Source: Uliginosibacterium gangwonense DSM 18521 (GTDB taxonomy: Bacteria; Pseudomonadota; Gammaproteobacteria; Burkholderiales; Rhodocyclaceae). From it: 64,000 nucleotides of DNA. The stretch spans positions 62,001 to 126,000 of the forward strand of contig NZ_KB892846.1 in the NCBI RefSeq assembly GCF_000373965.1. Direction: 5' to 3'. Positions 1 to 64,000 of the stretch are shown piece by piece; the stretch's first letter is position 1; each line of letters begins with the position of its first letter. The notes beneath the pieces are model-generated. The model saw only the letters and a list, made by a program, of their open reading frames with translations. It was not told where the DNA came from and ran no database searches. The translations under genes were made by a program, and so were the position numbers.

Positions 1-984
1 CCACATGTGCTGGGCCATTTCCGCGACCTGTTGCGGGCCACGGCCCTGCACCCGGCCATGCTCACCTATCTAGATAACGAGCGTAACGCCGCCAAGCAAA
101 TCAACGAAAACTACGCCCGCGAGATCATGGAGCTTCATTCCCTGGGTGTGAGCGGAGGTTATAGCCAAGCAGACGTGCAAGAGCTGGCCCGCGTACTCAC
201 TGGCATAGGGGTGAATTACAGCGAAAACACCCCAAAAGTTCGCCCCAAACTTCAGGATCAATACCAACAGCATGGATTGTTTGAATTCAACCCCGAACGC
301 CATGACTATGGCAACAAACAATTCCTCGGCCAAACCATTCAGGGCAAAGGCTTGGCCGAGCTTGATGAAGTCATCGACCGCCTTGCCCGCCACCCAGCCA
401 CTGCACGTTTCCTGAGCACCAAGCTTGCCACTTATTTCCTGGGTGCGCCGCCCTCCGCCGCCCTGGTGGCACGCATGGCCGACACCTATACACGCAGTGA
501 TGGGGATATCGGCGCAGTATTGCGCACCTTGTTCTACGCGCCGGAATTCATCCGGTCACTCGACCGTGGTTTCAAAGACCCCGTGCATTACGTGGTTTCC
601 GCTGTGCGACTGGCCTATGACCGCAAGCCCATTCTCAACGCCAGCCCCATGCTCAACTGGCTGGATCGCATGGGCGAGCCGTTTTATGGGCACCTCACAC
701 CGGACGGTTACCCCCTTGGCATGGGCGCCTGGACCTCTTCCGGGCAGATGACCACCCGTTTTGAAATTGCCAAAGCCATCGGCAGTGGCAGCGCAGGGCT
801 GTTCCGCAGCGATACCACGCCGCCTGTGGAACGCCCCGCCTTCCCACAATTGGCTAATGCCCTATATTACCAGCAACTGGAAAAACGGCTGGCGCCCGCC
901 ACGCACCAAGCATTGGAGCAGGCCAGCAGCCCACAGGAATGGAACATGCTCTATCTGGCATCCCCCGAAATGATGCGTCGGTAA
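1..984 (+). CDS. DUF1800 family protein, 5' end outside window
   Basis: The reading frame is open from base 1, so 327 C-terminal residues are visible and the start lies upstream. The family signature is clear near the beginning: a YLDN motif, then NENYARE and MELHSLGV, typical of DUF1800 proteins. The family is usually secreted or periplasmic and has no firmly assigned reaction. It is typically encoded directly upstream of a DUF1501 protein, and that is the case here: the next gene begins 67 bp downstream on the same strand, which suggests one transcript and joint action. The visible part has no membrane segment. The family call is secure; the function is unknown. Confidence 0.9.
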   Translation, partial: PHVLGHFRDLLRATALHPAMLTYLDNERNAAKQINENYAREIMELHSLGVSGGYSQADVQELARVLTGIGVNYSENTPKVRPKLQDQYQQHGLFEFNPERHDYGNKQFLGQTIQGKGLAELDEVIDRLARHPATARFLSTKLATYFLGAPPSAALVARMADTYTRSDGDIGAVLRTLFYAPEFIRSLDRGFKDPVHYVVSAVRLAYDRKPILNASPMLNWLDRMGEPFYGHLTPDGYPLGMGAWTSSGQMTTRFEIAKAIGSGSAGLFRSDTTPPVERPAFPQLANALYYQQLEKRLAPATHQALEQASSPQEWNMLYLASPEMMRR

Positions 985-1051
985 ATTGCCCCCATCGCCG
1001 CACCACACATGCCATATAGATTTACAGATCCTCTACCCCAGGAGGTCAGCC

Positions 1052-2236
1052 ATGAATCGTAGAACCTTGCTCAAGACTTTTGCTGCAGGTGCGCTCGCCA
1101 CCGCGGCGGGTCGTCTTTTCGCCGCGCCTGCCAACACACCGCGCTTCCTGCTGGTGTTTTTGCGCGGGGGCTATGATGCAGCAAATCTGCTGATCCCCAT
1201 TTCCAGCAATTTCTACTACGCCGCGCGCCCCAACATCGCGATTGCCAAGCCGGGCAATGATCTGGCCAGCGCCCTGCCACTGAACACGGATTGGGGGCTG
1301 CACCCTGCGTTGCGCGACAGCCTTTATCCACTCTACCAAAACGGCCAGCTTGCCTTCATCCCCTTCGCCGGGACCGACGACACCACCCGCAGCCACTTTG
1401 AGACGCAAGACAGCATCGAACTTGGCCAAGGCCCTGGCTTCCTGCATAGCGATCATTCGGGCTTCCTCAACCGACTGGCACAGGAGCTACAGGGCACCAC
1501 ACCCATCGCCTTCACCGAGCAACTTCCGCTCATCATGCAAGGCAGGCAGGAGGTTCCCAACATCGCCCTGCGCAACGCCAGCAAACCCGGCGTAGACGCA
1601 CGTCAGAGCAGCCTGATCGCCAGCATGTACCACGGCAGCCCCTTGGCGGAAAGTGTTGAGCAGGGCTTTGCCGTACGTGACGAAGCGCTGCACACGTTGG
1701 AAACCGAGATGAATCAGGCCAGTCGCAACGCCATCACTGCAAAGGGGTTTGAGCTGGAAGCACGACGCATCGCCCGCCTTATGCTGGATAAATACACCCT
1801 GGGTTTCGTAGATGTTGGCGGCTGGGATACCCACGTCGGCCAAGGCGGCGCAACAGGAGCGCTGGCGGGACGATTCGACGAACTTGGACGCGGCTTGGCC
1901 GCCTATGCCGATGAAATGGGCAGCGCGTGGCACAATACCGTGGTGATGGTCATCAGCGAATTCGGGCGCACCTTCCGTGAGAATGGCAATCGTGGCACTG
2001 ACCACGGCCACGGCACCGTGTATTGGGTGCTGGGCGGTGGCCTGGGCGCCAAAGGCATCGTCGGCCAGCAACAGGCCGTTACCGAAGCGACGCTCTTCCA
2101 GAATCGGGACTACCCCGTGCTCAACGAATACCGCAACGTGCTGGGCGGTCTCTTCTCACGCCTCTACGGACTCAATGCTACACAGATCGAGCGAGTGTTT
2201 CCAGGTGCCAAACCCAGCGATCTAGGCCTCGTTTGA
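1052..2236 (+). CDS. DUF1501 family exported protein
   Basis: A 394-residue protein of the DUF1501 (sulfatase-like fold) family. The start at 1052 is chosen because GGAGG lies at 1041-1045 and the resulting N-terminus, MNRRTLLKTFAAGALATAAG, looks like a Tat-type signal peptide with a paired arginine. Family motifs are FLRGGYDAANLL near residue 35, a VDVGGWDTH segment near residue 255, and EFGRT plus GTDHGHG near residue 305. The RT/DHGHG region resembles metal-binding loops of alkaline-phosphatase-like enzymes, but no substrate is known. It follows the DUF1800 gene in the usual arrangement. Its last 15 bases overlap the 3' end of the convergent EamA gene. Confidence 0.9.
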   Translation: MNRRTLLKTFAAGALATAAGRLFAAPANTPRFLLVFLRGGYDAANLLIPISSNFYYAARPNIAIAKPGNDLASALPLNTDWGLHPALRDSLYPLYQNGQLAFIPFAGTDDTTRSHFETQDSIELGQGPGFLHSDHSGFLNRLAQELQGTTPIAFTEQLPLIMQGRQEVPNIALRNASKPGVDARQSSLIASMYHGSPLAESVEQGFAVRDEALHTLETEMNQASRNAITAKGFELEARRIARLMLDKYTLGFVDVGGWDTHVGQGGATGALAGRFDELGRGLAAYADEMGSAWHNTVVMVISEFGRTFRENGNRGTDHGHGTVYWVLGGGLGAKGIVGQQQAVTEATLFQNRDYPVLNEYRNVLGGLFSRLYGLNATQIERVFPGAKPSDLGLV

Positions 2237-3193
2237 TGCACAACTGGTGGCTGGCGCCTTCTGTGCAGGTTCCCGCGTCACCATCCAGATCCCCGCGCAC
2301 ACCAGCACCAGGGCGATCACGTTCTTCCACTCCAGGATGCGTTCATCAAGGAAGATGGCAGAGAGCAAGGCGCCAAACACCGGGATCAGGAAGTTGAAGA
2401 TCGCCACCAAGCCCACCCGATTGTATTTGAGCAACAGGGTCCACAGCGCAAAAGCCACCGAGGAGAGTATCGCCAGATACCCCAAAAGCATAGACGCTTT
2501 GAAAGAAGCCGCAATCAACCCACCGCCGCATAGGAAGCCGCCCAAAGTCAGGGCCAGCCCGCCAATGGCAAGCTGATAGCCAGTGAGTACGACTGAATCC
2601 ATGGTCTGCGACAGGCGCTTGCCATAGATAGAGGCGGCCGAAAGGATACAGGCGGCCAGCACCACGCTGCCTTCACCCGCAAGGCTGAAATGGAAATCCA
2701 GCAGATCGTGGCTGAAATTCACGACCATCACGCCGAAAAACCCTAGTACGCAGCCCAGTACGCGATTGATGCTGAGGCGATCATTATGGTAGATGAAATG
2801 CGCCAGCAGCACGCTGAAGAAGGTGCCGGTGGCATTCATGATCGAGCCTTTTACCCCGGTGGTATAAGCCAGGCCGATATAGAAAAACACGTATTGCAAG
2901 GTGGTCTGGGTCAAACCCAGTACGCATACCCTGCCAAATTCGCGGGCAGAGAAATTGAACAGCGGTTTTTTCCAGAGTACGGCCAACACCAGCAGGATGC
3001 CCCCTGCCAGCACAAAACGATAGCCTGCAAATACCATCTTGCTGGCAATATCGCCTTGGGCAATCTGGAACAAGGCGTAGCCGGATTTGATCGATGGATA
3101 GGCACTGCCCCACAGGAGACAACAAAGCGTTGCCAACGCAAACACAATATGGCGTTGGGTAAAAAAGCGCTGGGCGTTCAAGATATTCCCCAT
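2222..3193 (-). CDS. EamA/DMT-superfamily transporter
   Basis: An inner-membrane permease of the drug/metabolite transporter superfamily, about 323 residues with roughly ten hydrophobic segments arranged as two EamA repeats. The first repeat opens with the typical LLWGSAYPSIK motif; the second repeat begins near SAASIYGKRLS. The substrate cannot be told from sequence. I use the ATG at 3193; a GTG at 3223 would add ten residues, and neither has a good ribosome-binding site. The gene is convergent with, and overlaps by 15 bp, the DUF1501 gene. It does not appear to belong to an operon. Confidence 0.85.
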   Translation of the reverse strand: MGNILNAQRFFTQRHIVFALATLCCLLWGSAYPSIKSGYALFQIAQGDIASKMVFAGYRFVLAGGILLVLAVLWKKPLFNFSAREFGRVCVLGLTQTTLQYVFFYIGLAYTTGVKGSIMNATGTFFSVLLAHFIYHNDRLSINRVLGCVLGFFGVMVVNFSHDLLDFHFSLAGEGSVVLAACILSAASIYGKRLSQTMDSVVLTGYQLAIGGLALTLGGFLCGGGLIAASFKASMLLGYLAILSSVAFALWTLLLKYNRVGLVAIFNFLIPVFGALLSAIFLDERILEWKNVIALVLVCAGIWMVTREPAQKAPATSCASNEA

Positions 3194-3432
3194 TGAAGCG
3201 AAAAGCTGGGAAACCCCATGCACAGATCAATCCACACTTTGCCTACCCAGGCAATGCAAGCGGATTGATCTGAAAACGGAATTCCACATCAAGACAAAAC
3301 AAGCACCATCCCACGCACAACCAGCAAGCGCGCAGCACCTATTCTACAGGATAATCCTGATGCCCTCCCTACCGGTGCAGAACCCGGAACCCACCATGCG
3401 CGATGATGTGTCCCAGGTCCCCTATACGTACT

Positions 3433-3789
3433 TTACTGCGCAGCCCCTGTGCCCTTTTTCGGGTAGGCCATTGCATCAATCTTGGTGGTGTAGAGCGTGC
3501 CCACAAAAGCGTATGTCCAGGACTCGGTGATCTTGATATCCGTCAGCACACGGTCTCCAGCCTTTGCTTGCAACTCTTCATACGCATTTTGCTGCCGCCC
3601 GTTGACCGCAATAGGAATGAGCAATAGAAGCTGAAAACCCGTTGCACTCGCACTGACCGCCTCCCCCTTGGTCTGGTCGATCTGTTCAGGCGTCACGGCT
3701 GCACCAAAGTTTACCGGCTGACCTGCACAACCGGACAAAGCGACCAAGACTGCTGCCAACAGCAGAGATTTAATGCAAGATTTCATCAT
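3433..3789 (-). CDS. Small lipoprotein, TRL-like, paralogue of its neighbour
   Basis: A 118-residue predicted lipoprotein: MMKSCIKSLLLAAVLVALSG is followed directly by the lipobox cysteine (LSGCAG). The mature part carries a compact domain, with an EAVSASATGF segment, an alpha-helical AYEELQAKAGDRVLTD segment and ITESWTYAFVG. The pattern matches the upstream gene's product (AYDAALKSVPGATSLVNV, VKEDWAWALV) and resembles TRL-like lipoproteins as I remember them. The start overlaps the upstream stop as TAATG, with AAGGAG positioned 7-10 bases before it, so translation is probably coupled. The role is unknown; the cell envelope is the likely location. Confidence 0.7.
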   Translation of the reverse strand: MMKSCIKSLLLAAVLVALSGCAGQPVNFGAAVTPEQIDQTKGEAVSASATGFQLLLLIPIAVNGRQQNAYEELQAKAGDRVLTDIKITESWTYAFVGTLYTTKIDAMAYPKKGTGAAQ

Positions 3790-4148
3790 TATTTGATCTC
3801 CTTGATGGCGTCGCCACTCACAGTCGTACAACGAGCCGTTACCACCAGCGCCCAGGCCCAATCTTCCTTTACACTGACGTTGACCAGACTGGTCGCCCCC
3901 GGAACGCTCTTGAGCGCTGCGTCATACGCGCGCTCCACCCGGCTGTTCAGCCCCAGCGGCACTGCATAATAAGCCGTGGCCAACAACCCCAAGGCACCGC
4001 AAGCCTGCCCCTCGGCATGCCCCAACTTCTCAAAACGCTGCGGTGCCATCGGTGAAACCATCACCGGTGCCGAACTGCACGCCTGCAAGGCCAGGCATAA
4101 CAACAGCCCCTGCAAAACCCGCTTCCCCGTAATATTTATGCTTTTCAT
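3789..4148 (-). CDS. Small lipoprotein, TRL-like
   Basis: A 119-residue predicted lipoprotein with an N-terminal hydrophobic stretch and lipobox LQAC. The mature sequence has the same layout as the downstream protein: GHAEGQACGALGLLA, then a helix AYDAALKSV, then VKEDWAWALV and a final CTTVSGDA. It is the first gene of a two-gene operon and its TAA stop shares one base with the next start. The pair looks like an old tandem duplication. No specific function can be assigned. The start has AGGGGA upstream, an acceptable ribosome-binding site. Confidence 0.7.
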   Translation of the reverse strand: MKSINITGKRVLQGLLLCLALQACSSAPVMVSPMAPQRFEKLGHAEGQACGALGLLATAYYAVPLGLNSRVERAYDAALKSVPGATSLVNVSVKEDWAWALVVTARCTTVSGDAIKEIK

Positions 4149-4388
4149 GTAATCCCCTGAATTTTAAAACAATGCGACTCATCCAAGGTGTCTGCACAAT
4201 GTACATGGCAGCCACCAGCTGGACTTCGCCTTGATCAGGGCTGTGAGGCGAGAGGATTGGCACGCCATCAAGCGCACCAGCCCTCATCCGCATCAGCCCG
4301 GCCGCATTTTACATGCTCTGGAACCCTGGCGTTCAGTCATTCTGCTTGACCAGCGTACGAGGCTACGCCAGTAGTTGTGACATAGAAT

Positions 4389-5090
4389 ATGCCGCAATCT
4401 AAAACGAAAGCCGTCATGAAACCTGTCATTGACTATTACGACAAGCTTGCCAGCGACTACGACCGCGACCGATTTGCCAACAGCTACGGGCGCTATATCG
4501 ATGCGCTGGAGCGTGGCATCCTCACACATTGGCTACGCGATGCAGCCCCTGCGAGCACGGTGGACTTCGGCTGTGGCACAGGCAGACTGCTGGATTATGC
4601 CCACACCGGGCTGGATGGCTCGGCAGGCATGCTGCAGGTGGCGGCAGAAAAATTCCCGGATCGGCGCCTGATCCACGCAGACCTCACCCACCTGCCACTG
4701 GCAGATCGTGAGATGGAGCGTGGCATCTGCTTTCACGTGGCGATGCATCTGGATCACGCCACGCTTCAGGCCTTTCTGCAGGAAGCGGCCCGAGTAATCC
4801 GCCCTGGCGGCAGGCTGATCTTCGACATCCCCTCTGCCCCCCGCCGCGCCTTGTCCAAACGCCCACATAGCGGCTGGCATGGCGATACCGATGCCAGCAT
4901 CGCGCAGATCAGGCAGTGGGTCCAGCCCTACTGGGCTGTGCGCCGCTGGCGGGGCATCCTGCTCTTCCCCATTCATCGTATCCCTGTGCCAATGCGGCCC
5001 CTCTTCCGTGGGCTGGATGCAGGCTTGGGCTGCACAGGGTTGGGGCGTTATGCGTCCTACTACGTTATCGAACTACAGCGACTGGCATGA
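4389..5090 (+). CDS. Class I SAM-dependent methyltransferase
   Basis: A 233-residue methyltransferase. Motif I, VDFGCGTGRLLDYA, is near residue 58 and would bind S-adenosylmethionine. An acidic post-I region follows, then the ADLTHLPLADREME segment and the RPGGRLIFDIPS strand near residue 140. It belongs to the UbiE/methyltransf_11 type, and the acceptor substrate cannot be told. The C-terminal third is basic and hydrophobic (RIPVPMRPLFRG) and may face a membrane or a lipid substrate. The next gene, of the VanW family, starts within its stop codon (ATGA), so the two are translationally coupled. An alternative start is ATG 4416; neither start has a clear ribosome-binding site. Confidence 0.85.
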   Translation: MPQSKTKAVMKPVIDYYDKLASDYDRDRFANSYGRYIDALERGILTHWLRDAAPASTVDFGCGTGRLLDYAHTGLDGSAGMLQVAAEKFPDRRLIHADLTHLPLADREMERGICFHVAMHLDHATLQAFLQEAARVIRPGGRLIFDIPSAPRRALSKRPHSGWHGDTDASIAQIRQWVQPYWAVRRWRGILLFPIHRIPVPMRPLFRGLDAGLGCTGLGRYASYYVIELQRLA

Positions 5091-5809
5091 GCTTCACCCA
5101 CCTTATCCGTCGCCTGATTCCTCTGCCGCTCCGTCAGGATATCCGCCAGTTCCTGCGCAACAGTGCGGATCGCTGGCATGGCATTCATTTTGGGCAGACC
5201 CTGGGCGACATCTCTTGCGCCCACCCCATCCGGCTGGAGCAACGCATCATGCCCAGCCCCTTGTACGAAAACAAACTCACCAACATCCGGCGCGCCATTG
5301 CCCTGCTTGACCACAACCTGATCGCCCCTGGCGAACAGTGGTCCTTCTGGCATCGCATCCGTTGCCCGGATGCGAAAAACGGCTTCGTCATCGGGCGCAA
5401 TCTAGTCAATGGCCAGCTCACTGAGCAGACTGGCGGCGGGCTGTGCCAGATTTCCTCACTGGCCTACCACCTCGCCTTGCTAGCGGGCCTCACGATCACG
5501 GAACGCCATGCCCACAGCATAGACATCTACACCGAGGAGCAACGCTTCACCCCACTGGGCTCAGATGCCACGGTTGTGTGGGGATTCAAGGACCTGCGAC
5601 TCCACAACCCCCACCCCTTTGCCATCGCCATGCGATTTGCCGTCGTAGACGGCGCTCTGCATGGCGAAATCCACACCCAGCAAGCCTTGCTGCCACGGCG
5701 GGTGGAATTCACCCGTGAAACCCTGCCCAATACCCACATCAAAGTTCACACCCAGGTGGATGGGGCATGCCAAACCAGCACGGTATACATCCCGCTCAGA
5801 GCTTATTGA
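5087..5809 (+). CDS. VanW family protein
   Basis: A 240-residue protein of the VanW family. Diagnostic segments are GEQWSFWHR, NGFVIGRNLVNG, and GGGLCQISSLAYHLALLAGL followed by ERHAHS. The family was named from a vancomycin-resistance cluster, but it is widespread in Gram-negative bacteria where its role is unknown, so no resistance should be inferred. The ATG at 5087 overlaps the methyltransferase stop by four bases, which supports this start over the longer reading frame upstream. Its end overlaps the convergent GH28 gene by 14 bp. Pairing with a methyltransferase suggests a shared envelope or lipid pathway, as inference only. Confidence 0.85.
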   Translation: MSFTHLIRRLIPLPLRQDIRQFLRNSADRWHGIHFGQTLGDISCAHPIRLEQRIMPSPLYENKLTNIRRAIALLDHNLIAPGEQWSFWHRIRCPDAKNGFVIGRNLVNGQLTEQTGGGLCQISSLAYHLALLAGLTITERHAHSIDIYTEEQRFTPLGSDATVVWGFKDLRLHNPHPFAIAMRFAVVDGALHGEIHTQQALLPRRVEFTRETLPNTHIKVHTQVDGACQTSTVYIPLRAY

Positions 5810-7085
5810 GCTTGCCTTCTTCCTGCTGATCAAGGGCCTTGCCATTCTGGATTTGCAGATCAAGGCGATCTGCCTGCACCTCGGCGTCACGCAGCATCAG
5901 GCCCTTCGCGGCCTGGATGCGGACCTTGCTGAGCACCACGTCGCGCAGAGGGGATTCGGGCAGGCCGACAAATATCCCGGCGGTATTGCTGCCGATGGCG
6001 ACCAGTCCCTCAATTCTGATGTCATGCACACGAGGCGTGGTTGCCGTCACGGCCAGAGGCTCACCACGTTGCGCAGGAAACTTGGGGTAATAGGCTGTAA
6101 TTGACAGAGCGGTATCAACATTGTTCATGGTGATATCCTTGACATGAATGGCACTGATGTCTGCGCCACGATCACGCCCCGTCTTAATACGAATGCCGTT
6201 GGTGGTGCCCTCGAAACTCACTCGTTCCAGGGTGACATGATTGACGCCATTGAGCGTTTCACTACCAATGGAAAAGCCGTGGCCGGACCCAAATTTAGCA
6301 TCCGTTACATGGATATCCGAGGCCGCCTGCGTCGGTACGCCAAAACCTGCCAAGCCGGACTTGATGGTGATGTTGTCATCCCCCGTAGCAATATCTACGT
6401 TATGGATGCTGACATTTTGGCTTGCCACCACATCAATGCCATCGGTATTAGGTGCTTCCTTGGGGTTGCGGATCGTCAGATGCCCAATTCGCACTTGGCT
6501 GGCGTAGCGCAGGGCCAGAGTCCACATGGGCGAATTCTGCAGCGTAGGGCCATCAATGGTGATGTTACGGGAGTCATAAAACTCCACCAACCACGGGCGC
6601 GGCATTCCGTTGGCATCAGGCAGCGCGGGGAACATGCTGGCCATGGTGCCATCCCTACGCTGGCGGCGTGCTTCTTCCCACCACAGAGCCCCCTGCCCGT
6701 CGATACGCCCGGTCCCCAGGATACCACTATCGCTGATCTTGTAAGCTGAGATCAAAGCCTCCCGCGCATGGAAAGGCCAGCCGATGAAGGCACGCTCAAA
6801 CCGCGTCTTGTCCGCAGTGGCTTGCAATACCGTATCTGGCGCCAACACCAGGTAGACCTTGCTGCGCAGTTCGATCGGGCCGATCTGGTAAGTCCGCCCG
6901 GCCAGCTCCAGCCTGCCACCGCCGCGTCGCGCACAATCATCAATGCTCGCTTGTAGCAACGCGGTGTCGTCGGAATGATCCTGCACTTTATTGTCGGACA
7001 ACACAGAGCAAACCGTGTCTGCCTGCACTACGCCAGCACAACAAAGCAGGCTCAAGAGCACACCATATAAAAATTTTATTTTCAT
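5796..7085 (-). CDS. Secreted GH28 polygalacturonase-like glycoside hydrolase
   Basis: A 429-residue exported beta-helix enzyme of glycoside hydrolase family 28. The family's four active-site blocks are all present in order: NTDG (in APNTDGIDV), GDDN (in IATGDDNITIK), GHG (in GSGHGFSIGS) and RIK (in GIRIKTGRD), which supplies the three catalytic aspartates. The start at ATG 7085 gives a signal peptide (MKIKFLYGVLLSLLCCAG), whereas the longer frame to 7139 would bury it. The likely substrate is pectin or another polygalacturonide. There are no pectin transporters or uronate catabolic genes beside it in this window, so it stands alone. Confidence 0.9.
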   Translation of the reverse strand: MKIKFLYGVLLSLLCCAGVVQADTVCSVLSDNKVQDHSDDTALLQASIDDCARRGGGRLELAGRTYQIGPIELRSKVYLVLAPDTVLQATADKTRFERAFIGWPFHAREALISAYKISDSGILGTGRIDGQGALWWEEARRQRRDGTMASMFPALPDANGMPRPWLVEFYDSRNITIDGPTLQNSPMWTLALRYASQVRIGHLTIRNPKEAPNTDGIDVVASQNVSIHNVDIATGDDNITIKSGLAGFGVPTQAASDIHVTDAKFGSGHGFSIGSETLNGVNHVTLERVSFEGTTNGIRIKTGRDRGADISAIHVKDITMNNVDTALSITAYYPKFPAQRGEPLAVTATTPRVHDIRIEGLVAIGSNTAGIFVGLPESPLRDVVLSKVRIQAAKGLMLRDAEVQADRLDLQIQNGKALDQQEEGKLNKL

Positions 7086-7251
7086 AGAGTTACATGAATA
7101 GAGTGAGGGGGTAGCAGGCCAGGCAACGTGGTGCAACACACGGGGCGATCTTACTATAAGTCAGACAACTTGACCGCTACCCAAACTATTCCTATGGTGA
7201 AAATAGGCAACAGGGAAAGAAATGCCTGCTGTTGTGTTTAAGGATGAAACA

Positions 7252-7650
7252 ATGAGCAGCGTAAGTTCAGCATCAGGACTGAGTGCACAAATGTTGTACT
7301 CAATGCTGGGCATTGACACCCCAACGACAAGCGTATCGCCAACCAACGACACAAGCTTGGCGCTGACTGCGGCTGAAATCAGCACGCAGGCAAGCGTGAT
7401 CGCCTCCCTGACCGGCACACAAACCTCCAGCACGGCCACCAGCCCGCTCTATAACGCAGCCGGGCTCCTCAACGCACTGATACAAGCAGGCACTGCAAAC
7501 AGCGGTTCGAGCGGAAACGGCTCCACCAGCACCACGGATACCATGAGCGAATGGGCAAAAATCCTGCAATCCAATCCTGACTTGGCAAGCAGTGCCGTGG
7601 CAGCTGCCTACAACCAAAGCATCGTCTCGAACCTGCTCGCCATTGCTTGA
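7252..7650 (+). CDS. Hypothetical Ser/Thr/Ala-rich protein
   Basis: A 132-residue protein I do not recognise. It is rich in Ser, Thr and Ala, with a low-complexity middle (GSSGNGSTSTTDT), no signal peptide and no membrane segment. A short helical C-terminus includes MSEWAKILQSNPDLASSAVAAAYNQ. The start at 7252 is preceded by AAGGA at 7240-7244; an upstream ATG at 7222 is possible. Codon use resembles neighbouring genes and the frame is long for chance, which supports a real gene. It lies alone between the GH28 gene and xerD, transcribed divergently from GH28. Confidence 0.6.
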   Translation: MSSVSSASGLSAQMLYSMLGIDTPTTSVSPTNDTSLALTAAEISTQASVIASLTGTQTSSTATSPLYNAAGLLNALIQAGTANSGSSGNGSTSTTDTMSEWAKILQSNPDLASSAVAAAYNQSIVSNLLAIA

Positions 7651-7669
7651 ATCACCAGGGCGTAGCCTG

Positions 7670-8608
7670 CTACAGCTCTGCCCGCGGATGGTGTGTTTTA
7701 TAGAGCTGCTTGAGCCGCTCGTGGGCGACGTGGGTATAGATCTGGGTGGTGGAAATATCAGCGTGGCCGAGCAGGAGTTGCACCACGCGCAAATCAGCGC
7801 CGTGGTTGAGCAGATGGGTGGCAAAAGCGTGGCGCAGCACGTGAGGAGAAATGCGCTTGCTGTCTATGCCACACTCATTGGCATGCTGTTTGATGATGTT
7901 CCAGAACATCTGGCGTGACATCGGTTCGCCGAAGCGGGTGAGGAAGATGTATTCGTTTGGCGTTTTCAGTAATTGCGGGCGGGCTTCGGTCAGGTAGCGT
8001 TGAATCCACTCCAGCGCCCATTCCCCCAGGGGCACAAGACGTTCCTTGTTGCCTTTCCCCATGATTTTGACCACCCCGACATTCAGGTCAGCCTGAAAAA
8101 ATTGCAAGCCAACCAGTTCGCTTACGCGCAATCCGCTAGCATAGATCGTTTCGATCATGGCACGATCGCGCAGGCCGAAAACAGTGTCGCAATCAGGCGC
8201 ATCCAGCAGCGCTTCAATCTGTTGTTCGGTCAGGGTCTTGGGAAAGCGCCCGGCCACGGCAGGCGGATCAATAAGGATGCAGGGATCATGCTGGATCGCG
8301 CCTTGCGCAAGCTGCATGCGGTAAAAACGGCGTAGCGCCGACAAGACGCGGCGCTGTGAAGTCGCCTTGGCACGCTGCGACAGCGCTGCAAGATAGCGGG
8401 CAAGCGCCTGTGAATCGGCTTCCAGAATGCCACACCCTTGAGTCGCAAGCCATCCGGCATAAAGCTCCAGATCACTGCGGTAAGATTCCAGGGTGTTCTT
8501 GGCCAAACCGTCCTGCACCCAGAGTTCATCAATGAAGCCATCGATCTCTGGTGTAGCGAGGCGTGGCGAGACTTGGATTACAGGGCTTTTTCGTGTGCCA
8601 GTAGCCAT
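7670..8608 (-). CDS. xerD: Tyrosine recombinase XerD
   Basis: A site-specific recombinase of about 312 residues that with XerC resolves chromosome dimers at dif. It has an N-terminal SAM-like DNA-binding domain (residues about 25-110). All catalytic residues of the C-terminal domain are visible: Arg in ASGLRVSEL, Lys in GKGNKERLVP, His and Arg in HVLRHAFATHL, His in LLGHADISTTQ, and the nucleophile Tyr in QIYTHV. It overlaps the 3' end of ogt by about 31 bp and is the last gene of proA-ogt-xerD. A GTG at 8626 is an alternative start. The length and the position of the active-site blocks fit XerD rather than a phage integrase. Confidence 0.93.
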   Translation of the reverse strand: MATGTRKSPVIQVSPRLATPEIDGFIDELWVQDGLAKNTLESYRSDLELYAGWLATQGCGILEADSQALARYLAALSQRAKATSQRRVLSALRRFYRMQLAQGAIQHDPCILIDPPAVAGRFPKTLTEQQIEALLDAPDCDTVFGLRDRAMIETIYASGLRVSELVGLQFFQADLNVGVVKIMGKGNKERLVPLGEWALEWIQRYLTEARPQLLKTPNEYIFLTRFGEPMSRQMFWNIIKQHANECGIDSKRISPHVLRHAFATHLLNHGADLRVVQLLLGHADISTTQIYTHVAHERLKQLYKTHHPRAEL

Positions 8609-9060
8609 TGTTTGGTTTTGATCCACCAGTCTTCGGTATGCCCGGCAAATCCGCCCAAGCCCTGCTTGCCGATCACGCGGTGGCAGGGTACGAGGATAGG
8701 GAAGGGATTCGAGCGACAGGCCTGCCCCACTGCACGCGCCACGCTATGCAATGATTCCGCCACTTCACCATATGTGCGGGTCTGGCCCGGCGGGATGGCC
8801 AAGAGCGCGGCCCACACGCGGCGCTGGAAGGCGGTGCCACGTGCCTTGAACGGCAGGTCGAACGGCACATCGGGCCGGGCAAGGCAGGCAAGAATCGCTT
8901 CACGCACCCGGCAAGCCAGCGGTGGCGGATTATCAGCCAAAGTGGTGCCAGGTGGCATAAAGACGATTTCTTCGATCTGTTCAGTCTCCACACGCACGCC
9001 CACCACACATACCGGCAAGGCCAGGATGGGAATGAGGGGTGCGTGTGCTATAGAGGGCAT
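8578..9060 (-). CDS. ogt: Methylated-DNA--protein-cysteine methyltransferase
   Basis: A 160-residue O6-alkylguanine-DNA alkyltransferase that removes alkyl groups from guanine by transfer to its own cysteine. The active-site motif PCHRVIG is near residue 125, preceded by the DNA-binding helix region TRTYGEVAESL and AVGQACRSNPFPILV. There is no Ada N-terminal domain, so this is the single-domain Ogt type. It lies 25 bp downstream of proA and overlaps xerD, which indicates one transcript. Confidence 0.93.
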   Translation of the reverse strand: MPSIAHAPLIPILALPVCVVGVRVETEQIEEIVFMPPGTTLADNPPPLACRVREAILACLARPDVPFDLPFKARGTAFQRRVWAALLAIPPGQTRTYGEVAESLHSVARAVGQACRSNPFPILVPCHRVIGKQGLGGFAGHTEDWWIKTKQWLLAHEKAL

Positions 9061-9085
9061 CGCCTGTCCTCAGTTCACTTGCATA

Positions 9086-10369
9086 TCATTTGCGTACTTC
9101 ACCATTGCCGAACACGATCCACTTCTGCGAGGTCAGCCCTTCCAGGCCAACGGGGCCACGGGCGTGGATTTTGTCGGTGGAAATACCGATTTCCGCCCCC
9201 AGGCCATATTCAAAGCCATCAGCAAAACGCGTGGAGGCGTTGACCATCACCGAGGCCGAATCCACTTCTCGCAGGAAGCGCATAGCATGAGTGTAGTTTT
9301 CGGTGACAATGCTTTCGGTATGTTGCGAGCTGTAGGTATTGATATGCTCAATGGCTTCGTCCAGCCCTGCGACCACCTTGATGGCAATGATCGGGGCGAG
9401 ATATTCCTCGCGCCAATCCTGTTCCGTGGCTTCCTTGAGCTTGTCCGCTGCAATTTTTGCGTGTTTCAAGATTGCCAGTGCTTCCGCACAGCCACGCATC
9501 TCCACCCCCTTGGCGGCAAGCATCTGCCCGAGCTTGGGCAAGAACTTATCTGCCACGCTACGAGCCACGAGCAGGGATTCTGCGGTGTTGCAGGTGCCAT
9601 AGCGCTGGGTCTTGCTGTTCTCCACGATGGGCAGCACCTTGGCCTCATCCGCCGTGTCATCTACATATACGTGGCAATTGCCATCCAGATGCTTGATGAC
9701 CGGCACACGGGCATCCCGGCTGACGCGCTCGATCAAGCCCTTGCCACCACGCGGAACAATGACGTCCACATATTGCGGCATAGTGATGAGTTCCCCCACC
9801 GCAGCACGGTCGATGGTTTCCACCACTTGCACCCCGGTGGATGGCAGACCGGCTTCAACCAGCCCTTCGCGCACGCAGCGGGCAATTGCCTGATTGCAGT
9901 GCAGCGCTTCCTTGCCCCCACGCAGGATAGCGGCATTGCCACTCTTCAAACACAGCCCGGCGGCGTCTGCGGTTACATTCGGGCGGGCTTCGTAGATGAT
10001 GCCGATCACCCCCAGCGGCACGCGCATGTGGCCCACCTGAATGCCGGAGGGGCGACGCTTGACGTTGGTGATCTCGCCAATCGGGTCTGGCAGGCTGGCG
10101 ATCTGCTCCAGCCCGGTGGCCATGGATTCAATACCTTTGGCCGTCAGGGTGAGGCGGTCGATCATTGCAGGCTCCAGCCCATCGACACGGGCCTGGACCA
10201 AATCACGCGCATTGGCGCTCAGCAGTTCATCGGCACGCTCACGGATTTTGGCTGCAATCAGCGTCAGCGCCTTGTTCTTGGCCTCGGTCGAGGCAGCGGC
10301 CATCAGGCGAGAAGCAGTACGTGCCTCACGCCCAAGTTCCTGCATGTATTCCTTGATTTCCAGATCCAT
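9086..10369 (-). CDS. proA: Gamma-glutamyl phosphate reductase
   Basis: A 427-residue enzyme of the second step of proline synthesis: NADPH-dependent reduction of gamma-glutamyl phosphate to glutamate semialdehyde. It has an aldehyde-dehydrogenase-type fold with the catalytic cysteine in [13 protein letters not shown]. Other family segments are [32 protein letters not shown] and [17 protein letters not shown]. The ATG at 10369 has AGGA eight bases upstream. It is the first gene of proA-ogt-xerD; the partner kinase proB is not in the window. Confidence 0.96.
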
Positions 10370-10497
10370 GTGCTCAATCCTGGGGAAATACTCCCGAATG
10401 CTCTATTAAAACATCGTCGTCGTCCCACGTCCATTGACCTGTGCGCATCGCTCCCGCAGACTGGCAGGTCTTGCTTGAATACGTAGTATCCCTGATC

Positions 10498-11754
10498 ATG
10501 TTTTCGCGTTGGTTTCCCCCTGGCTCTTTGTGGCGTGACGCAGCTTTCATGCGCGTGTTCTGGTCAAACACCTTGTCCATGCTCGGGACGGCGGTCACCC
10601 AAATGGCGCTGCCACTCACCGCTGTACAATTTTTGCATGCCAGCGCCACCCAGATGGGCCTGCTGGCGGCCGCGCAGCTTGTACCTTTCATCCTGAGTCT
10701 GCCTGCAGGGGTGTGGATTGACCGCAGCAGCAAGCGGCGCATGGCCGTGTGGTTCAACCTGCTTGCGGCTTTCGGGCTGATGCTCATCCCGGCAGGCTAT
10801 CTAGCGGGGGTATTGAGCATGCCCCTGCTCTACCTGGTGGGGGCGATGATCTCCACCACCGAGGCCATTGGCGGCTCGGCTGCCCAGGTGTTCGTTACCC
10901 AACTGGTGGGTCGGGATCGGCTGGTGGAAGCCAATGGCAAACTCTTTGGTGCCACATCAGTCGCCATGGTGATCGGCCCCGCCTTTGCAGCATCGATGGT
11001 TGCTCTCTTTGGCCCACCACTGGCGATTACCATGGATGCAGCAAGTTTCGTGATCGCCGCCGTACTCATCGGCCAGGTCCGTTTTGCTGAACCGCAATCG
11101 CCAGCCCCCAACGCAAGTGTGTGGCAGCAAACCCACGAAGGCCTGTTGCTGGTGTGGCACACACCAGTGCTACGGGTATTGGTCGTCGTGGTATTTGGCT
11201 GGATTACGCTCAATGACAGCTTCCGCGCGCTCTACGTGCTATTCGCCACCCGCGAACTTGGGCTCAGTGCCGGGCATATCGCCCTGATCAACACGCTTGG
11301 CGCCGTAGGCGGCCTCTTGGGTTCAATGCTTGTGCACCGGCTGGAGCGCCGTTTCGGCATCCGCGCTACCTTGGCATGGGGGATTGTGCTGGCCGGGCTG
11401 GGCTACCTCTGCTATGCGCAACCCACGGCAACCTGGATCGGAGTGAGCATCTGGGCCGGCTTGGCGCTGATGATTCAGGACGCAGGGGCAACCCTGTATG
11501 TGGTGAATTACCTCAGCCTGCGCCAAGCCGTCACGCCTGACGCATTGCTGGGGCGCATGGTGGTAACGATGCGTTTCCTCACCATCCTCTTCGCGCCACT
11601 TGGCACCATTGCAATCGGCCATGCAGGTGACGTATTCGGCCTGCGCGTGGTATTCATAGGGATCGGAGTCGTCTGTGTGGTGCTTGGGCTGGCAGCCAGC
11701 CGTTGGCTACCAACACATACGCGAGCCCCTGAAGCTGCCTTGGTGACAGAATGA
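10498..11754 (+). CDS. MFS transporter, EntS-like
   Basis: A 418-residue major facilitator with about twelve hydrophobic segments, of the MFS_3/EntS type. The opening FMRVFWSNTLSMLGTAVTQMALPL and the inter-helix motif GVWIDRSSKRRMAVW between TM2 and TM3 are typical of this exporter group. Members export siderophores or drugs; the substrate here is unknown and no siderophore gene is nearby. The ATG at 10498 is preferred to a GTG at 10441, since the extra residues are polar and not conserved in character. It ends at a strong shared terminator with the convergent chemoreceptor gene. Confidence 0.85.
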   Translation: MFSRWFPPGSLWRDAAFMRVFWSNTLSMLGTAVTQMALPLTAVQFLHASATQMGLLAAAQLVPFILSLPAGVWIDRSSKRRMAVWFNLLAAFGLMLIPAGYLAGVLSMPLLYLVGAMISTTEAIGGSAAQVFVTQLVGRDRLVEANGKLFGATSVAMVIGPAFAASMVALFGPPLAITMDAASFVIAAVLIGQVRFAEPQSPAPNASVWQQTHEGLLLVWHTPVLRVLVVVVFGWITLNDSFRALYVLFATRELGLSAGHIALINTLGAVGGLLGSMLVHRLERRFGIRATLAWGIVLAGLGYLCYAQPTATWIGVSIWAGLALMIQDAGATLYVVNYLSLRQAVTPDALLGRMVVTMRFLTILFAPLGTIAIGHAGDVFGLRVVFIGIGVVCVVLGLAASRWLPTHTRAPEAALVTE

Positions 11755-11794
11755 GTCGTATTGAATGATGATTGCAAACATTCTAAAAACATAA

Positions 11795-11820
11795 AAAAGA
11801 GGCCCATTCGGGCCTCTTTT
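11795..11820. terminator. Bidirectional rho-independent terminator
   Basis: A perfect hairpin with 11-bp arms (AAAAGAGGCCC / GGGCCTCTTTT) and a 4-base loop, A-rich on one side and T-rich on the other. It can stop transcription of the MFS gene (plus) and the first chemoreceptor (minus). Confidence 0.9.
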
Positions 11821-11837
11821 GATTTCTGGCAGCAGAT

Positions 11838-13454
11838 TTATAACTTGAAATGCGCCAGGGCCTGATTCAGATCGGCAGCCATGCGATCCAATTCCACCAC
11901 CGATGCCCCCGCTGTGCGCATGGAAAGCTCGGATTCTTCCACCATGGCAGCAATGCGCTCAATATTGGCTGCAATGGAAGTGGATGCGGTATTCTGCTCG
12001 GCAGTGGCATGCGCCACATCATGAATCTTGTGCAAGGTAGCCTCGGTACTGGTGCTGATCTCGTCGAGTGCCTGGGCAGCGGATTCAGCCTTGCCCACAC
12101 CACTGGCCATCTGAGGCACCAAGCTCTGGATGCTGGTAACCACTTCGCCGGTTTCATTCTGCACAGACTGGATTGTCGCCTTGATTTCCGCAGTCGCCTT
12201 GGTGGTGCGCTCCGCGAGCTTGCGCACCTCGTCGGCCACCACCGCAAAACCACGCCCCTGCTCCCCTGCGCGAGCCGCCTCAATGGCCGCGTTGAGCGCC
12301 AACAGGTTGGTCTGTTCAGCAATATCCTGAATGACGTTGGCAATATTTCCGATCAGGCGGGTACGCTCTGCCAAACTCACAATCTGGTTCGAGGCACCTT
12401 CAATCCCCTTGGAAACCGTTTGAATCTGCACCACGGCCTCCTTCACCTGGGTTGCGCCGCCCTTGGCCAACTCGGCGGCATGGCTGGAGTGGGACTCGGT
12501 ATCGCGGGCACTGTCGGCAATCAGGCCCACGCTCACCGTCATCTGCTCAACCGACGCGGCGGTTGAAGAAGCCGCATCCGCAGAATGCTGGGCAGATTGA
12601 CCAATCTGCTCCATGGTGACATTCAGCTCAGAGGATGTCTCCCTCAGGATTCTGGAATCCTTTTGCACCCGCGCAATCAATTCGCGCATGCTTTGCTGCA
12701 TCCGGCCCAACCCGGCCAGCAAACTGCCAGCGCGGGCATTGGCAAGCTGCTGGGTCAGGTCGCCTTGCGACACGGCCTCAACCATCTTGGCGGCATAATC
12801 CGGCTCACCCCCCAGACGAGCATAGATCTGGCGGGAGAACACCACACACAGCGTAGTGGTAAGCGCCAGGATCAGCAAACCGGCAGAGATCATGATTTTG
12901 ACATAAAACATGTAGGTCGCTTCGATATCATCCACGAAAAAACCGGTCGCCAGTACCCATCCCCAAGGCTCAAAACGGGTAATACCGTTGAGCTTGAGTT
13001 CCTGGTCTTCGGCCTTATGGCCGGGTTTGTTGGCATAGGTATCGACAAAACCGATCTTCACCCCGGTAGCCAGAATGTCTCGATAGCCATCGGTCGCAAG
13101 TTTGCCATTTGGCAGACGGGTGCCCTTATCCACCTTGCCCACGCGGTTGCGCATGGCATGGGCAATCAAGATGTCATCAGCATCTCTGGCAATCATATAA
13201 TCCGTACCATGCTGCAGACCCATCAGTGCCTCGGCGGCACGCTTCTGTGCTTCTTCGCGGGTGAGTTTGCCTTCCTGCTCCTGCTTGTAATAGCTGCTCA
13301 CCAGGCCTTCGGAAAGATTCAGCAGGGTTGCGATCTGGTTGTGCCGCTCCGCCATCAGGCTCGAACGCAAGCTGTGCAACCCCAATCCACCGATGAGCAA
13401 CAACCCCAGGATACTGCTTATGACAATAATGGATAAACGCGTAGATAATTTCAT
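11838..13454 (-). CDS. Methyl-accepting chemotaxis protein, sCache type (MCP 1)
   Basis: A 538-residue chemoreceptor. TM1 is at residues about 8-28. A periplasmic single Cache domain follows (about 35-180, with [10 protein letters not shown] and the closing [18 protein letters not shown]). TM2 is at about 188-210, then a HAMP-type linker ([16 protein letters not shown]) and the long signalling coiled coil. The kinase-contacting tip, [20 protein letters not shown], is at about residues 377-396. There is no C-terminal CheR-docking pentapeptide. Small organic acids are typical Cache ligands, but the ligand here is unknown. It is the most distant of three tandem paralogues. I see no clear sigma-28 promoter in its 430-bp upstream region. 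Confidence 0.93.
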
Positions 13455-13885
13455 ATTCAGACTTTTCCTTTACAACCGTAAATCGCAGCAAAAAATATGA
13501 CAATCCTGCCCACAGGCTTGACAAAACAAAGGGAACACACGGAGAGGAACACAGAAACTGTTTTAGACCACCTGGCCCCTCAAGAACCTGCACAATTCCC
13601 GTGGTTTTTGAGGGATGCAACCTGTGCGCAGGCAATTTGATAGGCGCCCAAAACACAGACTCATAGATTGTTGAGGCCTTTGCAATGCGGGGATTCTGAC
13701 ACCTTTACGTGACTATTGTTTTTCAAAAAAATAACAGGGCGCCTGCCCCCAGGATTTCGTTGCAACACAGCCTTGCATCGAACTCTAAGAGTTTTGAGGC
13801 GCCCTGTAAATACAACAAATGCATTAAACCAATTATGTCACTGAAAACTCCAATTCCAACATCTGGCAATCACATGCGCAGCCCA
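13455..13885. other. Intergenic region between MCP 1 and MCP 2
   Basis: This 431-bp stretch has no convincing gene. It contains the 5' leader of MCP 1 and the 74-bp MITE-like element. The far half, from about 13700, is visibly more AT-rich than the flanking coding regions. No terminator with a T-run was found for either gene. Confidence 0.6.
13734..13807. mobile_element. 74-bp MITE-like element with terminal inverted repeats
   Basis: Between MCP 1 and MCP 2 two perfect 11-bp inverted repeats, ACAGGGCGCCT (13734-13744) and AGGCGCCCTGT (13797-13807), bound a 52-bp core with no coding potential. The bases immediately outside are identical, AAATA at 13729-13733 and AAATA at 13808-13812, as a 5-bp target duplication would be. 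The layout is that of a very small non-autonomous insertion element. The local AT-richness makes the flank match less compelling, and no transposase is present in the window. Confidence 0.5.
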
Positions 13886-15511
13886 TCACGATAGACGGAA
13901 TTTTGACAATGCTGAATCCATATTCCTGGCCATCTTGTTCAGCGCCGACACTGACTCCCCCACGTTACGCACAGACCGTTCTGACTGCTCGGCCATGATT
14001 GCAATGCGCTCAATATTGCCTGCAATGCTGGTCGATGCAGAATTCTGTTCGGCCGTGGCATGGGCCACATCCCGAATTTTGTGCAGGGTCGCCTCCGTGC
14101 TATGGTTGATTTCCGAGAGCGAATCTGCTGCGGACTGCGCCAGTTGCGCACCACGCGCCACCTGTGGCACAAGCGCCCGGATGCTGGTGACGACCTCGGT
14201 CGTCTCGCGCTGCACGGCCTGAATAGTCTGGTTGATTTCCGCCGTCGCCTTGCTGGTGCGCTCGGCAAGCTTGCGCACCTCGTCGGCCACTACGGCAAAC
14301 CCGCGCCCCTGCTCGCCCGCCCGAGCGGCTTCAATGGCGGCATTGAGCGCCAGCATGTTGGTCTGCTCGGCAATATCCTGAATGACATTAGCAATATTGC
14401 CAATCTGCTTGGTGCGTTCCGCCAAGGTGCCGATTTGCGTTGAGGCCCCTTCGATTTTCTGTGAAACAGATTGAATCTCCTCCACCGCCTCTCCTACCTG
14501 CTGTGCCCCACCATGTGCAAGTTCGGTGGCCCGGTTGGAGTGCTCTTCGGATTCGTGCGCGCTACTGGCAATCATCCCTACGCTTACCGTCATCTGTTCG
14601 ACCGACACGGCAGTGGCCGAAGTCGCATCGGCCGACTGTTGCGCAGCAGTCGCCGCCTCTTCCATGGTGGTATTGATCTCGGCTGCCGTGCTGGCCAGCA
14701 CACCGGAATCCGCCTGGATGTGGGCAATCAGCTCACGCATGCTGCGCTGCATGTGGCCCAAGGCGCCCAGCAGGCTATCGTCCTCTGCATGCTTCAGGCT
14801 TTGTGTCAGGTCTCCCTGGGCAACGGCCTCGACCATTCTTGCGGCATATTCAGGTTCCCCGCCCAGGCGGGAATAGATCTGACGTGAGAACAAAATGGTC
14901 AGCGTGGCAGTCGCTATCAGTATCAACAGGCCAATCGAACCAATGAGCCACATGTAGTACATATAGGTGGCCTGGATATCATCGGTAAAAACCCCGGTGG
15001 CGATCATCCAGCGCCAGGGTTCAAACCTTGTGACACCATTGAGTTTGGGTTCCAGCGTTTTGGGGTCACCACCGGGTTTTGCCGTCATGATGTTGACGAA
15101 TCCGGGGTCGCCATCACGAGCCATCACGGCGCGATAGAGTTCCACCGTTGTCTTGCCATCCGGCTGCTTGGCGCCTTTATCCACCTTGCCCAGACGCTCG
15201 CGGAAGGAATTGGCATGGGCGACCAGTACATCATTCTCGTCGCGCACCACCAGATAATCGTTTTTGCTCTGGAACGCCATCAAGGCTTCTGCTGCGTGCT
15301 TTTGTGCTTCAGCCTGCGTCATCTTGCCTTCTTGCTCCTGCTTGTAATAGCTCTGCACTGCGCTCTGGGCCAGCCGCAGGAAGGTGGCGATCTGGGCCTG
15401 ACGCTCCGCCATCAGCCCAGCACGCAGGCTCTGCAAGCTGATCCCGCCCACAATCAACAGACCCAGCATGCTACTGATGACAATAATTGCCAAACGGGTA
15501 GAGAGTTTCAT
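13886..15511 (-). CDS. Methyl-accepting chemotaxis protein, sCache type (MCP 2)
   Basis: A 541-residue chemoreceptor with the same architecture as its neighbours: TM1 near residues 8-28, a periplasmic sCache domain ending in [20 protein letters not shown]2, a HAMP-type linker ([16 protein letters not shown]) and the signalling domain with tip [20 protein letters not shown]. The sensory domain differs from MCP 1 and MCP 3 (for example [16 protein letters not shown]), so its ligand may differ. A sigma-28-like promoter lies 57-83 bp upstream of the ATG. Its signalling region shares a 62-bp identical DNA tract with MCP 3. Confidence 0.93.
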
Positions 15512-15567
15512 TTAGGCATCAACCTTTCTTGCAAAAGAACAGGCCAGATCAGCACCGAATAACCGTT

Positions 15568-15594
15568 CTATCGTCATGGTTGATAAAAACTTGA
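15568..15594 (-). promoter_or_regulatory. Sigma-28 (FliA)-like promoter of MCP 2
   Basis: Read on the minus strand: TCAAGTTT (15594-15587), an 11-bp spacer, then GACGATAG (15575-15568). This matches the flagellar consensus TAAAGTTT-N11-GCCGATAA at 7 of 8 and 6 of 8 positions with the exact spacing. It lies a short leader upstream of the MCP 2 start, as expected for a FliA-dependent chemotaxis gene. Confidence 0.65.
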
Positions 15595-15628
15595 CCGTCA
15601 GGCTACACAAATCTCTTCGCCGCACCGC

Positions 15629-17245
15629 TCACAATCGGAAGCGTGCAAGGCTGGCATCCATGTCCTGAGCCATGCGGCTCAAGGCACTCACGGCGTCTCC
15701 CACGTTGCGCACCGAGCGCTCAGATTCCTCAACCATCGTGGCAATTCGTTCGATATTGCTGGCAATACTGGTCGAGGCGCTGTTTTGCTCGGCAGTGGCA
15801 TGGGCCACATCATGGATTTTGTGCAAGGTGGCATCGGTGCTGGCACTAATCTCGGTCAGCGCGCTCGCCGCAGATTCGGCCAGGGAGACCCCCTGTATCA
15901 TCTGCGGCACCAGCGCCTGGATGCTGGTGACCACTTCGGTGGTCTCGCTCTGCACGGCCTGAATGGTCTGGTTGATTTCCGCCGTCGCCTTGCTGGTGCG
16001 CTCGGCAAGCTTGCGCACCTCGTCGGCTACCACCGCGAAGCCACGCCCCTGCTCGCCCGCACGTGCTGCTTCAATGGCAGCATTGAGCGCCAGCATATTG
16101 GTCTGCTCGGCAATATCCTGGATCACATTGGCAATCGTACCAATCTGCCGGGTACGCTCGGCCAGCGAGCCAATCTGCGTTGATGCGCTATCAATGCCCT
16201 TCGATACGGTCTGGATCGTGCGCACGGCCGTTTCCACCTGTGTCGCACCACCCTTGGCGAGTTCTGCGGCACGGCTGGAATGGGCCTCGGTGTCGCGGGC
16301 GCTATCGGCAATCATCCCCACACTCACCGTCATCTGCTCCACAGAGGCGGCCGTCGCAGCCGTCGCATCAGAAGACAATTGGGAGGACTTGGCGACCTCC
16401 TCCATCGTAAGGTTGATCTCCGCTGCAGTCTTGGTCAGGATGCCCGAATCGGCCTGGATGTGAGAGATCAACTCCCGCATGCCTTGCTGCATGTTGGCCA
16501 GCGCCCCCAGCAGGCTCTCACTCCTGGCGCTCTTCAGGCTTTGGGTGAGATCGCCTCGGGCGACACTTTCCACCATTTTTGCAGCGTAATCGGGTTCGCC
16601 ACCAAGGCGGGCATAGATCTGGCGCGAGAACACAATCGACAAAGTACCTGTTGCCAGCAGGATCAGCAGACCGATTACGCCGACAATCGTGGCGTAATGC
16701 ACAAAGGTCGCCTGGATATCATCCACAAAGAAACCCGTCACGATCATCCAGCCCCAGGGCGCGAACATCACCGCGCCATTGAGCTTGGGCTCCAGGTCAT
16801 CCTTATCTGCACCGGGCTTGTTGGTCATCAACTCGACGAATGCTGGGCTCTCCCCGCGTGCCAGTCCAGCACGATAAGCCTCACCGCTAGTCATGCCATT
16901 CGGGAGCTTGCTCCCCTTATCCACCTTACCAACGCGGCTCCGGGTCGCATGGGCAATGAGCACATCGTTGGCGTCACGTGCAATCAGATAATCATTTTCA
17001 TGCTGCAAGCCCATCAAGGCTTCGGCTGCACGCTTTTGCGCTTCCTCATGGCTGAGTTTGCCCGCCTGCTCCTGCTTGTAATAGCTATCGACCAAGCCCG
17101 CTGAAAGATTCAGCAAGGTGCCAATCTGCGCCTTGCGCTCAGTCATCAACCCTGCGCGCAAGCTTTGCAGGCTGATACCACCAATCAACAGCAAGCCCAG
17201 CAAGCTGCCAATCACGATAATGGACAAACGTGTAGAGAGCTTCAT
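15629..17245 (-). CDS. Methyl-accepting chemotaxis protein, sCache type (MCP 3)
   Basis: A 538-residue chemoreceptor starting at ATG 17245 (AGAAAGG upstream). The same frame is open further upstream, but those extra residues have no paralogue in MCP 1 or 2. The order is TM1 (about 8-28), sCache domain ([10 protein letters not shown] ... [18 protein letters not shown]), TM2, HAMP-type linker and signalling domain with tip [20 protein letters not shown]. The N-terminal half resembles MCP 1 more, while the signalling half resembles MCP 2 more, which suggests a mosaic. A sigma-28-like promoter precedes it. Confidence 0.93.
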
Positions 17246-17305
17246 TATTCTGGAACCTTTCTGAGCAGCGCGTGGAGGGAGCGCACGTTGCACCGTCATG
17301 CAAGA

Positions 17306-17332
17306 CTAACGGCACCCATCAGATGAACTTGA
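17306..17332 (-). promoter_or_regulatory. Sigma-28-like promoter of MCP 3
   Basis: On the minus strand TCAAGTTC (17332-17325), 11-bp spacer, GCCGTTAG (17313-17306). Six of eight positions match in each box, with the exact consensus spacing. The distance to the MCP 3 start is nearly the same as at MCP 2, which supports both calls. Confidence 0.6.
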
Positions 17333-17432
17333 GCCGCTCTGCCCGTCGGTACGGAAATCCCCCCTGCCGCTGCTTTGCACACTGCGCCAAGAACAGGTAG
17401 GCTTGCCCATTGTTTCCCGTTTGACCAAGAAT

Positions 17433-18443
17433 ATGAACGCACTGGATTTTGCACTGGCCTGCCCCAAGGCCGAACTACATTTGCACATCGAAGGCTCGCT
17501 GGAGCCAGAACTGGCCTTCGCCCTGGCACAACGCAACGGCATCGATTTCCCCTTCGCCAGTGTTGAGGCACTACGTGCCGCCTACAACTTCTCAGATCTG
17601 CAATCCTTCCTCGACCTGTACTACGCCTGTGCCGACGTATTGCGCACAGAAGAAGATTTCCACGACCTGATGCTGGCCTACCTGCGCCGCGCCAAGGCCG
17701 ATAACGTAATCCACGCCGAAATCTTTTTTGACCCGCAAACCCATACCGCACGCGGCATCCCCTTTGAAACCGTGCTGCGCGGCCTGGAGCGCGGTGCAGC
17801 CACCGCCCAAGCCCAATGGGGCATGAGCACGCGGCTGATCCTGTGCTTCCTGCGCCATCTGCCGGAAGACGAATGTCTGGCCTGCCTGGATGAAGCCATG
17901 CCCTTCATCCACCGCATCCACGGCTTCGGCCTGGACTCCTCCGAAAAAGGGCATCCGCCCAGCAAGTTCGCACGGCTCTTTGAGCGCTGCCGCGCCACTG
18001 GCCTACCGGTCGTCGCCCATGCGGGGGAAGAAGGCCCACCCGCCTACATCCATGAGGCGTTGGACATCCTCAAGGTCGACCGCATCGACCACGGCGTACG
18101 TGCAGTGGAAGACGCAGCCCTAATCCAGCGGCTGGCTACCCAGCACATCGCACTCACCGTCTGCCCGCTCTCCAACGTGCGCCTGTGTATCTTCCAGAAG
18201 ATGGAACAGCACACCTTGCCCCAATTGCTGGCAGCAGGCGTGCGTGCCACCATCAATAGTGACGACCCGGCCTACTTCGGCGGCTACATGGGGGACAACA
18301 TCCGTGCCGTACAGGCGGCTTTCAACTGGAACGTGGATACCTGGTATACCCTGGCACGCAACAGCCTTGAAGCCAGCTTTGTCCCCGCCGAACAAAAGAC
18401 CGCCTGGATCGCCCAACTCGACGCCTGCCGCGCCCAAGCCTGA
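17433..18443 (+). CDS. Adenine deaminase (adenosine deaminase family)
   Basis: A 336-residue zinc enzyme of the adenosine/AMP deaminase family that converts adenine (or adenosine) to hypoxanthine (or inosine). Metal ligands and active site are visible: HLHIEG near residue 17, VAHAGEEGPP near residue 196, RIDHGVR near residue 219, and NSDDPAYFGGY near residue 274. The HAGEEGPP form is what I associate with bacterial/fungal adenine deaminases rather than true adenosine deaminases; this rests on remembered family knowledge. The start at ATG 17433 is preferred over an upstream TTG at 17403. It is transcribed divergently from MCP 3. Together with xpt at 28 kb it fits purine salvage. Confidence 0.9.
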   Translation: MNALDFALACPKAELHLHIEGSLEPELAFALAQRNGIDFPFASVEALRAAYNFSDLQSFLDLYYACADVLRTEEDFHDLMLAYLRRAKADNVIHAEIFFDPQTHTARGIPFETVLRGLERGAATAQAQWGMSTRLILCFLRHLPEDECLACLDEAMPFIHRIHGFGLDSSEKGHPPSKFARLFERCRATGLPVVAHAGEEGPPAYIHEALDILKVDRIDHGVRAVEDAALIQRLATQHIALTVCPLSNVRLCIFQKMEQHTLPQLLAAGVRATINSDDPAYFGGYMGDNIRAVQAAFNWNVDTWYTLARNSLEASFVPAEQKTAWIAQLDACRAQA

Positions 18444-18503
18444 TGCACCAGGGGCAGACGGATAGCATATTTTAGACGTTTGTCATCCCCTCATCCTTGC
18501 CCT

Positions 18504-18529
18504 ATTTGCCTGCCGCCCGGCAGGCAAAT
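18504..18529. terminator. Palindromic hairpin after adenine deaminase gene
   Basis: A perfect inverted repeat with 12-bp arms (ATTTGCCTGCCG / CGGCAGGCAAAT) and a 2-base centre, 60 bp past the stop codon. The T-run is weak (CTCCACTTTT), so termination is likely but not certain. Confidence 0.6.
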
Positions 18530-18621
18530 CTCCACTTTTCCATAAAATGTGCTATCAAATACAGCATGCGGGGCGATCTATTGGAAAAGTCTGAGACAGC
18601 TATGCAAGGAACACGCGCTAC

Positions 18622-19080
18622 ATGAAACCATGCACATGGCAAATCGCCTGCCGAACACTTATTCTGGCCGGAATCACCACCTTGACGGCCTGCACGGGCA
18701 ACGCCCCCCGCGATACGGCGCAAACATCCCATCCCGGTTCCCAAGCCCCCGTATCTGGCCAAAGCTATTTCTTCCAGGTGCTGGAAAACAAACAGGTCTC
18801 CGTGCAATACCGCACGGATAGCTCGGAAGCCTGCCTGAAAATGCGCCAGAACATGCTGGTTGCAGCCGAGAAATCGGCCCCTGGCCGAGGCGCCAAGGAA
18901 ATGACAGACAATTTGGTCTGCGCCCCCCAGCCGAGCATGATGAGCCACACCCTAGCCTCCAACGCCGATGTGCAATTTGCCAGCCGCGCGGGGTGCGAGC
19001 ACTACGCCATCGTCAAAGGCCTCATGCCCCCACGGCCTATGCCCGGTGCCAAACCCGTCTGCGTCCCGGTTCGCAGATAA
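18622..19080 (+). CDS. Predicted lipoprotein, unknown function
   Basis: A 152-residue protein with an N-terminal hydrophobic stretch and lipobox LTAC near residue 24, so probably a lipoprotein. The mature part has no domain I recognise. It contains four further cysteines (in EACLKM, LVCAPQ, AGCEHY and PVCVPV) that could form two disulfides in the periplasm, and a Pro-rich end (LMPPRPMPG). It stands alone, 178 bp after the adenine deaminase gene and in the same direction, with a hairpin between them. Confidence 0.65.
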   Translation: MKPCTWQIACRTLILAGITTLTACTGNAPRDTAQTSHPGSQAPVSGQSYFFQVLENKQVSVQYRTDSSEACLKMRQNMLVAAEKSAPGRGAKEMTDNLVCAPQPSMMSHTLASNADVQFASRAGCEHYAIVKGLMPPRPMPGAKPVCVPVRR

Positions 19081-19328
19081 GCCTTGCCCCCAAGCGGGTG
19101 CAAAACAAATCATCAAGCGCCCAATCAAAATAAATCCAAATACATAATCAGGCGATTGTGATTGCCCCGCTACCCGGCCCAGCCCCAGCCTCCCCTCCAG
19201 ACACTTGCCAAGTGCCGCCAATTGGATAAACATGGGGTCTCCATTCCACTTCTAAATCAATTCGTTCCAACACGAAACCAGTGGAAAACATTGATTTAAA
19301 AGCGGAATCCAAAGAAAGGATATCTGCC

Positions 19329-19895
19329 ATGAAACAATCCATGCTCTTCTGCCTGCTTGCTACAGCCTGCAACCTTGCTTGGGCGCAGACCACCGATCTG
19401 CCCAAGCGCAAAGCCGGAATGTGGGAAGTCAAAATCGAGTCTGCCTCAACATCCGCCACGGGGCTGAGTAGCCTGCAATGTATCGACGACGCAACCGATG
19501 CAACCCTACAAAAACAAGTGCTCACCGGCGGTGGACAATCGGGCTGCAAACTGACCTCATCGCAAAAAACAGCCACAGGCTGGGAATTCGACTCAGTCTG
19601 CAAAACCGGCAACACCACCTTGAATACCCATTCGGTCGTCAGCGGCGACATGCAAAGCAGCTACCAGATCACTGTCACCACCAAGGCAACCCCGCCTATC
19701 AACGGCCAAAGCACCCTGCAAACCACCATCAAATCAAGCTACGCGGGGGCATGCAAAGCAGGAATGAAACCTGGGGACATTAACGTGAATGGCATGACGA
19801 TGAACATGCTCTCTGGCAACCAAAACAGCAACGCCACAATCAGCCAGGAACAGGCGAAGAAAATGTTGGAGCAACTGCAAAAGAGCCTGCAATAA
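19329..19895 (+). CDS. DUF3617 family exported protein
   Basis: A 188-residue secreted protein. The start at ATG 19329 has AAGGA eight bases upstream and yields a good signal peptide (MKQSMLFCLLATACNLAWAQ). The mature part begins LPKRKAGMWEV, typical of DUF3617 proteins (KPGLWE-like opening), with paired cysteines in LQCIDD, SGCKL, DSVCKTG and GACKAG. The C-terminal helix SQEQAKKMLEQLQKSL is also common in the family. Its function is unknown and it probably acts in the periplasm. It is convergent with the SPFH gene, 41 bp away. Confidence 0.75.
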   Translation: MKQSMLFCLLATACNLAWAQTTDLPKRKAGMWEVKIESASTSATGLSSLQCIDDATDATLQKQVLTGGGQSGCKLTSSQKTATGWEFDSVCKTGNTTLNTHSVVSGDMQSSYQITVTTKATPPINGQSTLQTTIKSSYAGACKAGMKPGDINVNGMTMNMLSGNQNSNATISQEQAKKMLEQLQKSLQ

Positions 19896-19936
19896 GCGCA
19901 AAGCAGCCCCCTCAGAAAAGAAGCTGCTCCACTCAA

Positions 19937-20716
19937 TCAATGAGTGCTGCTGACCGCCTTGACCTTCTCCAGCAATGGCGCGACCAGATCCATCGGTAGA
20001 GGGAAAACGATGGTGGTGTTCTTGTCCGCGCCAATCACAGTGAGGGTTTCCAGGTAGCGTAAGAGGATGGCCTGGGGCTCCTGGGCCAAAACCTTGGCCG
20101 CCTGATAGAGTTTTTCGGAGGCCTGCAATTCCCCTTCGGCGTGGATCACCTTGGCACGCCGCTCGCGTTCGGCCTCAGCTTGGCGGGCGATGGCCCGGAT
20201 CATGGATTCAGTCAGGTCAACTTGCTTGATCTCAACGTTCGACACCTTGATACCCCAGGAGTCCGTCTGCGCATCCAAGGCTCTCTGAATATCCATATTG
20301 AGTTTTTCACGTTCAGCCAACATGTCGTCCAACTGGTGCTTGCCCAGCACCGAGCGCAACATGGTTTGCGACAGCTGACTGGTGGCGTTCAGGTAGTCCA
20401 CCACCTGGATGATGGCTTTTTCCGGATCAATGACGCGCAGATACACCACTGCACTCACCTTCACCGAAACATTGTCGCGCGAGATGACGTCCTGGGTGGG
20501 CACCTCCAGCACCACCGTGCGCAAATCCACACGGATGGATTTCTGAATCCACGGAATAATGAGAACCAAGCCCGGCCCTTTCACCTTCCAGAATCGGCCC
20601 AGGGTAAATACGACACCACGCTCATATTCCCGAAAAATGCGGATTGCTGCCGAGAAAAACCAAATGACCGCGGCAACGATGAACAAAAAGGGTAACCAAT
20701 TGAAATCAATGATCAT
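19937..20716 (-). CDS. SPFH/stomatin-like membrane protein (slipin type)
   Basis: A 259-residue slipin. It has one N-terminal membrane segment (LPFLFIVAAVIWFFSAAI), then the SPFH domain starting EYERGVVFTLGRF with GPGLVLIIPWIQ and VDLRTVVLEVPTQDVISRDNVSV. A charged coiled coil follows (RQAEAERERRAKVIHAEGEL), then a short tail. Such proteins organise membrane microdomains and often pair with an NfeD protein, but none is adjacent here. The start at ATG 20716 has GGAGA seven bases upstream; the longer open frame to 20824 lacks support. Confidence 0.9.
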   Translation of the reverse strand: MIIDFNWLPFLFIVAAVIWFFSAAIRIFREYERGVVFTLGRFWKVKGPGLVLIIPWIQKSIRVDLRTVVLEVPTQDVISRDNVSVKVSAVVYLRVIDPEKAIIQVVDYLNATSQLSQTMLRSVLGKHQLDDMLAEREKLNMDIQRALDAQTDSWGIKVSNVEIKQVDLTESMIRAIARQAEAERERRAKVIHAEGELQASEKLYQAAKVLAQEPQAILLRYLETLTVIGADKNTTIVFPLPMDLVAPLLEKVKAVSSTH

Positions 20717-21046
20717 TTTTTCATCTCCAGAACTGGAACGAGGAACCGAGCGGTAAGCAAATACCCGGCGGGGACCCGCCAAAACGCAATCCACCGCAAA
20801 TAGAAAGGCGCCCTGCCCGGGCAACGTCCCGGCTTCTTCCCAACCGATCGCAGAGGCTCCTATACAGGAACTCCGTTAAGTATAGACACCACAGGAAAGA
20901 CCACTGGAATCATTTGTGGATATGCCCATCAAGCACCCCTGCAAGCGTAGAGGCCTTTGCTTGACACCCATCCCCTATCCGGCGGATGATAATCCACCTC
21001 GCTTGAGAAATCCGGATCAGCATAGCTTGATAAAAGGATAGGGACC
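20717..21046. other. Intergenic region upstream of SPFH and GFA genes
   Basis: A 330-bp divergent region. It must hold promoters for the SPFH gene (minus) and GFA gene (plus). I see no convincing gene, repeat or strong promoter match; the GFA ribosome-binding site AAAAGGATAGGG lies at its right end. Confidence 0.5.
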
Positions 21047-21394
21047 ATGCATTACAAAGGAAGTTGTCATTGCGGTCAGATCGCTTTTGAGGTAGAGGGC
21101 GAACTGACCCAGGCAATCGAATGCAACTGTTCAATCTGTACGCGCAAGGCAGCCCTGATGTGGTTCGTGCCGAAAAATAAATTCCGGCTGCTCACACCCG
21201 AAGCGCATATATCCACCTACACCTTCGGCCAGCATCGTATCCAGCACCGGTTCTGCCCCACATGCGGGATTCACCCCTTTGGCGAAGGCATTGATCCGGC
21301 TGGTAATCACATGGTGGCCATTAATGTGCGCTGCCTTGAAAACATTGAGTTGGCAGCCTTACCCGTGAAGCATTTCGATGGGCGTGCACTTTGA
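21047..21394 (+). CDS. GFA (CENP-V) family zinc protein
   Basis: A 115-residue protein of the GFA/CENP-V family. The zinc-binding cysteines are visible in three groups: GSCHCGQIAFEV near residue 7, CNCSICTRK near residue 26, and FCPTCGIHPF near residue 65. The family was named for a glutathione-dependent formaldehyde-activating enzyme, but that activity is disputed and most members are uncharacterised. AAGGATAGGG precedes the ATG. No formaldehyde pathway genes are nearby, so a specific role cannot be assigned. Confidence 0.88.
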   Translation: MHYKGSCHCGQIAFEVEGELTQAIECNCSICTRKAALMWFVPKNKFRLLTPEAHISTYTFGQHRIQHRFCPTCGIHPFGEGIDPAGNHMVAINVRCLENIELAALPVKHFDGRAL

Positions 21395-21462
21395 CATGCC
21401 CGCATGAGCAGGTTACGCCCCATGACAGTGTGGTGCCACGTATGGGGCAATAGCCCCCAATA

Positions 21463-21563
21463 GTAGGGCGCACTGAGCGCAGCGAACTGCGCCGAATGTC
21501 ACTGGATAAACCAAAGCCATCCGGCGCAATTCGCTCTGCTCATTCTTCCCTTCGGCGCCCTAC
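21463..21563. repeat. REP/BIME-like pair of inverted repeats
   Basis: Two related units face each other. 21463-21498 begins GTAGGGCGCACTGAGCGCAG and ends GCGCCGAATG; the reverse complement of 21518-21563 begins GTAGGGCGCC, contains GAGCAGAGCGAATT and ends GCGCCGGATG. The second unit has about ten extra bases near its outer end. This resembles dispersed palindromic repeats found outside genes in many proteobacteria. No other copy was noticed in this window. Confidence 0.6.
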
Positions 21564-21651
21564 AAATAAGTATCCAAGCGCCATTCATTGACCGAACATG
21601 GCGCACACATCCTGCATCTGCGCCCAACCCAATGTCAATGGCTCCAAATAG

Positions 21652-21690
21652 ACAAAGCCCGGAAACGCTTGTGGCATTTCCGGGCTTTGT
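21652..21690. terminator. Long hairpin downstream of the MurA-like gene
   Basis: A perfect hairpin with 14-bp arms (ACAAAGCCCGGAAA / TTTCCGGGCTTTGT) and an 11-base loop, 33 bp past the stop of the minus-strand MurA-like gene. The following T-run is short, but the stem is strong enough for termination or RNA 3'-end protection. Confidence 0.7.
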
Positions 21691-21722
21691 GATGCTTCTA
21701 GCCTACTCTGCTTCAGGCGAAA

Positions 21723-23024
21723 TCAATCACCTTCTTGCCATTCCACATCTGCACCGACCAAGCGGAGGTTTTCGACAAACTTGGGGTGAGCGCGGCGGAT
21801 GGGTTGGGCGTTCTTGATGACGGATTGGCCGTCAATGCTGGCTGCAACCATCAGCAACGCGATGGCAACACGGATGATATAGGGGCTATCCACCGTGGCA
21901 CCGTGCAGCGGCAGGCCGCCGAAAGTGATCAGGCGATGCGGATCAGCCAGCAGGACGTGGGCGCCGAACTTGGAGAGTTCACTGGTCCAGCCCATGGCGC
22001 CGTCATAAACCTTGTTCCAGTACATGACGCTGCCCTGCGATTGCACGCCAAGCGCCACGAAGATGGGTAGCAAGTCCACCGGGAAGTAGGGCCAGGGGGC
22101 CGCTTCAACCTTGGTGAGGATGTTCGGGGTGAAGGGGGTGCGAATCTTGAGCGGACCTTCGCGGGTGGCGGTACTCCAGCCGTCTTTGTGGGTGACGGTA
22201 ATGCCGAACTTGGCGAAGGTGCGGTCAAGCAGCGGGAAGAATTCCGGCACAGTATTGCGGACTTCGATCTGCCCACCGGTAATCGCGCCCAGCGCGAGGA
22301 AGGTGGTGATTTCGTGGAAGTCTTCAGCAAAGCGGAATTCACCGCCACCGAGTTTGTGGCCGCCTTCAATGGTGAGCTGCGAGGTGCCCTGCCCCTGAAT
22401 CTTGGCGCCCATCATGGCGAGGAAGCTGCAGAACTCTTGTACGTGCGGTTCGCAAGCGGCATTGGTGAGCACCGACTTGCCCCCGGCAGACACGGCGCAC
22501 AGGGCAAAGTTTTCGGTTGTAGTGACCGATGCGTAATCCAGCCAGTGTTGGGTGGGGATCAAGTGGCCTTCGGCACTGATCAGCAGCGAGCCTTCACCGC
22601 GCTCAACCTTGCAGCCGAACTGGCGCAGCACTTCGACGTGCGGGTCGATCTCACGCACGCCCAGAGTACAACCCTTTACGTTGTCTTCCAGCCGCGCCAC
22701 CCCAAAACGAGCCACCAGCGGCGGCACGAGCATGATGGAGGAACGCATTTCCTCCGGCAGACGATGCGTGGCGGGGTCAAAATGGGTGTCTTTGTGGTGC
22801 AGTTGAAGCGTGCCGGCGGCGTAGTCCATGTTCACCTGGCTGCCCAACTTCGCAAAGATATCCAGAATCTTGCGCACGTCGGTAATATCCGGCACGCCGA
22901 GCAAACGCAGGGGCTGGTCGGTGAGCAGCGTGGCGCAGAGGATCGGCAGGACGGCGTTTTTGTTGGCGGACGGGGTGATCTGACCGTGCAGCGGACGGCC
23001 CCCGTGAACAATAAGGTTGGACAT
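21723..23024 (-). CDS. MurA-family enolpyruvyl transferase, divergent
   Basis: A 433-residue EPSP-synthase-fold enzyme related to UDP-N-acetylglucosamine 1-carboxyvinyltransferase (MurA), which transfers enolpyruvate from PEP in peptidoglycan synthesis. Conserved: KNAVLP near residue 21 (KN pair), MRSSIMLV, the Cys loop in VKGCTLGVREID, and the FPVDLLP aspartate. By comparison with E. coli MurA from memory, the Arg of NRFMHV-type segments is Lys (WNKVYDG), and the DLRAS-type motif is replaced by IIRVA. It also lacks the usual neighbours of murA. It could be a paralogue with another substrate rather than the housekeeping MurA. Confidence 0.8.
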   Translation of the reverse strand: MSNLIVHGGRPLHGQITPSANKNAVLPILCATLLTDQPLRLLGVPDITDVRKILDIFAKLGSQVNMDYAAGTLQLHHKDTHFDPATHRLPEEMRSSIMLVPPLVARFGVARLEDNVKGCTLGVREIDPHVEVLRQFGCKVERGEGSLLISAEGHLIPTQHWLDYASVTTTENFALCAVSAGGKSVLTNAACEPHVQEFCSFLAMMGAKIQGQGTSQLTIEGGHKLGGGEFRFAEDFHEITTFLALGAITGGQIEVRNTVPEFFPLLDRTFAKFGITVTHKDGWSTATREGPLKIRTPFTPNILTKVEAAPWPYFPVDLLPIFVALGVQSQGSVMYWNKVYDGAMGWTSELSKFGAHVLLADPHRLITFGGLPLHGATVDSPYIIRVAIALLMVAASIDGQSVIKNAQPIRRAHPKFVENLRLVGADVEWQEGD

Positions 23025-23139
23025 GGACAGCTTAGGGGAATTCAAATATTGAGAAGTCGCACATGATGCCACGATCAAAGACAATCGGACAGCCCGGTAG
23101 ATCATCTATCCCGCACTTGTTTAAGCGGGGTGTTCCAGC

Positions 23140-23164
23140 AAAAACCCCGGCCTGAGCCGGGGTT
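23140..23164 (-). terminator. Rho-independent terminator of metY
   Basis: A hairpin with CCCCGGC / GCCGGGG arms and a CTGA loop, followed on the minus strand by TTTTT. It separates metY from the downstream MurA-like gene, so the two are probably not one transcript. Confidence 0.85.
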
Positions 23165-23187
23165 CGGGGCGTCTGCCTGACGGCGCT

Positions 23188-24459
23188 TTAAACTGCAGCC
23201 AAGGCTTGATCCAGATCGGCGATGATGTCATCGATATGCTCAATGCCGATGGACAGGCGCACCATGTCTTCCTTCACCCCGGCCTTGATCAGCTCTTCGG
23301 GCGAGAGTTGGCGATGGGTGGTAGAGGCCGGGTGGCAGGCCAAAGACTTGGCGTCGCCGATGTTGACCAAGCGAGTAATCAGCTTGAGCGCATCCTGGAA
23401 GCGTGCCCCTGCTTCGCGCCCGCCCTTCACACCAAAGGTAAAGAGGCCAGAGGCCTTGCCACCGAAATATTTGTCCACCAGGGGCTTGGAGGGGTGCTCG
23501 GGCAGCCCCGCGTAATTCACCCAGGCCGCCTTGGGGTGGTGCTTGAGAAATTCAGCGGCCTTCAAAGCGTTCTCGCAATGGCGATCCATGCGCAGCGCCA
23601 GCGTTTCCAGCCCTTGCAGGATCAGGAAGCTGTTGAAGGGCGAAATGGCAGCGCCCATGTTGCGCAGCGGCACCGTGCGTGCGCGGCCAATGAAGGCTGC
23701 CGGGCCGAGGGCTTCTGTATACACCACACCGTGGTAGCTGACTTCCGGCTCGTTGAGGCGGCGGAAACGTGCCTTGTGCTCAGCCCAGGGGAATTTGCCG
23801 CTATCGACGATGATGCCACCGATGCTGGTGCCGTGGCCACCCATATATTTGGTGAGGGAATGCACCACGATGTCGGCCCCGTGCTCAAACGGACGGGTCA
23901 GGTAGGGGCTGGGCACAGTGTTGTCGACAATCAGCGGCACGCCGTGAGCATGAGCCACTGCAGCAAAGGCGCCGAAGTCCACCACGTTGCCCAGCGGGTT
24001 GCCGATGGATTCGCAGTACACAGCCTTGGTGCGAGCATCAATCTTGGCAGCCACACTGGCCGGGTCGCTGGCATCCACAAAGCGCACTTCAATGCCATAT
24101 TGCGGCAGGGTGTGGGCAAACAGGTTATAGGTACCACCATAGAGCGTGGTGGTGGCGATGATGTTGTCGCCCGCCTCTGCAATGGTGAGGATGGCGTAGG
24201 TAATCGCTGCCTGACCGGATGCCAGCCCCAGTGCGCCAATACCGCCTTCCAACGCGGCCACACGTTGCTCCAGCACGTCGGTCGTGGGGTTCATGATGCG
24301 CGTGTAGATGTTACCCTTGACCTTCAGGTCAAACAGGTCTGCCCCGTGCTGAGTATCATCAAAGGCATAGCTGGTGGTCTGATAGATAGGCACCGCCACG
24401 GCCTTGGTGGTGGGATCAGGGGAATAGCCTGCGTGGATCGCAAGGGTGTCAAAGCGCAT
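23188..24459 (-). CDS. metY: O-acetylhomoserine sulfhydrylase (PLP)
   Basis: A 423-residue PLP enzyme of the Cys/Met-metabolism family. It makes homocysteine from O-acetylhomoserine and sulfide in methionine synthesis. The N-terminus [14 protein letters not shown] and [12 protein letters not shown] are typical of MetY. The PLP lysine is in [18 protein letters not shown], and the substrate loop [17 protein letters not shown] follows the family. The ATG at 24459 has GGGAG nine bases upstream; the longer frame to 24612 has no such site. It is transcribed divergently from moaA. I see no recognisable SAM or SAH riboswitch in the 220-bp divergent region. Confidence 0.92.
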
Positions 24460-24680
24460 GTTCAGAATCTCCCAGTTGGACAAAATGCGCAATGTACGCC
24501 ACTCGGTACGCGTCGCAAAGGATGGTTTGCATACAAGCACATAACCAATGGAAATAAGAAACCGCGCCAAGAATGAGGTTTTTAGCTGGATCTCCGTTGT
24601 GCCACTTACCATAAATCAATGCAAACACTACCCCAAACACGGTTTATTTGCGGGACACAAGCAGCCATAATGTGGTGACC

Positions 24681-25748
24681 ATGTCCCAAAGAGAAATTTT
24701 CATCCCGATTTCGCGCCTGCGCAGCGATCCCCCTGCAGGCTCAGCCCCTGTATTGGATACCTTTGGCCGCCCTTTGCGTGATTTGCGCATCTCGGTGACG
24801 GACCACTGCAATTTCCGCTGCACCTACTGCATGCCCCGTGATCGCTTTGGACGTGATCACGCCTTTCTGCCCCATAGCCAGATCCTGCGCTTCGAGGAAG
24901 TCTCGCGGCTGGCTGGCCTCTTCCACCAACTCGGTGTGCGCAAGATCCGCCTGACAGGTGGAGAACCACTCCTGCGACGCAATCTGGATCGGTTGGTTGC
25001 CATGCTGGCGGAACTACCGGACATTGACTTGGCGCTTACCACCAATGGTTCGCTACTTGCCCGCCACGCAGCCAGCTTGCGTAGCGCAGGGTTGAAGCGG
25101 CTGACGGTCAGTATGGATGCATTGGATGACGCCATCTTCCAGCGCATGAACGATGCTGACTATCCTGCCAGCGACGTACTCAATGGGATTGATGCCGCAC
25201 AGGCTGCCGGGTTTGAATCGATCAAGGTCAACATGGTGGTCAAGCGTGGCGTCAATGATAGCCAGATCATCCCCATGGCGCGCCACTTCAAAGGCAGCGG
25301 GCATATCCTGCGCATGATTGAATACATGGACGTGGGCAGCAGCAATGCCTGGCGCATGGACGAGGTGGTCAGCGCCCGCGAAATGCTGGCGAGCCTGGGC
25401 GAAGCTTTCAGCCTAACCCCCATCGGACGACACTATCCGGGCGAGGTGGCCGAACGCTGGCAGCATACTGATGGTGGCGGCGAACTAGGCATCATCGCGG
25501 CCGTCACCCGTGCCTTCTGCCACGACTGCACGCGGCTGCGCCTGTCGCCCGAGGGCAAACTCTTCACCTGCCTGTTCGCCACCCAGGGCCACGACATTGC
25601 GGGCATCCTGCGCGGCGGCGCCACGGACGAGCAACTCACCCGCCGCATTGCCCGCATCTGGCGTGAGCGTGAAGATCGCTACTCCGAATTGCGTGGAGCA
25701 GGCCAAGGCAGCACTCAGAAAATTGAAATGTCGTACATCGGAGGCTGA
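24681..25748 (+). CDS. moaA: GTP 3',8-cyclase MoaA
   Basis: A 355-residue radical-SAM enzyme that starts molybdenum cofactor synthesis by cyclising GTP. The N-terminal [4Fe-4S] motif is CNFRCTYCMP near residue 43, and the SAM-binding TGGEPLLR is near residue 90. The C-terminal second cluster site is CHDCTRLRLSPEGKLFTCLF. The protein ends in the conserved GG pair (SYIGG). ATG 24681 is preferred over an upstream TTG at 24648. It is followed 236 bp later by mobA, and mogA lies at the right end of the window, so Moco genes are spread over the region. Confidence 0.95.
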   Translation: MSQREIFIPISRLRSDPPAGSAPVLDTFGRPLRDLRISVTDHCNFRCTYCMPRDRFGRDHAFLPHSQILRFEEVSRLAGLFHQLGVRKIRLTGGEPLLRRNLDRLVAMLAELPDIDLALTTNGSLLARHAASLRSAGLKRLTVSMDALDDAIFQRMNDADYPASDVLNGIDAAQAAGFESIKVNMVVKRGVNDSQIIPMARHFKGSGHILRMIEYMDVGSSNAWRMDEVVSAREMLASLGEAFSLTPIGRHYPGEVAERWQHTDGGGELGIIAAVTRAFCHDCTRLRLSPEGKLFTCLFATQGHDIAGILRGGATDEQLTRRIARIWREREDRYSELRGAGQGSTQKIEMSYIGG

Positions 25749-25984
25749 AGGGGTAAGTATCTAGACGCAGGCCCGTGTCTGCCATGCCCTTGGCGGGATG
25801 ATGAGGATGCCCTGGTGACCCTCACCAGCAATCCACGCATCGCCCGCCTCCTCACCCATCTCTTGATGTTGTACACCTGAAAGCCGCTGTATTTGCCTGG
25901 AATCCCGCCTCAATACGCGTGCAGGAAAAGAACGATTTTCAGCGCAAAGGGTACTGCGAAAGCGCATCTACAAAGAAAGCCAAC

Positions 25985-26626
25985 ATGTCGACCACGTGTG
26001 TTACAAGCACCTGCACAGAAACAGATCATCTGCCCCGCCCCCCGCTCACCGGCGTCATCCTCGCGGGAGGCGCAAGTCGTCGCATGGGCGGGCAAGACAA
26101 AGGCTTGGTCCCCTTTCAAGGGCAAGCACTTGTGGCCTGGCTGGTCGGCGCCCTACGCCCCCAGGTCGACGAACTCATCATTGTCGCCAATCGCAACCAA
26201 GAGCGTTATGCCGAATTCGGCTGCAAAGTGATCTCCGACCTGCGCCCTGATTACCCCGGCCCACTCGCCGGATTCGAGGCCGCACTCACAGCCGCCCACA
26301 GCGACTGGATACTCACCTGCCCTACCGATGCACCGCACCTGCCACCCGATTATGCCGAATTGATGTGGGCGGCATCCCAGGGCCGACCAACGGTCGCCGT
26401 CATCGATCAACACTGGCAACCCGTATTCAGTCTGATTGAGCGCAGCCGCCTCGCTGCGCTCACCCACAGCCTGGACGCAGGCGAACGCGGCGCCCACCGC
26501 TGGCTGGCCACACTCAATCCTCAGCTTGTCAGTCTGGATCACCGCAGCGCCCAATTCCGCGATGCCGACACCCTGGCAGAACTTATGGCGCTGGCCCAAA
26601 CACAGACACAACCCACTGTTTTGTAA
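25985..26626 (+). CDS. mobA: Molybdenum cofactor guanylyltransferase MobA
   Basis: A 213-residue nucleotidyltransferase that adds GMP to molybdopterin to give the guanine dinucleotide cofactor used by DMSO-reductase-family enzymes. The GTP-binding signature LAGGASRRMGGQDKGL is near residue 27. Family segments LRPDYPGPLAGFEAAL and TCPTDAPHLP follow, the latter supplying the metal-binding Asp. The start at ATG 25985 fits the family; the longer frame to 25919 has no conserved residues. It lies downstream of moaA on the same strand. The next region becomes AT-rich. Confidence 0.93.
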   Translation: MSTTCVTSTCTETDHLPRPPLTGVILAGGASRRMGGQDKGLVPFQGQALVAWLVGALRPQVDELIIVANRNQERYAEFGCKVISDLRPDYPGPLAGFEAALTAAHSDWILTCPTDAPHLPPDYAELMWAASQGRPTVAVIDQHWQPVFSLIERSRLAALTHSLDAGERGAHRWLATLNPQLVSLDHRSAQFRDADTLAELMALAQTQTQPTVL

Positions 26627-27346
26627 CTATTTTTCAAACCCCATATAAATTCAAGATACATTTTTTCACAAAATAACGACTTCACGCTGCCTGCCTTACA
26701 GCACAACAGCGCCAAATATCGGGGCATATGATGGATTCCCGCCCTGCTCCCGATACTTCTTCAAGCGCCCCTCCATTTCCAAAATACCAGATCGATTCAA
26801 AACGCATAAGATTTTTAATCCATGCTGGATATCCCTACAAGCTCAACGTCTTTGCATGTAAAAGATTGTTTGGAAACAAAAAATCCCGCCAAACCTTTGC
26901 CGCAAAGGATTTCACAGCCTATGAAATAATACAAAACGCATAAACATCTACTTACAAATTCGAGGTGAAAACCTTTTCAACCCGTGTCGTCCATGCAAGA
27001 ACAAACCCATAACCAAATCTAAGAATCTGTAACGAGAGGCCGTCGATGGTGTGAAGAACAGTGCAGAAGCCGGAGTTTATATGGGGATAAATGAGGATTT
27101 CGAGCAGCGCATGAGCCCCAATCACGGCCTCGCAGAAAGATTCTGAGCAGGTTCTCACGCCCCTTTCCTCACCTTCATGTGTTTTGAGTACCCGATGAAG
27201 ACGCCAACAGAATATGTCAAACGTTGTAACATTTCGTAGAAAACCTCCCTTTCGCGCATTTGAACCATCAAAAAATCAAAAATGCATGTATCCTTAGAAC
27301 TGGACGTGACGCAACGTCTTAATCAATATTGTTAAGGAGAATTACC
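26627..27346. other. AT-rich intergenic region between mobA and HTH gene
   Basis: A 720-bp stretch clearly more AT-rich than its surroundings. Two weak reading frames exist, 26728-26943 on plus (71 codons) and 26952-27158 on minus (68 codons). Neither has a good ribosome-binding site or a recognisable domain, and I do not call them genes. Composition suggests foreign or decayed DNA. Confidence 0.5.
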
Positions 27347-27601
27347 GTGGCAAGAAAAGGACGCGCAAAGGTTTGCAAAGCGATTACCGACCCCCAAGGC
27401 TATCGTCAAGCTACCGGGCTGAACCAATCTGCCTTCTGGGCACCGCTCGGCGTGACGCAGTCCGGTGGCAGCCGCTATGAAAGCACTGGCCGCACGATCC
27501 CGACACCCGTCGCTCTGCTGCTGGTTCTGCGTGATCAAGGCGTCATCACTGATGAAATCCTTGCTGAAGCACAACGCACAGTCGAAGCATCGCGCGCTTA
27601 A
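27347..27601 (+). CDS. Small HTH (XRE-like) DNA-binding protein
   Basis: An 84-residue protein with a GTG start at 27347 preceded by AAGGAG seven bases before. The core LNQSAFWAPLGVTQSGGSRYE reads as helix-turn-helix of the Cro/C1 type, followed by PTPVALLLVLRDQGVI, a helix common in small XRE-like regulators. The N-terminus is basic (RKGRAKVCK). Such proteins bind operators as dimers. Its target is unknown; it stands alone inside an AT-rich region, so it may be a remnant of a transferred element or half of a lost toxin-antitoxin or phage module. Confidence 0.72.
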   Translation: MARKGRAKVCKAITDPQGYRQATGLNQSAFWAPLGVTQSGGSRYESTGRTIPTPVALLLVLRDQGVITDEILAEAQRTVEASRA

Positions 27602-28161
27602 GCACTACGCATACGAGGGAGGGCTACAAGATCTGCGGTACCGGTATCACGGCGCTGCACTCCCAGGCCCTCGCCTCCATAGCAATCTGTTACAGCGCAC
27701 AGCAATACTGTATATAAAACCAGCAACATCTTCTCTGCCTACACATTTGGCATGAGTAGCGATAGATTGTAAAAAATCGCAAAATCGCTTGTTCTTTTCT
27801 CTGCATATCAAACCGAACCAGCATAATCGCCAACGGCATAAGTTTGCTCGTGCGTACCCCCATACGCATTTTGGTGCCATCTGAAACCCCGGTTCTGCCT
27901 CCTTCTCCCCCTACGCAGCCCCACGCATCACTGACTTGGCTGCTGTTTACGCTTTCCCAAAAAATCCCGCCAAGCCCCCATCGCAGCAATCTGCAAACAG
28001 GCCGTCACAACCCTGCCAAGCCTGCTAAAATTACCGGTTTTACCCCGCCCTGGGCCTGATGTGCCATCACGTAGAGGTCTGGATGCTTGTTCTAGGGCGA
28101 CTTTGGACCCATAACGACGGCCTGCCTGACCAGACAGCACGCCTGTGCAGATAAACTCATC
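27602..28161. other. Intergenic region upstream of xpt
   Basis: A 560-bp stretch with no supportable gene. The left half is AT-rich. The last ~90 bases form a possible structured leader of xpt: GTCTGG (28077-28082) can pair with CCAGAC (28130-28135), and a GCAC/GTGC hairpin (28137-28148) follows just before the start codon. Confidence 0.5.
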
Positions 28162-28758
28162 ATGACCGACATACTCAACCGCCCATTTCCACCACTTGTT
28201 CAACGCATCGAACAGGAAGCCATCGTGCAGGGCAACGAAATCCTCAAGATCGACCACTTCCTCAACCACCGCATCGAACCCGCCTTCATGCAGCAAATGG
28301 CCCAGGAAGTCGCCGAACGCCTGCGTCCCTTCAAGCCTGACATGGTTCTCACCGCTGAAGCCAGCGGCATCGCCCCCGGCCTGATGGTCGCCCTGAGCCT
28401 GAACGTCCCCATGGTCTTCGGCAAAAAATATCACCCGGAAGTGGAAACCCCGATGCTCTCGCGCCTGGTCCCCTCCCCCACCAAGGGTGGCGAAGTGCGC
28501 ATGGTCGTCAGCCAGCGCTACCTGCCCGCAGGCAAGCGCGTAGCCATTGTCGACGACTTTCTGAGCAATGGCCGCACAGCTCTGGCACTGGTTGAAATCA
28601 CCCGTCAGGCAGGCTGCGAACCTGTCGCAGCTGCTTTCCTGGTAGAAAAATGCTTCAAACGCGGCCATGCGATCATTCAAGAAACCGGTGTGCCCGTCAT
28701 CACTCTGGCCCAAGTTGAAGAGTTGCGCGACGGCAAAGCCATCTTGCGCCAAGGCTAA
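28162..28758 (+). CDS. xpt: Xanthine phosphoribosyltransferase
   Basis: A 198-residue purine salvage enzyme that joins xanthine and PRPP to give XMP. The PRPP-binding signature VAIVDDFLSNGRTA is near residue 130. Xpt-type segments ILKIDHFLNHRIEP, EASGIAPGLMVALSLNVP and VFGKKYHPE are present; they distinguish it from APRT and Gpt. The ATG at 28162 has no visible Shine-Dalgarno, and a small hairpin lies 14 bases upstream, so translation may be controlled through the leader. Confidence 0.92.
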   Translation: MTDILNRPFPPLVQRIEQEAIVQGNEILKIDHFLNHRIEPAFMQQMAQEVAERLRPFKPDMVLTAEASGIAPGLMVALSLNVPMVFGKKYHPEVETPMLSRLVPSPTKGGEVRMVVSQRYLPAGKRVAIVDDFLSNGRTALALVEITRQAGCEPVAAAFLVEKCFKRGHAIIQETGVPVITLAQVEELRDGKAILRQG

Positions 28759-28799
28759 AAAACTTTAACTCAGATCTAGCATTCACTGGCGAACCCTTA

Positions 28800-28805
28800 T
28801 ATAAT
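28800..28805 (+). promoter_or_regulatory. -10 element of the tRNA-Ser promoter
   Basis: A perfect TATAAT lies 12 bp upstream of the tRNA. The -35 region at the right distance (around TAGCAT) is weak. Confidence 0.6.
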
Positions 28806-28816
28806 CATCGGCTCGC

Positions 28817-28908
<92 letters not shown>

Positions 28909-28917
28909 ATTCACAGC

Positions 28918-28955
28918 AAGCCCACAAGGCAAAAGCCTTCGTGGGCTTTGTTTTG
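28918..28955 (+). terminator. Terminator of tRNA-Ser
   Basis: Stem AAGCCCACAAGGC / GCCTTCGTGGGCTT with an AAAA loop and one bulged C, followed by TTGTTTT. Confidence 0.85.
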
Positions 28956-29444
28956 CCTCCCATCTTTGTCAGGGGCTGGAATCGATAGCGGACGCATGGT
29001 GATTCGCGCCAGAAAACGGCGATGACGCACACAGCAATTCACAACTTCAACTCAAGAACGACTGTATGCGCCGAGGATTGGTGCCCAGCCATCCGCTAAA
29101 GGCTTTCTGAGCCTGGCACAAACGTAGGCCCCCAGATCAATTCCCAAATATTCCTTGGCGGCACTGGCCCCGGCGTCATCTGAATGTACATGCGGCACAA
29201 ATTGTACAAATGCTGCTCAATCCTTGTTTAGTTGTTCTTCATGTGCAATCACGGACGCCGTCTTATTCAAGGTTTCAAGTCTCGTCGAGGCTTCGTTCTC
29301 TTTGAAAGAGACGTCGACGATTTTGACCAAGCCCTGGCCAACCCACGCACTATACCCAAACGACATAGTCCGTTTTGACCAAGCGGAATCTACTGCAAGA
29401 CATAAGCTCATCACATAGACTTCGTTGCACCCAATTGGGGCGCA
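28956..29444. other. Intergenic region after tRNA-Ser
   Basis: A 489-bp stretch with no recognised gene. A 66-codon frame on minus (29217-29414) and an overlapping 88-codon frame on plus lack ribosome-binding sites and known motifs. I looked for a repeat of the tRNA 3' end that would mark an attachment site and did not find one. Confidence 0.45.
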
Positions 29445-30398
29445 ATGCTAGGCTCGCACCAAGAGGCTGTCTTTACGGCGCAAAATTTAACGTTGGAGGT
29501 GCTTGCCGTGGCTATTGAACCACTACTTGCATATTTTGAGAACTGGACTGGACGTCCGAGTATCTCGCGCCACTGCCTGGGCTTTGATGACCATGGGGCT
29601 GTTGGCTATTTCGGGGATTTTCAGCTTCGTAGTGCCTTTCAGCCTTTACACGATGCTGCTGGCAAACGCGTACCCAGCGCATTTGAGGCGCTTCTGCGGG
29701 TAACTGGTCCCTCTGGCGCCAATGTGCCGCCACACGTGGCATTCGGGCTACCACAGACTACCAGTGAGATCGTCTATTTCGACCGTTTGTGCCGCATGGT
29801 GCATGTGGTCAACTTCGTTACCCAATCAACCCGCTCCAGCAGCCGATTGTTTCTAAACGTGGATGGCAGACATCTGGCGAGCATCCGTAGCGGCGAGCAT
29901 GGTGGCGCGTTTGAAACACTGCTCCACCACGCGGGCCTGTCGCCACGCCGGGTGGTGCTGGAAGTGCTGGAATCCAGTGTGGATGATTTCGGCTTGCTGC
30001 AGGATGCAGTCAAAGCCTACCAATTGCGTGGATTCGGGGTAGCCATCGACGACTTTGGCGCACAGCATTCAAACTTCGACCGCCTTTGGCGCCTGGAGCC
30101 GGATATCGTCAAGTTGGATCGAAACATGAGCCTGGAAGCTGCCCGTAACCCACGGGCACGCAGGATTCTGCCTAAGCTGGTGGACATTCTTCATGACCTG
30201 GGTGCATGTGTAATCAGCGAGGGCATCGAAACCCATGAGCATTGGCAGATCGCCGAAAATGCCGGGGTCGATATGATCCAAGGCTTCCTGTTCTCACGAC
30301 CACAAAGCGAGTTACAAGAGTTCCTGGCAGGCCCCGCCACAAGCAAGCACTCAGAACCCATCAGCCCAGCCCGGCAAGCCGATATTTTGACCACCTAA
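29445..30398 (+). CDS. EAL-domain cyclic-di-GMP phosphodiesterase
   Basis: A 317-residue protein made almost wholly of one EAL domain, which hydrolyses cyclic di-GMP. The signature FEALLR carries the E-A-L triad. The other conserved positions are present: the Asn in FLNVDGRH, the Glu in VLEVLESS, the DDFG in AIDDFGAQHSN, the Lys-Asp in DIVKLDR, and SEGIETHEHW with the Gln in MIQGFLFSRP. It should therefore be active. No signal peptide, membrane segment or other sensor domain is seen. It lies 131 bp upstream of a binding protein and kinase-like gene on the same strand, suggesting a shared pathway. Confidence 0.9.
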   Translation: MLGSHQEAVFTAQNLTLEVLAVAIEPLLAYFENWTGRPSISRHCLGFDDHGAVGYFGDFQLRSAFQPLHDAAGKRVPSAFEALLRVTGPSGANVPPHVAFGLPQTTSEIVYFDRLCRMVHVVNFVTQSTRSSSRLFLNVDGRHLASIRSGEHGGAFETLLHHAGLSPRRVVLEVLESSVDDFGLLQDAVKAYQLRGFGVAIDDFGAQHSNFDRLWRLEPDIVKLDRNMSLEAARNPRARRILPKLVDILHDLGACVISEGIETHEHWQIAENAGVDMIQGFLFSRPQSELQEFLAGPATSKHSEPISPARQADILTT

Positions 30399-30529
30399 GT
30401 CTCACCTTGGAGCTTGCGCTGCTTCTTGCTGCCCTACCCGGACCATTCGGGCGTACCGTGTGCAGGAGCATACACAGAATGGATTAGACTCGTACCAGAT
30501 GTCTGCCTGTTCCTTACTCCGAGGTGAGC

Positions 30530-31705
30530 ATGATGTACCGCACAGACTGCACACAACGCAGGGGCCGTCGTATCCAGATCCTGACGTGGCTGGCCGCCGT
30601 ATGTTTATACATACTCGGCGCCCTGCTTGACCCTTCGCTTGCCCGTGCCACAGACCGTGGCGCTGACACCCTCATGCCGCTTTCCCTCCCCACCATGCTA
30701 CAGAAGGTTGCTGCGGCCAGCACCCATACGCCCCCCTGGGCAGGTCCCAGAACCGGGCCGGCGGGGGTCGCTGGCAAAACAATCGCCATCATGAGTGAAG
30801 ACCTGCGCAATGGTGGCATTCTTGGCGTGGCACGCGGGATTCAGGAAGCGGCCAAGGTTCTACAATGGAACGTCAAGGTCTTCGATGCTGGTGGAACGCC
30901 TGCCGGAAGAAATAAAGCCACCTCTGATGCACTGGCGGCACAGCCAGACGGCCTGATCGTCATAGGCGCAGACGCCAACGTCATGCAACCCCTGTTAGCC
31001 CCCTTTGTGCAACGAGGCATTCCTATCGTAGGCTGGCATGTGGGGCCTCAACCGGGTGTCATGGCTGGCAACGCCATTGCGATGAATGTCAGCACCGATC
31101 CGCTGGAAGTTGCACGCATCACCGCCATGGCGGCAGCCGTGGCCTCCAAAGGCCGGGCCAATGTGGTGATCTTCACGGATTCCAATTTCGAGATCGCCAT
31201 GACAAAGGCCAACGCCATGGCAGAGGTTATCCAGGCTTGCAAGGACTGTAACCTGCTGGAAATCCGCAATGTGGCCATATCCCAATGTGCCGAGCAGATG
31301 CCCGCCGTCACCCGGGAGTTACTCTCACACCACGGCAAAAAGTGGACCTACGCTTTGGCCATCAACGATATCTACTTTGATTATGCCGCGCCAGAACTCA
31401 CCAAGGCGGGTATTGCAGGCGAACGCATCAACTTCCTCTCCGCTGGTGATGGCAGTTCGGCAGCATTCATGCGCATCCAGGCTCACAGCTTCCAGATCGG
31501 TACGGTGGCGGAACCACTGAACCTGCACGGCTGGCAGCTAGTGGACGAATTGAATCGATTGCTCGCTCATCAGCCAGTCAGCGGCTATGTCATTCCGGTA
31601 CATCTGGTCACGGCAGACAATGTAGGCTTTGATGGTGGCCCTGCGTTCCAATACGATCCAGACAATGGCTATCGGGAGATTTATCGGCACCTCTGGAAAC
31701 GCTAG
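30530..31705 (+). CDS. Periplasmic sugar-binding-type protein (RbsB/LuxP-like)
   Basis: A 391-residue protein with an N-terminal basic stretch and hydrophobic segment (residues about 16-35, ILTWLAAVCLYILGALL), then a type-1 periplasmic binding fold of the Peripla_BP_4 group. Typical features are the opening strand KTIAIMSEDLRNGGILGVARG, DALAAQPDGLIVIGAD, VQRGIPIVGWHVG, and the late SAGDGSSAAFMRI. The start has GAGGTG upstream. There are no ABC permease or ATPase genes beside it; the next gene, 10 bp away, is a membrane kinase-like protein. The arrangement is that of a LuxP/LuxQ-type pair, where the binding protein is a receptor rather than a transporter. The ligand is unknown. Confidence 0.85.
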   Translation: MMYRTDCTQRRGRRIQILTWLAAVCLYILGALLDPSLARATDRGADTLMPLSLPTMLQKVAAASTHTPPWAGPRTGPAGVAGKTIAIMSEDLRNGGILGVARGIQEAAKVLQWNVKVFDAGGTPAGRNKATSDALAAQPDGLIVIGADANVMQPLLAPFVQRGIPIVGWHVGPQPGVMAGNAIAMNVSTDPLEVARITAMAAAVASKGRANVVIFTDSNFEIAMTKANAMAEVIQACKDCNLLEIRNVAISQCAEQMPAVTRELLSHHGKKWTYALAINDIYFDYAAPELTKAGIAGERINFLSAGDGSSAAFMRIQAHSFQIGTVAEPLNLHGWQLVDELNRLLAHQPVSGYVIPVHLVTADNVGFDGGPAFQYDPDNGYREIYRHLWKR

Positions 31706-31715
31706 TCCAGTCAAA

Positions 31716-33599
31716 ATGCCAATCCAATTTATCGGACACCTGCATTGGCCACGGTCCCTGCGCTGGCAATTCGCGCTGGTGTTGGCCGCCTTTGCTGTAC
31801 TGATCGTGGCAGGAAGTCTGGCGACCGTATACACGCTGCGTGTATCGGCTGACACAGCCCGGCAATTGGCAGAAAAAAGCCTGGTACGCATGCAGCAGGC
31901 GCGGGATCTTGTGCAAGAAAGCCTACTGATCGAACGGGAAACGTTACGCATGCTGGCAGCTGACTCACCGGCCGACGTGCGCACAAGCTATGCTAATACC
32001 ATCAAACAGCTGGACTCTCTTGATAGTCTGGTCACCCGCCTTGGTGAAGACAGGGCGGACGCAGTGGTGCTGTCGCTCCATCAGTCCAACCAGCTATTTC
32101 GCAATACCGTCCACATCATGGCGCAATTGCACGAAGGCACTCAACGGGCCAATACTGCATTCGATCAATCAGTACAAAAAAATATCCAAACTCTTCAGAA
32201 ATACTCTGATCCGGCAGCGCAAAAACTGATCGTACTGCTGTACCGTCTTGGAAAAGCAGACCACGCAACCGAAGTAGATGCCCTGCGTAATCAATTCATG
32301 CTCCAAGCCAGGAGCATTCACCCACTGCCTCAAACCGCCTATCAGGACCCACCCTCGGCCTCCGATGACACAAATGAGGCGCAAGCCCCCGCAAACCTGT
32401 CACCGTTTACCTTGCGCATCAAACTTATCCAGCAACAGGACAATCTGCGCCATTTCCGTGGAGAATTGCAACGTCAGGTCAGCACCATCGCCACGACCGC
32501 GCGGGAACTCTCTCAGCATTTTACAAACGATTATCATGAAACAGTCAAAATGCTGGACACCATTTCGCAACGTACCCAGTTCCTGGTGCTGGGCCTGCTG
32601 GGCGGTTGCCTAACGCTGGGTCTGTTGGTAGCCAGATACTTCATCGGCCGACACATTCTAGCCCGACTCCAGAAAATCAGCCAATATCTACAACAGAACC
32701 CTGCCACAGAAACCCAGGCACGCATCCCGGTGCAAGGCAGCGACGAAATTGGCAGCATGGCCCGCATAATCGAACAATTCACGCTGGAGCGGCGCCAGTT
32801 GGCTGACGCACAGCGTCAATTACTCCAGGCCGACAAAATGTCCTCCGTAGGCCAATTGGCAGGGGGCGTGGCAAACAAGATCAATGCCCCGGTCAATTAC
32901 GTCACGGCCAATCTCTCCACGCTGCGGGAGTATGCCAACAATCTTTTCAAGGTATTGGCCTTCTATGAAGCCAATGAAAACGAATTGCAGGAAAAAACCC
33001 GTTTTGCCATCAAGCGGATGAAGCGGGAAATCAATATCGATTTTCTGCACGATGACATGATCAGTCTACTCAGCCAGACTGAAGGCGGCTTACAGCAGGT
33101 CAAGAGCATTTTGCAGGATCTCAGGGACTTCTCGCACGGTGCCAACGCAGACAAGCAATGGGCGAATCTGGAACAGGTGCTTGACCACACTCTCAACATC
33201 ACCTCACACGAACTCAAACACAAGATAGAAGTGTTCAAGGAATATGCAGGCATCCCTGAAATCCAGTGCATCCCCTCGCGCCTGAATCAGGTCTTCATGA
33301 ACCTTCTGGTGAATGCAGCACACGCCATCGAAGGCTACGGCAAGATCACCTTGCGCACGGGTCTGCACGAAAACAATGTGTGGGCCGAGGTGGAAGACAA
33401 CGGCTGCGGAATACCGCCCGAGGTGCTCAGCCACATCTTTGATCCATTTGCCCCCAGCTCCACCAGCAAAGGTACTGGGTTTGGTCTACCGATGGCCTAT
33501 GACATCATCCAGCAACATGGTGGCACCATCACCGTGAAAAGCAAAGTCGGTACAGGCACAGTGTTTCGAGTCACGCTGCCGATCAAGACCGAGACCTGA
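31716..33599 (+). CDS. Histidine-kinase-like sensor lacking the phosphoacceptor His
   Basis: A 627-residue membrane sensor. TM1 is at residues about 17-40, a mainly helical periplasmic region at about 41-288, TM2 at about 289-309, HAMP at about 310-365, a dimerisation helix region, and a C-terminal HATPase domain. The H-box that should read like GVAHEINNP is GVANKINAP here: the phosphoacceptor His is Asn 387 and the next Glu is Lys. The ATPase motifs are kept: NQVFMNLLVNAAHAI, VEDNGCGIPP, and GTGFGLPMA. It may therefore bind ATP but cannot autophosphorylate in the usual way. It follows the periplasmic binding protein gene by 10 bp and probably receives its signal from it. Confidence 0.9.
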   Translation: MPIQFIGHLHWPRSLRWQFALVLAAFAVLIVAGSLATVYTLRVSADTARQLAEKSLVRMQQARDLVQESLLIERETLRMLAADSPADVRTSYANTIKQLDSLDSLVTRLGEDRADAVVLSLHQSNQLFRNTVHIMAQLHEGTQRANTAFDQSVQKNIQTLQKYSDPAAQKLIVLLYRLGKADHATEVDALRNQFMLQARSIHPLPQTAYQDPPSASDDTNEAQAPANLSPFTLRIKLIQQQDNLRHFRGELQRQVSTIATTARELSQHFTNDYHETVKMLDTISQRTQFLVLGLLGGCLTLGLLVARYFIGRHILARLQKISQYLQQNPATETQARIPVQGSDEIGSMARIIEQFTLERRQLADAQRQLLQADKMSSVGQLAGGVANKINAPVNYVTANLSTLREYANNLFKVLAFYEANENELQEKTRFAIKRMKREINIDFLHDDMISLLSQTEGGLQQVKSILQDLRDFSHGANADKQWANLEQVLDHTLNITSHELKHKIEVFKEYAGIPEIQCIPSRLNQVFMNLLVNAAHAIEGYGKITLRTGLHENNVWAEVEDNGCGIPPEVLSHIFDPFAPSSTSKGTGFGLPMAYDIIQQHGGTITVKSKVGTGTVFRVTLPIKTET

Positions 33600-33689
33600 A
33601 GCCCGTCCTCCGCCCACATGCAGAGAGGTTCCCAGGCGCAGAGATTGGTTCTACAATGGTGCATTACCTCCCTCCATTCGAGAATATCA

Positions 33690-34517
33690 GTGGTTCCTGT
33701 CTCTTTCGACCATATCCCCGACATCCGCTTGATTGCCTGCGACATGGATGGAACGCTGCTTGATGATGCGCACGCCATCCATGACGATTTCTGGCCCCTG
33801 GTGGAAGCCCTGCATGCACGTGGAATAAAATTCTGTCCAGCCAGTGGGCGTCAATACTACAATCTGGTGGAACGCTTCGGCCCGATTGCTGATACGCTGA
33901 CCTTCATTGCCGAGAACGGTACATTCGTCGTCGATGCAGGCAGAGAACTGAGTGCTGACTGCCTTACGCAGACTGTTGCTCATGAACTGGTGCGGGTGGC
34001 CCGCACCACCCACAGTGCGGGCGCCAATATCGGTGTTGTGCTTTGCGGCAAGCATTCTGCATACATCGAGCGTAGCGACGATGCCTTCTATCGGGAAGCC
34101 GCGCAGTATTATCACCGGTTAGCACAGGTGGAAGACCTGTGCGCAGTGGAAGACGAATTCCTCAAAGTTGCAATCTACGATTTTGTCTCTTCCGAGCAAT
34201 TCTCCGCCCCCGCCTTTGCCCACTTCGGTGCCACACATCAGGTGGTGATCTCGGGCCAGCATTGGCTGGATGTCATGGCGGCAGGCGTCAACAAGGGAAC
34301 CGCCATCAGGCATATTCAAGAGAGCTTACGGATCACCCCAGAGCAGACCATGGTCTTCGGCGACTTTCTCAACGATCTGGAAATGATGGATCAGGCCCGC
34401 TACTCCTTCGCCATGGCCAACGCCCATCCACTTCTCAAAGAACGCGCCAGATACCTCTCCCCCAGCAATACAGACAACGGTGTAGTGCGCACCATCAAAT
34501 CTGTGCTGAAAATCTGA
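33690..34517 (+). CDS. HAD-superfamily Cof-type phosphatase
   Basis: A 275-residue haloacid-dehalogenase-type hydrolase of the Cof/YbiV group, which dephosphorylates sugar phosphates or other small phosphoesters. Motif I with the nucleophile is CDMDGTLLDD near residue 17. Motif II is PASGR, the motif III Lys is in AGVNKGTAI, and motif IV is GDFLNDLEM (usually GDNxND). The cap domain lies between motifs II and III. I use the GTG at 33690; an ATG at 33618 would add 24 residues without family character. It follows the kinase-like gene on the same strand, 90 bp away. Confidence 0.85.
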   Translation: MVPVSFDHIPDIRLIACDMDGTLLDDAHAIHDDFWPLVEALHARGIKFCPASGRQYYNLVERFGPIADTLTFIAENGTFVVDAGRELSADCLTQTVAHELVRVARTTHSAGANIGVVLCGKHSAYIERSDDAFYREAAQYYHRLAQVEDLCAVEDEFLKVAIYDFVSSEQFSAPAFAHFGATHQVVISGQHWLDVMAAGVNKGTAIRHIQESLRITPEQTMVFGDFLNDLEMMDQARYSFAMANAHPLLKERARYLSPSNTDNGVVRTIKSVLKI

Positions 34518-34567
34518 GCGATAAGCGATGGCATGCAATAACATTTACACGCCATCTGAAATCACCA

Positions 34568-35764
34568 CTATTGTGCGCTGACGATGGCTTTCGCCGCCTC
34601 ATCCAGCGCCTGATTGGGCCGCTTGCTCCCGGTCGTCATATCCACAAGCGCCTTGGACAACCCGGCCCAGAAGAATTGCATCTCTGGATTATTGGGCATG
34701 GGCTTGCCGGAATAGATGCCTTCCATGGCAGAGCGTACTTTGCCATCAGAATAAAATTCCCAGAACATTGTTTTGGAGGCAGGCACCCCGATCGGGCGAT
34801 CGGCATTCATGGTACGTAGCCCCTCCATCTTGAGCAAAGCCTGCTCAACAAAGGCCACCGCCGCATCGTGGTTCGGTGAACCATGTGGCAACATGGCCCC
34901 CAGCACTCCTACAAAGGGTCGTGCGGGCTGTCCAGCCACACTGGGCAGGGGCGCAATGCCAATATTGACCCCCGCCTTTTGCAAGCCCTCCCATGCCCAG
35001 GGGCCGGTGATCCACATCGCCTGCTTCTTATTCTTCATCGCCGTTTCGGCATCCGCGTAGCTCATGGCAGGCTCCAGCACACCTTCATGAATCATGCGAA
35101 CCAGTAGCTCCGCGCCCTTTTGCGCGCCCTGATTGTTGATGCCCGTCTGTTTACCCAGGTAGTTCCCCTGGATGTCACGGAAAAATGGATAACCTCCGTT
35201 GGCCGCCAGCATCGGCCAGGTAAAGTAAGGGCTTTGTGTTTCCCAACCGATAGCGCGTATGCCTTTGGGTTTTAAGCTGGCCTGGATGGCAGCAATCTGT
35301 TCAAAGCTCTTGGGCGGGGTTGCAATCAAATCCTTGTTATACACCAGTGAAACAGCCTCCACTGCAATCGGATACCCCCAGAGCTTGCCTTGCGAGGTGA
35401 AACCATCCCAGGCAATCTGCACAATCTGGGTGCGCAACTCATCGGAAGGCGTGACAGGTGTCAGATAAGCTTTGCGTACCCAGTCGCCAATGCGGTCATG
35501 CGGCCAGATCCAGATATCCGGCCCGTTGCCTGCCTTCATCGCGGCATCAAAAGCATCAGTAGCATGCTCGGGCGTTTCAACGATCACCTTGATGCCAGTT
35601 TTTCGTGTGTATTCATCCCCCAGCTTTTGCAGGCCCTTGTAGCCTTTGTCGCCGTTGATCCAGATGAGCAACTCCCCTTTCTTCCACGCTTGGGCGGGCG
35701 AAGGAAGAAGGGAAACAGCCAGAATTAAACCGCTTACAACCGATAACAGCAAACGCCTTTTCAC
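34568..35764 (-). CDS. Maltose/maltodextrin-binding protein, second copy
   Basis: A 398-residue periplasmic binding protein with a signal peptide (MKRRLLLSVVSGLILAVSLL ... AQA), GTG start at 35764 and AGGAGA seven bases upstream. The MalE signature is clear: [49 protein letters not shown] and ITGPWAWEGLQ. It is a paralogue of the malE product at 38560-39762 and is the last gene of the operon, separated from malG by 154 bp that hold a hairpin. It may bind other maltodextrins than the first copy, or allow separate expression; this is inference. Confidence 0.9.
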   Translation of the reverse strand: MKRRLLLSVVSGLILAVSLLPSPAQAWKKGELLIWINGDKGYKGLQKLGDEYTRKTGIKVIVETPEHATDAFDAAMKAGNGPDIWIWPHDRIGDWVRKAYLTPVTPSDELRTQIVQIAWDGFTSQGKLWGYPIAVEAVSLVYNKDLIATPPKSFEQIAAIQASLKPKGIRAIGWETQSPYFTWPMLAANGGYPFFRDIQGNYLGKQTGINNQGAQKGAELLVRMIHEGVLEPAMSYADAETAMKNKKQAMWITGPWAWEGLQKAGVNIGIAPLPSVAGQPARPFVGVLGAMLPHGSPNHDAAVAFVEQALLKMEGLRTMNADRPIGVPASKTMFWEFYSDGKVRSAMEGIYSGKPMPNNPEMQFFWAGLSKALVDMTTGSKRPNQALDEAAKAIVSAQ

Positions 35765-35885
35765 AATATGTCTCCTGTCTATTTATGGGTGTTGCGTGAA
35801 AATGCTGGCGCGAGTCTGGCTACGACGGGCGCAGGAATCCCCAAGGGCATTCAATGCCAAAAACATCAATCTGGGAAAACGGGGA

Positions 35886-35909
35886 GGGGCAGGACGAACG
35901 CCCTGCCCC
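35886..35909 (-). promoter_or_regulatory. Intercistronic hairpin between malG and second malE
   Basis: GGGGCAGG / CCTGCCCC arms with an 8-base loop, 10 bp past the malG stop. No clean T-run follows, so it may act as an attenuator or mRNA stabiliser rather than a full terminator. Confidence 0.5.
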
Positions 35910-35918
35910 GTATAGCGG

Positions 35919-36809
35919 TCAGCCCTTGACGCCGCCAGCCGTGAGGCCGGACACCAACCAGCGCTGCCCGAGGATGAAGACCATGGTGATGGGCAGGCCC
36001 GAGAGGATGGCCGCAGCCGCAAAATCGCCCCACAAATAGTTCTGCTGATACAAGTAGAGGCGGGAGCCCACCGCGAGGGTTAGGTTCTTTTCGTCGTGCA
36101 GCAGCACGGAGGCCACAGGCACTTCGATCATCGTGCCAATGAAAGAGAGCAGGAACACCACCACCAGAATCGGTACCGCCATCGGCAACAGCACATGCCA
36201 GAACGCCTGGAAGGGAGAAGCTCCGTCAACCTTGGCGGCTTCCTCCATCTCGGCAGGGATGGTCTCGAAGTAGCCCTTGATCGTCCATGCGTGCATGGCA
36301 ATCCCCCCACAATATGCCAATATCAATCCAGCGTGGGTATTGATCCCCATTTTGGGTACCGAGTCCCCCACCGTCTCAAAGATCGCATAAATCGCCACCA
36401 GCGAAAGCACGGCGGGGAACATCTGCATGAGCATCAGGGTATTGAGCGCAAAACTGCGCCCGGTAAAGCGCATGCGCGCAAAGGCATAGGCACTGGTGGT
36501 AGACAAAGCCAGCACCAGTAGCGCCGTCACCCCGGCAACCTTGACCGAGTTCCACAACCACAACAGCACCGGGAAAGGCGGATTGACGATGTGACCATCC
36601 GGCTTCACATACGGGATGCCCAGGGCGAGCTTCCAGTGCTCCAGCGTAACGTCAGTGGGGATAATGCTTCCCACCGCAAAGTTGCCGGGGCGCAGCGAAA
36701 TCGACAGCACCATCAGGAAGGGGAACACCGTCAGGGCGATAAATGCAACCAAGCCGATGTGTGCCGCCACCAAACGCCAGCGATGCGATTTGTCCAAAAC
36801 CATTGCCAT
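35919..36809 (-). CDS. malG: Maltose ABC transporter permease MalG
   Basis: A 296-residue inner-membrane permease with six hydrophobic segments. The ATPase-contacting EAA loop is [22 protein letters not shown] near residue 190. It forms the channel with MalF and is energised by MalK. The C-terminus ([11 protein letters not shown]) is typical of MalG. The start at 36809 has GAGGT eight bases upstream and lies 10 bp after the malF stop, so the two are co-translated. Confidence 0.93.
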
Positions 36810-36819
36810 GATGCAGACC

Positions 36820-38394
36820 TCAGGTATTGATCGGCTTGTCAGCCTTGGTCAGTCTGAGTTGCAACACAGACATGACCGCTACAAGCGCAAAAATGACGGT
36901 GGAAATCGCAGCAGCCAGCGCAAAATTTTGCCCGGAATCCACAAATGCGATTCGATAGGTATAGGACACCAGAATATCTGTTGAGCCTGCCGGCACCTTG
37001 GTATCCAGATAATCCGGGCCGCCTGCGGTCAGCAACGAGATCAGCACAAAGTTGTTAAAGTTGAAGGCAAACGAGGAGATCAGCAAGGGCATGATCGGCC
37101 GTGCAATCAGTGGCAAGGTGATCTTGAAGAAATTGGTCAATGGCCCAGACCCCACGATGGCAGAGGCTTCATACAGATCGCTGGGAATGGATTTGATCAA
37201 ACCCATACACAGCAACATCATATAAGGATAACCCAACCAGGTATTGACGATCAGGATCATGGCTTTGGCCAACCAGGGGTCGGAGAACCACGAAGGGCTG
37301 ATGCCAAACAAGCCGTTAAGGATCAGGTTGATTTCACCAAAGCTCTCATTGAACAGGCCACGGAACACCAATATGGAGATAAAGCCCGGCACCGCATAAG
37401 GCAAAAACAGCATGGTGCGATACACGGCACGGAAACGCAGCGCCTCCCAGTTCATCAGCACGGCCAGCACAATCCCGACGCCGAACGAAAACAGCACGCT
37501 GAGCAAGGCAAATACGTTGGTCCAGATGAAAATGCGCAGGAAAGGTTCTCGATATTTCGGGTCAGTAAAAATCTGGCGGAAATTCTCAAAACCAACCCCG
37601 ACCTTGAACCCCGGTGTCATTGTTTCACCGGTCTTCTGATTCACGTAGAATCCGAGCTTGAAGTCTGGCACCAACACATCGCCCGTGCGTTGATTGACGA
37701 GGTTCTTGCCCACCTGCTTATATAGGCTTTGCAGAGGCACGAAGCGACGCAACCCGGTCATCCCCAGCGTAACCCCATCAGGCAACACAACGGAAACGAG
37801 CTTGAGCCCCGGTTGCAGGGCAATCAATTCGCGTACCTGTAGAGCATCCGGTAGAGCCGTTTCGGCATTCTGCAACTCGGCCTTGAGCGATTGGGCTTTC
37901 TGCCCCTTGGCGGCCAAGGCAAACTCCGGACTGAGGTAGACCTTGCCGGTGGCTGCGTCTTCAAGACGGATGCGGTAATCCTGGGTCGGCGCCTTACCCA
38001 GCGCATGCAAGGTAAAAGCATATTCGACACCCTCTGTGGGCATCTTCTCTTCCAGCAGATAACGGGTTGAGCGCTCAAAGCTCAACAGATTGCGGGAACT
38101 ATAGTTTGTAAAACCGATACCGAACGTATAAACAATCGGCAACAGTACAAATATCAGTACCGCCACAATCCCAGGAAAGAGATAGCGGTAAACATAGGTT
38201 TTGGCTGAAGTAAACAACCATGTCGCCAGCATCAGCAGGCCGAGCAAGCCCACGGCGATCCAGGTCTGCCCCGCCACATAGGTCAGGGTGACAAGGTACA
38301 GCCCTGCCAGCAGCAGCACGATGCCAATCACAACGGGCATCCAGGTACGCAGGCGCAAACGCCAGGACCGTGGTGGCGGATCAATTTGAGTCAT
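36820..38394 (-). CDS. malF: Maltose ABC transporter permease MalF
   Basis: A 524-residue permease. It has three N-terminal membrane segments, then a large periplasmic loop (about residues 95-260, with [20 protein letters not shown]) as in enterobacterial MalF, which contacts the binding protein. The rest forms the core with an EAA-type loop ([21 protein letters not shown]). The length and the big loop identify MalF rather than a generic sugar permease. The start at ATG 38394 lacks a good ribosome-binding site; a longer frame to 38556 exists but has no conserved content. Confidence 0.93.
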
Positions 38395-38483
38395 GGAATT
38401 CAATCTATACTCCAGAGCTGGGCTTTCTCCATCACAGCCAGCAGTGCACGCTGTGTGCCTCACTTGGAGAAAACCTTTATTGA

Positions 38484-38513
38484 TGCAGCCCTTGCCACAA
38501 GACAGGGGCTGCA
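38484..38513 (-). promoter_or_regulatory. Intercistronic hairpin between malE and malF
   Basis: TGCAGCCC (38484-38491) can pair with GGGCTGCA (38506-38513), 47 bp past the malE stop. As in other mal operons, a hairpin here would raise malE mRNA relative to the permease genes. Confidence 0.5.
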
Positions 38514-38559
38514 TCTCTACACTACCACTCCACCCGCCTACGCGGATGGAATACAAGGA

Positions 38560-39762
38560 TCAATTCTTGATCCGGTCAGCCGCCTTGTTCAAACCTTCCT
38601 TGGCCGTTTCGCGCTCCTGGGTGATGTTTTGCAAGGCAGTCGCCATGGACGACCAGAACTTGCCCATCTCCGGATTCGAAGGCATCGGCGCCCCTGCTTG
38701 TGCGCTCTGCATCGTGGCCTGGATCAAGGGGTTGCTCTTGAGTTCAGCATAGAAAGCCTTGTTGGCAGGCACACCCAGCGGCTTGTCAGCATCGATTTCC
38801 TTGAGACCCTTGACCGACAGCATGTAATTCTCGATGAACTCGACCGCTACGTCCTTGTTCGGGCTGGACTTGTTGATCATCGCCCCCAGCACGCCCACAA
38901 ATGGCGCCCCACCCTTCTTGCCCACCGCAGGAATCGGCGCCACACCAAAATTGATGTTCTTGTCGCGCAGGTTGCCCCACGACCACGGGCCATTGATCAT
39001 CATCGCCACCTTGCCTTGGGCAACACCGGCCTCCATGTCGGAATAGCTGGCCGTCTTGGGCATTGCACCTGCCTTGATGAGCTTGACGAGCGTTTCTACA
39101 CCTTGCACAGCACCTGCATTGTTAACCCCAACATCCTTGGCGTCATACGAGCCATCCGCCTTGAGCTTGAAGGCATAACCACCGTTGGCTGCCAGCATGC
39201 CCCATGTGAAATAGGTATTGGTGAAGTCCCACAAAATGGCATGCTTGCCATCTTTTTGCAGCTTCTTGTCCAGCGCGATCACTTCATCAAAAGTCTTGGG
39301 CGGGGTTGGCACCAGGGTCTTGTTATAGACCAGCGCCACAGCTTCAATGGAGATAGGGTAGCCCCACACCTTGCCATTGGTGGTAAAGGCCTTCCAGGCC
39401 AGCGGATCGATACCATCCTTGACAGCCTTGCCGGGATTCACGGTTTCCAACAAACCACCCTGAATCCATTCGCCGATACGGTCGTGCGGCCAAATCCAGA
39501 TATCCGGCCCCTTGCCTGCTGCTGCGGCTTGCTGGAACTTGCTGGGGGCATCTTCGGGATGCTCCACCTTCACTTCGATACCGGTCTTCTTGGCGAATTC
39601 ATCGCCCACTTTTTGCAGGCCGTTATAGCCTTTGTCACCATTGATCCAGATGAGCAGCTTGCCCGGTTCACCTGCAAAGGCACTGAGCGGGAAGGCGGCA
39701 GCCACGGCCAGCGCGAGACCCGAAACCATCAGCTTGCCAATATGACGACGTGTTGTTTTCAT
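38560..39762 (-). CDS. malE: Maltose/maltodextrin-binding protein MalE
   Basis: A 400-residue periplasmic binding protein for maltose or maltodextrins. The signal peptide is [20 protein letters not shown] ... AFA, and ATG 39762 has GGAGGAG six bases upstream, the strongest site in the operon. Family segments are [58 protein letters not shown] and [12 protein letters not shown]. It lies between malK and malF and delivers sugar to MalFGK2. Confidence 0.95.
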
Positions 39763-39828
39763 CTATTGCTCCTCCATGATTGATTTGAAGACCCTTGGTG
39801 GGCCATTGCAGCCTTGGCGTGGCCCGAC

Positions 39829-40962
<1,134 letters not shown>

Positions 40963-41039
40963 GTTGTCTCCTGATTCTTGACTGTAACTACGCACTCGTT
41001 CTCAGGGCATCTCGCAGCCAGGCTGCTTGCCCCACTGAT

Positions 41040-42707
41040 TCAATCTGCCGCAGCAAGGGGCTTGCCAAAGAAACCGCTCCAGGCTGGCAGCACCAGCTTT
41101 GTCTGCGCATCGCACACGTCGATCTCGGCCCCGCCCAACCCATGCCCGGTCAAGGCTGCCAAAGGCATGGGCACCACATATTCAACCGCCTCTGGCGACA
41201 AATTGAAGGCACAGAACACCTCCTGGCGATCCATACTACGCATAAAGCATAGTACAGAATCCGGCGATGTCATGAAGCGGATATCCCCCTTGGCCAGCAC
41301 TGGCAGGTTGCGCCGCCAAGCCAGGAAACCACGGTAGAAATTCAGTACCGAATCGGGCTGTGCCGCCTGTGCATCCACAGCCTGTACCTGGTGCGCCTGG
41401 GGGATCGGCAACCATGGCTCATGCGTGGAAAACCCCGCGCCTTCGCCCTGCACAGTCCAAGGCATGGGCGTGCGACAACCATCCCGCCCTTTGTAATCGG
41501 GCCAGAATGCGATGCCATACGGATCGCGCAGGCGATCGAAGGGGACTTCGGCATCTTCCAGCCCCAACTCTTCGCCTTGATACACACAGAAACTACCGCG
41601 CAGGCTACCAATCACAGCGAACAGTAGCTTGGCAAATGCGGCCTTTTCAGCAGGCGTCTTGAGCATATGCCCCCAACGCGTCATCACCCGTTGTGCGTCG
41701 TGATTAGAGAAGGCCCAGCAGCCCCAACCTTTGACCGGGTTGATGCGTGCTTCGAAATTCTCAACCTCGGTGCGGATATGTTCGGCGGAAAACGCGTCGG
41801 TCAGGAAGGTAAAACTGTAGGCCATGTGCAATTTATCGCCGTGAGCCGTGTATTCCGCCATCACCCGCACGCCGTCCTCATCGCCAATCTCTCCTACGCT
41901 GGCAACCTTGTACTCATCCAACAGCACGCGCAGGCGTTTGAGGAAGGCCAGATTCTGTGCTTGCGTCTTGTCGTAGGCATGAATTTGCATGCCATATGGA
42001 TTGTTCTGCGGAATGGCGGTACGCACCTCTCCATCCATCAGGAACGGGGGGTTGTTGCGCAACTCCTTGTCATGGAAATGAAAATTGCAGGCATCGAAAC
42101 GGAAACCATCCACCCCACGCTTGCACCAGAAGCGTACCGTTTCGAGCATCGCATCCTGCACGGCAGGATTGTAAAAATTCAGATCCGGCTGCGAAGTCAG
42201 GAAATTGTGCAGGTAATACTGGCAGCGCCGTGAATCCCATTGCCACGCCACCCCGCCAAACACCGAAAGCCAATTATTGGGGGGTGAGCCATCGGGCTTG
42301 GGGTCTTGCCATACATACCAATCGGCATAGGGATTGTCTCGCCCCTGGCGGCTTTGCTTGAACCAGGGGTGGGCTTCAGAGGTGTGTGAAAGAACCTGGT
42401 CAATCACCACCTTCAAACCCAATTCATGGGCACGCGTCACGAGCGCATCGAAATCAGCCAAGCTGCCGAACAGCGGATCGACATCGCAGTAATCGGAAAC
42501 GTCGTAGCCAAAATCCTTCATCGGCGAGCGGAAGAAAGGCGAAATCCAGATCGCATCCACCCCCAACGCCGCCACATAGGGTAGGCGCGCAATGATGCCG
42601 GGCAGATCCCCCACGCCATCCTTGTTGCTATCGCAAAAGCTGCGCGGATAGATTTGATAAATGGATGCGCCACGCCACCACTCGTCTCTTTGTACCGAAA
42701 CTGACAC
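41040..42707 (-). CDS. Alpha-glucosidase, GH13 family
   Basis: A 555-residue cytoplasmic enzyme of glycoside hydrolase family 13 that releases glucose from maltose or short maltodextrins. The catalytic nucleophile Asp is in GFRFDACNFHF, the acid/base Glu in ASVGEIGDED, and the third Asp in FSNHDAQR. Opening motifs IYQIYPRSFCDSNKDGVGDL and DAIWISPFFRSPMKDFGYD are typical. I place the start at GTG 42707 (GGAGA five bases upstream). The longer frame to ATG 42791 would run across the LacI operator and promoter. It is the first gene of the mal operon, so imported sugar is split at once. Confidence 0.92.
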   Translation of the reverse strand: MSVSVQRDEWWRGASIYQIYPRSFCDSNKDGVGDLPGIIARLPYVAALGVDAIWISPFFRSPMKDFGYDVSDYCDVDPLFGSLADFDALVTRAHELGLKVVIDQVLSHTSEAHPWFKQSRQGRDNPYADWYVWQDPKPDGSPPNNWLSVFGGVAWQWDSRRCQYYLHNFLTSQPDLNFYNPAVQDAMLETVRFWCKRGVDGFRFDACNFHFHDKELRNNPPFLMDGEVRTAIPQNNPYGMQIHAYDKTQAQNLAFLKRLRVLLDEYKVASVGEIGDEDGVRVMAEYTAHGDKLHMAYSFTFLTDAFSAEHIRTEVENFEARINPVKGWGCWAFSNHDAQRVMTRWGHMLKTPAEKAAFAKLLFAVIGSLRGSFCVYQGEELGLEDAEVPFDRLRDPYGIAFWPDYKGRDGCRTPMPWTVQGEGAGFSTHEPWLPIPQAHQVQAVDAQAAQPDSVLNFYRGFLAWRRNLPVLAKGDIRFMTSPDSVLCFMRSMDRQEVFCAFNLSPEAVEYVVPMPLAALTGHGLGGAEIDVCDAQTKLVLPAWSGFFGKPLAAAD

Positions 42708-42746
42708 CACTGTCTCCAATGATCCGTTCGAAGCGGATGCGTTATG

Positions 42747-42764
42747 TTTGTAACCGGTTACAAA
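42747..42764. promoter_or_regulatory. LacI-family operator before the mal operon
   Basis: A perfect 18-bp palindrome, TTTGTAACC/GGTTACAAA, centred 48 bp upstream of the alpha-glucosidase start. It has the central CG and symmetry typical of LacI-family sites. Nearly the same palindrome lies before the LacI-family gene 2 kb away. Confidence 0.85.
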
Positions 42765-42767
42765 GTT

Positions 42768-42791
42768 AAGTTCTTGCGCGAAGACTGTCAA
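42768..42791 (-). promoter_or_regulatory. Promoter of the mal operon
   Basis: A perfect -35 TTGACA on minus (42791-42786). The -10 at 17 bp is weak and abuts the operator, so a bound repressor would cover it. The weak -10 makes exact placement uncertain. Confidence 0.5.
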
Positions 42792-43014
42792 TACCTCTGA
42801 TGTATACCCCTACACTATTTCGCAAAATAGTTGATTCAACTCTTTCTTACAAGCCACAGGCGTTTACATCTGGCAAATGTGTTCCTGCCCAACTACCAAT
42901 CAATTACACATCCTGAACCTGTTTCACGATCTGTAAAACAGATTCCAAGGATGACAGGCTTTACCCCCTATTCCGTCATTTCGCCGGAAGCCCTCAGTCA
43001 GGAGGAAGACTGAA

Positions 43015-43737
43015 ATGAAATTCTGGATCAAATTGGGAAGCGTGCTGGGTCTGATCTCGATTTGTTTTGGGGCGTTTGCAGAATCCCCCACACTCACCAT
43101 GGGCGTATTCAGTTGGGAACCTTATGTCAGTACGAATCCGGAACATTACGGCGTTATTTCTGAGATTGCGATCACGGCATTGGAGCGAACAGGTTACAAG
43201 ATCGAGGTTCATGACTACCCGTTTTCACGGGTCATGAAAAACCTGGAGTTCGGCATCATCGACATCGCTCCGGCCATTTCTCCCAATACGGAACGAGCCA
43301 AGACCGTCGATTTCTCCTCCCCCATCTATAACGTGGAAATGGGTTTCACCTTCAAAAAAGGCCGAATACATTACCAGACAATTTCTGATCTCAAAGCTTA
43401 CACGGCTGGCGTCATGCTCGGAACATTCTGGATCAACGAGCTAACTTCAGCAGGTATCCTTTACGAGGGGGCCGCCGAGCAGGAGCAAAACATCAGGAAG
43501 CTGATCCTCGACCGGGTAGACTTTGTCTGCATGCCCAAGGGTGTCGCCTGGCATCTGCTGACACAAATGGGTGAAGACCCGAACAACTATGAATTCGGGC
43601 TATTCAAGCATGAGGGCCAACCACTCGGTATATCGAAAAGAACCCCATTCAAAACGTTGCGTGAGGATTTTGAACGAGGGCTCGCCAGCATCAAACGGGA
43701 TGGAACCTATGACAAAATTGTGGCGAAATACAAATAG
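43015..43737 (+). CDS. Periplasmic solute-binding protein, SBP_bac_3 type
   Basis: A 240-residue exported protein with signal peptide (MKFWIKLGSVLGLISICFGAFA) and AGGAGG nine bases upstream. The mature part is a family-3 extracellular solute-binding domain: LTMGVFSWEPYV, a GVISEIAITALERTGY helix, and ISPNTERAKTVDFSSPIY, where the Arg usually holds the ligand carboxylate. It ends with ASIKRDGTYDKIVAKY. Members bind amino acids or related compounds. No permease or ATPase is adjacent, so it may work with a distant transporter or as a receptor. It sits between the mal operon and its regulator but on the other strand. Confidence 0.85.
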   Translation: MKFWIKLGSVLGLISICFGAFAESPTLTMGVFSWEPYVSTNPEHYGVISEIAITALERTGYKIEVHDYPFSRVMKNLEFGIIDIAPAISPNTERAKTVDFSSPIYNVEMGFTFKKGRIHYQTISDLKAYTAGVMLGTFWINELTSAGILYEGAAEQEQNIRKLILDRVDFVCMPKGVAWHLLTQMGEDPNNYEFGLFKHEGQPLGISKRTPFKTLREDFERGLASIKRDGTYDKIVAKYK

Positions 43738-43785
43738 CCCGCCTCACCCCTGCTGATACAAAAATCTCCCCACGTTGAACCACTT

Positions 43786-44760
43786 TCAATGCTCGCCGCC
43801 CGGCGCCAAAGCAATACTCCCCCCTTCATGCAGATAGACGGGCACCAACACCTGGCGCGGGGGTTTCTTGTCGATGGCCTCAAGCACCAGCGATACCGAC
43901 TCATGGGCAATCTGCGGAATGTCCTGAGCCACGGAAGCCAAGCCCGGTTGCAGCTCTGCCGCCAAACCATCGAAGCCCATCACGGACATTGCCTCCGGCA
44001 CACGCACGCCAAGGTCTTGCAAAGCGCCGTAGGCACCTACGGCCATCTCGTCGGTGGCACAGAAGACCCCCGTGGGACGTTGCCCGGCGAGCCAGGCGTC
44101 TCGCATCAGGCGATAGCCGCCCAGCACAGAGGACTCGCCATGCACCTGCACGAAGGAGATTTGCTCCATGCCAAACGCCTTCAGGCCCTGTACGAAACCG
44201 TCCGCTCGGTCGGCATGCCACTGGGCTTCACCCAGCACACTCAGATGCAGCAATCGGCGGTGCCCCAATCCCAACAGCGTTTGCGCAGCCAGGCGCCCAC
44301 CCCCGATGTCATCAGGAGCTACGCAGGATACGCCAGGGAAGTGGCCGATCAGCACGGCAGGCAAATCACGTTCGGCCAGAAAACGCATCCGCTCTTCCAC
44401 ATGCGAGGTGTTGAACACCAACACCGCATTGAGCGGGCGACGCCACGTAGAAAGATCGGCAGGCAACTCAATGAACTGGATGGCGCGTTCCTGCATCTCG
44501 CGCACGAGTGCACGCCACACCACATTGAAATATGGCGAGAGGCGGTTTTCACCATAGCCCACCCACATTCCAATAGCATATTTCGAGCGCATTGACAGCT
44601 CCCGTGCTACCGGATCAGGCGCATAGCCAAGTTGCTCCATAACCTCCAGCACTTTGACCCGGGTTGCCTTTGCCACAGTGCTGTGACCATTGATAACCCG
44701 GCTCACAGTACCCGTCGACACCTGGGCCTGAGCAGCAATCTCGCTGATGGTGATTTTCAA
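43786..44760 (-). CDS. LacI-family repressor of the mal operon
   Basis: A 324-residue transcription factor. The N-terminal helix-turn-helix is ISEIAAQAQVSTGTVSRVIN, with the hinge helix near PDPVARELS. A sugar-binding core follows, ending VMGFDGLAAELQPGLASV. The start is TTG 44760, supported by AGAGGTGG just upstream and by the HTH beginning at residue 3. A palindromic operator lies 22-37 bp upstream of its own start and a matching one precedes the mal operon. It therefore most likely represses both, released by a maltodextrin or its breakdown product. Confidence 0.93.
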   Translation of the reverse strand: MKITISEIAAQAQVSTGTVSRVINGHSTVAKATRVKVLEVMEQLGYAPDPVARELSMRSKYAIGMWVGYGENRLSPYFNVVWRALVREMQERAIQFIELPADLSTWRRPLNAVLVFNTSHVEERMRFLAERDLPAVLIGHFPGVSCVAPDDIGGGRLAAQTLLGLGHRRLLHLSVLGEAQWHADRADGFVQGLKAFGMEQISFVQVHGESSVLGGYRLMRDAWLAGQRPTGVFCATDEMAVGAYGALQDLGVRVPEAMSVMGFDGLAAELQPGLASVAQDIPQIAHESVSLVLEAIDKKPPRQVLVPVYLHEGGSIALAPGGEH

Positions 44761-45123
44761 AGTTCCACCTCTAGACCAACCTTGTAATCGATTACAAAGT
44801 CAAATCATACCAATAAACAGCCCGATGCAGTGGCACTGGCGATTCAGACACGATACACACAATGACACAAACGCCAATGCAGCAAAGCCCGCCCAATGGG
44901 GCACACAGCACTCTGCCACGTGGTTTCAAACGAACGCAAGCGTTAATGTTACCAATGTGATGCCTTGTTTGTCCGGTTGGCAGATCTGGAGTGGCACCTT
45001 GGTAAAACGCAACACCAGAAGCGCAGGCCATGAAGTGATCCGCACAGGGCCCACCCAATGCGGTAGGCGGCTGGGAAGCCCCTTTGCACCACCAAGACGT
45101 GAACATGTAAAAAGGATCAGCAG
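44761..45123. other. Divergent region between LacI regulator and hybrid kinase genes
   Basis: 363 bp without a supportable gene. The left end has the regulator's operator and promoter, and the right end the kinase ribosome-binding site (AAGGA). No other signal is clear. Confidence 0.55.
44782..44797. promoter_or_regulatory. LacI-family operator before the regulator gene
   Basis: A perfect 16-bp palindrome TTGTAATC/GATTACAA. It differs from the mal-operon operator at one symmetric position pair. A -10-like TATGAT (44809-44804, minus) lies just upstream, so binding would give autoregulation. Confidence 0.85.
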
Positions 45124-48100
45124 GTGCCCTCCACAACGACTCTTGCACCTTCACCCCAGCCTCGGCCACCGTTGAGCCAGACAAAGGCTGTACTTTTGTA
45201 CGGCCTATTCCTGGTCGCCTGGATTCTGGCCCCCAATACCCTGCTGCTCCCCCAATTGCGCAGTAACCTGCTCACCTGGAGCATGCTGCTCCTTCAAGGC
45301 ATGGGATGCCTCGCCATGTCAGCGGTACAACTCCATGAACTGGCAAAAAATGCAGCGCCCCCTGCAGCCCCCCCTTCCGAGGCAGCAAGCAAGCCTCCCG
45401 CTTGGCAGGCATGGCCGCACTGGCCTCTGCTGGGGATCACACTGCTCCCTGTGCTGATTGGCAGCACCGCCCAAGGCGCCGCACTCCTATGGCCCAGCCT
45501 TGCCACCATGATGGGCTGCCTATGCATCCACGCAACACTATGGCTGGCCTGGCAAAAACAGTTGGAGAACACCCATCTGGTAAAAGATATCGCCAGCAAC
45601 CAATTGCTCAAGCACTTCTACGACCTACCGTTTGCCGGCATGGCAACCTGCTCACTCAATGGGCGAAAACTGCAGCACTGCAATGACAAGCTCTGCGAAA
45701 TCGTGGGCTACTCGCAAGAGGAATTGATCAATCTGGACTGGACCGAAATCAGCCACCCCGACGATGTGGCGAAGGAAGTCGAAGCATTCCAGAAGATTCT
45801 GCAGGGTCAAACCAATGGCTATAGCCAGGAAAAGCGCTTCATCCGCAAAGGCGGAGAGATCGTTTATGCCACAATAGATGTCCATGGCATCTACAACCCA
45901 GATGGTTCTCTACAATGCGTGGCTGCATTGGTGCATGACATCACCGAACAAAAGCGCATCACGCAACAACTGCTCGACAGCGAACAGAGCTACCACACGC
46001 TGGCTGACTCGGCCCCCGCACTGATCTGGACCTCCGGGCCTGACAAGCTCTGCAACTACTTCAACAAGGTCTGGTTGAACTTCACCGGCCGCTCGCTCGA
46101 ACAAGAACTTGGCAACGGTTGGGCAGAAGGCGTCCACCCAGACGATTTTGCATACTGCCTGGAATATTACCTGAGCCACTTCGATCAACGTCTCAACTTC
46201 AACATGGATTACAGGTTGCGCCATCACAGTGGGGAATACCGCTGGATACGCGACAGCGGCTGCCCGCGCTACAGCCGTTCTGGCACATTCCTGGGCTATA
46301 TCGGCTACTGCCTGGATGTAACTGATCGCGTCCTGGCACAAAAGGCACTGGAAGAAAGCGAGGCACGACTTCGTACCATTGTGCGCAACCTGCCCATGGT
46401 TCTTTGCACAATAGACAAGAATGGCATATTCACCATGTCGGACGGCAACGGCCTCAAGGCCCTGGGCCTCAAGCCAGGAGAAGTCGTGGGGCAATCCGTC
46501 TACACGCTATACGCCAGCCACCCGGAAATCCTCAAATATATCAATCTGGCAATGTCTGGCGAACAGATTCGCGGCCAGACAACCATCAACAACATTCTTT
46601 ACGACAGCATATATTGCCCTATCCCCGGCATTGAAAGCACCTCTGGCGTCATGATCACCAGTCTGGATATTACAGAACGCAGAAACGCAGAAACCGAACA
46701 GCAGCGCAACATGGCACGGATCGAAAGCCTACTGCGCGTCGCCAATTTCCATGCACGCAATGCACAACATTTGCTCGACTACATCCTGCACCAAGCGGTT
46801 GAACTGAGCCAAAGCACAGCAGGCTGCATTTTCATCCGAGACAAGAATCACTTTACCCTCAGCAATATAACCGAAGAGGCTGATAACGCATTTGTCATCC
46901 CTGCACAGAAGATTCATTACACGCTTGAAGACATGGTCTACTTCCACGAGGCCATCCTTCAAGGCACTCCCATCATTCGCAATGCGACAAATGGCTGGCA
47001 GACAAAAGCGACGTCTTCGACGGACATCATCCAGCTGCTGAGCCGCCATCTATGCATTCCTTTGAGGGCCAACGGCACAACTCAAGCAATCCTGGTGCTT
47101 GCCAACAAACTTGGCAACTATGAAAAAGCGGACGCCACCCAGCTTACACAGTTCATGATCAGTGCATGGAACATGGTTGAGCAGCGTCAAGCCGAAGATC
47201 AGTTTGTACGCATCTCCGATTTGCTGAACATCTCGCAAAAACTGGCACACGTGGGAGGCTGGGATTTCAACCCGCATGACAACTCACTGTATTGGACCGA
47301 TGAGAACTACCGGATTTTTGAAATACCGCCAGAAAACTACGAGCCCAAGCTTGATAGTACGCTTGCCTTTTTTACCCCCGAATCGCGTGCCCGCAGGGAT
47401 ATCGCATTTGCCACGGCCATGGCCGAGGGCACGGGATTCGACCTTGAACTGGAACTGGATACCGCACAAGGCAATAGGCGCCAGATCCGCGCCACCTGCG
47501 TCGTCGTCAAAAATGGCGATACGATAGACCGCATCATCGGTGCTTTGTTGGACATCACCCCCTACAAAACCATCGAAGCAGAATTACGCAAGCATAAAGA
47601 GAATCTGGAGGAACTTGTCACCCAACGCACGCAGGAACTCATGCAGGCACTGGATACAGCCGAACGCGCCACCCGTGGCAAGAGTGCCTTTCTTGCCACC
47701 ATGAGCCATGAAATCCGCACGCCGATCACCGCCGTGCTGGGCATGACGCATCTGGCCTTACAAACCAATCCAACGCCGAAACAAAAAGGCTATCTCGAAA
47801 AAATATCCATCTCGGCCAATCTGCTGCTCGGCATCATCAACGACATCCTCGATTTCTCAAAAATCGAGGCAGGCCGATTGGAGCTGAGTTCAAGTGAATT
47901 CGTACTGGCCGACGTCCTGGACAAAATCATCACCGTCATCAGCCTAAAAGCAGCAGAAAAGAAACTGGAGTTTCTCGTCAAGATTGAACAGGACACGCCC
48001 TATACCCTTATAGGCGATGCCACACGACTGGGGCAGATCCTGCTCAATCTGTGTTCAAATGCAGTGAAGTTCACCGATCAGGGCGAAATTATTCTTGAAA

Positions 48101-49893
48101 TATCCAATGCTCCTGGTATCAAAGAAGATCTGGTTGAGATGACTTTCAAAGTCAGAGATACCGGAATTGGCTTAAGCCCCGAACAGATCAGCCTACTGTT
48201 CCGCCCGTTCTCCCAGGCAGATTCTTCCAATGCCCGCCGGTTCGGCGGCACGGGATTAGGGTTGGCCATCTGCAAACAACTCGTTGAATTGATGGACGGA
48301 TACATCAGCGTTGAGAGCGAACCCGAGCATGGCAGTACCTTCAGCTTTTCCATTCCCTGCAAACGGGGGCAGAAATCCACCCTGCCGCAACCGTACCTAG
48401 TTAAAGATATGCAGATGCTGACCGTCCTGGTCGTAGATGCCAACACCACGGTCCAAAATATCCTACACGACCTTCTCCTGAGGTTTGATTACACGGTGAT
48501 TTGTGCAGACTCCGCACATCAAGCCTGCGACAGGCTTGCGCAAATACCCCATCCACACGTACATGTTTTGTTGGCGGACTGGAAAGAAGCGCCTGAAGAC
48601 ATGCACGCCCTGATTGAATTGGCCAAACAGCTCAACAGCAATACAAAAGTCATCAGAATGACACTGGGAGCGGAACAGGAAACCTCACAGGACAGTGACA
48701 GATGGTTATCAGACGCAGAAATCATCAAACCGATCACGGCATCCACTTTATTTGACGCGATCATGAATGCATTTGGCAAAGAACATTTCGCCAGTACCCA
48801 GACTCCGGTCAATCAGCCGCATCGCAGACAATCTCAACCCTTATTGGGTAACAAGATTCTGCTGGCAGAAGACAACGCCTTCAATCAGCAAGTGATCCAG
48901 GAAATACTGGAGAGCGCGGGTTTCGAAATCGTCATTGCAGAAAATGGCCAAATTGCATTGGATCTGGTCTCGGCAGAACATTTTGACGCAATCCTGATGG
49001 ATGTACAGATGCCCATCATGGACGGCCTGGAAGCTACCCTCAGGATCAGGAAAGGCCCCGCACAGGCTCAAATACCCATTATTGCCATGACTGCTCACGC
49101 CATGATTGAGGAGCAGCGCCGCTGCCTGGAAGCAGGCATGAGCGATTTCATGACAAAACCAATTGAACCGGAGACGCTGATTGCCAAGCTGGCATTCTGG
49201 GTCTCGGACAAAGATTCACGCCATCATCATACCAACAGTGCCACAGACACCCTACCATCGACAGAAGAGGCATGGCCGGCAGAACCATCCCCTGCCCTTT
49301 CGATTGAGACCGGTTTGCGCTATTGCAACAACAAGCCGGATTTTTATATAAAAATACTGAAAGAATTCAGCAGAAATCACTACGACAGCGCTGACCGCCT
49401 ACAGGAAGCCCTCGTCCATAATCAACCGGATGCAGCAAGGATTCTCGCTCACTCCCTCAAATCGGTTGCGGCGTCAATCGGTGCAGGCAGTCTCTCAGAC
49501 ACTGCGGCTGCATTGGAACGGAGCATTCAAAACGAACCCGGCGCAGACGCGTCCCTCTTGATCGAACGCTTGGATCAGGCGCTGTCCATAGCGATGGATG
49601 CCATTCAAGCCACCATTTCCCGTTGGGATGCAAGCCATCCGCCCAAATTTCCCTCAACGGAAGGCATACCGTCTGCACTGGAATCCACCTTCCTCATACG
49701 CGATAGGCTTGAAACCGATCTGGGCGAAGCACTTGAACGACTGCCCGATTTGCTGGCCGCTACCAAAAATGGCCCGGCCTCCAACCTGAGCGAAGCCTTG
49801 TGCGAGGCACTGAACAGCTTCGAATTGGAGCGTGCCAAAAGTGTGCTGAATTCATTGATTATCCAATTAGAGTCGGAGGAGGCTGCGCCATGA
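45124..49893 (+). CDS. Multi-PAS hybrid sensor histidine kinase
   Basis: A 1589-residue membrane sensor kinase (GTG start; AAGGA upstream). Four N-terminal membrane segments (residues about 22-145) are followed by PAS 1 (about 160-280), PAS 2 (290-410), PAS 3 (416-525), a GAF domain (530-697), PAS 4 (698-820) and a coiled coil. The HisKA domain has His 862 in [12 protein letters not shown], then comes the ATPase domain with [10 protein letters not shown] first receiver (about 1098-1215) has one acidic-pocket Asp changed (VVDAN). A second, intact receiver has Asp 1293 in [10 protein letters not shown]-terminal Hpt has His 1443 in AHSLKS. This supports an internal His-Asp-His phosphorelay. It overlaps the HD-GYP gene (ATGA), a probable output. 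Confidence 0.95.
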
Positions 49894-50975
49894 TCCTCAC
49901 GAACACGAAGCCCAGAATACTTGTCGTGGAAGACACGCCAGAACACATCCATATTCTGATTGAAAGTCTACACGATGATTTCGCCATCACTGTTGCAACC
50001 AGTGGGGAACGTGCGCTGAAATTGGCCAAAGGTGAAAACCTCCCGGACATTATTCTGCTGGACGTTATTATGCCCGGTATCAGTGGATATGAGGTTTGCC
50101 GGATACTGAAGAGCGACCCGCAGACGCGCGACATCCCGATCATTTTCATGTCTTCACTCAACGAGGAAGATGACGAACGCCTGGGACTTGAAATAGGCGG
50201 CCTGGATTACATTTCCAAGCCATTCCGCCCTTCCCTGGTCAGAGCGAGAATCAACAATCAACTGGAACTCAAGCGCCATCGCAACCATCTCGAAGACATC
50301 GTGATGGAGCGGACCCACGAGTTGCTGCTCACACAGGATGCTGCGATATTTGGTTTGGGCATTCTGGCAGAGTTTCGTGACACAGAGACCGGCATGCACA
50401 TTCGACGTACCCAATCCTATGTTGGGCTGCTTGCCAAACACCTTGCCTGCATCCCGAAATATGCGGGTGTTTTCAGCGAAGAGATGCTTCATTTGTTGAT
50501 TCAATCAGCACCACTTCACGATATAGGCAAAGTAGGTATCGCCGACAGCATACTCAGAAAACCCTCCTCATTGACAAAGGCAGAATTCGAACAGATCAAA
50601 CGACATACAGTCTATGGACGTGAAGTCATCGAATCCATTGAGGCCACCATGCGTGACAACGCAGCTTCCGCCTTCCTGCGCTTTGCCAAGGAAGTGACCT
50701 TTACCCACCATGAGTGCTGGGATGGCTCTGGCTACCATGGCCTGCGTGGCGAGGATATCCCGCTGTCTGGCCGCCTCATGGCGCTGGCCGATATATATGA
50801 CGCGCTGACCAGCAAACGCGTCTACAAGGAGCCTTTTTCGCATGAAGACACCATGAAGATCATGTGCAATGGGGATAACCGGACACGTCCGGAGCAGTTT
50901 GATCCCGATATTCTTCAGGCATTTATAGACCTGAGCCCGACTTTCAAAGAAATATCTCGACATTTTCAAGATTGA
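49890..50975 (+). CDS. HD-GYP response regulator (c-di-GMP phosphodiesterase)
   Basis: A 361-residue protein with an N-terminal receiver (phosphoacceptor Asp in IILLDVIMPG near residue 55; Lys in ISKPF) and a C-terminal HD-GYP domain. Catalytic motifs are APLHDIGKVGI, the KRHTVYGREVI segment, HHECWDGSGYHG and ADIYDALTSKR. The usual GYP tripeptide is GYH here. The family hydrolyses cyclic di-GMP, and the metal-binding His and Asp residues are kept. The start ATG overlaps the kinase stop by four bases, with GGAGGAGG ahead, so it is translationally coupled and the likely cognate regulator. Confidence 0.93.
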   Translation: MILTNTKPRILVVEDTPEHIHILIESLHDDFAITVATSGERALKLAKGENLPDIILLDVIMPGISGYEVCRILKSDPQTRDIPIIFMSSLNEEDDERLGLEIGGLDYISKPFRPSLVRARINNQLELKRHRNHLEDIVMERTHELLLTQDAAIFGLGILAEFRDTETGMHIRRTQSYVGLLAKHLACIPKYAGVFSEEMLHLLIQSAPLHDIGKVGIADSILRKPSSLTKAEFEQIKRHTVYGREVIESIEATMRDNAASAFLRFAKEVTFTHHECWDGSGYHGLRGEDIPLSGRLMALADIYDALTSKRVYKEPFSHEDTMKIMCNGDNRTRPEQFDPDILQAFIDLSPTFKEISRHFQD

Positions 50976-50988
50976 GTGAGACTTTGCC

Positions 50989-52560
50989 ATGGATGACTCT
51001 TACACGCCCTCGCCTTCTGAGCCTACCCAGGTTCTTCTGGTGGATGATGAACGCTTTGTGCATGATCTGGTCAAAGAAGCGCTCAAGGACGATTGTGTCC
51101 TGATGTCTGCGGAAGACAGTGCCGAGGCGCTCATGATCATTGAGGCTCAAACGCCGGAGTTGATTCTGCTGGATGTGGAACTCCCAGGCATGGATGGCCT
51201 GGATTTGTGCAAGCGGTTACGCGATCTGCCTGCAATCAAAAAAACACCTATCATTTTTCTGTCCGCCCATGACGAAATCACAGACCGTATTGCGGGTTAC
51301 GATGCAGGCGCAGATGATTACGTCATCAAACCATTCAGCATGCGGGAACTGCGTGCCAAGGTGCTGAGCATGCTCAGCAAGGCCCAGCAACACCGGGCAC
51401 TTGAGGATTCAGCCGAATTCGCCTCCTCCACGGCCATGACCGCCTTGAGCAGCATGGGAGAAATCGGCGTTCTTCTGGAAGCCTTGAAAAAGTTCAATGC
51501 TGCGCATCTGTTTGCCCAGATCGCTGCCACCCTCATCGAGGCTTTGTCTCAATACAGCCTGCAAGGCGTTACCCAGGTTCGCGCCAAAAATCAGAACATA
51601 TCATGCAACATGCATGGAGAGGCGTCTCCCATTGAGATTGCCATCATAGAGAAGATGATCGGCATGGATCGTATCTTCCAGTTCGGGAACCGCCTGATCA
51701 TCACTTACGAGCACGTCTCGCTCCTGGTCAGCAATCTCCCTGCCGACGATCCCGAGCGTGTGGGGCGCCTGCGTGATCACCTAGCGATGCTGGCCGAGGG
51801 GGCAAATGTACGCGTACAGGCCATTCTGGCCGAAGCCGAAGCAAAAACCCAGGGGGATGTCATCCAGCAGACACTGGCACGCATTACCGAGACGCTCAAG
51901 GAATTGGATATTGCCCAGCGCAACAGCCAGGTGCGCACCAATATCGCGGTATCGCAAATGTCTGAAGAAATAGGGCGTGCACTCCTGAGTGTGGCACTCA
52001 CCGAAGAGCAGGAGGATTACCTGACGACTGTTATCCATCGCGGAGTGGAACACATACTGGATATTAATTCCAGTCAATCCAATCTGCAAAACAAGCTCTC
52101 GGCCATCATTCACGACCTGCGGCTGACTGCTGGGAGTGTGGGTGCCTCACCCAATTCCATACGCTTATCCTGGTCGGATCTATTCAGCGTCAATCACCCG
52201 ATGATTGATGATGATCACAAGACCCTCATCATGAAGGTTAACCGGATTTATGAGGCCATTGAACTCAAAAACAAGGAGCTGATTACCAAGAGCTTCACCC
52301 AACTCCTCGACCACACACGCGAGCACTTTGCACGTGAAGAGGAGCTGATGAAGCAATCCGCTTACCCTGGCCTTGCCGCACACGCCACCGAACATGAAAA
52401 ATTACTCAAGGAGCTTGAGGCGCAAGAGGCCACGCTCCTTACCCATAAAGGCTTGAGGATCGAATCCTTCAACGTGCTGAAAGATTGGACGGTTGAGCAC
52501 ATCATCAATTACGACCGCCTGCTGGGCGCCTACCTAGCTAAAAGGCTGAAGGCCGCTTGA
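50989..52560 (+). CDS. Response regulator fused to hemerythrin
   Basis: A 523-residue protein. The receiver (about residues 14-130) has phosphoacceptor Asp in LILLDVELPG and the Lys in VIKPF. A middle region (about 140-390) of unknown function, seen in other bacterial response regulators as I recall, contains two likely coiled coils. The C-terminus (about 400-520) is a bacteriohemerythrin: WSDLFSVNHPMIDDDHKTL, then LLDHTREHFAREEELM, ATEHEKLL and WTVEHIINYD. This supplies the His, Glu and Asp ligands of a di-iron oxygen site. There is no DNA-binding domain. It follows the HD-GYP gene by 13 bp and may link oxygen or iron state to the same phosphorelay. Confidence 0.92.
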   Translation: MDDSYTPSPSEPTQVLLVDDERFVHDLVKEALKDDCVLMSAEDSAEALMIIEAQTPELILLDVELPGMDGLDLCKRLRDLPAIKKTPIIFLSAHDEITDRIAGYDAGADDYVIKPFSMRELRAKVLSMLSKAQQHRALEDSAEFASSTAMTALSSMGEIGVLLEALKKFNAAHLFAQIAATLIEALSQYSLQGVTQVRAKNQNISCNMHGEASPIEIAIIEKMIGMDRIFQFGNRLIITYEHVSLLVSNLPADDPERVGRLRDHLAMLAEGANVRVQAILAEAEAKTQGDVIQQTLARITETLKELDIAQRNSQVRTNIAVSQMSEEIGRALLSVALTEEQEDYLTTVIHRGVEHILDINSSQSNLQNKLSAIIHDLRLTAGSVGASPNSIRLSWSDLFSVNHPMIDDDHKTLIMKVNRIYEAIELKNKELITKSFTQLLDHTREHFAREEELMKQSAYPGLAAHATEHEKLLKELEAQEATLLTHKGLRIESFNVLKDWTVEHIINYDRLLGAYLAKRLKAA

Positions 52561-52572
52561 ACGGCTGGTCTT

Positions 52573-52596
52573 TTATGTATACTATTGTATACATAA
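52573..52596. promoter_or_regulatory. Palindromic operator upstream of AbrB-family gene
   Basis: A perfect inverted repeat with 10-bp arms, TTATGTATAC / GTATACATAA, and a TATT spacer. GTATAC-centred palindromes are typical sites of FCD-type GntR regulators, and one is encoded at 53821-54498. It lies 109 bp before the AbrB-family start. Confidence 0.7.
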
Positions 52597-52704
52597 TTAC
52601 ACATCGCCCGATGTCAACATCCGGGTAAAGCGTTCTTCCTCACCAGAGCCAAGCTGCCACAGCCCGTGGCGGGCTTGTGCATATCCGGTTTGGGAGCACA
52701 CTTC

Positions 52705-53799
52705 ATGTCACATCTGCTAGGCACGCCTGGCCTCAAAACCCTGCTCAACGCTCCTGCTGCCCTGCAATGGGGGCTGTTGCTCGCTTTGTCCGCGCTATTG
52801 ATCTTTCTTTTTGAGCTGTGTGGGCTCCCCGCCGCCATGTTGCTGGGGGCCATACTTGCTGCCATCGGGCTTGCCGTGGGCGGGGGAAATATCCGCGTAC
52901 CACGTCTGCCCTTTCATTTCGCCCAGGCGATAGTAGGTTGCATGATCGCCAAGAGCATCACCGCCGATATTTTGGGAGACATGGCGCAGCACTGGCTCTT
53001 GTTCCCCGGCATCGTGCTGGCCGTCATCGCCGTCAGTACTTGGGTGGGGTGGATACTTGCCTCACGCCAGATTCTGCCCGGCAACACCGCCGTATGGGGC
53101 TGCTCGCCCGGAGCGGCCACAGCCATGACTTTGATGGCCGAAGCCCATGGCGAGGATGTACGCATGGTGGCCTTCATGCAATACCTGCGCGTGGTTTTTG
53201 TCGCCGTCGCCGCCACGCTGGTCAGCCGCTGGTGGGTCATCAGCCCTGACGTGGACGCACACACTTCTGTGACTTGGTTTGCCCCGGTAGCGTGGGTGGA
53301 TTTTGCCGCCACCCTGGCACTAGTGTGTGGCGGCGTGATCCTCACCCGCCGTGTTTCCATTCCGGCAGGCCCCCTGTTGGTGCCATTTGTGGCCGGGGCG
53401 TGTCTGCACTGCGGCGGGCGGCTCACCATCACCTTGCCGCCCTGGTTGCTGCTGACCAGCTATTTATTGATCGGCTGGAGCATTGGGCTGCGCTTTACGC
53501 TGGCCATTCTCCGGCATGTAGCCCGTGCGTTGCCCAGCATGGCGTTCTCGGCCCTGATCCTGATTGCCTTGTGCGGCGGCATTGCTTTCGTACTGACCCG
53601 TACACTGGGCGTCGACCCGCTCACAGCCTATCTGGCCACCAGCCCAGGCGGGGTGGATTCAGTGGCGATCATCGCCACCTCGGCCAAGGCGGACATGCCT
53701 TTTGTGATGGCGATGCAGACAGCGCGCTTCTTGGTGGTGCTGATGGTTGGCCCCAGCCTCGCCCGGATGGTGGGTAGCAAGGTGACAGCAAAGCCCTAA
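52705..53799 (+). CDS. AbrB-family membrane protein
   Basis: A 364-residue integral membrane protein of the family once annotated as ammonia monooxygenase or AbrB (PF05145-type); the enzyme name is misleading. About ten hydrophobic segments form two repeats, each with a re-entrant motif: GCSPGAATAMTLMAEAHGED near residue 140 and TSPGGVDSVAIIATSAKADM near residue 315. The second, with its SPGG motif, is characteristic. ATG 52705 has GGGAG upstream. A transport role is likely, but the substrate is unknown. A palindrome upstream and a convergent GntR gene suggest control by a small-molecule-responsive repressor. Confidence 0.85.
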   Translation: MSHLLGTPGLKTLLNAPAALQWGLLLALSALLIFLFELCGLPAAMLLGAILAAIGLAVGGGNIRVPRLPFHFAQAIVGCMIAKSITADILGDMAQHWLLFPGIVLAVIAVSTWVGWILASRQILPGNTAVWGCSPGAATAMTLMAEAHGEDVRMVAFMQYLRVVFVAVAATLVSRWWVISPDVDAHTSVTWFAPVAWVDFAATLALVCGGVILTRRVSIPAGPLLVPFVAGACLHCGGRLTITLPPWLLLTSYLLIGWSIGLRFTLAILRHVARALPSMAFSALILIALCGGIAFVLTRTLGVDPLTAYLATSPGGVDSVAIIATSAKADMPFVMAMQTARFLVVLMVGPSLARMVGSKVTAKP

Positions 53800-53820
53800 G
53801 CGCGTAAAGCTGGTCCTGGC

Positions 53821-54498
53821 TTATTCAGGCAAAAACATCGAAATCCGTGCCCGATAGGCCGAGCGAATATGCTCACGTGCGATCTGCTCGGCGCGTGCCG
53901 CGTCACGGCTGACCAGTGCCGCAATCAGTTCCTGATGTTCCTGGATGGATTGCTGACCGCGCCCCGGCACCATCAGGGTAGTCGGCCCCATCAGCCACAT
54001 CGCTTCCTGCAGGGAATTCAGGCTTTTGAGCAGGTAACGGTTATGCGCGCAGCGGTAGAGCATGTCGTGAAAGGCGCGGTTGTTGCGGGTAAGCTTCTGC
54101 GGGTCACCCGCCAGGAGCAGATCCTTTTCCGCAATCTCCTTGAGTACCGCAAGTTCCACTTCCGAGGCATGCTTGGCGGCAAGGCCGGCGGCCGTGCCTT
54201 CCAGTACCTCACGCATCACATACAGCTCACCCAACGTCGAATAATCCAGCCGGGCGACCACCAAGCCCTGGCTGGAATCGTTGCTAGCCAGCCCCTCGCT
54301 TTCCAGGCGACTCAGTGCCTCCCGGATCGGCGTGCGGCTGAACCCCAGGCGCTCGGCCAGCTCCTGTTCGCGCAGACGGGAGCCGGGGCTCAGTTGCCCC
54401 TGTTCGATGGCTTCGCGCAATGACTGGTAGGCTTGCTGCCCACGCGACAGCCCGCTTGCCTTGCCATCGGATGCCGCATCGTCAAAGCCTGAGGTCAT
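53821..54498 (-). CDS. GntR-family regulator, FCD type
   Basis: A 225-residue regulator. The winged helix-turn-helix has LREQELAERLGFSRTPIREALSRLESEGL near residues 42-70. An all-helical FCD ligand domain follows with a metal-site pattern: the Arg/Asp region, NNRAFHDMLYRCAHN, QEHQELIAAL and AREHIRSAY. FCD regulators usually respond to organic acids. The gene lies 10 bp after lolD on the same strand, so it may be read from the lol operon. It is convergent with the AbrB-family gene, the probable target. Confidence 0.9.
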   Translation of the reverse strand: MTSGFDDAASDGKASGLSRGQQAYQSLREAIEQGQLSPGSRLREQELAERLGFSRTPIREALSRLESEGLASNDSSQGLVVARLDYSTLGELYVMREVLEGTAAGLAAKHASEVELAVLKEIAEKDLLLAGDPQKLTRNNRAFHDMLYRCAHNRYLLKSLNSLQEAMWLMGPTTLMVPGRGQQSIQEHQELIAALVSRDAARAEQIAREHIRSAYRARISMFLPE

Positions 54499-54508
54499 GG
54501 CCGGAGTT

Positions 54509-55219
54509 TCAGAGCGGAATCCGCCCGTCTTGCAGGTTCAGAACCCGCGAAGCACGCCGCGCCAAATCCAGGTCGTGAGTCACGATGATCAGGGCAGTCC
54601 CCAAGCGTGTGTTCAACTCCAGCATCAGGTCAAACACAGTCGATGCAGTCTGACGATCGAGGTTACCGGTGGGTTCATCGGCCAGCAGCACACGCGGCTC
54701 ACTGACCAATGCGCGGGCAATCGCAGCCCGCTGACGCTCACCGCCCGAGAGTTCGCTGGGCGTATGCTCCAGGCGGTGAGACATGCCCACGGCTTCGAGC
54801 ATTTTGGCTGCCCGCTCATGCGCCTGCGCACGTGGCATGCGACGGATCGTCAAGGGCATGGCGACGTTTTCCAGCGCCGTAAATTCGGGCAGCAGGTGGT
54901 GGAACTGATACACAAAGCCCATCGATTCATTGCGCATGCGCCCGCGTTCGGCTTCGTCCATGCTGGACAGCGCCTGCCCCATCAGGAAAACATCCCCCGA
55001 AGTCGGCGTATCCAGCCCACCCAGCAAGTGCAACAAGGTGCTCTTGCCAGAGCCGGAAGTCCCGACGATGGAAACGGTTTCCCCAGGTCGCACACGCAGA
55101 TCCACGCCATTGAGCACCGGCACGGCGGTCGCGCCCTTGCCGTAGATCTTGCTCAAGCCCTTGCATGCCAGCACTTCAGCCACGCCATTGCGTTCGAGCA
55201 TGGTGTTGATCTCATTCAT
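54509..55219 (-). CDS. lolD: Lipoprotein-releasing ATPase LolD
   Basis: A 236-residue ABC ATPase with Walker [10 protein letters not shown], signature [15 protein letters not shown] and Walker [13 protein letters not shown]. The LolD/MacB-type segment [20 protein letters not shown] is present. With the LolC/E permease it extracts outer-membrane lipoproteins from the inner membrane and hands them to LolA. Its start overlaps the permease stop by eight bases. The lipoproteins predicted elsewhere in the window are possible clients. Confidence 0.93.
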
Positions 55220-56465
55220 AACGCAGCGCCTCCGCAGGATTGATGCGCGAAGCGCGCCAGCTTGGGTAGAGAGTCGCCACCAGCGTCAGCACAAAAGCCA
55301 CCACCACCACGCCAACCACATCGCCCCACATCAGTTTGGAAGGCAGGTCGGAGATGTAATACACATCTTTGGCGAGGAACTGCACGCCAAAGGTCCGTTC
55401 AATCCATGGCACCACGCTGGTGATGTTCAGCGCTAGTATCACGCCCCCCAGCACGCCGATGCCCAAGCCGATCAGCCCCATCAGCGCGCCCTGGATCACG
55501 AAGATCTTCATCACTGAGCCGGGGCTGGCACCCAGGGTACGCAGAATGGCAATGTCCGCCTGTTTATCCTGCACCGCCATCACCAGGGCGGAGACAATGT
55601 TGAAGGCAGCCACGCCCACAATCAGCGAGAGGATGATGAACATCACCGTTTTTTCCATCGCCACGGCGCGGAAGAAATTCGCATGGCTCTGGGTCCAATC
55701 CGTCACCCAGGTATCGGTGGGCAGCTCGCGGCTCAAGGCATCCACCACTTGACGGGCCTGAAATAGATCGTTCAGCCGCAAACGCACGCCGCTGACTTTA
55801 TCCCCCATCTGGTAGAGGGTTTGCGCATCCTTGATGTGAATCAGCGCCAAACCCGAATCGAATTCATACATGCCCGCTTCAAAAATCCCCACCACGCGGA
55901 ACTGCTTGAGCCGTGGCAGCACGGCGGCGGGCGTCACTAAGCCAGAAGGGGCGATCAGCGTTACCTTGTCGCCCACATGCACGCCCAAGGCCCGTGCCAG
56001 TTCGTTCCCAAGGATCACGCCGAACTCACCCGCTTTGAGGTCAGTAAGCTTGCCATCGCGCATGTGCTTGGCAAAATCGGCCACCTTATCTTCCATCACC
56101 GGGTCAATGCCGCGCACCACACTGCCGCGCACCACCTGATCCATGGTCAGCATCGCCTGTTGCTGTACAAAGGGAGCCGTCGCCACCACTTCGGGATGCT
56201 TCTGGGCGATCTGCGCGTATTGGTCCCAATTCGGCAGATCACCACTAAAGGCACCGATCTGCGCATGAGAGGCCACCCCCAATATGCGGGTGCGCAACTC
56301 TTCCTGGAAGCCGTTCATGACCGACAGCACCACGATCAGTGCCGCCACCCCCAGCGCAATCCCTGCCATGGATGCGAAGGAAATGAAGGAGATGAAGCCG
56401 CCGCCGGAGACGTTACGACGTTTTGCCCGCACGTAACGCAGGCCTACGAGAAGTTCGAATTTCAT
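55212..56465 (-). CDS. Lipoprotein-releasing permease LolC/LolE
   Basis: A 417-residue permease with one N-terminal membrane segment ([21 protein letters not shown]), a large periplasmic domain (about residues 50-265), then three C-terminal segments, the FtsX-like arrangement. The opening [16 protein letters not shown] and [16 protein letters not shown] are typical of LolC/E. Only one permease gene is present with lolD, so it may act as a homodimer (as LolF-type systems do) or with a distant partner. It is the first gene of the operon. Confidence 0.92.
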
Positions 56466-56554
56466 AGCGGGGCAATGCTACACTGACCACGCTACAAGTG
56501 CATCCATCGCACATTAAAAAACGCTTATTCCTGACCGTGAGTTTCCACCCCAGC

Positions 56555-57628
56555 ATGGGCGCGAAAGCCCAAATCCACCGTCCTTGCCACGTCACCTGCG
56601 TCATCCCCGGCTTGGTCTGGCCTGCACCACTCGGTGCAGCGCTTGAATCCATTGCCCTGCCGGGGCTTGCTGCATGGCTGGGGCGTGCCCGGCTTGCCCG
56701 CAACACCGCCCAGCCCTATGCCCATTGGTTGGCCCGGCAATTCGGGCTCACTCAACCCGCCTGGGCAGCCTTGCGCTGGGCCGGTGAAACCGTGCCGGAG
56801 GCCAGCCCCGCACATGTGCTGTGTGCAGACCCTGTTTCGCTACATTTCATGCGCGACGCGATGGTGCTGCGCGGCCCACGCGATCTGGCCATCACGCCCG
56901 CCGAAGCCGCTGCGCTCCTCGCCACGCTGAATAGCGAATTCGCCGATCTGGGCAGCTTCCATGCTCCCCACCCCGAGCGCTGGTATTTGCACGCCAAGGC
57001 CGCTACACAAACTCACTTCCTACCATTGGCCGATGTGCTGGGGCGCCCGGTGGCGCTTTTCCAACCGGAAGGCCCGGATGCGGCCATCTGGGCGCGGACA
57101 GCCAACGAGTTGCAGATCGTGCTCCACAACCACCCGGTCAACCGTCAACGCGAAGAGCGCGGCCAGCCCCTTATCAATGCCCTGTGGTTCTGGGGTGAAG
57201 CGCCAGCCCAGGCGGAAACCATCACGGCCCCTGCGCAGGCCCTGATCGGAGATGACCCCATTTTGCGCGGGCTGGCCCAACAGGCAGGCTGTGCCTGGCT
57301 ATCTACCGCCCAGGCGGGGGATGCCGGACACGGCTCGGCCGGGTATAGCTGGCGGCTCGACACCAGCTTGCAAGAGGCCACACTGGCAGGTGACTTCATG
57401 GGCTGGTTGCGCGGCCTGGAGCAACTGGAACGCGAGCTGTTCGCCCCACTCTGGCAGGCTTGGCGCCAGGGCAGCCTAAAAACACTCCGCCTGGTTGCGC
57501 CCTCGGACAAATCGCTCATTGAGGCCACGCTATCCCCCCCACAGCGGCTCACGTTTTGGCGCAGTGGCGCAACTGGTGCACAATTGCGCGCTATTCTTGA
57601 AACACCCGCTCAGCCTGATCCCACATGA
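56555..57628 (+). CDS. ApgM/RpfE-type protein upstream of recJ
   Basis: A protein of about 357 residues of the type found next to recJ in many betaproteobacteria, often annotated as regulatory protein RpfE-type or phosphoglycerate-mutase-like. The opening HVTCVIPGLVWP is characteristic. Other features are SEFADLGSFHAPHPERWYL and QIVLHNHPVNRQREERGQPLINALWFWG, the latter resembling an alkaline-phosphatase-type segment. Enzyme activity is not shown for this group, as far as I know. Starts at ATG 56555, GTG 56540 or GTG 56498 are all possible. Its stop overlaps recJ (ATGA). Confidence 0.75.
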   Translation: MGAKAQIHRPCHVTCVIPGLVWPAPLGAALESIALPGLAAWLGRARLARNTAQPYAHWLARQFGLTQPAWAALRWAGETVPEASPAHVLCADPVSLHFMRDAMVLRGPRDLAITPAEAAALLATLNSEFADLGSFHAPHPERWYLHAKAATQTHFLPLADVLGRPVALFQPEGPDAAIWARTANELQIVLHNHPVNRQREERGQPLINALWFWGEAPAQAETITAPAQALIGDDPILRGLAQQAGCAWLSTAQAGDAGHGSAGYSWRLDTSLQEATLAGDFMGWLRGLEQLERELFAPLWQAWRQGSLKTLRLVAPSDKSLIEATLSPPQRLTFWRSGATGAQLRAILETPAQPDPT

Positions 57629-59337
57629 CCCGCCTCATCCAGCGCCCGGTTTCCACCCCGATTGTCCGCAAGCTCACCGATGCGGGGTTGCATCCCCTGC
57701 TCGCCCGCCTGTACGCCGCGCGTGGTATCAGCTCCCCGGCAGAGCTAAAAAATGATCTGGGTACCCTCCTCCCCCCTGAAGGGCTCAAGGGCATTCAGGA
57801 GGCCGCCGAACTGCTTGCCGATGGCATAGAAGCCGGTGCCCGCATGGTGATCGTGGCCGACTATGATTGCGACGGTGCCACTGCCTGCGCTGTGGGCCTG
57901 CGTGCGCTGCGCTCAATGGGCGCACGCGAGGTGCATTATTTTGTGCCGGATCGTGCCATACATGGCTATGGCCTATCCCCCAGCGTGGTGGAAGAAATCG
58001 CCGGGCTGGAAGCGGAAATCCTTATCACGGTTGACAATGGCATTGCCAGTGTGGAAGGGGTTGCGGCTGCCCAAGCGTTGGGTATGAGCGTGCTGGTCAC
58101 CGACCACCACCTGCCGGGGGACGCCCTGCCCACGGCAGAGGTGATCGTCAATCCCAACCAGAGTGGTTGCTGTTTTGCGAGCAAAGCGCTGGCCGGTGTG
58201 GGGGTGATGTTCTACGTCGCGCTCGCACTGCGGGCCGAATTGCGGCAACGGCAATGGTTCAATACCGAACGCCCGGAACCCAATCTGGGTAACCTGCTTG
58301 ATCTGGTTGCCCTGGGTACCGTGGCCGACGTGGTACGGCTGGACGCCAACAACCGCCTACTCGTGCGCCAAGGCATCACCCGCATGCGTACAGGGCGCAT
58401 GCATGCCGGGATCAAGGCGCTGTTTGCCGCCGCCGGACGCGACCCGGCACGCGCCAATACCTTTGACATGGGCTTCGCCCTGGGCCCACGTCTGAACGCA
58501 GCAGGTCGGCTGGCCGACATGGCGCTGGGCATTGAGTGCCTGATTACCGACGACTACGCCCGTGCCTTCAATATCGCCGTGGAGCTTGACAAGCTCAACC
58601 GCGAACGGCGCAACATCGAAGAGGAAATGCGCGAGGCAGCGCTGGCCACGCTGGATGCCACGCGCATTGACGAAGGCCCGGCAATCTCGCTCTTTGAACC
58701 CGAATGGCATCTTGGGGTGGTCGGCATTGTCGCCGGGCGCATCAAGGACAAGGCCCATCGCCCCACCATCGCCTTTGCCCGCGCCAGCGAAACCGATGAT
58801 GCCAATGGCGAACTCAAGGGTTCCGGGCGCTCAATCCCTGCCCTGCACCTGCGGGATGCGCTGGACCTCATCACCAAGCGTCACCCGGATCTCATCGTGC
58901 GCTTTGGCGGCCACGCCATGGCCGCCGGGGTCACGATCCGCGAAGCCGATTTTCCACGCTTTCGCAAGATTTTTGCCGATACGGTGGCAGAGCTTGTGCC
59001 CGAATCTGAATTGCAACGCACGCTGGAAACCGATGGTGCGCTCGAAGCGGGCTATATGAGCATGGAAACCGCCCGCCTGCTTGATGCCGAGATATGGGGC
59101 CAAGGCTTTGCCGCACCACTTTTTGAAGACGTATTTCAGGTGGATAAGCAACGCTTACTCAAAGATCGCCACCTCAAACTCCAGCTCTCCAAACCCGGCA
59201 TGGTGTTCGATGCCATCCAGTTCAATTGTGCCGAATCAGTCCCCGATAAAATCCGTGCGGCCTACCGGCTCTCGGTCAATGAATACCAGGGGGTCAGCAG
59301 CCTTCAGCTGATGCTGGAGTATTTTGAACCCGCCTGA
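57625..59337 (+). CDS. recJ: Single-stranded-DNA exonuclease RecJ
   Basis: A 570-residue 5'-3' exonuclease of the DHH phosphoesterase family, used in recombination and mismatch repair. Metal-binding motifs are VADYDCDGATA near residue 78, TVDNGIAS, VTDHHLPGD (the DHH motif) and VALGTVADVVRL. The C-terminal DHHA1 domain has the FGGHAMAAGVTI motif near residue 430. The ATG overlaps the preceding stop by four bases. The length is normal for the family. Confidence 0.96.
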   Translation: MTRLIQRPVSTPIVRKLTDAGLHPLLARLYAARGISSPAELKNDLGTLLPPEGLKGIQEAAELLADGIEAGARMVIVADYDCDGATACAVGLRALRSMGAREVHYFVPDRAIHGYGLSPSVVEEIAGLEAEILITVDNGIASVEGVAAAQALGMSVLVTDHHLPGDALPTAEVIVNPNQSGCCFASKALAGVGVMFYVALALRAELRQRQWFNTERPEPNLGNLLDLVALGTVADVVRLDANNRLLVRQGITRMRTGRMHAGIKALFAAAGRDPARANTFDMGFALGPRLNAAGRLADMALGIECLITDDYARAFNIAVELDKLNRERRNIEEEMREAALATLDATRIDEGPAISLFEPEWHLGVVGIVAGRIKDKAHRPTIAFARASETDDANGELKGSGRSIPALHLRDALDLITKRHPDLIVRFGGHAMAAGVTIREADFPRFRKIFADTVAELVPESELQRTLETDGALEAGYMSMETARLLDAEIWGQGFAAPLFEDVFQVDKQRLLKDRHLKLQLSKPGMVFDAIQFNCAESVPDKIRAAYRLSVNEYQGVSSLQLMLEYFEPA

Positions 59338-59343
59338 ACACGG

Positions 59344-60282
59344 CTACAGATCCAGCCCCCAATGTTGCCCCACCAAGTCTTTGCCGAAAGAGTGGTGGGC
59401 TTCTTCATCAAGTAGCCTGAAGCCTGCCACCTGATAGATTTTGCGGGCGGATAACAAGATGTCATTGGTCCACAAGACTAGGCGGCGATAGCCCTTCTGG
59501 CGAGCAAAGCGGATGCATTCTTCCACCAGCCGCTGGCCAATTCCCAATCCGCGTGCCTCCGGCTCCACGTAGAGCAGGCGCAACTTGGCCTGTGTCGGCG
59601 TCTCACGCAGCACGAACACTGAACCGGCGATGCGCCCTTCCCGCTCGGCAATCCAGCAGCGTTCCCACTTTGGATCGAAGTTCTTGACGAAGCCCGCGAC
59701 GATCTCGGCCACCAACGCCTCATAGGTTTCGTCCCAGCCATATTCCTGAGCATAGAGTAAGCCCTGGCGATGCACGATCCAACCCATGTCCCCCACCTGA
59801 TGCGGGCGCAGGATGTAGGGGACAGAAGAGGATTTCGGCTCGCCAAGCAGGTTTTGGATCGTGCGCATTGCCTCCAAAAGTTTTTCGCGTTGCGTTACGA
59901 CCAACTCGGACAACAGCGCGGCAATCTGGGCCTGTGAAGCCTGATTGAGCGGCGCATAGGCAGCATAGCCAGCAGGGGTAAGGCGCAAAACGGCTTGGCG
60001 TGAATCCTGCCCGGAAACCTCACGGGTCAACAAACCTTGGCTCTCGAATCTCTTGAGCAGGCGGCTCAGATACCCGGCATCCAGCCCCAGCTCCCGCCCG
60101 ATTGCCGTCGCAGTCAAATCTTCGGCATGCTCCAACTCAAACAGCACGCGTGCCTCGGTCAGCGAGAAAACGCTATCGAGCAAGCCCTCGTCCAGCAGAC
60201 CGAGTTGGCGGGTATAGAAACGGTTGAAGTGGCGCATATCCTCAATCGCCTGTGTATCAAGTCCGTGTGGATCGTTGCTCAT
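59344..60282 (-). CDS. MarR-GNAT fusion regulator/acetyltransferase
   Basis: A 312-residue protein joining a MarR winged-helix domain (residues about 10-145, with [39 protein letters not shown] and RLTPAG) to a GNAT acetyltransferase domain (about 155-310, with [21 protein letters not shown] for acetyl-CoA binding). Such fusions are known but their substrates mostly are not. ATG 60282 or ATG 60300 could be the start. A 13-bp palindrome overlapping its promoter suggests that the MarR part represses its own gene. Confidence 0.9.
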
Positions 60283-60586
60283 CACTCGCCCCCAAGTCAT
60301 TCAATCTTGTTCTCAACGACAAATTGTCAATAATATATTTGACTTAGTCAACAAAATACCAATTAGGAGAGGCCGCCCATCATGCGACGCCAAGTCTGGT
60401 GACATTTTTTCACATACAAACCTAGCCCCAATGTGCAGGAGGCAAGCGTCAGTCATGGCGATTGCTACTGTGAAGATTGTTCGTCTGCAAGCGTTATCAT
60501 CACTACGCAGTGTTTGCACAAAAGTATTCATATTGTCAGGCCCGGGCCGGGATAAGGCGTGCCGGGACTTTCTGCTGGGGATTTGT
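60283..60586. other. Divergent region between MarR-GNAT and MCP 4
   Basis: 304 bp holding the MarR-type operator and promoter on the left. The rest shows no gene. A GCCGGGATAA segment near 60548-60557 recalls a sigma-28 -10 box but lacks a matching -35. Confidence 0.5.
60323..60351 (-). promoter_or_regulatory. Promoter with MarR-type operator of the MarR-GNAT gene
   Basis: A perfect palindrome TTGAC-TTA-GTCAA (60339-60351) overlaps a minus-strand -35 TTGACT (60351-60346). A -10 GACAAT (60328-60323) follows at 17 bp. The overlap is as expected for autorepression. Confidence 0.65.
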
Positions 60587-62206
60587 ATGAAACTCACGAT
60601 ATCGCTACGGCTGATCGCCATGACCGTCTGCTCCACCACCATGTTGATTCTGGTGGGCATGTTTGGTTATTTCAGCACAAACTCGGTTACCACCGATCTG
60701 AAAAGAACAAACGACAACGTCATCGCCAGTCTGAACACCCTGTCGCAAGCCGAGTCTGAATTCCTGCTGATCCGGGTCAATGCCCTGTATCACCTGTCAT
60801 ATACAACGGAAGACAAGAAGGCTCCGCATGAGAAAGTGATCAAGGAGAAGATTGAATCCATCAGGAATCTATTCAATAGCTACACAAAACTCACCGCCGA
60901 CGAAAAAGACAAAGCGCTGCTGCAAGCCGATCAGCAGCTTTTTGCAGCCTATTTGCCTGCGCTGGAAAAAGTATTGGAAAAATCCCGTGCAAATGATCGG
61001 GAAGGCGCCAACACGGTGATCGAAAATGAATGGAAACCGGCAGGCAACAAACTCACTGCAGCTTTTCACGAACACTCGCAGTACAACCGCGATCTGGGCG
61101 AACAGATCGTCAAGCATGCGGTAGCAAGCGGACAAAGATATACGTTGAGCATTCTGGTGACAATTGCGGTGGGCGTGGTGCTGGTCGCCTTCATTGCCAG
61201 GGTATTGCGCAAGGGCATTACGCGCTCGCTCAACAGCATGCGCCAAACCATGTTGCATGTTGCAAAAAACCTGGATTTTACCGCCAGGGTCAGCGGCACC
61301 GGCAACGATGAAATTGGCGACACCGCGCAAGCCTTCAACCATCTGCTGGAGCATGTTCACAACAATATCCAGACACTGGCAGAAGATGCCCAACAATTGG
61401 CCCAGGCGGCCAGCGATGTAGCCCGCACAGCCGCGCACATTGCGTCAGCATCCTCCCAGCAAAGCGATGCGGCCTCCAATATGGCCTCTTCCGTTGAGCA
61501 GATGTCAGTCAGCATCTCCCAGGTTGGTGATCGCGCCGTTGAAGTGCATCGCTTCACTACAGAAACGGGGCAACTGGCAGGCGAAGGCGAAAATGCCATT
61601 GCGCACTCCACGGATGAAATCAACCAGACCGCAGATACCGTCAAGGATTCAGCGGACTGCATCTACCAACTGGAAACCCACAGCGCCAAAATTGCCGGGG
61701 TGGTGAATGTGATCAGGGAAGTTGCCGAGCAAACCAATCTGCTCGCGTTGAATGCCGCCATCGAAGCGGCCCGTGCTGGCGAGCAGGGCCGTGGCTTCGC
61801 CGTGGTGGCTGATGAAGTACGCCAGCTGGCTGAGCGCACCTCCACTTCTACGCTGGAAATTGCCAATACCATTGAAACCATGCTGGCAGGTGCCCGCACG
61901 GCAGCGACCAGCATGCATCAGGTGGCGGAAAAGGTTGCCCACAGCGTGAGCCTCGCCCAGCAGGCCAACGCGGTGATGGAAAAGATCGGCCTGGGCAGCC
62001 GTAACGGGGTCCACATGGTCAATGAGATCGCGGATGCCATCCGCGAGCAAAGCGAAGCCAGCCAGAGCCTGGCCCAACAGATTGAAAAAGTGGCCCAGAT
62101 GGCCGAAATCGGCAGCACCGCTGCCAACGAGGGGGCACATGCAGCGCAGGAATTGGATCAACTTGCAACGGGCATGCAACAAATCATCGCCACCTATCGT
62201 TTGTAG
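60587..62206 (+). CDS. Methyl-accepting chemotaxis protein, four-helix-bundle type (MCP 4)
   Basis: A 539-residue chemoreceptor. TM1 is at residues about 11-32, a periplasmic four-helix-bundle (Tar-like) domain at about 35-185 ([17 protein letters not shown] region), TM2 at about 187-205, HAMP at about 210-262, then the signalling domain with tip [20 protein letters not shown]. It differs from the three Cache-type receptors at 12-17 kb in its sensory domain. GGGGA precedes ATG 60587. I see no convincing sigma-28 promoter upstream. It is transcribed divergently from the MarR-GNAT gene. Confidence 0.92.
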
Positions 62207-62275
62207 ACGATAGGGAAACTTTTCTACCCTTGGAACGATCTCATAACGGTTTAAACCTACCGCAGAAAGCGCTTC

Positions 62276-63022
62276 ATGCTGAACTGGCTTGCAGACCCCA
62301 ACGCCTGGATTGCCCTGGCAACCCTCACAGGCCTTGAGATCGTGCTGGGGATCGACAACATCATCTTCATATCCATCCTTGTCGGGCGTCTGCCCGAGGC
62401 GCGCCGCAATCTTGCGCGACGCCTGGGGTTGCTGCTGGCGATGGGCTCACGCATCGTATTGCTGGCTTCGCTGGCCTGGATCATGAAGCTCACCGCACCA
62501 CTTTTTACCGTGTTTACGCACGACATCTCCGGGCGCGACCTTATTCTGATTGGCGGCGGACTCTTCCTGCTGTGGAAGAGCGTGCATGAGATTCACAATT
62601 CGCTGGAAGAAGTGGATGAAGACAGCCCCGCCACGACTGGCAGTGCGCTACAAGCCACGTTTGGCGCCGTGCTGATCCAGATTGCAGTGGTGGATATCGT
62701 CTTCTCGCTTGATTCAGTCATCACGGCAGTGGGGATGGTGGAGCATCTTACCGTGATGGTTGCGGCCATCATCCTGTCGGTAGGGGTGATGATGTTTGCA
62801 GCCAAGCCGATTGGTGAATTCGTCGACGCCAATCCGACCATCAAGATGCTGGCCTTATCCTTCCTGGTGCTGGTCGGCGTGACTCTGGTAGCAGAAGGTT
62901 TTGGAACTCACATTCCAAAGGGATACATCTATTTCTCGATGGCTTTCTCGCTTGGAGTGGAAATGATCAATATCCGGCTGCGCCGTCGCCATGCGATGAA
63001 ACTCCACAAGAGTATGCAATAG
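62276..63022 (+). CDS. TerC-family integral membrane protein
   Basis: A 248-residue membrane protein of the TerC family with about seven hydrophobic segments. The two conserved acidic motifs are present: GLEIVLGIDNIIFISIL near residue 19 and VDIVFSLDSVITAVGM near residue 143, with the metal-site Asp residues. Members have been linked to manganese export and tellurite resistance; which applies here is not known. It lies 69 bp after MCP 4. That gap is too short to hold a yybP-ykoY-type manganese riboswitch, and none was seen. Confidence 0.9.
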   Translation: MLNWLADPNAWIALATLTGLEIVLGIDNIIFISILVGRLPEARRNLARRLGLLLAMGSRIVLLASLAWIMKLTAPLFTVFTHDISGRDLILIGGGLFLLWKSVHEIHNSLEEVDEDSPATTGSALQATFGAVLIQIAVVDIVFSLDSVITAVGMVEHLTVMVAAIILSVGVMMFAAKPIGEFVDANPTIKMLALSFLVLVGVTLVAEGFGTHIPKGYIYFSMAFSLGVEMINIRLRRRHAMKLHKSMQ

Positions 63023-63038
63023 GTAAGGCCGAACGCAC

Positions 63039-63068
63039 AAAAAACGCCACACGAATGTGGCGTTTTTT
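63039..63068. terminator. Bidirectional terminator between terC-type gene and prepilin gene
   Basis: ACGCCACA / TGTGGCGT stem with a CGAA loop, six A on the left and six T on the right. It serves both convergent genes. Confidence 0.9.
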
Positions 63069-63098
63069 CTATTCAGGAGAGGAATGGCCGCAGCGTTT

Positions 63099-63656
63099 TC
63101 AACAACCGCTGGTGGTCACGGTGATCACCGGCGCAAAGCTGGTACCTGTGCCACATAAGGGCACACCGGGGTTGTAGGCATAATCGACCTTGCACTGGCT
63201 CGGCGTAGGCGCGGAGGTGTATTGCCAAGTCACCTGATTACTACCACGGGAAAAGGTAAAATTGCCAAACGCATAGGAGTTGCCGGTGTTGTACCCCGTT
63301 CCCCAGGTGACGTTGGCACCTTGTAGCGCATTACCGATACCATCCCACTGCGTATCAGGGTGGCCACACCACAGGCGCACCGAATCTGTGCCCCCTGGGT
63401 TGGTCGACCCGGTGGGGTAACTGGAAAGCTGTGCCGAATCCAGGCCTTTGACAATCGCAGCACCCGAGATGATTTTATCTGCACTACGCACCGCACCCGC
63501 CAGCGCCAGTACCGCATTTTTGCGGGCATCGCTCACCATGTTCAGATACTTGGGCAAGGCAATGGCAACCAGAACCCCCAAAACAACAATGGTGATGAGC
63601 AGCTCAATCAGGGTAAAACCCTTGTGCCTTGCACGAATAATAGCGACACGCTTCAA
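63099..63656 (-). CDS. Type IV prepilin-like protein (MSHA pilin type)
   Basis: A 185-residue protein with a class III leader: a short basic N-terminus then KGFTLIELLITIVVLGVLVA, with prepilin peptidase cutting between Gly and Phe and Glu at +5. The following DARKNAVLALAGAVRSADKI resembles MSHA-type major pilins. Cysteines in LWCGH, SQCKV, PLCGT and TSGC could form disulfides; the protein ends in Cys. The start is TTG 63656 with AGGA seven bases upstream. No pilus assembly genes are in the window, so it is an isolated pilin or pseudopilin gene. Confidence 0.88.
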   Translation of the reverse strand: MKRVAIIRARHKGFTLIELLITIVVLGVLVAIALPKYLNMVSDARKNAVLALAGAVRSADKIISGAAIVKGLDSAQLSSYPTGSTNPGGTDSVRLWCGHPDTQWDGIGNALQGANVTWGTGYNTGNSYAFGNFTFSRGSNQVTWQYTSAPTPSQCKVDYAYNPGVPLCGTGTSFAPVITVTTSGC

Positions 63657-63814
63657 ATCAGTTCCTGTGGTTATTCAAACAGATACGGGGAATGCGCCCG
63701 GAAGCTTCCAACAGACATGGCAAGCCATGCTCAATCTAACACCAAGCCACACGCCTTTACAGCCCACCGGGCAAGCTGATATTTCCGCCTATCCGAAGGA
63801 CGCCGGGACGGAGC

Positions 63815-64000
63815 CTACACCCGGACGCGCTGCGCACTCTTGGGACGGAATGCCTTGCAAACGGACTCCACTGTTTCAACATAAGGGCCGCCGAGCAGGT
63901 CAATACAGTAGGGCACGGCCGAGAAGATACCCTCCACTGCCACCCTGCCCTCCACATCGCGCACACCTTCAAGCGTTTCGCGGATAGCCTTAGGTTGCCC
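63815..64000 (-). CDS. mogA: Molybdopterin adenylyltransferase MogA, C-terminal end only
   Basis: The minus-strand frame is open from the window edge to a TAG at 63815-63817, giving 61 residues. They match the C-terminus of MogA: KAIRETLEGVRDVEG, GIFSAVPYCIDLLGGPYVET and KAFRPKSAQR. MogA adenylylates molybdopterin before molybdenum insertion, complementing moaA and mobA in this window. The start lies beyond the right edge. Confidence 0.88.
   Translation of the reverse strand, partial: GQPKAIRETLEGVRDVEGRVAVEGIFSAVPYCIDLLGGPYVETVESVCKAFRPKSAQRVRV

What the first reader, a model, noticed from the sequence alone, without database searches (positions are those of the whole stretch)
31716..33599. 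Sensor kinase with Asn in place of the phosphoacceptor histidine
Seen: the H-box position, normally GVAHEINNP in this kinase group, reads GVANKINAP; codon AAC at 32874-32876 encodes Asn 387, followed by Lys. The nucleotide-binding motifs (N box, DNGCGIPP, GTGFGL) are intact, the frame is unbroken for 627 codons, and both TM segments and the periplasmic domain are present, so this is not simple decay. Inference: it is a pseudokinase that binds ATP and signals allosterically, or pairs with another kinase.
Basis: partly seen in the sequence, partly recalled or inferred. Interest (0 to 1): 0.7.

Follow-up and report, generated by a model that had tools for sequence, protein, structure and literature searches.

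The report
Sugar sensor with dead kinase core
A bacterial membrane sensor of a type that normally reports a signal by phosphorylating itself has, in this genome, lost the amino acids needed for that chemistry while keeping its sensing half normal, so it probably signals by touching other proteins; such pseudokinases are uncommon but already known.

Summary
Codon 32874-32876 is AAC and the H box reads GVAN387-K388-I-N-A391-P in an unbroken 627-codon gene. The ATP lid is also degenerate, so 'nucleotide motifs intact' is only partly right. Pfam HisKA, found in 6 of 6 PBP-linked orthologues, is not detected here.

The gene starts 10 bases after a sugar-binding-type periplasmic protein (PBP). The pair occurs in 6 other genomes of a 395-genome family sample, always with His; 33 of 33 core homologues examined have His. 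The Asn-Lys form is thus derived and seen only here. PBP and sensor evolve at a normal rate; the core is about twofold fast. No stop is present where whole-gene neutral drift predicts about seven.

Best reading: a pseudo-histidine kinase, DivL/RetS-like in logic, that senses and signals by contact. Known kind: 0.9% of HisKA domains lack the His (PMC12632262). Partner and output are unproven; relaxed decay is the main rival.

The parts
31716..33599 (+). Pseudo-histidine kinase gene, 627 aa (TM - periplasmic helical sensor - TM - HAMP - DHp-like - HATPase); TM segments read by eye
31716..32639 (+). N-terminal sensor part (residues 1-308), mainly long helices in the model; homologous to that of 6 PBP-linked orthologues
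32640..32780 (+). HAMP linker, residues 309-355
   Evidence: Pfam PF00672 E 1e-5
32790..33140 (+). DHp-like helical segment, residues about 359-475; no Pfam HisKA match listed at E 10
   Evidence: HisKA found in 6 of 6 orthologues
32862..32891 (+). H-box remnant, residues 383-392, G-G-V-A-N387-K388-I-N-A391-P
33273..33587 (+). HATPase_c domain, residues 520-624; N box and G1 kept
   Evidence: Pfam PF02518 E 6.6e-26
33450..33491 (+). Degenerate F-box/ATP lid up to G2, residues 579-592 (APSS-TSKGTGFGLP against family FTTKPVGKGTGLGLS)
30524..31705 (+). Periplasmic binding protein gene, 393 aa, fold of ribose/sugar-binding proteins; ends 10 bases before the kinase; the conserved partner
   Evidence: Pfam PF13407 E 3.7e-20
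29445..30398 (+). EAL-domain gene upstream in the same direction, 125 bases before the PBP; functional link only suspected
   Evidence: Pfam PF00563 E 9.5e-41; not beside the PBP-kinase pair in the 6 orthologous loci

Best explanation
This is a pseudo-histidine kinase that descends from a His-bearing, PBP-coupled sensor kinase. Shown by sequence: the PBP-sensor pair is conserved; the kinase core has lost the phosphoacceptor, the kinase-specific acidic residue and the phosphatase-specific Asn/Thr, and its ATP lid is degenerate; the frame is intact. Inferred: a sugar-like ligand is bound by the PBP, the PBP docks on the helical periplasmic domain, the state passes through HAMP to the DHp/CA core, and the core, unable to phosphorylate or dephosphorylate, signals by contact: it binds a response regulator or forms mixed dimers with another sensor kinase and shifts that partner's activity, as reported for DivL and RetS. 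I put catalytic death at about 0.93 and the contact-based output at about 0.6.
For: H387N, E388K, N391A together; in HisKA proteins the acidic residue is needed for kinase and the Thr/Asn for phosphatase activity (PMC3510030, abstract). Pfam HisKA not listed for the query at E 10, present in 6 of 6 orthologues. Lid changes T580P, T581S, K582S, G584S and a one-residue deletion. Core orthology: query with L012, L013, L060 at 96/89 support, end branch 1.54 against 0.07-0.5 for those three. Only the core is accelerated: Tajima counts query:L060 with outgroup L051 are PBP 30:31, sensor 28:25, HAMP 8:6, core 35:17 (p 0.013); core 47-54:16-24 with five other outgroups. ORF kept: mean 7 stops expected under whole-gene neutrality, none in 0.7% of 300 runs. 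H box plus lid 15 of 36 conserved columns changed, against 1 of 21 in N box, G1 and C-terminal strands.
Against: No partner kinase or response regulator was found; by reading of the ORFs no RR gene lies next to the pair. The regional contrast (Fisher p 0.0025) uses regions chosen after seeing the changes, and a permutation test of adjacent changes shows no clustering (5 pairs, mean 5.07, p 0.63). If only the core drifted, 6% of 1000 simulations lack a stop. Among the five orthologues compared, L051 breaks more core columns (39 of 120) than the query (27 of 108) though it has the His; its core is of another branch. The Asn-Lys form is seen in one genome only. dS to the nearest orthologues is saturated. 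The simulations use point substitutions only and start from the present sequence.
Confidence: 0.6

Rival explanations
1. Relaxed decay: the kinase lost its role in this lineage (for example its response regulator was lost), and the core is eroding slowly before becoming a pseudogene; it has no current signalling output.
For: Core dN roughly doubled on the query branch (my arithmetic); 20 of 75 conserved columns broken; no adjacent RR by ORF reading; the PBP partner is absent from 7 of 7 congeners searched, so the system is dispensable in the genus; core-only neutrality leaves no stop in 6% of 1000 simulations, and changed columns are not clustered by adjacency.
Against: No stop or frameshift in 627 codons where about 7 stops are expected if the whole gene drifted; N box, G1 and C-terminal strands almost unchanged (1 of 21); normal codon-position GC, GC3 0.67 in the core; PBP and sensor at normal rate.
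Confidence: 0.28
2. Half-site kinase: in a mixed dimer with a His-bearing paralogue, this subunit supplies only its ATP-binding domain and phosphorylates the partner's His.
For: N and G1 boxes kept; two own-genome paralogues with similar cores and His exist (L002 43%, L003 45%).
Against: The ATP lid that such catalysis needs (established knowledge, recalled) is degenerate and short. Heterodimerisation untested.
Confidence: 0.06
3. Phosphatase-only sensor: it removes phosphate from a response regulator phosphorylated by others.
For: The His is not essential for HisKA phosphatase activity, though it contributes (PMC12632262, section 6).
Against: The Thr/Asn required for HisKA phosphatase activity (PMC3510030, abstract) is Ala391 here.
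Confidence: 0.04
4. Sequencing or assembly error at the His codon.
For: Only one genome carries the form.
Against: Twenty conserved positions differ, three of them catalytic and in the H box by at least four base changes, and one codon is missing in the lid, with no frame damage.
Confidence: 0.02

Closest known systems
DivL (Caulobacter pseudo-histidine kinase)
   Same: Non-His residue at the phosphoacceptor site, HK fold kept, neither kinase nor phosphatase activity, weak binding of an ATP analogue (PMC4211667, passages); DivL structure 4q20 is among the Foldseek matches of the model.
   Different: DivL has Tyr at the site, PAS sensors and known partners (DivK~P, CckA); the window protein has Asn-Lys, a periplasmic helical sensor coupled to a PBP, and no known partner.
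RetS (Pseudomonas)
   Same: A sensor kinase unable to autophosphorylate that inhibits another kinase (GacS), one of its three mechanisms being core-core contact (PMC5992135, passages).
   Different: RetS keeps its H box with HExxT and phosphatase activity and lacks the G boxes; the window protein has lost the H box and keeps N and G1 boxes. RetS is a hybrid with receiver domains; the window protein is not.
PBP-coupled sensor kinases such as TorT-TorS, LuxP-LuxQ, XylFII-LytS (pairings recalled; XylFII 5xss is among the Foldseek hits of the PBP)
   Same: A periplasmic binding protein gene next to a membrane sensor kinase.
   Different: No TorT, TorS, LuxP or LuxQ chain is among the sequence hits of PBP or sensor to solved structures, or named among those of the whole kinase. 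That those kinases have the His is recalled.
Orthologous PBP-kinase pairs in G083, G170, G230, G144, G225, G259
   Same: PBP 56-68% identical, sensor part 35-49% identical.
   Different: All six have the His; G144 has another core, and G225 and G259 carry hybrid cores with a receiver domain.

Membership tests
HisKA-type histidine kinase (Pfam PF00512 + PF02518) | Phosphoacceptor His in the H box | tested here: not met
   Asn387; His in 33 of 33 core homologues
HisKA-type histidine kinase (Pfam PF00512 + PF02518) | Match to the HisKA profile | tested here: not met
   none listed at E 10, though HMMER's filters drop most matches above about 0.1; 6 of 6 orthologues match, L051 exactly at the cut-off
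HisKA-type histidine kinase (Pfam PF00512 + PF02518) | HATPase_c domain | tested here: met
   E 6.6e-26, 91.4 bits
HisKA-type histidine kinase (Pfam PF00512 + PF02518) | Intact ATP lid | tested here: not met
   6 of 13 conserved columns changed in F-box/lid/G2, one residue missing
Pseudo-histidine kinase | HK fold and homology with catalytic residues lost | tested here: met
   H387N, E388K, N391A; HATPase_c; kinase-core matches of the model, pTM only 0.42
Pseudo-histidine kinase | No autokinase activity, yet a signalling role | not testable with these tools
   needs biochemistry and genetics
Pseudo-histidine kinase | Gene kept under selection rather than decaying | tested here: inconclusive
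   intact ORF against simulation, but core-only neutrality not excluded
PBP-coupled sensor kinase | PBP gene adjacent and conserved with the sensor | tested here: met
   pair in the window and 6 other genomes
TorT/TorS | Sequence relation of PBP and sensor to TorT and TorS | tested here: not met
   no TorT or TorS chain among the hits; the TorS model TIGR02956 scores 110 bits against a cut-off of 676.5, best stretch in the kinase core
T2SS_HK subfamily NF038348 | Curated cut-off 450 bits | tested here: not met
   263.3 bits; orthologues L049 390.6, L060 349.9, also below

The most novel reading that the evidence does not exclude
A membrane pseudokinase coupled to a sugar-binding-type PBP in which all three DHp chemistries (autokinase, phosphotransfer, phosphatase) were lost after the sensor was established, turning a PBP-kinase system into a phosphorylation-free ligand reporter that acts by contact, possibly on cyclic-di-GMP turnover through the neighbouring EAL protein (the orthologous pair in G225 is followed by a receiver-HD-domain gene).
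Probability: 0.2. Interest if true: 0.65.

Novelty: new member of a known kind. Interest (0 to 1): 0.38.

Why it matters
About 0.9% of HisKA domains lack the His (722 of 76,471; PMC12632262, section 6), but to my knowledge few such proteins have been studied in depth. This case gives a before-and-after comparison: the same PBP and sensor drive a His-bearing core in related genera and a core without it here. That makes it a usable system for asking what a sensor kinase can still do without phosphoryl chemistry.

Tried and rejected
Looked for the Asn-Lys form in relatives: none in the 33 core homologues and 6 PBP-linked orthologues examined (four of the six, L049/L012, L050/L013, L051/L018 and L060, are also among the 33). 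The 33 come mostly from the up-to-30 best loci saved from a 150-genome family sample in which 72 genomes had a match at E 1e-60, so most matches of that search were not read, and it is no random sample.

Looked for the locus in the genus: no PBP match at E 1e-60 in any of 7 congeners. The kinase search (E 1e-100) is too strict to count as evidence: the true orthologues elsewhere score about 3e-92 or weaker.

Order and class searches with the PBP gave 1 further hit in 399 genomes and 2 in 369, the window's own genome included in each total; by reading the ORF list these PBPs lie among transporter genes. Four weaker PBP hits (G014, G123, G128, G149; 36-40% identity) were fetched as L069-L072 and not analysed.

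EAL-PBP-kinase as a conserved unit: not supported. EAL is not beside the pair in the six orthologous loci (one 31% EAL match about 5 kb away in L050), and the 64% EAL relative in G001 has no PBP or kinase of the window within the 19 kb fetched. Promoter and terminator scan: counts near the shuffle mean. Relation to TorT/TorS by sequence: none found. Clustering of changed columns by adjacency: none. The genome-contig scan gave one distant kinase (34%). A first H-box pattern was wrongly written and found only the query; one search replaced it and read the H boxes by alignment. Literature searches; the listings showed no paper on this protein; two searches returned nothing.

Full report
What is there. 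The window holds a 627-codon gene at 31716-33599 (+), ATG to TGA without a break. By layout it is a membrane sensor kinase: HAMP at residues 309-355 (Pfam E 1e-5) and HATPase_c at 520-624 (E 6.6e-26), but no HisKA match listed at E 10. The AlphaFold2 model (22-sequence alignment, mean pLDDT 78.5, pTM only 0.42, so domain placement is unsure) shows a long-helix N-terminal half, DHp-like helices between 366 and 473 and the mixed alpha/beta ATPase fold. Its top Foldseek matches are kinase cores of ZraS, HK853 and YycG; DivL (4q20) is also listed. The H box reads GVAN387-K388-I-N390-A391-P, codons AAC, AAG, (Ile), AAT, GCC.

Context. Ten bases upstream ends a 393-aa periplasmic binding protein gene (30524-31705, Peripla_BP_4 E 3.7e-20). 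The top Foldseek matches of its model are ribose- and other sugar-binding proteins, with weak profile hits to the same class (best E 0.0054). Before it lies an EAL-domain gene (29445-30398). After the kinase comes a HAD-like gene (33618-34517; type read by eye, not tested).

Relatives. With the PBP as bait, 7 of 395 family genomes, the window's own included, have a match at E 1e-90, in 5 of 68 genera: G000, G083, G170, G230, G144, G259 and G225. In all six others a kinase with the same sensor lies beside it. Four plain kinases (G083, G170, G230, G144) and two hybrid kinases with a receiver (G259, G225) all carry the His and match Pfam HisKA (G144 exactly at the cut-off of 26.9 bits). So one sensor module has been joined to at least three kinds of core. 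In the genus, 7 of 7 congeners have no PBP match at E 1e-60.

The change is derived. I aligned the query core (residues 359-627) with 33 homologous cores: paralogues L002 and L003 of the same genome, 30 cores from loci L012-L040 (saved best matches of a 150-genome family search), and the G230 orthologue. All 33 have His at the site. In a maximum-likelihood tree the query groups with the orthologous cores of G083, G170 and G230 (96/89 support; its place within the four is weak, 92/35) on an end branch of 1.54, against 0.07-0.5 for these three. The program warns that such long rows are placed unsurely. The core of G144 lies elsewhere and is longer still (2.18).

What is lost. The query breaks 20 of 75 columns conserved at 95% or more; of the other 33, 31 break 0-3, L060 8 and L018 (G144) 11. 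Broken columns include H387N, E388K and N391A. In HisKA proteins the acidic residue next to the His is needed for kinase and the Thr/Asn four places after the His for phosphatase activity (PMC3510030, abstract). The lid region has T580P, T581S, K582S, G584S, L589F, S592P and one missing residue. By region: H-box helix 9 of 23, rest of DHp 4 of 13, N box 1 of 9, G1 0 of 4, F-box/lid/G2 6 of 13, C-terminal strands 0 of 8. H box plus lid against N box, G1 and C-terminal strands is 15 of 36 against 1 of 21 (Fisher p 0.0025), but these regions were chosen after seeing the data, and a test of adjacent changes shows no clustering (p 0.63).

Decay or reuse. Among the seven PBP-linked orthologues the query is not unusual in the PBP (7 of 151 otherwise invariant columns changed; others 0-17) or the sensor with HAMP (9 of 51; others 0-13). 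In the core, among the five plain kinases, it breaks 27 of 108; L051 breaks more, 39 of 120, having another core; L049, L050 and L060 break 2-5. Relative-rate counts (query:L060, outgroup L051) are even for PBP (30:31), sensor (28:25) and HAMP (8:6), uneven for the core (35:17, p 0.013); against L049 the core is 41:16 (p 0.0009). With five other outgroups the core counts are 47-54:16-24 against L060 and 50-61:16-24 against L049, each p 0.0025 or less. From pairwise dN I compute a query-branch core dN of about 0.24 against 0.12 for L049 and L060; dS is saturated. Neutral drift of the whole gene far enough to change 18 conserved sites leaves a mean of 7 stops, none in 0.7% of 300 runs; drift of the core alone leaves 2.8, none in 6% of 1000 runs. 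GC by codon position in the core is 0.56/0.36/0.67. I conclude that the PBP-sensor half is under normal constraint, the core under changed or relaxed constraint, and that the frame is probably, not certainly, kept by selection.

How it most likely works. Shown: conserved PBP partner, normal sensor, dead H box, degenerate lid, kept frame. Inferred: ligand-bound PBP sets the state of the helical periplasmic domain; HAMP passes it on; the core presents or hides a surface for a response regulator or another kinase. Precedents: DivL, which lacks kinase and phosphatase activity and binds DivK~P (PMC4211667, passages); RetS, which lowers GacS signalling, partly by inhibiting its autophosphorylation (PMC5992135, passages); and the ChrS pseudokinase of evolved C. 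glutamicum, whose effect depends on the paralogous kinase HrrS, although a mixed dimer was seen only for the native ChrS (PMC9491836, passages). Candidate partners are unknown; L002 and L003 are the closest cores in the genome (43% and 45%). A cyclic-di-GMP output is only a hint: an EAL gene upstream here, a receiver-HD gene behind the G225 pair.

Novelty. Missing His in HisKA domains is put at 0.9% (722 of 76,471) in PMC12632262 (section 6 read), so this is a new member of a known kind. Less usual is the loss of all three DHp functions in one lineage while a dedicated binding protein stays constrained. The literature searches were made; their listings showed no paper on this protein.

Noticed in passing
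L049, L050, L051, L060, L061, L062: The same PBP plus helical sensor is joined to at least three kinds of kinase core in related genera: the plain core of G083/G170/G230, a different plain core (G144) and hybrid cores with a receiver (G259, G225).
   Followed up: partly
32150-32440 approximately (residues about 145-240): A stretch of the periplasmic domain of roughly 90 residues is present in the window protein and in G230 (L060) but largely missing in the other five orthologues (alignment).
   Followed up: no
45124-52560: A 1589-aa PAS-like protein with HATPase and receiver matches, a receiver-HD gene and another receiver protein: a second signalling cluster about 11 kb downstream.
   Followed up: partly
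34568-44760: By reading of the ORFs: two maltose-type binding proteins, permeases, an ABC ATPase, an alpha-glucosidase-like enzyme and a LacI-type regulator, a sugar uptake locus beside the PBP-kinase pair.
   Followed up: no
11838-17299: Three tandem, similar chemoreceptor-like genes on the minus strand (by reading of the ORFs).
   Followed up: no
L085 (G004:C47), about 1020-1628: The congener's relative of the EAL gene has three in-frame stops in the matched stretch; only described.
   Followed up: no
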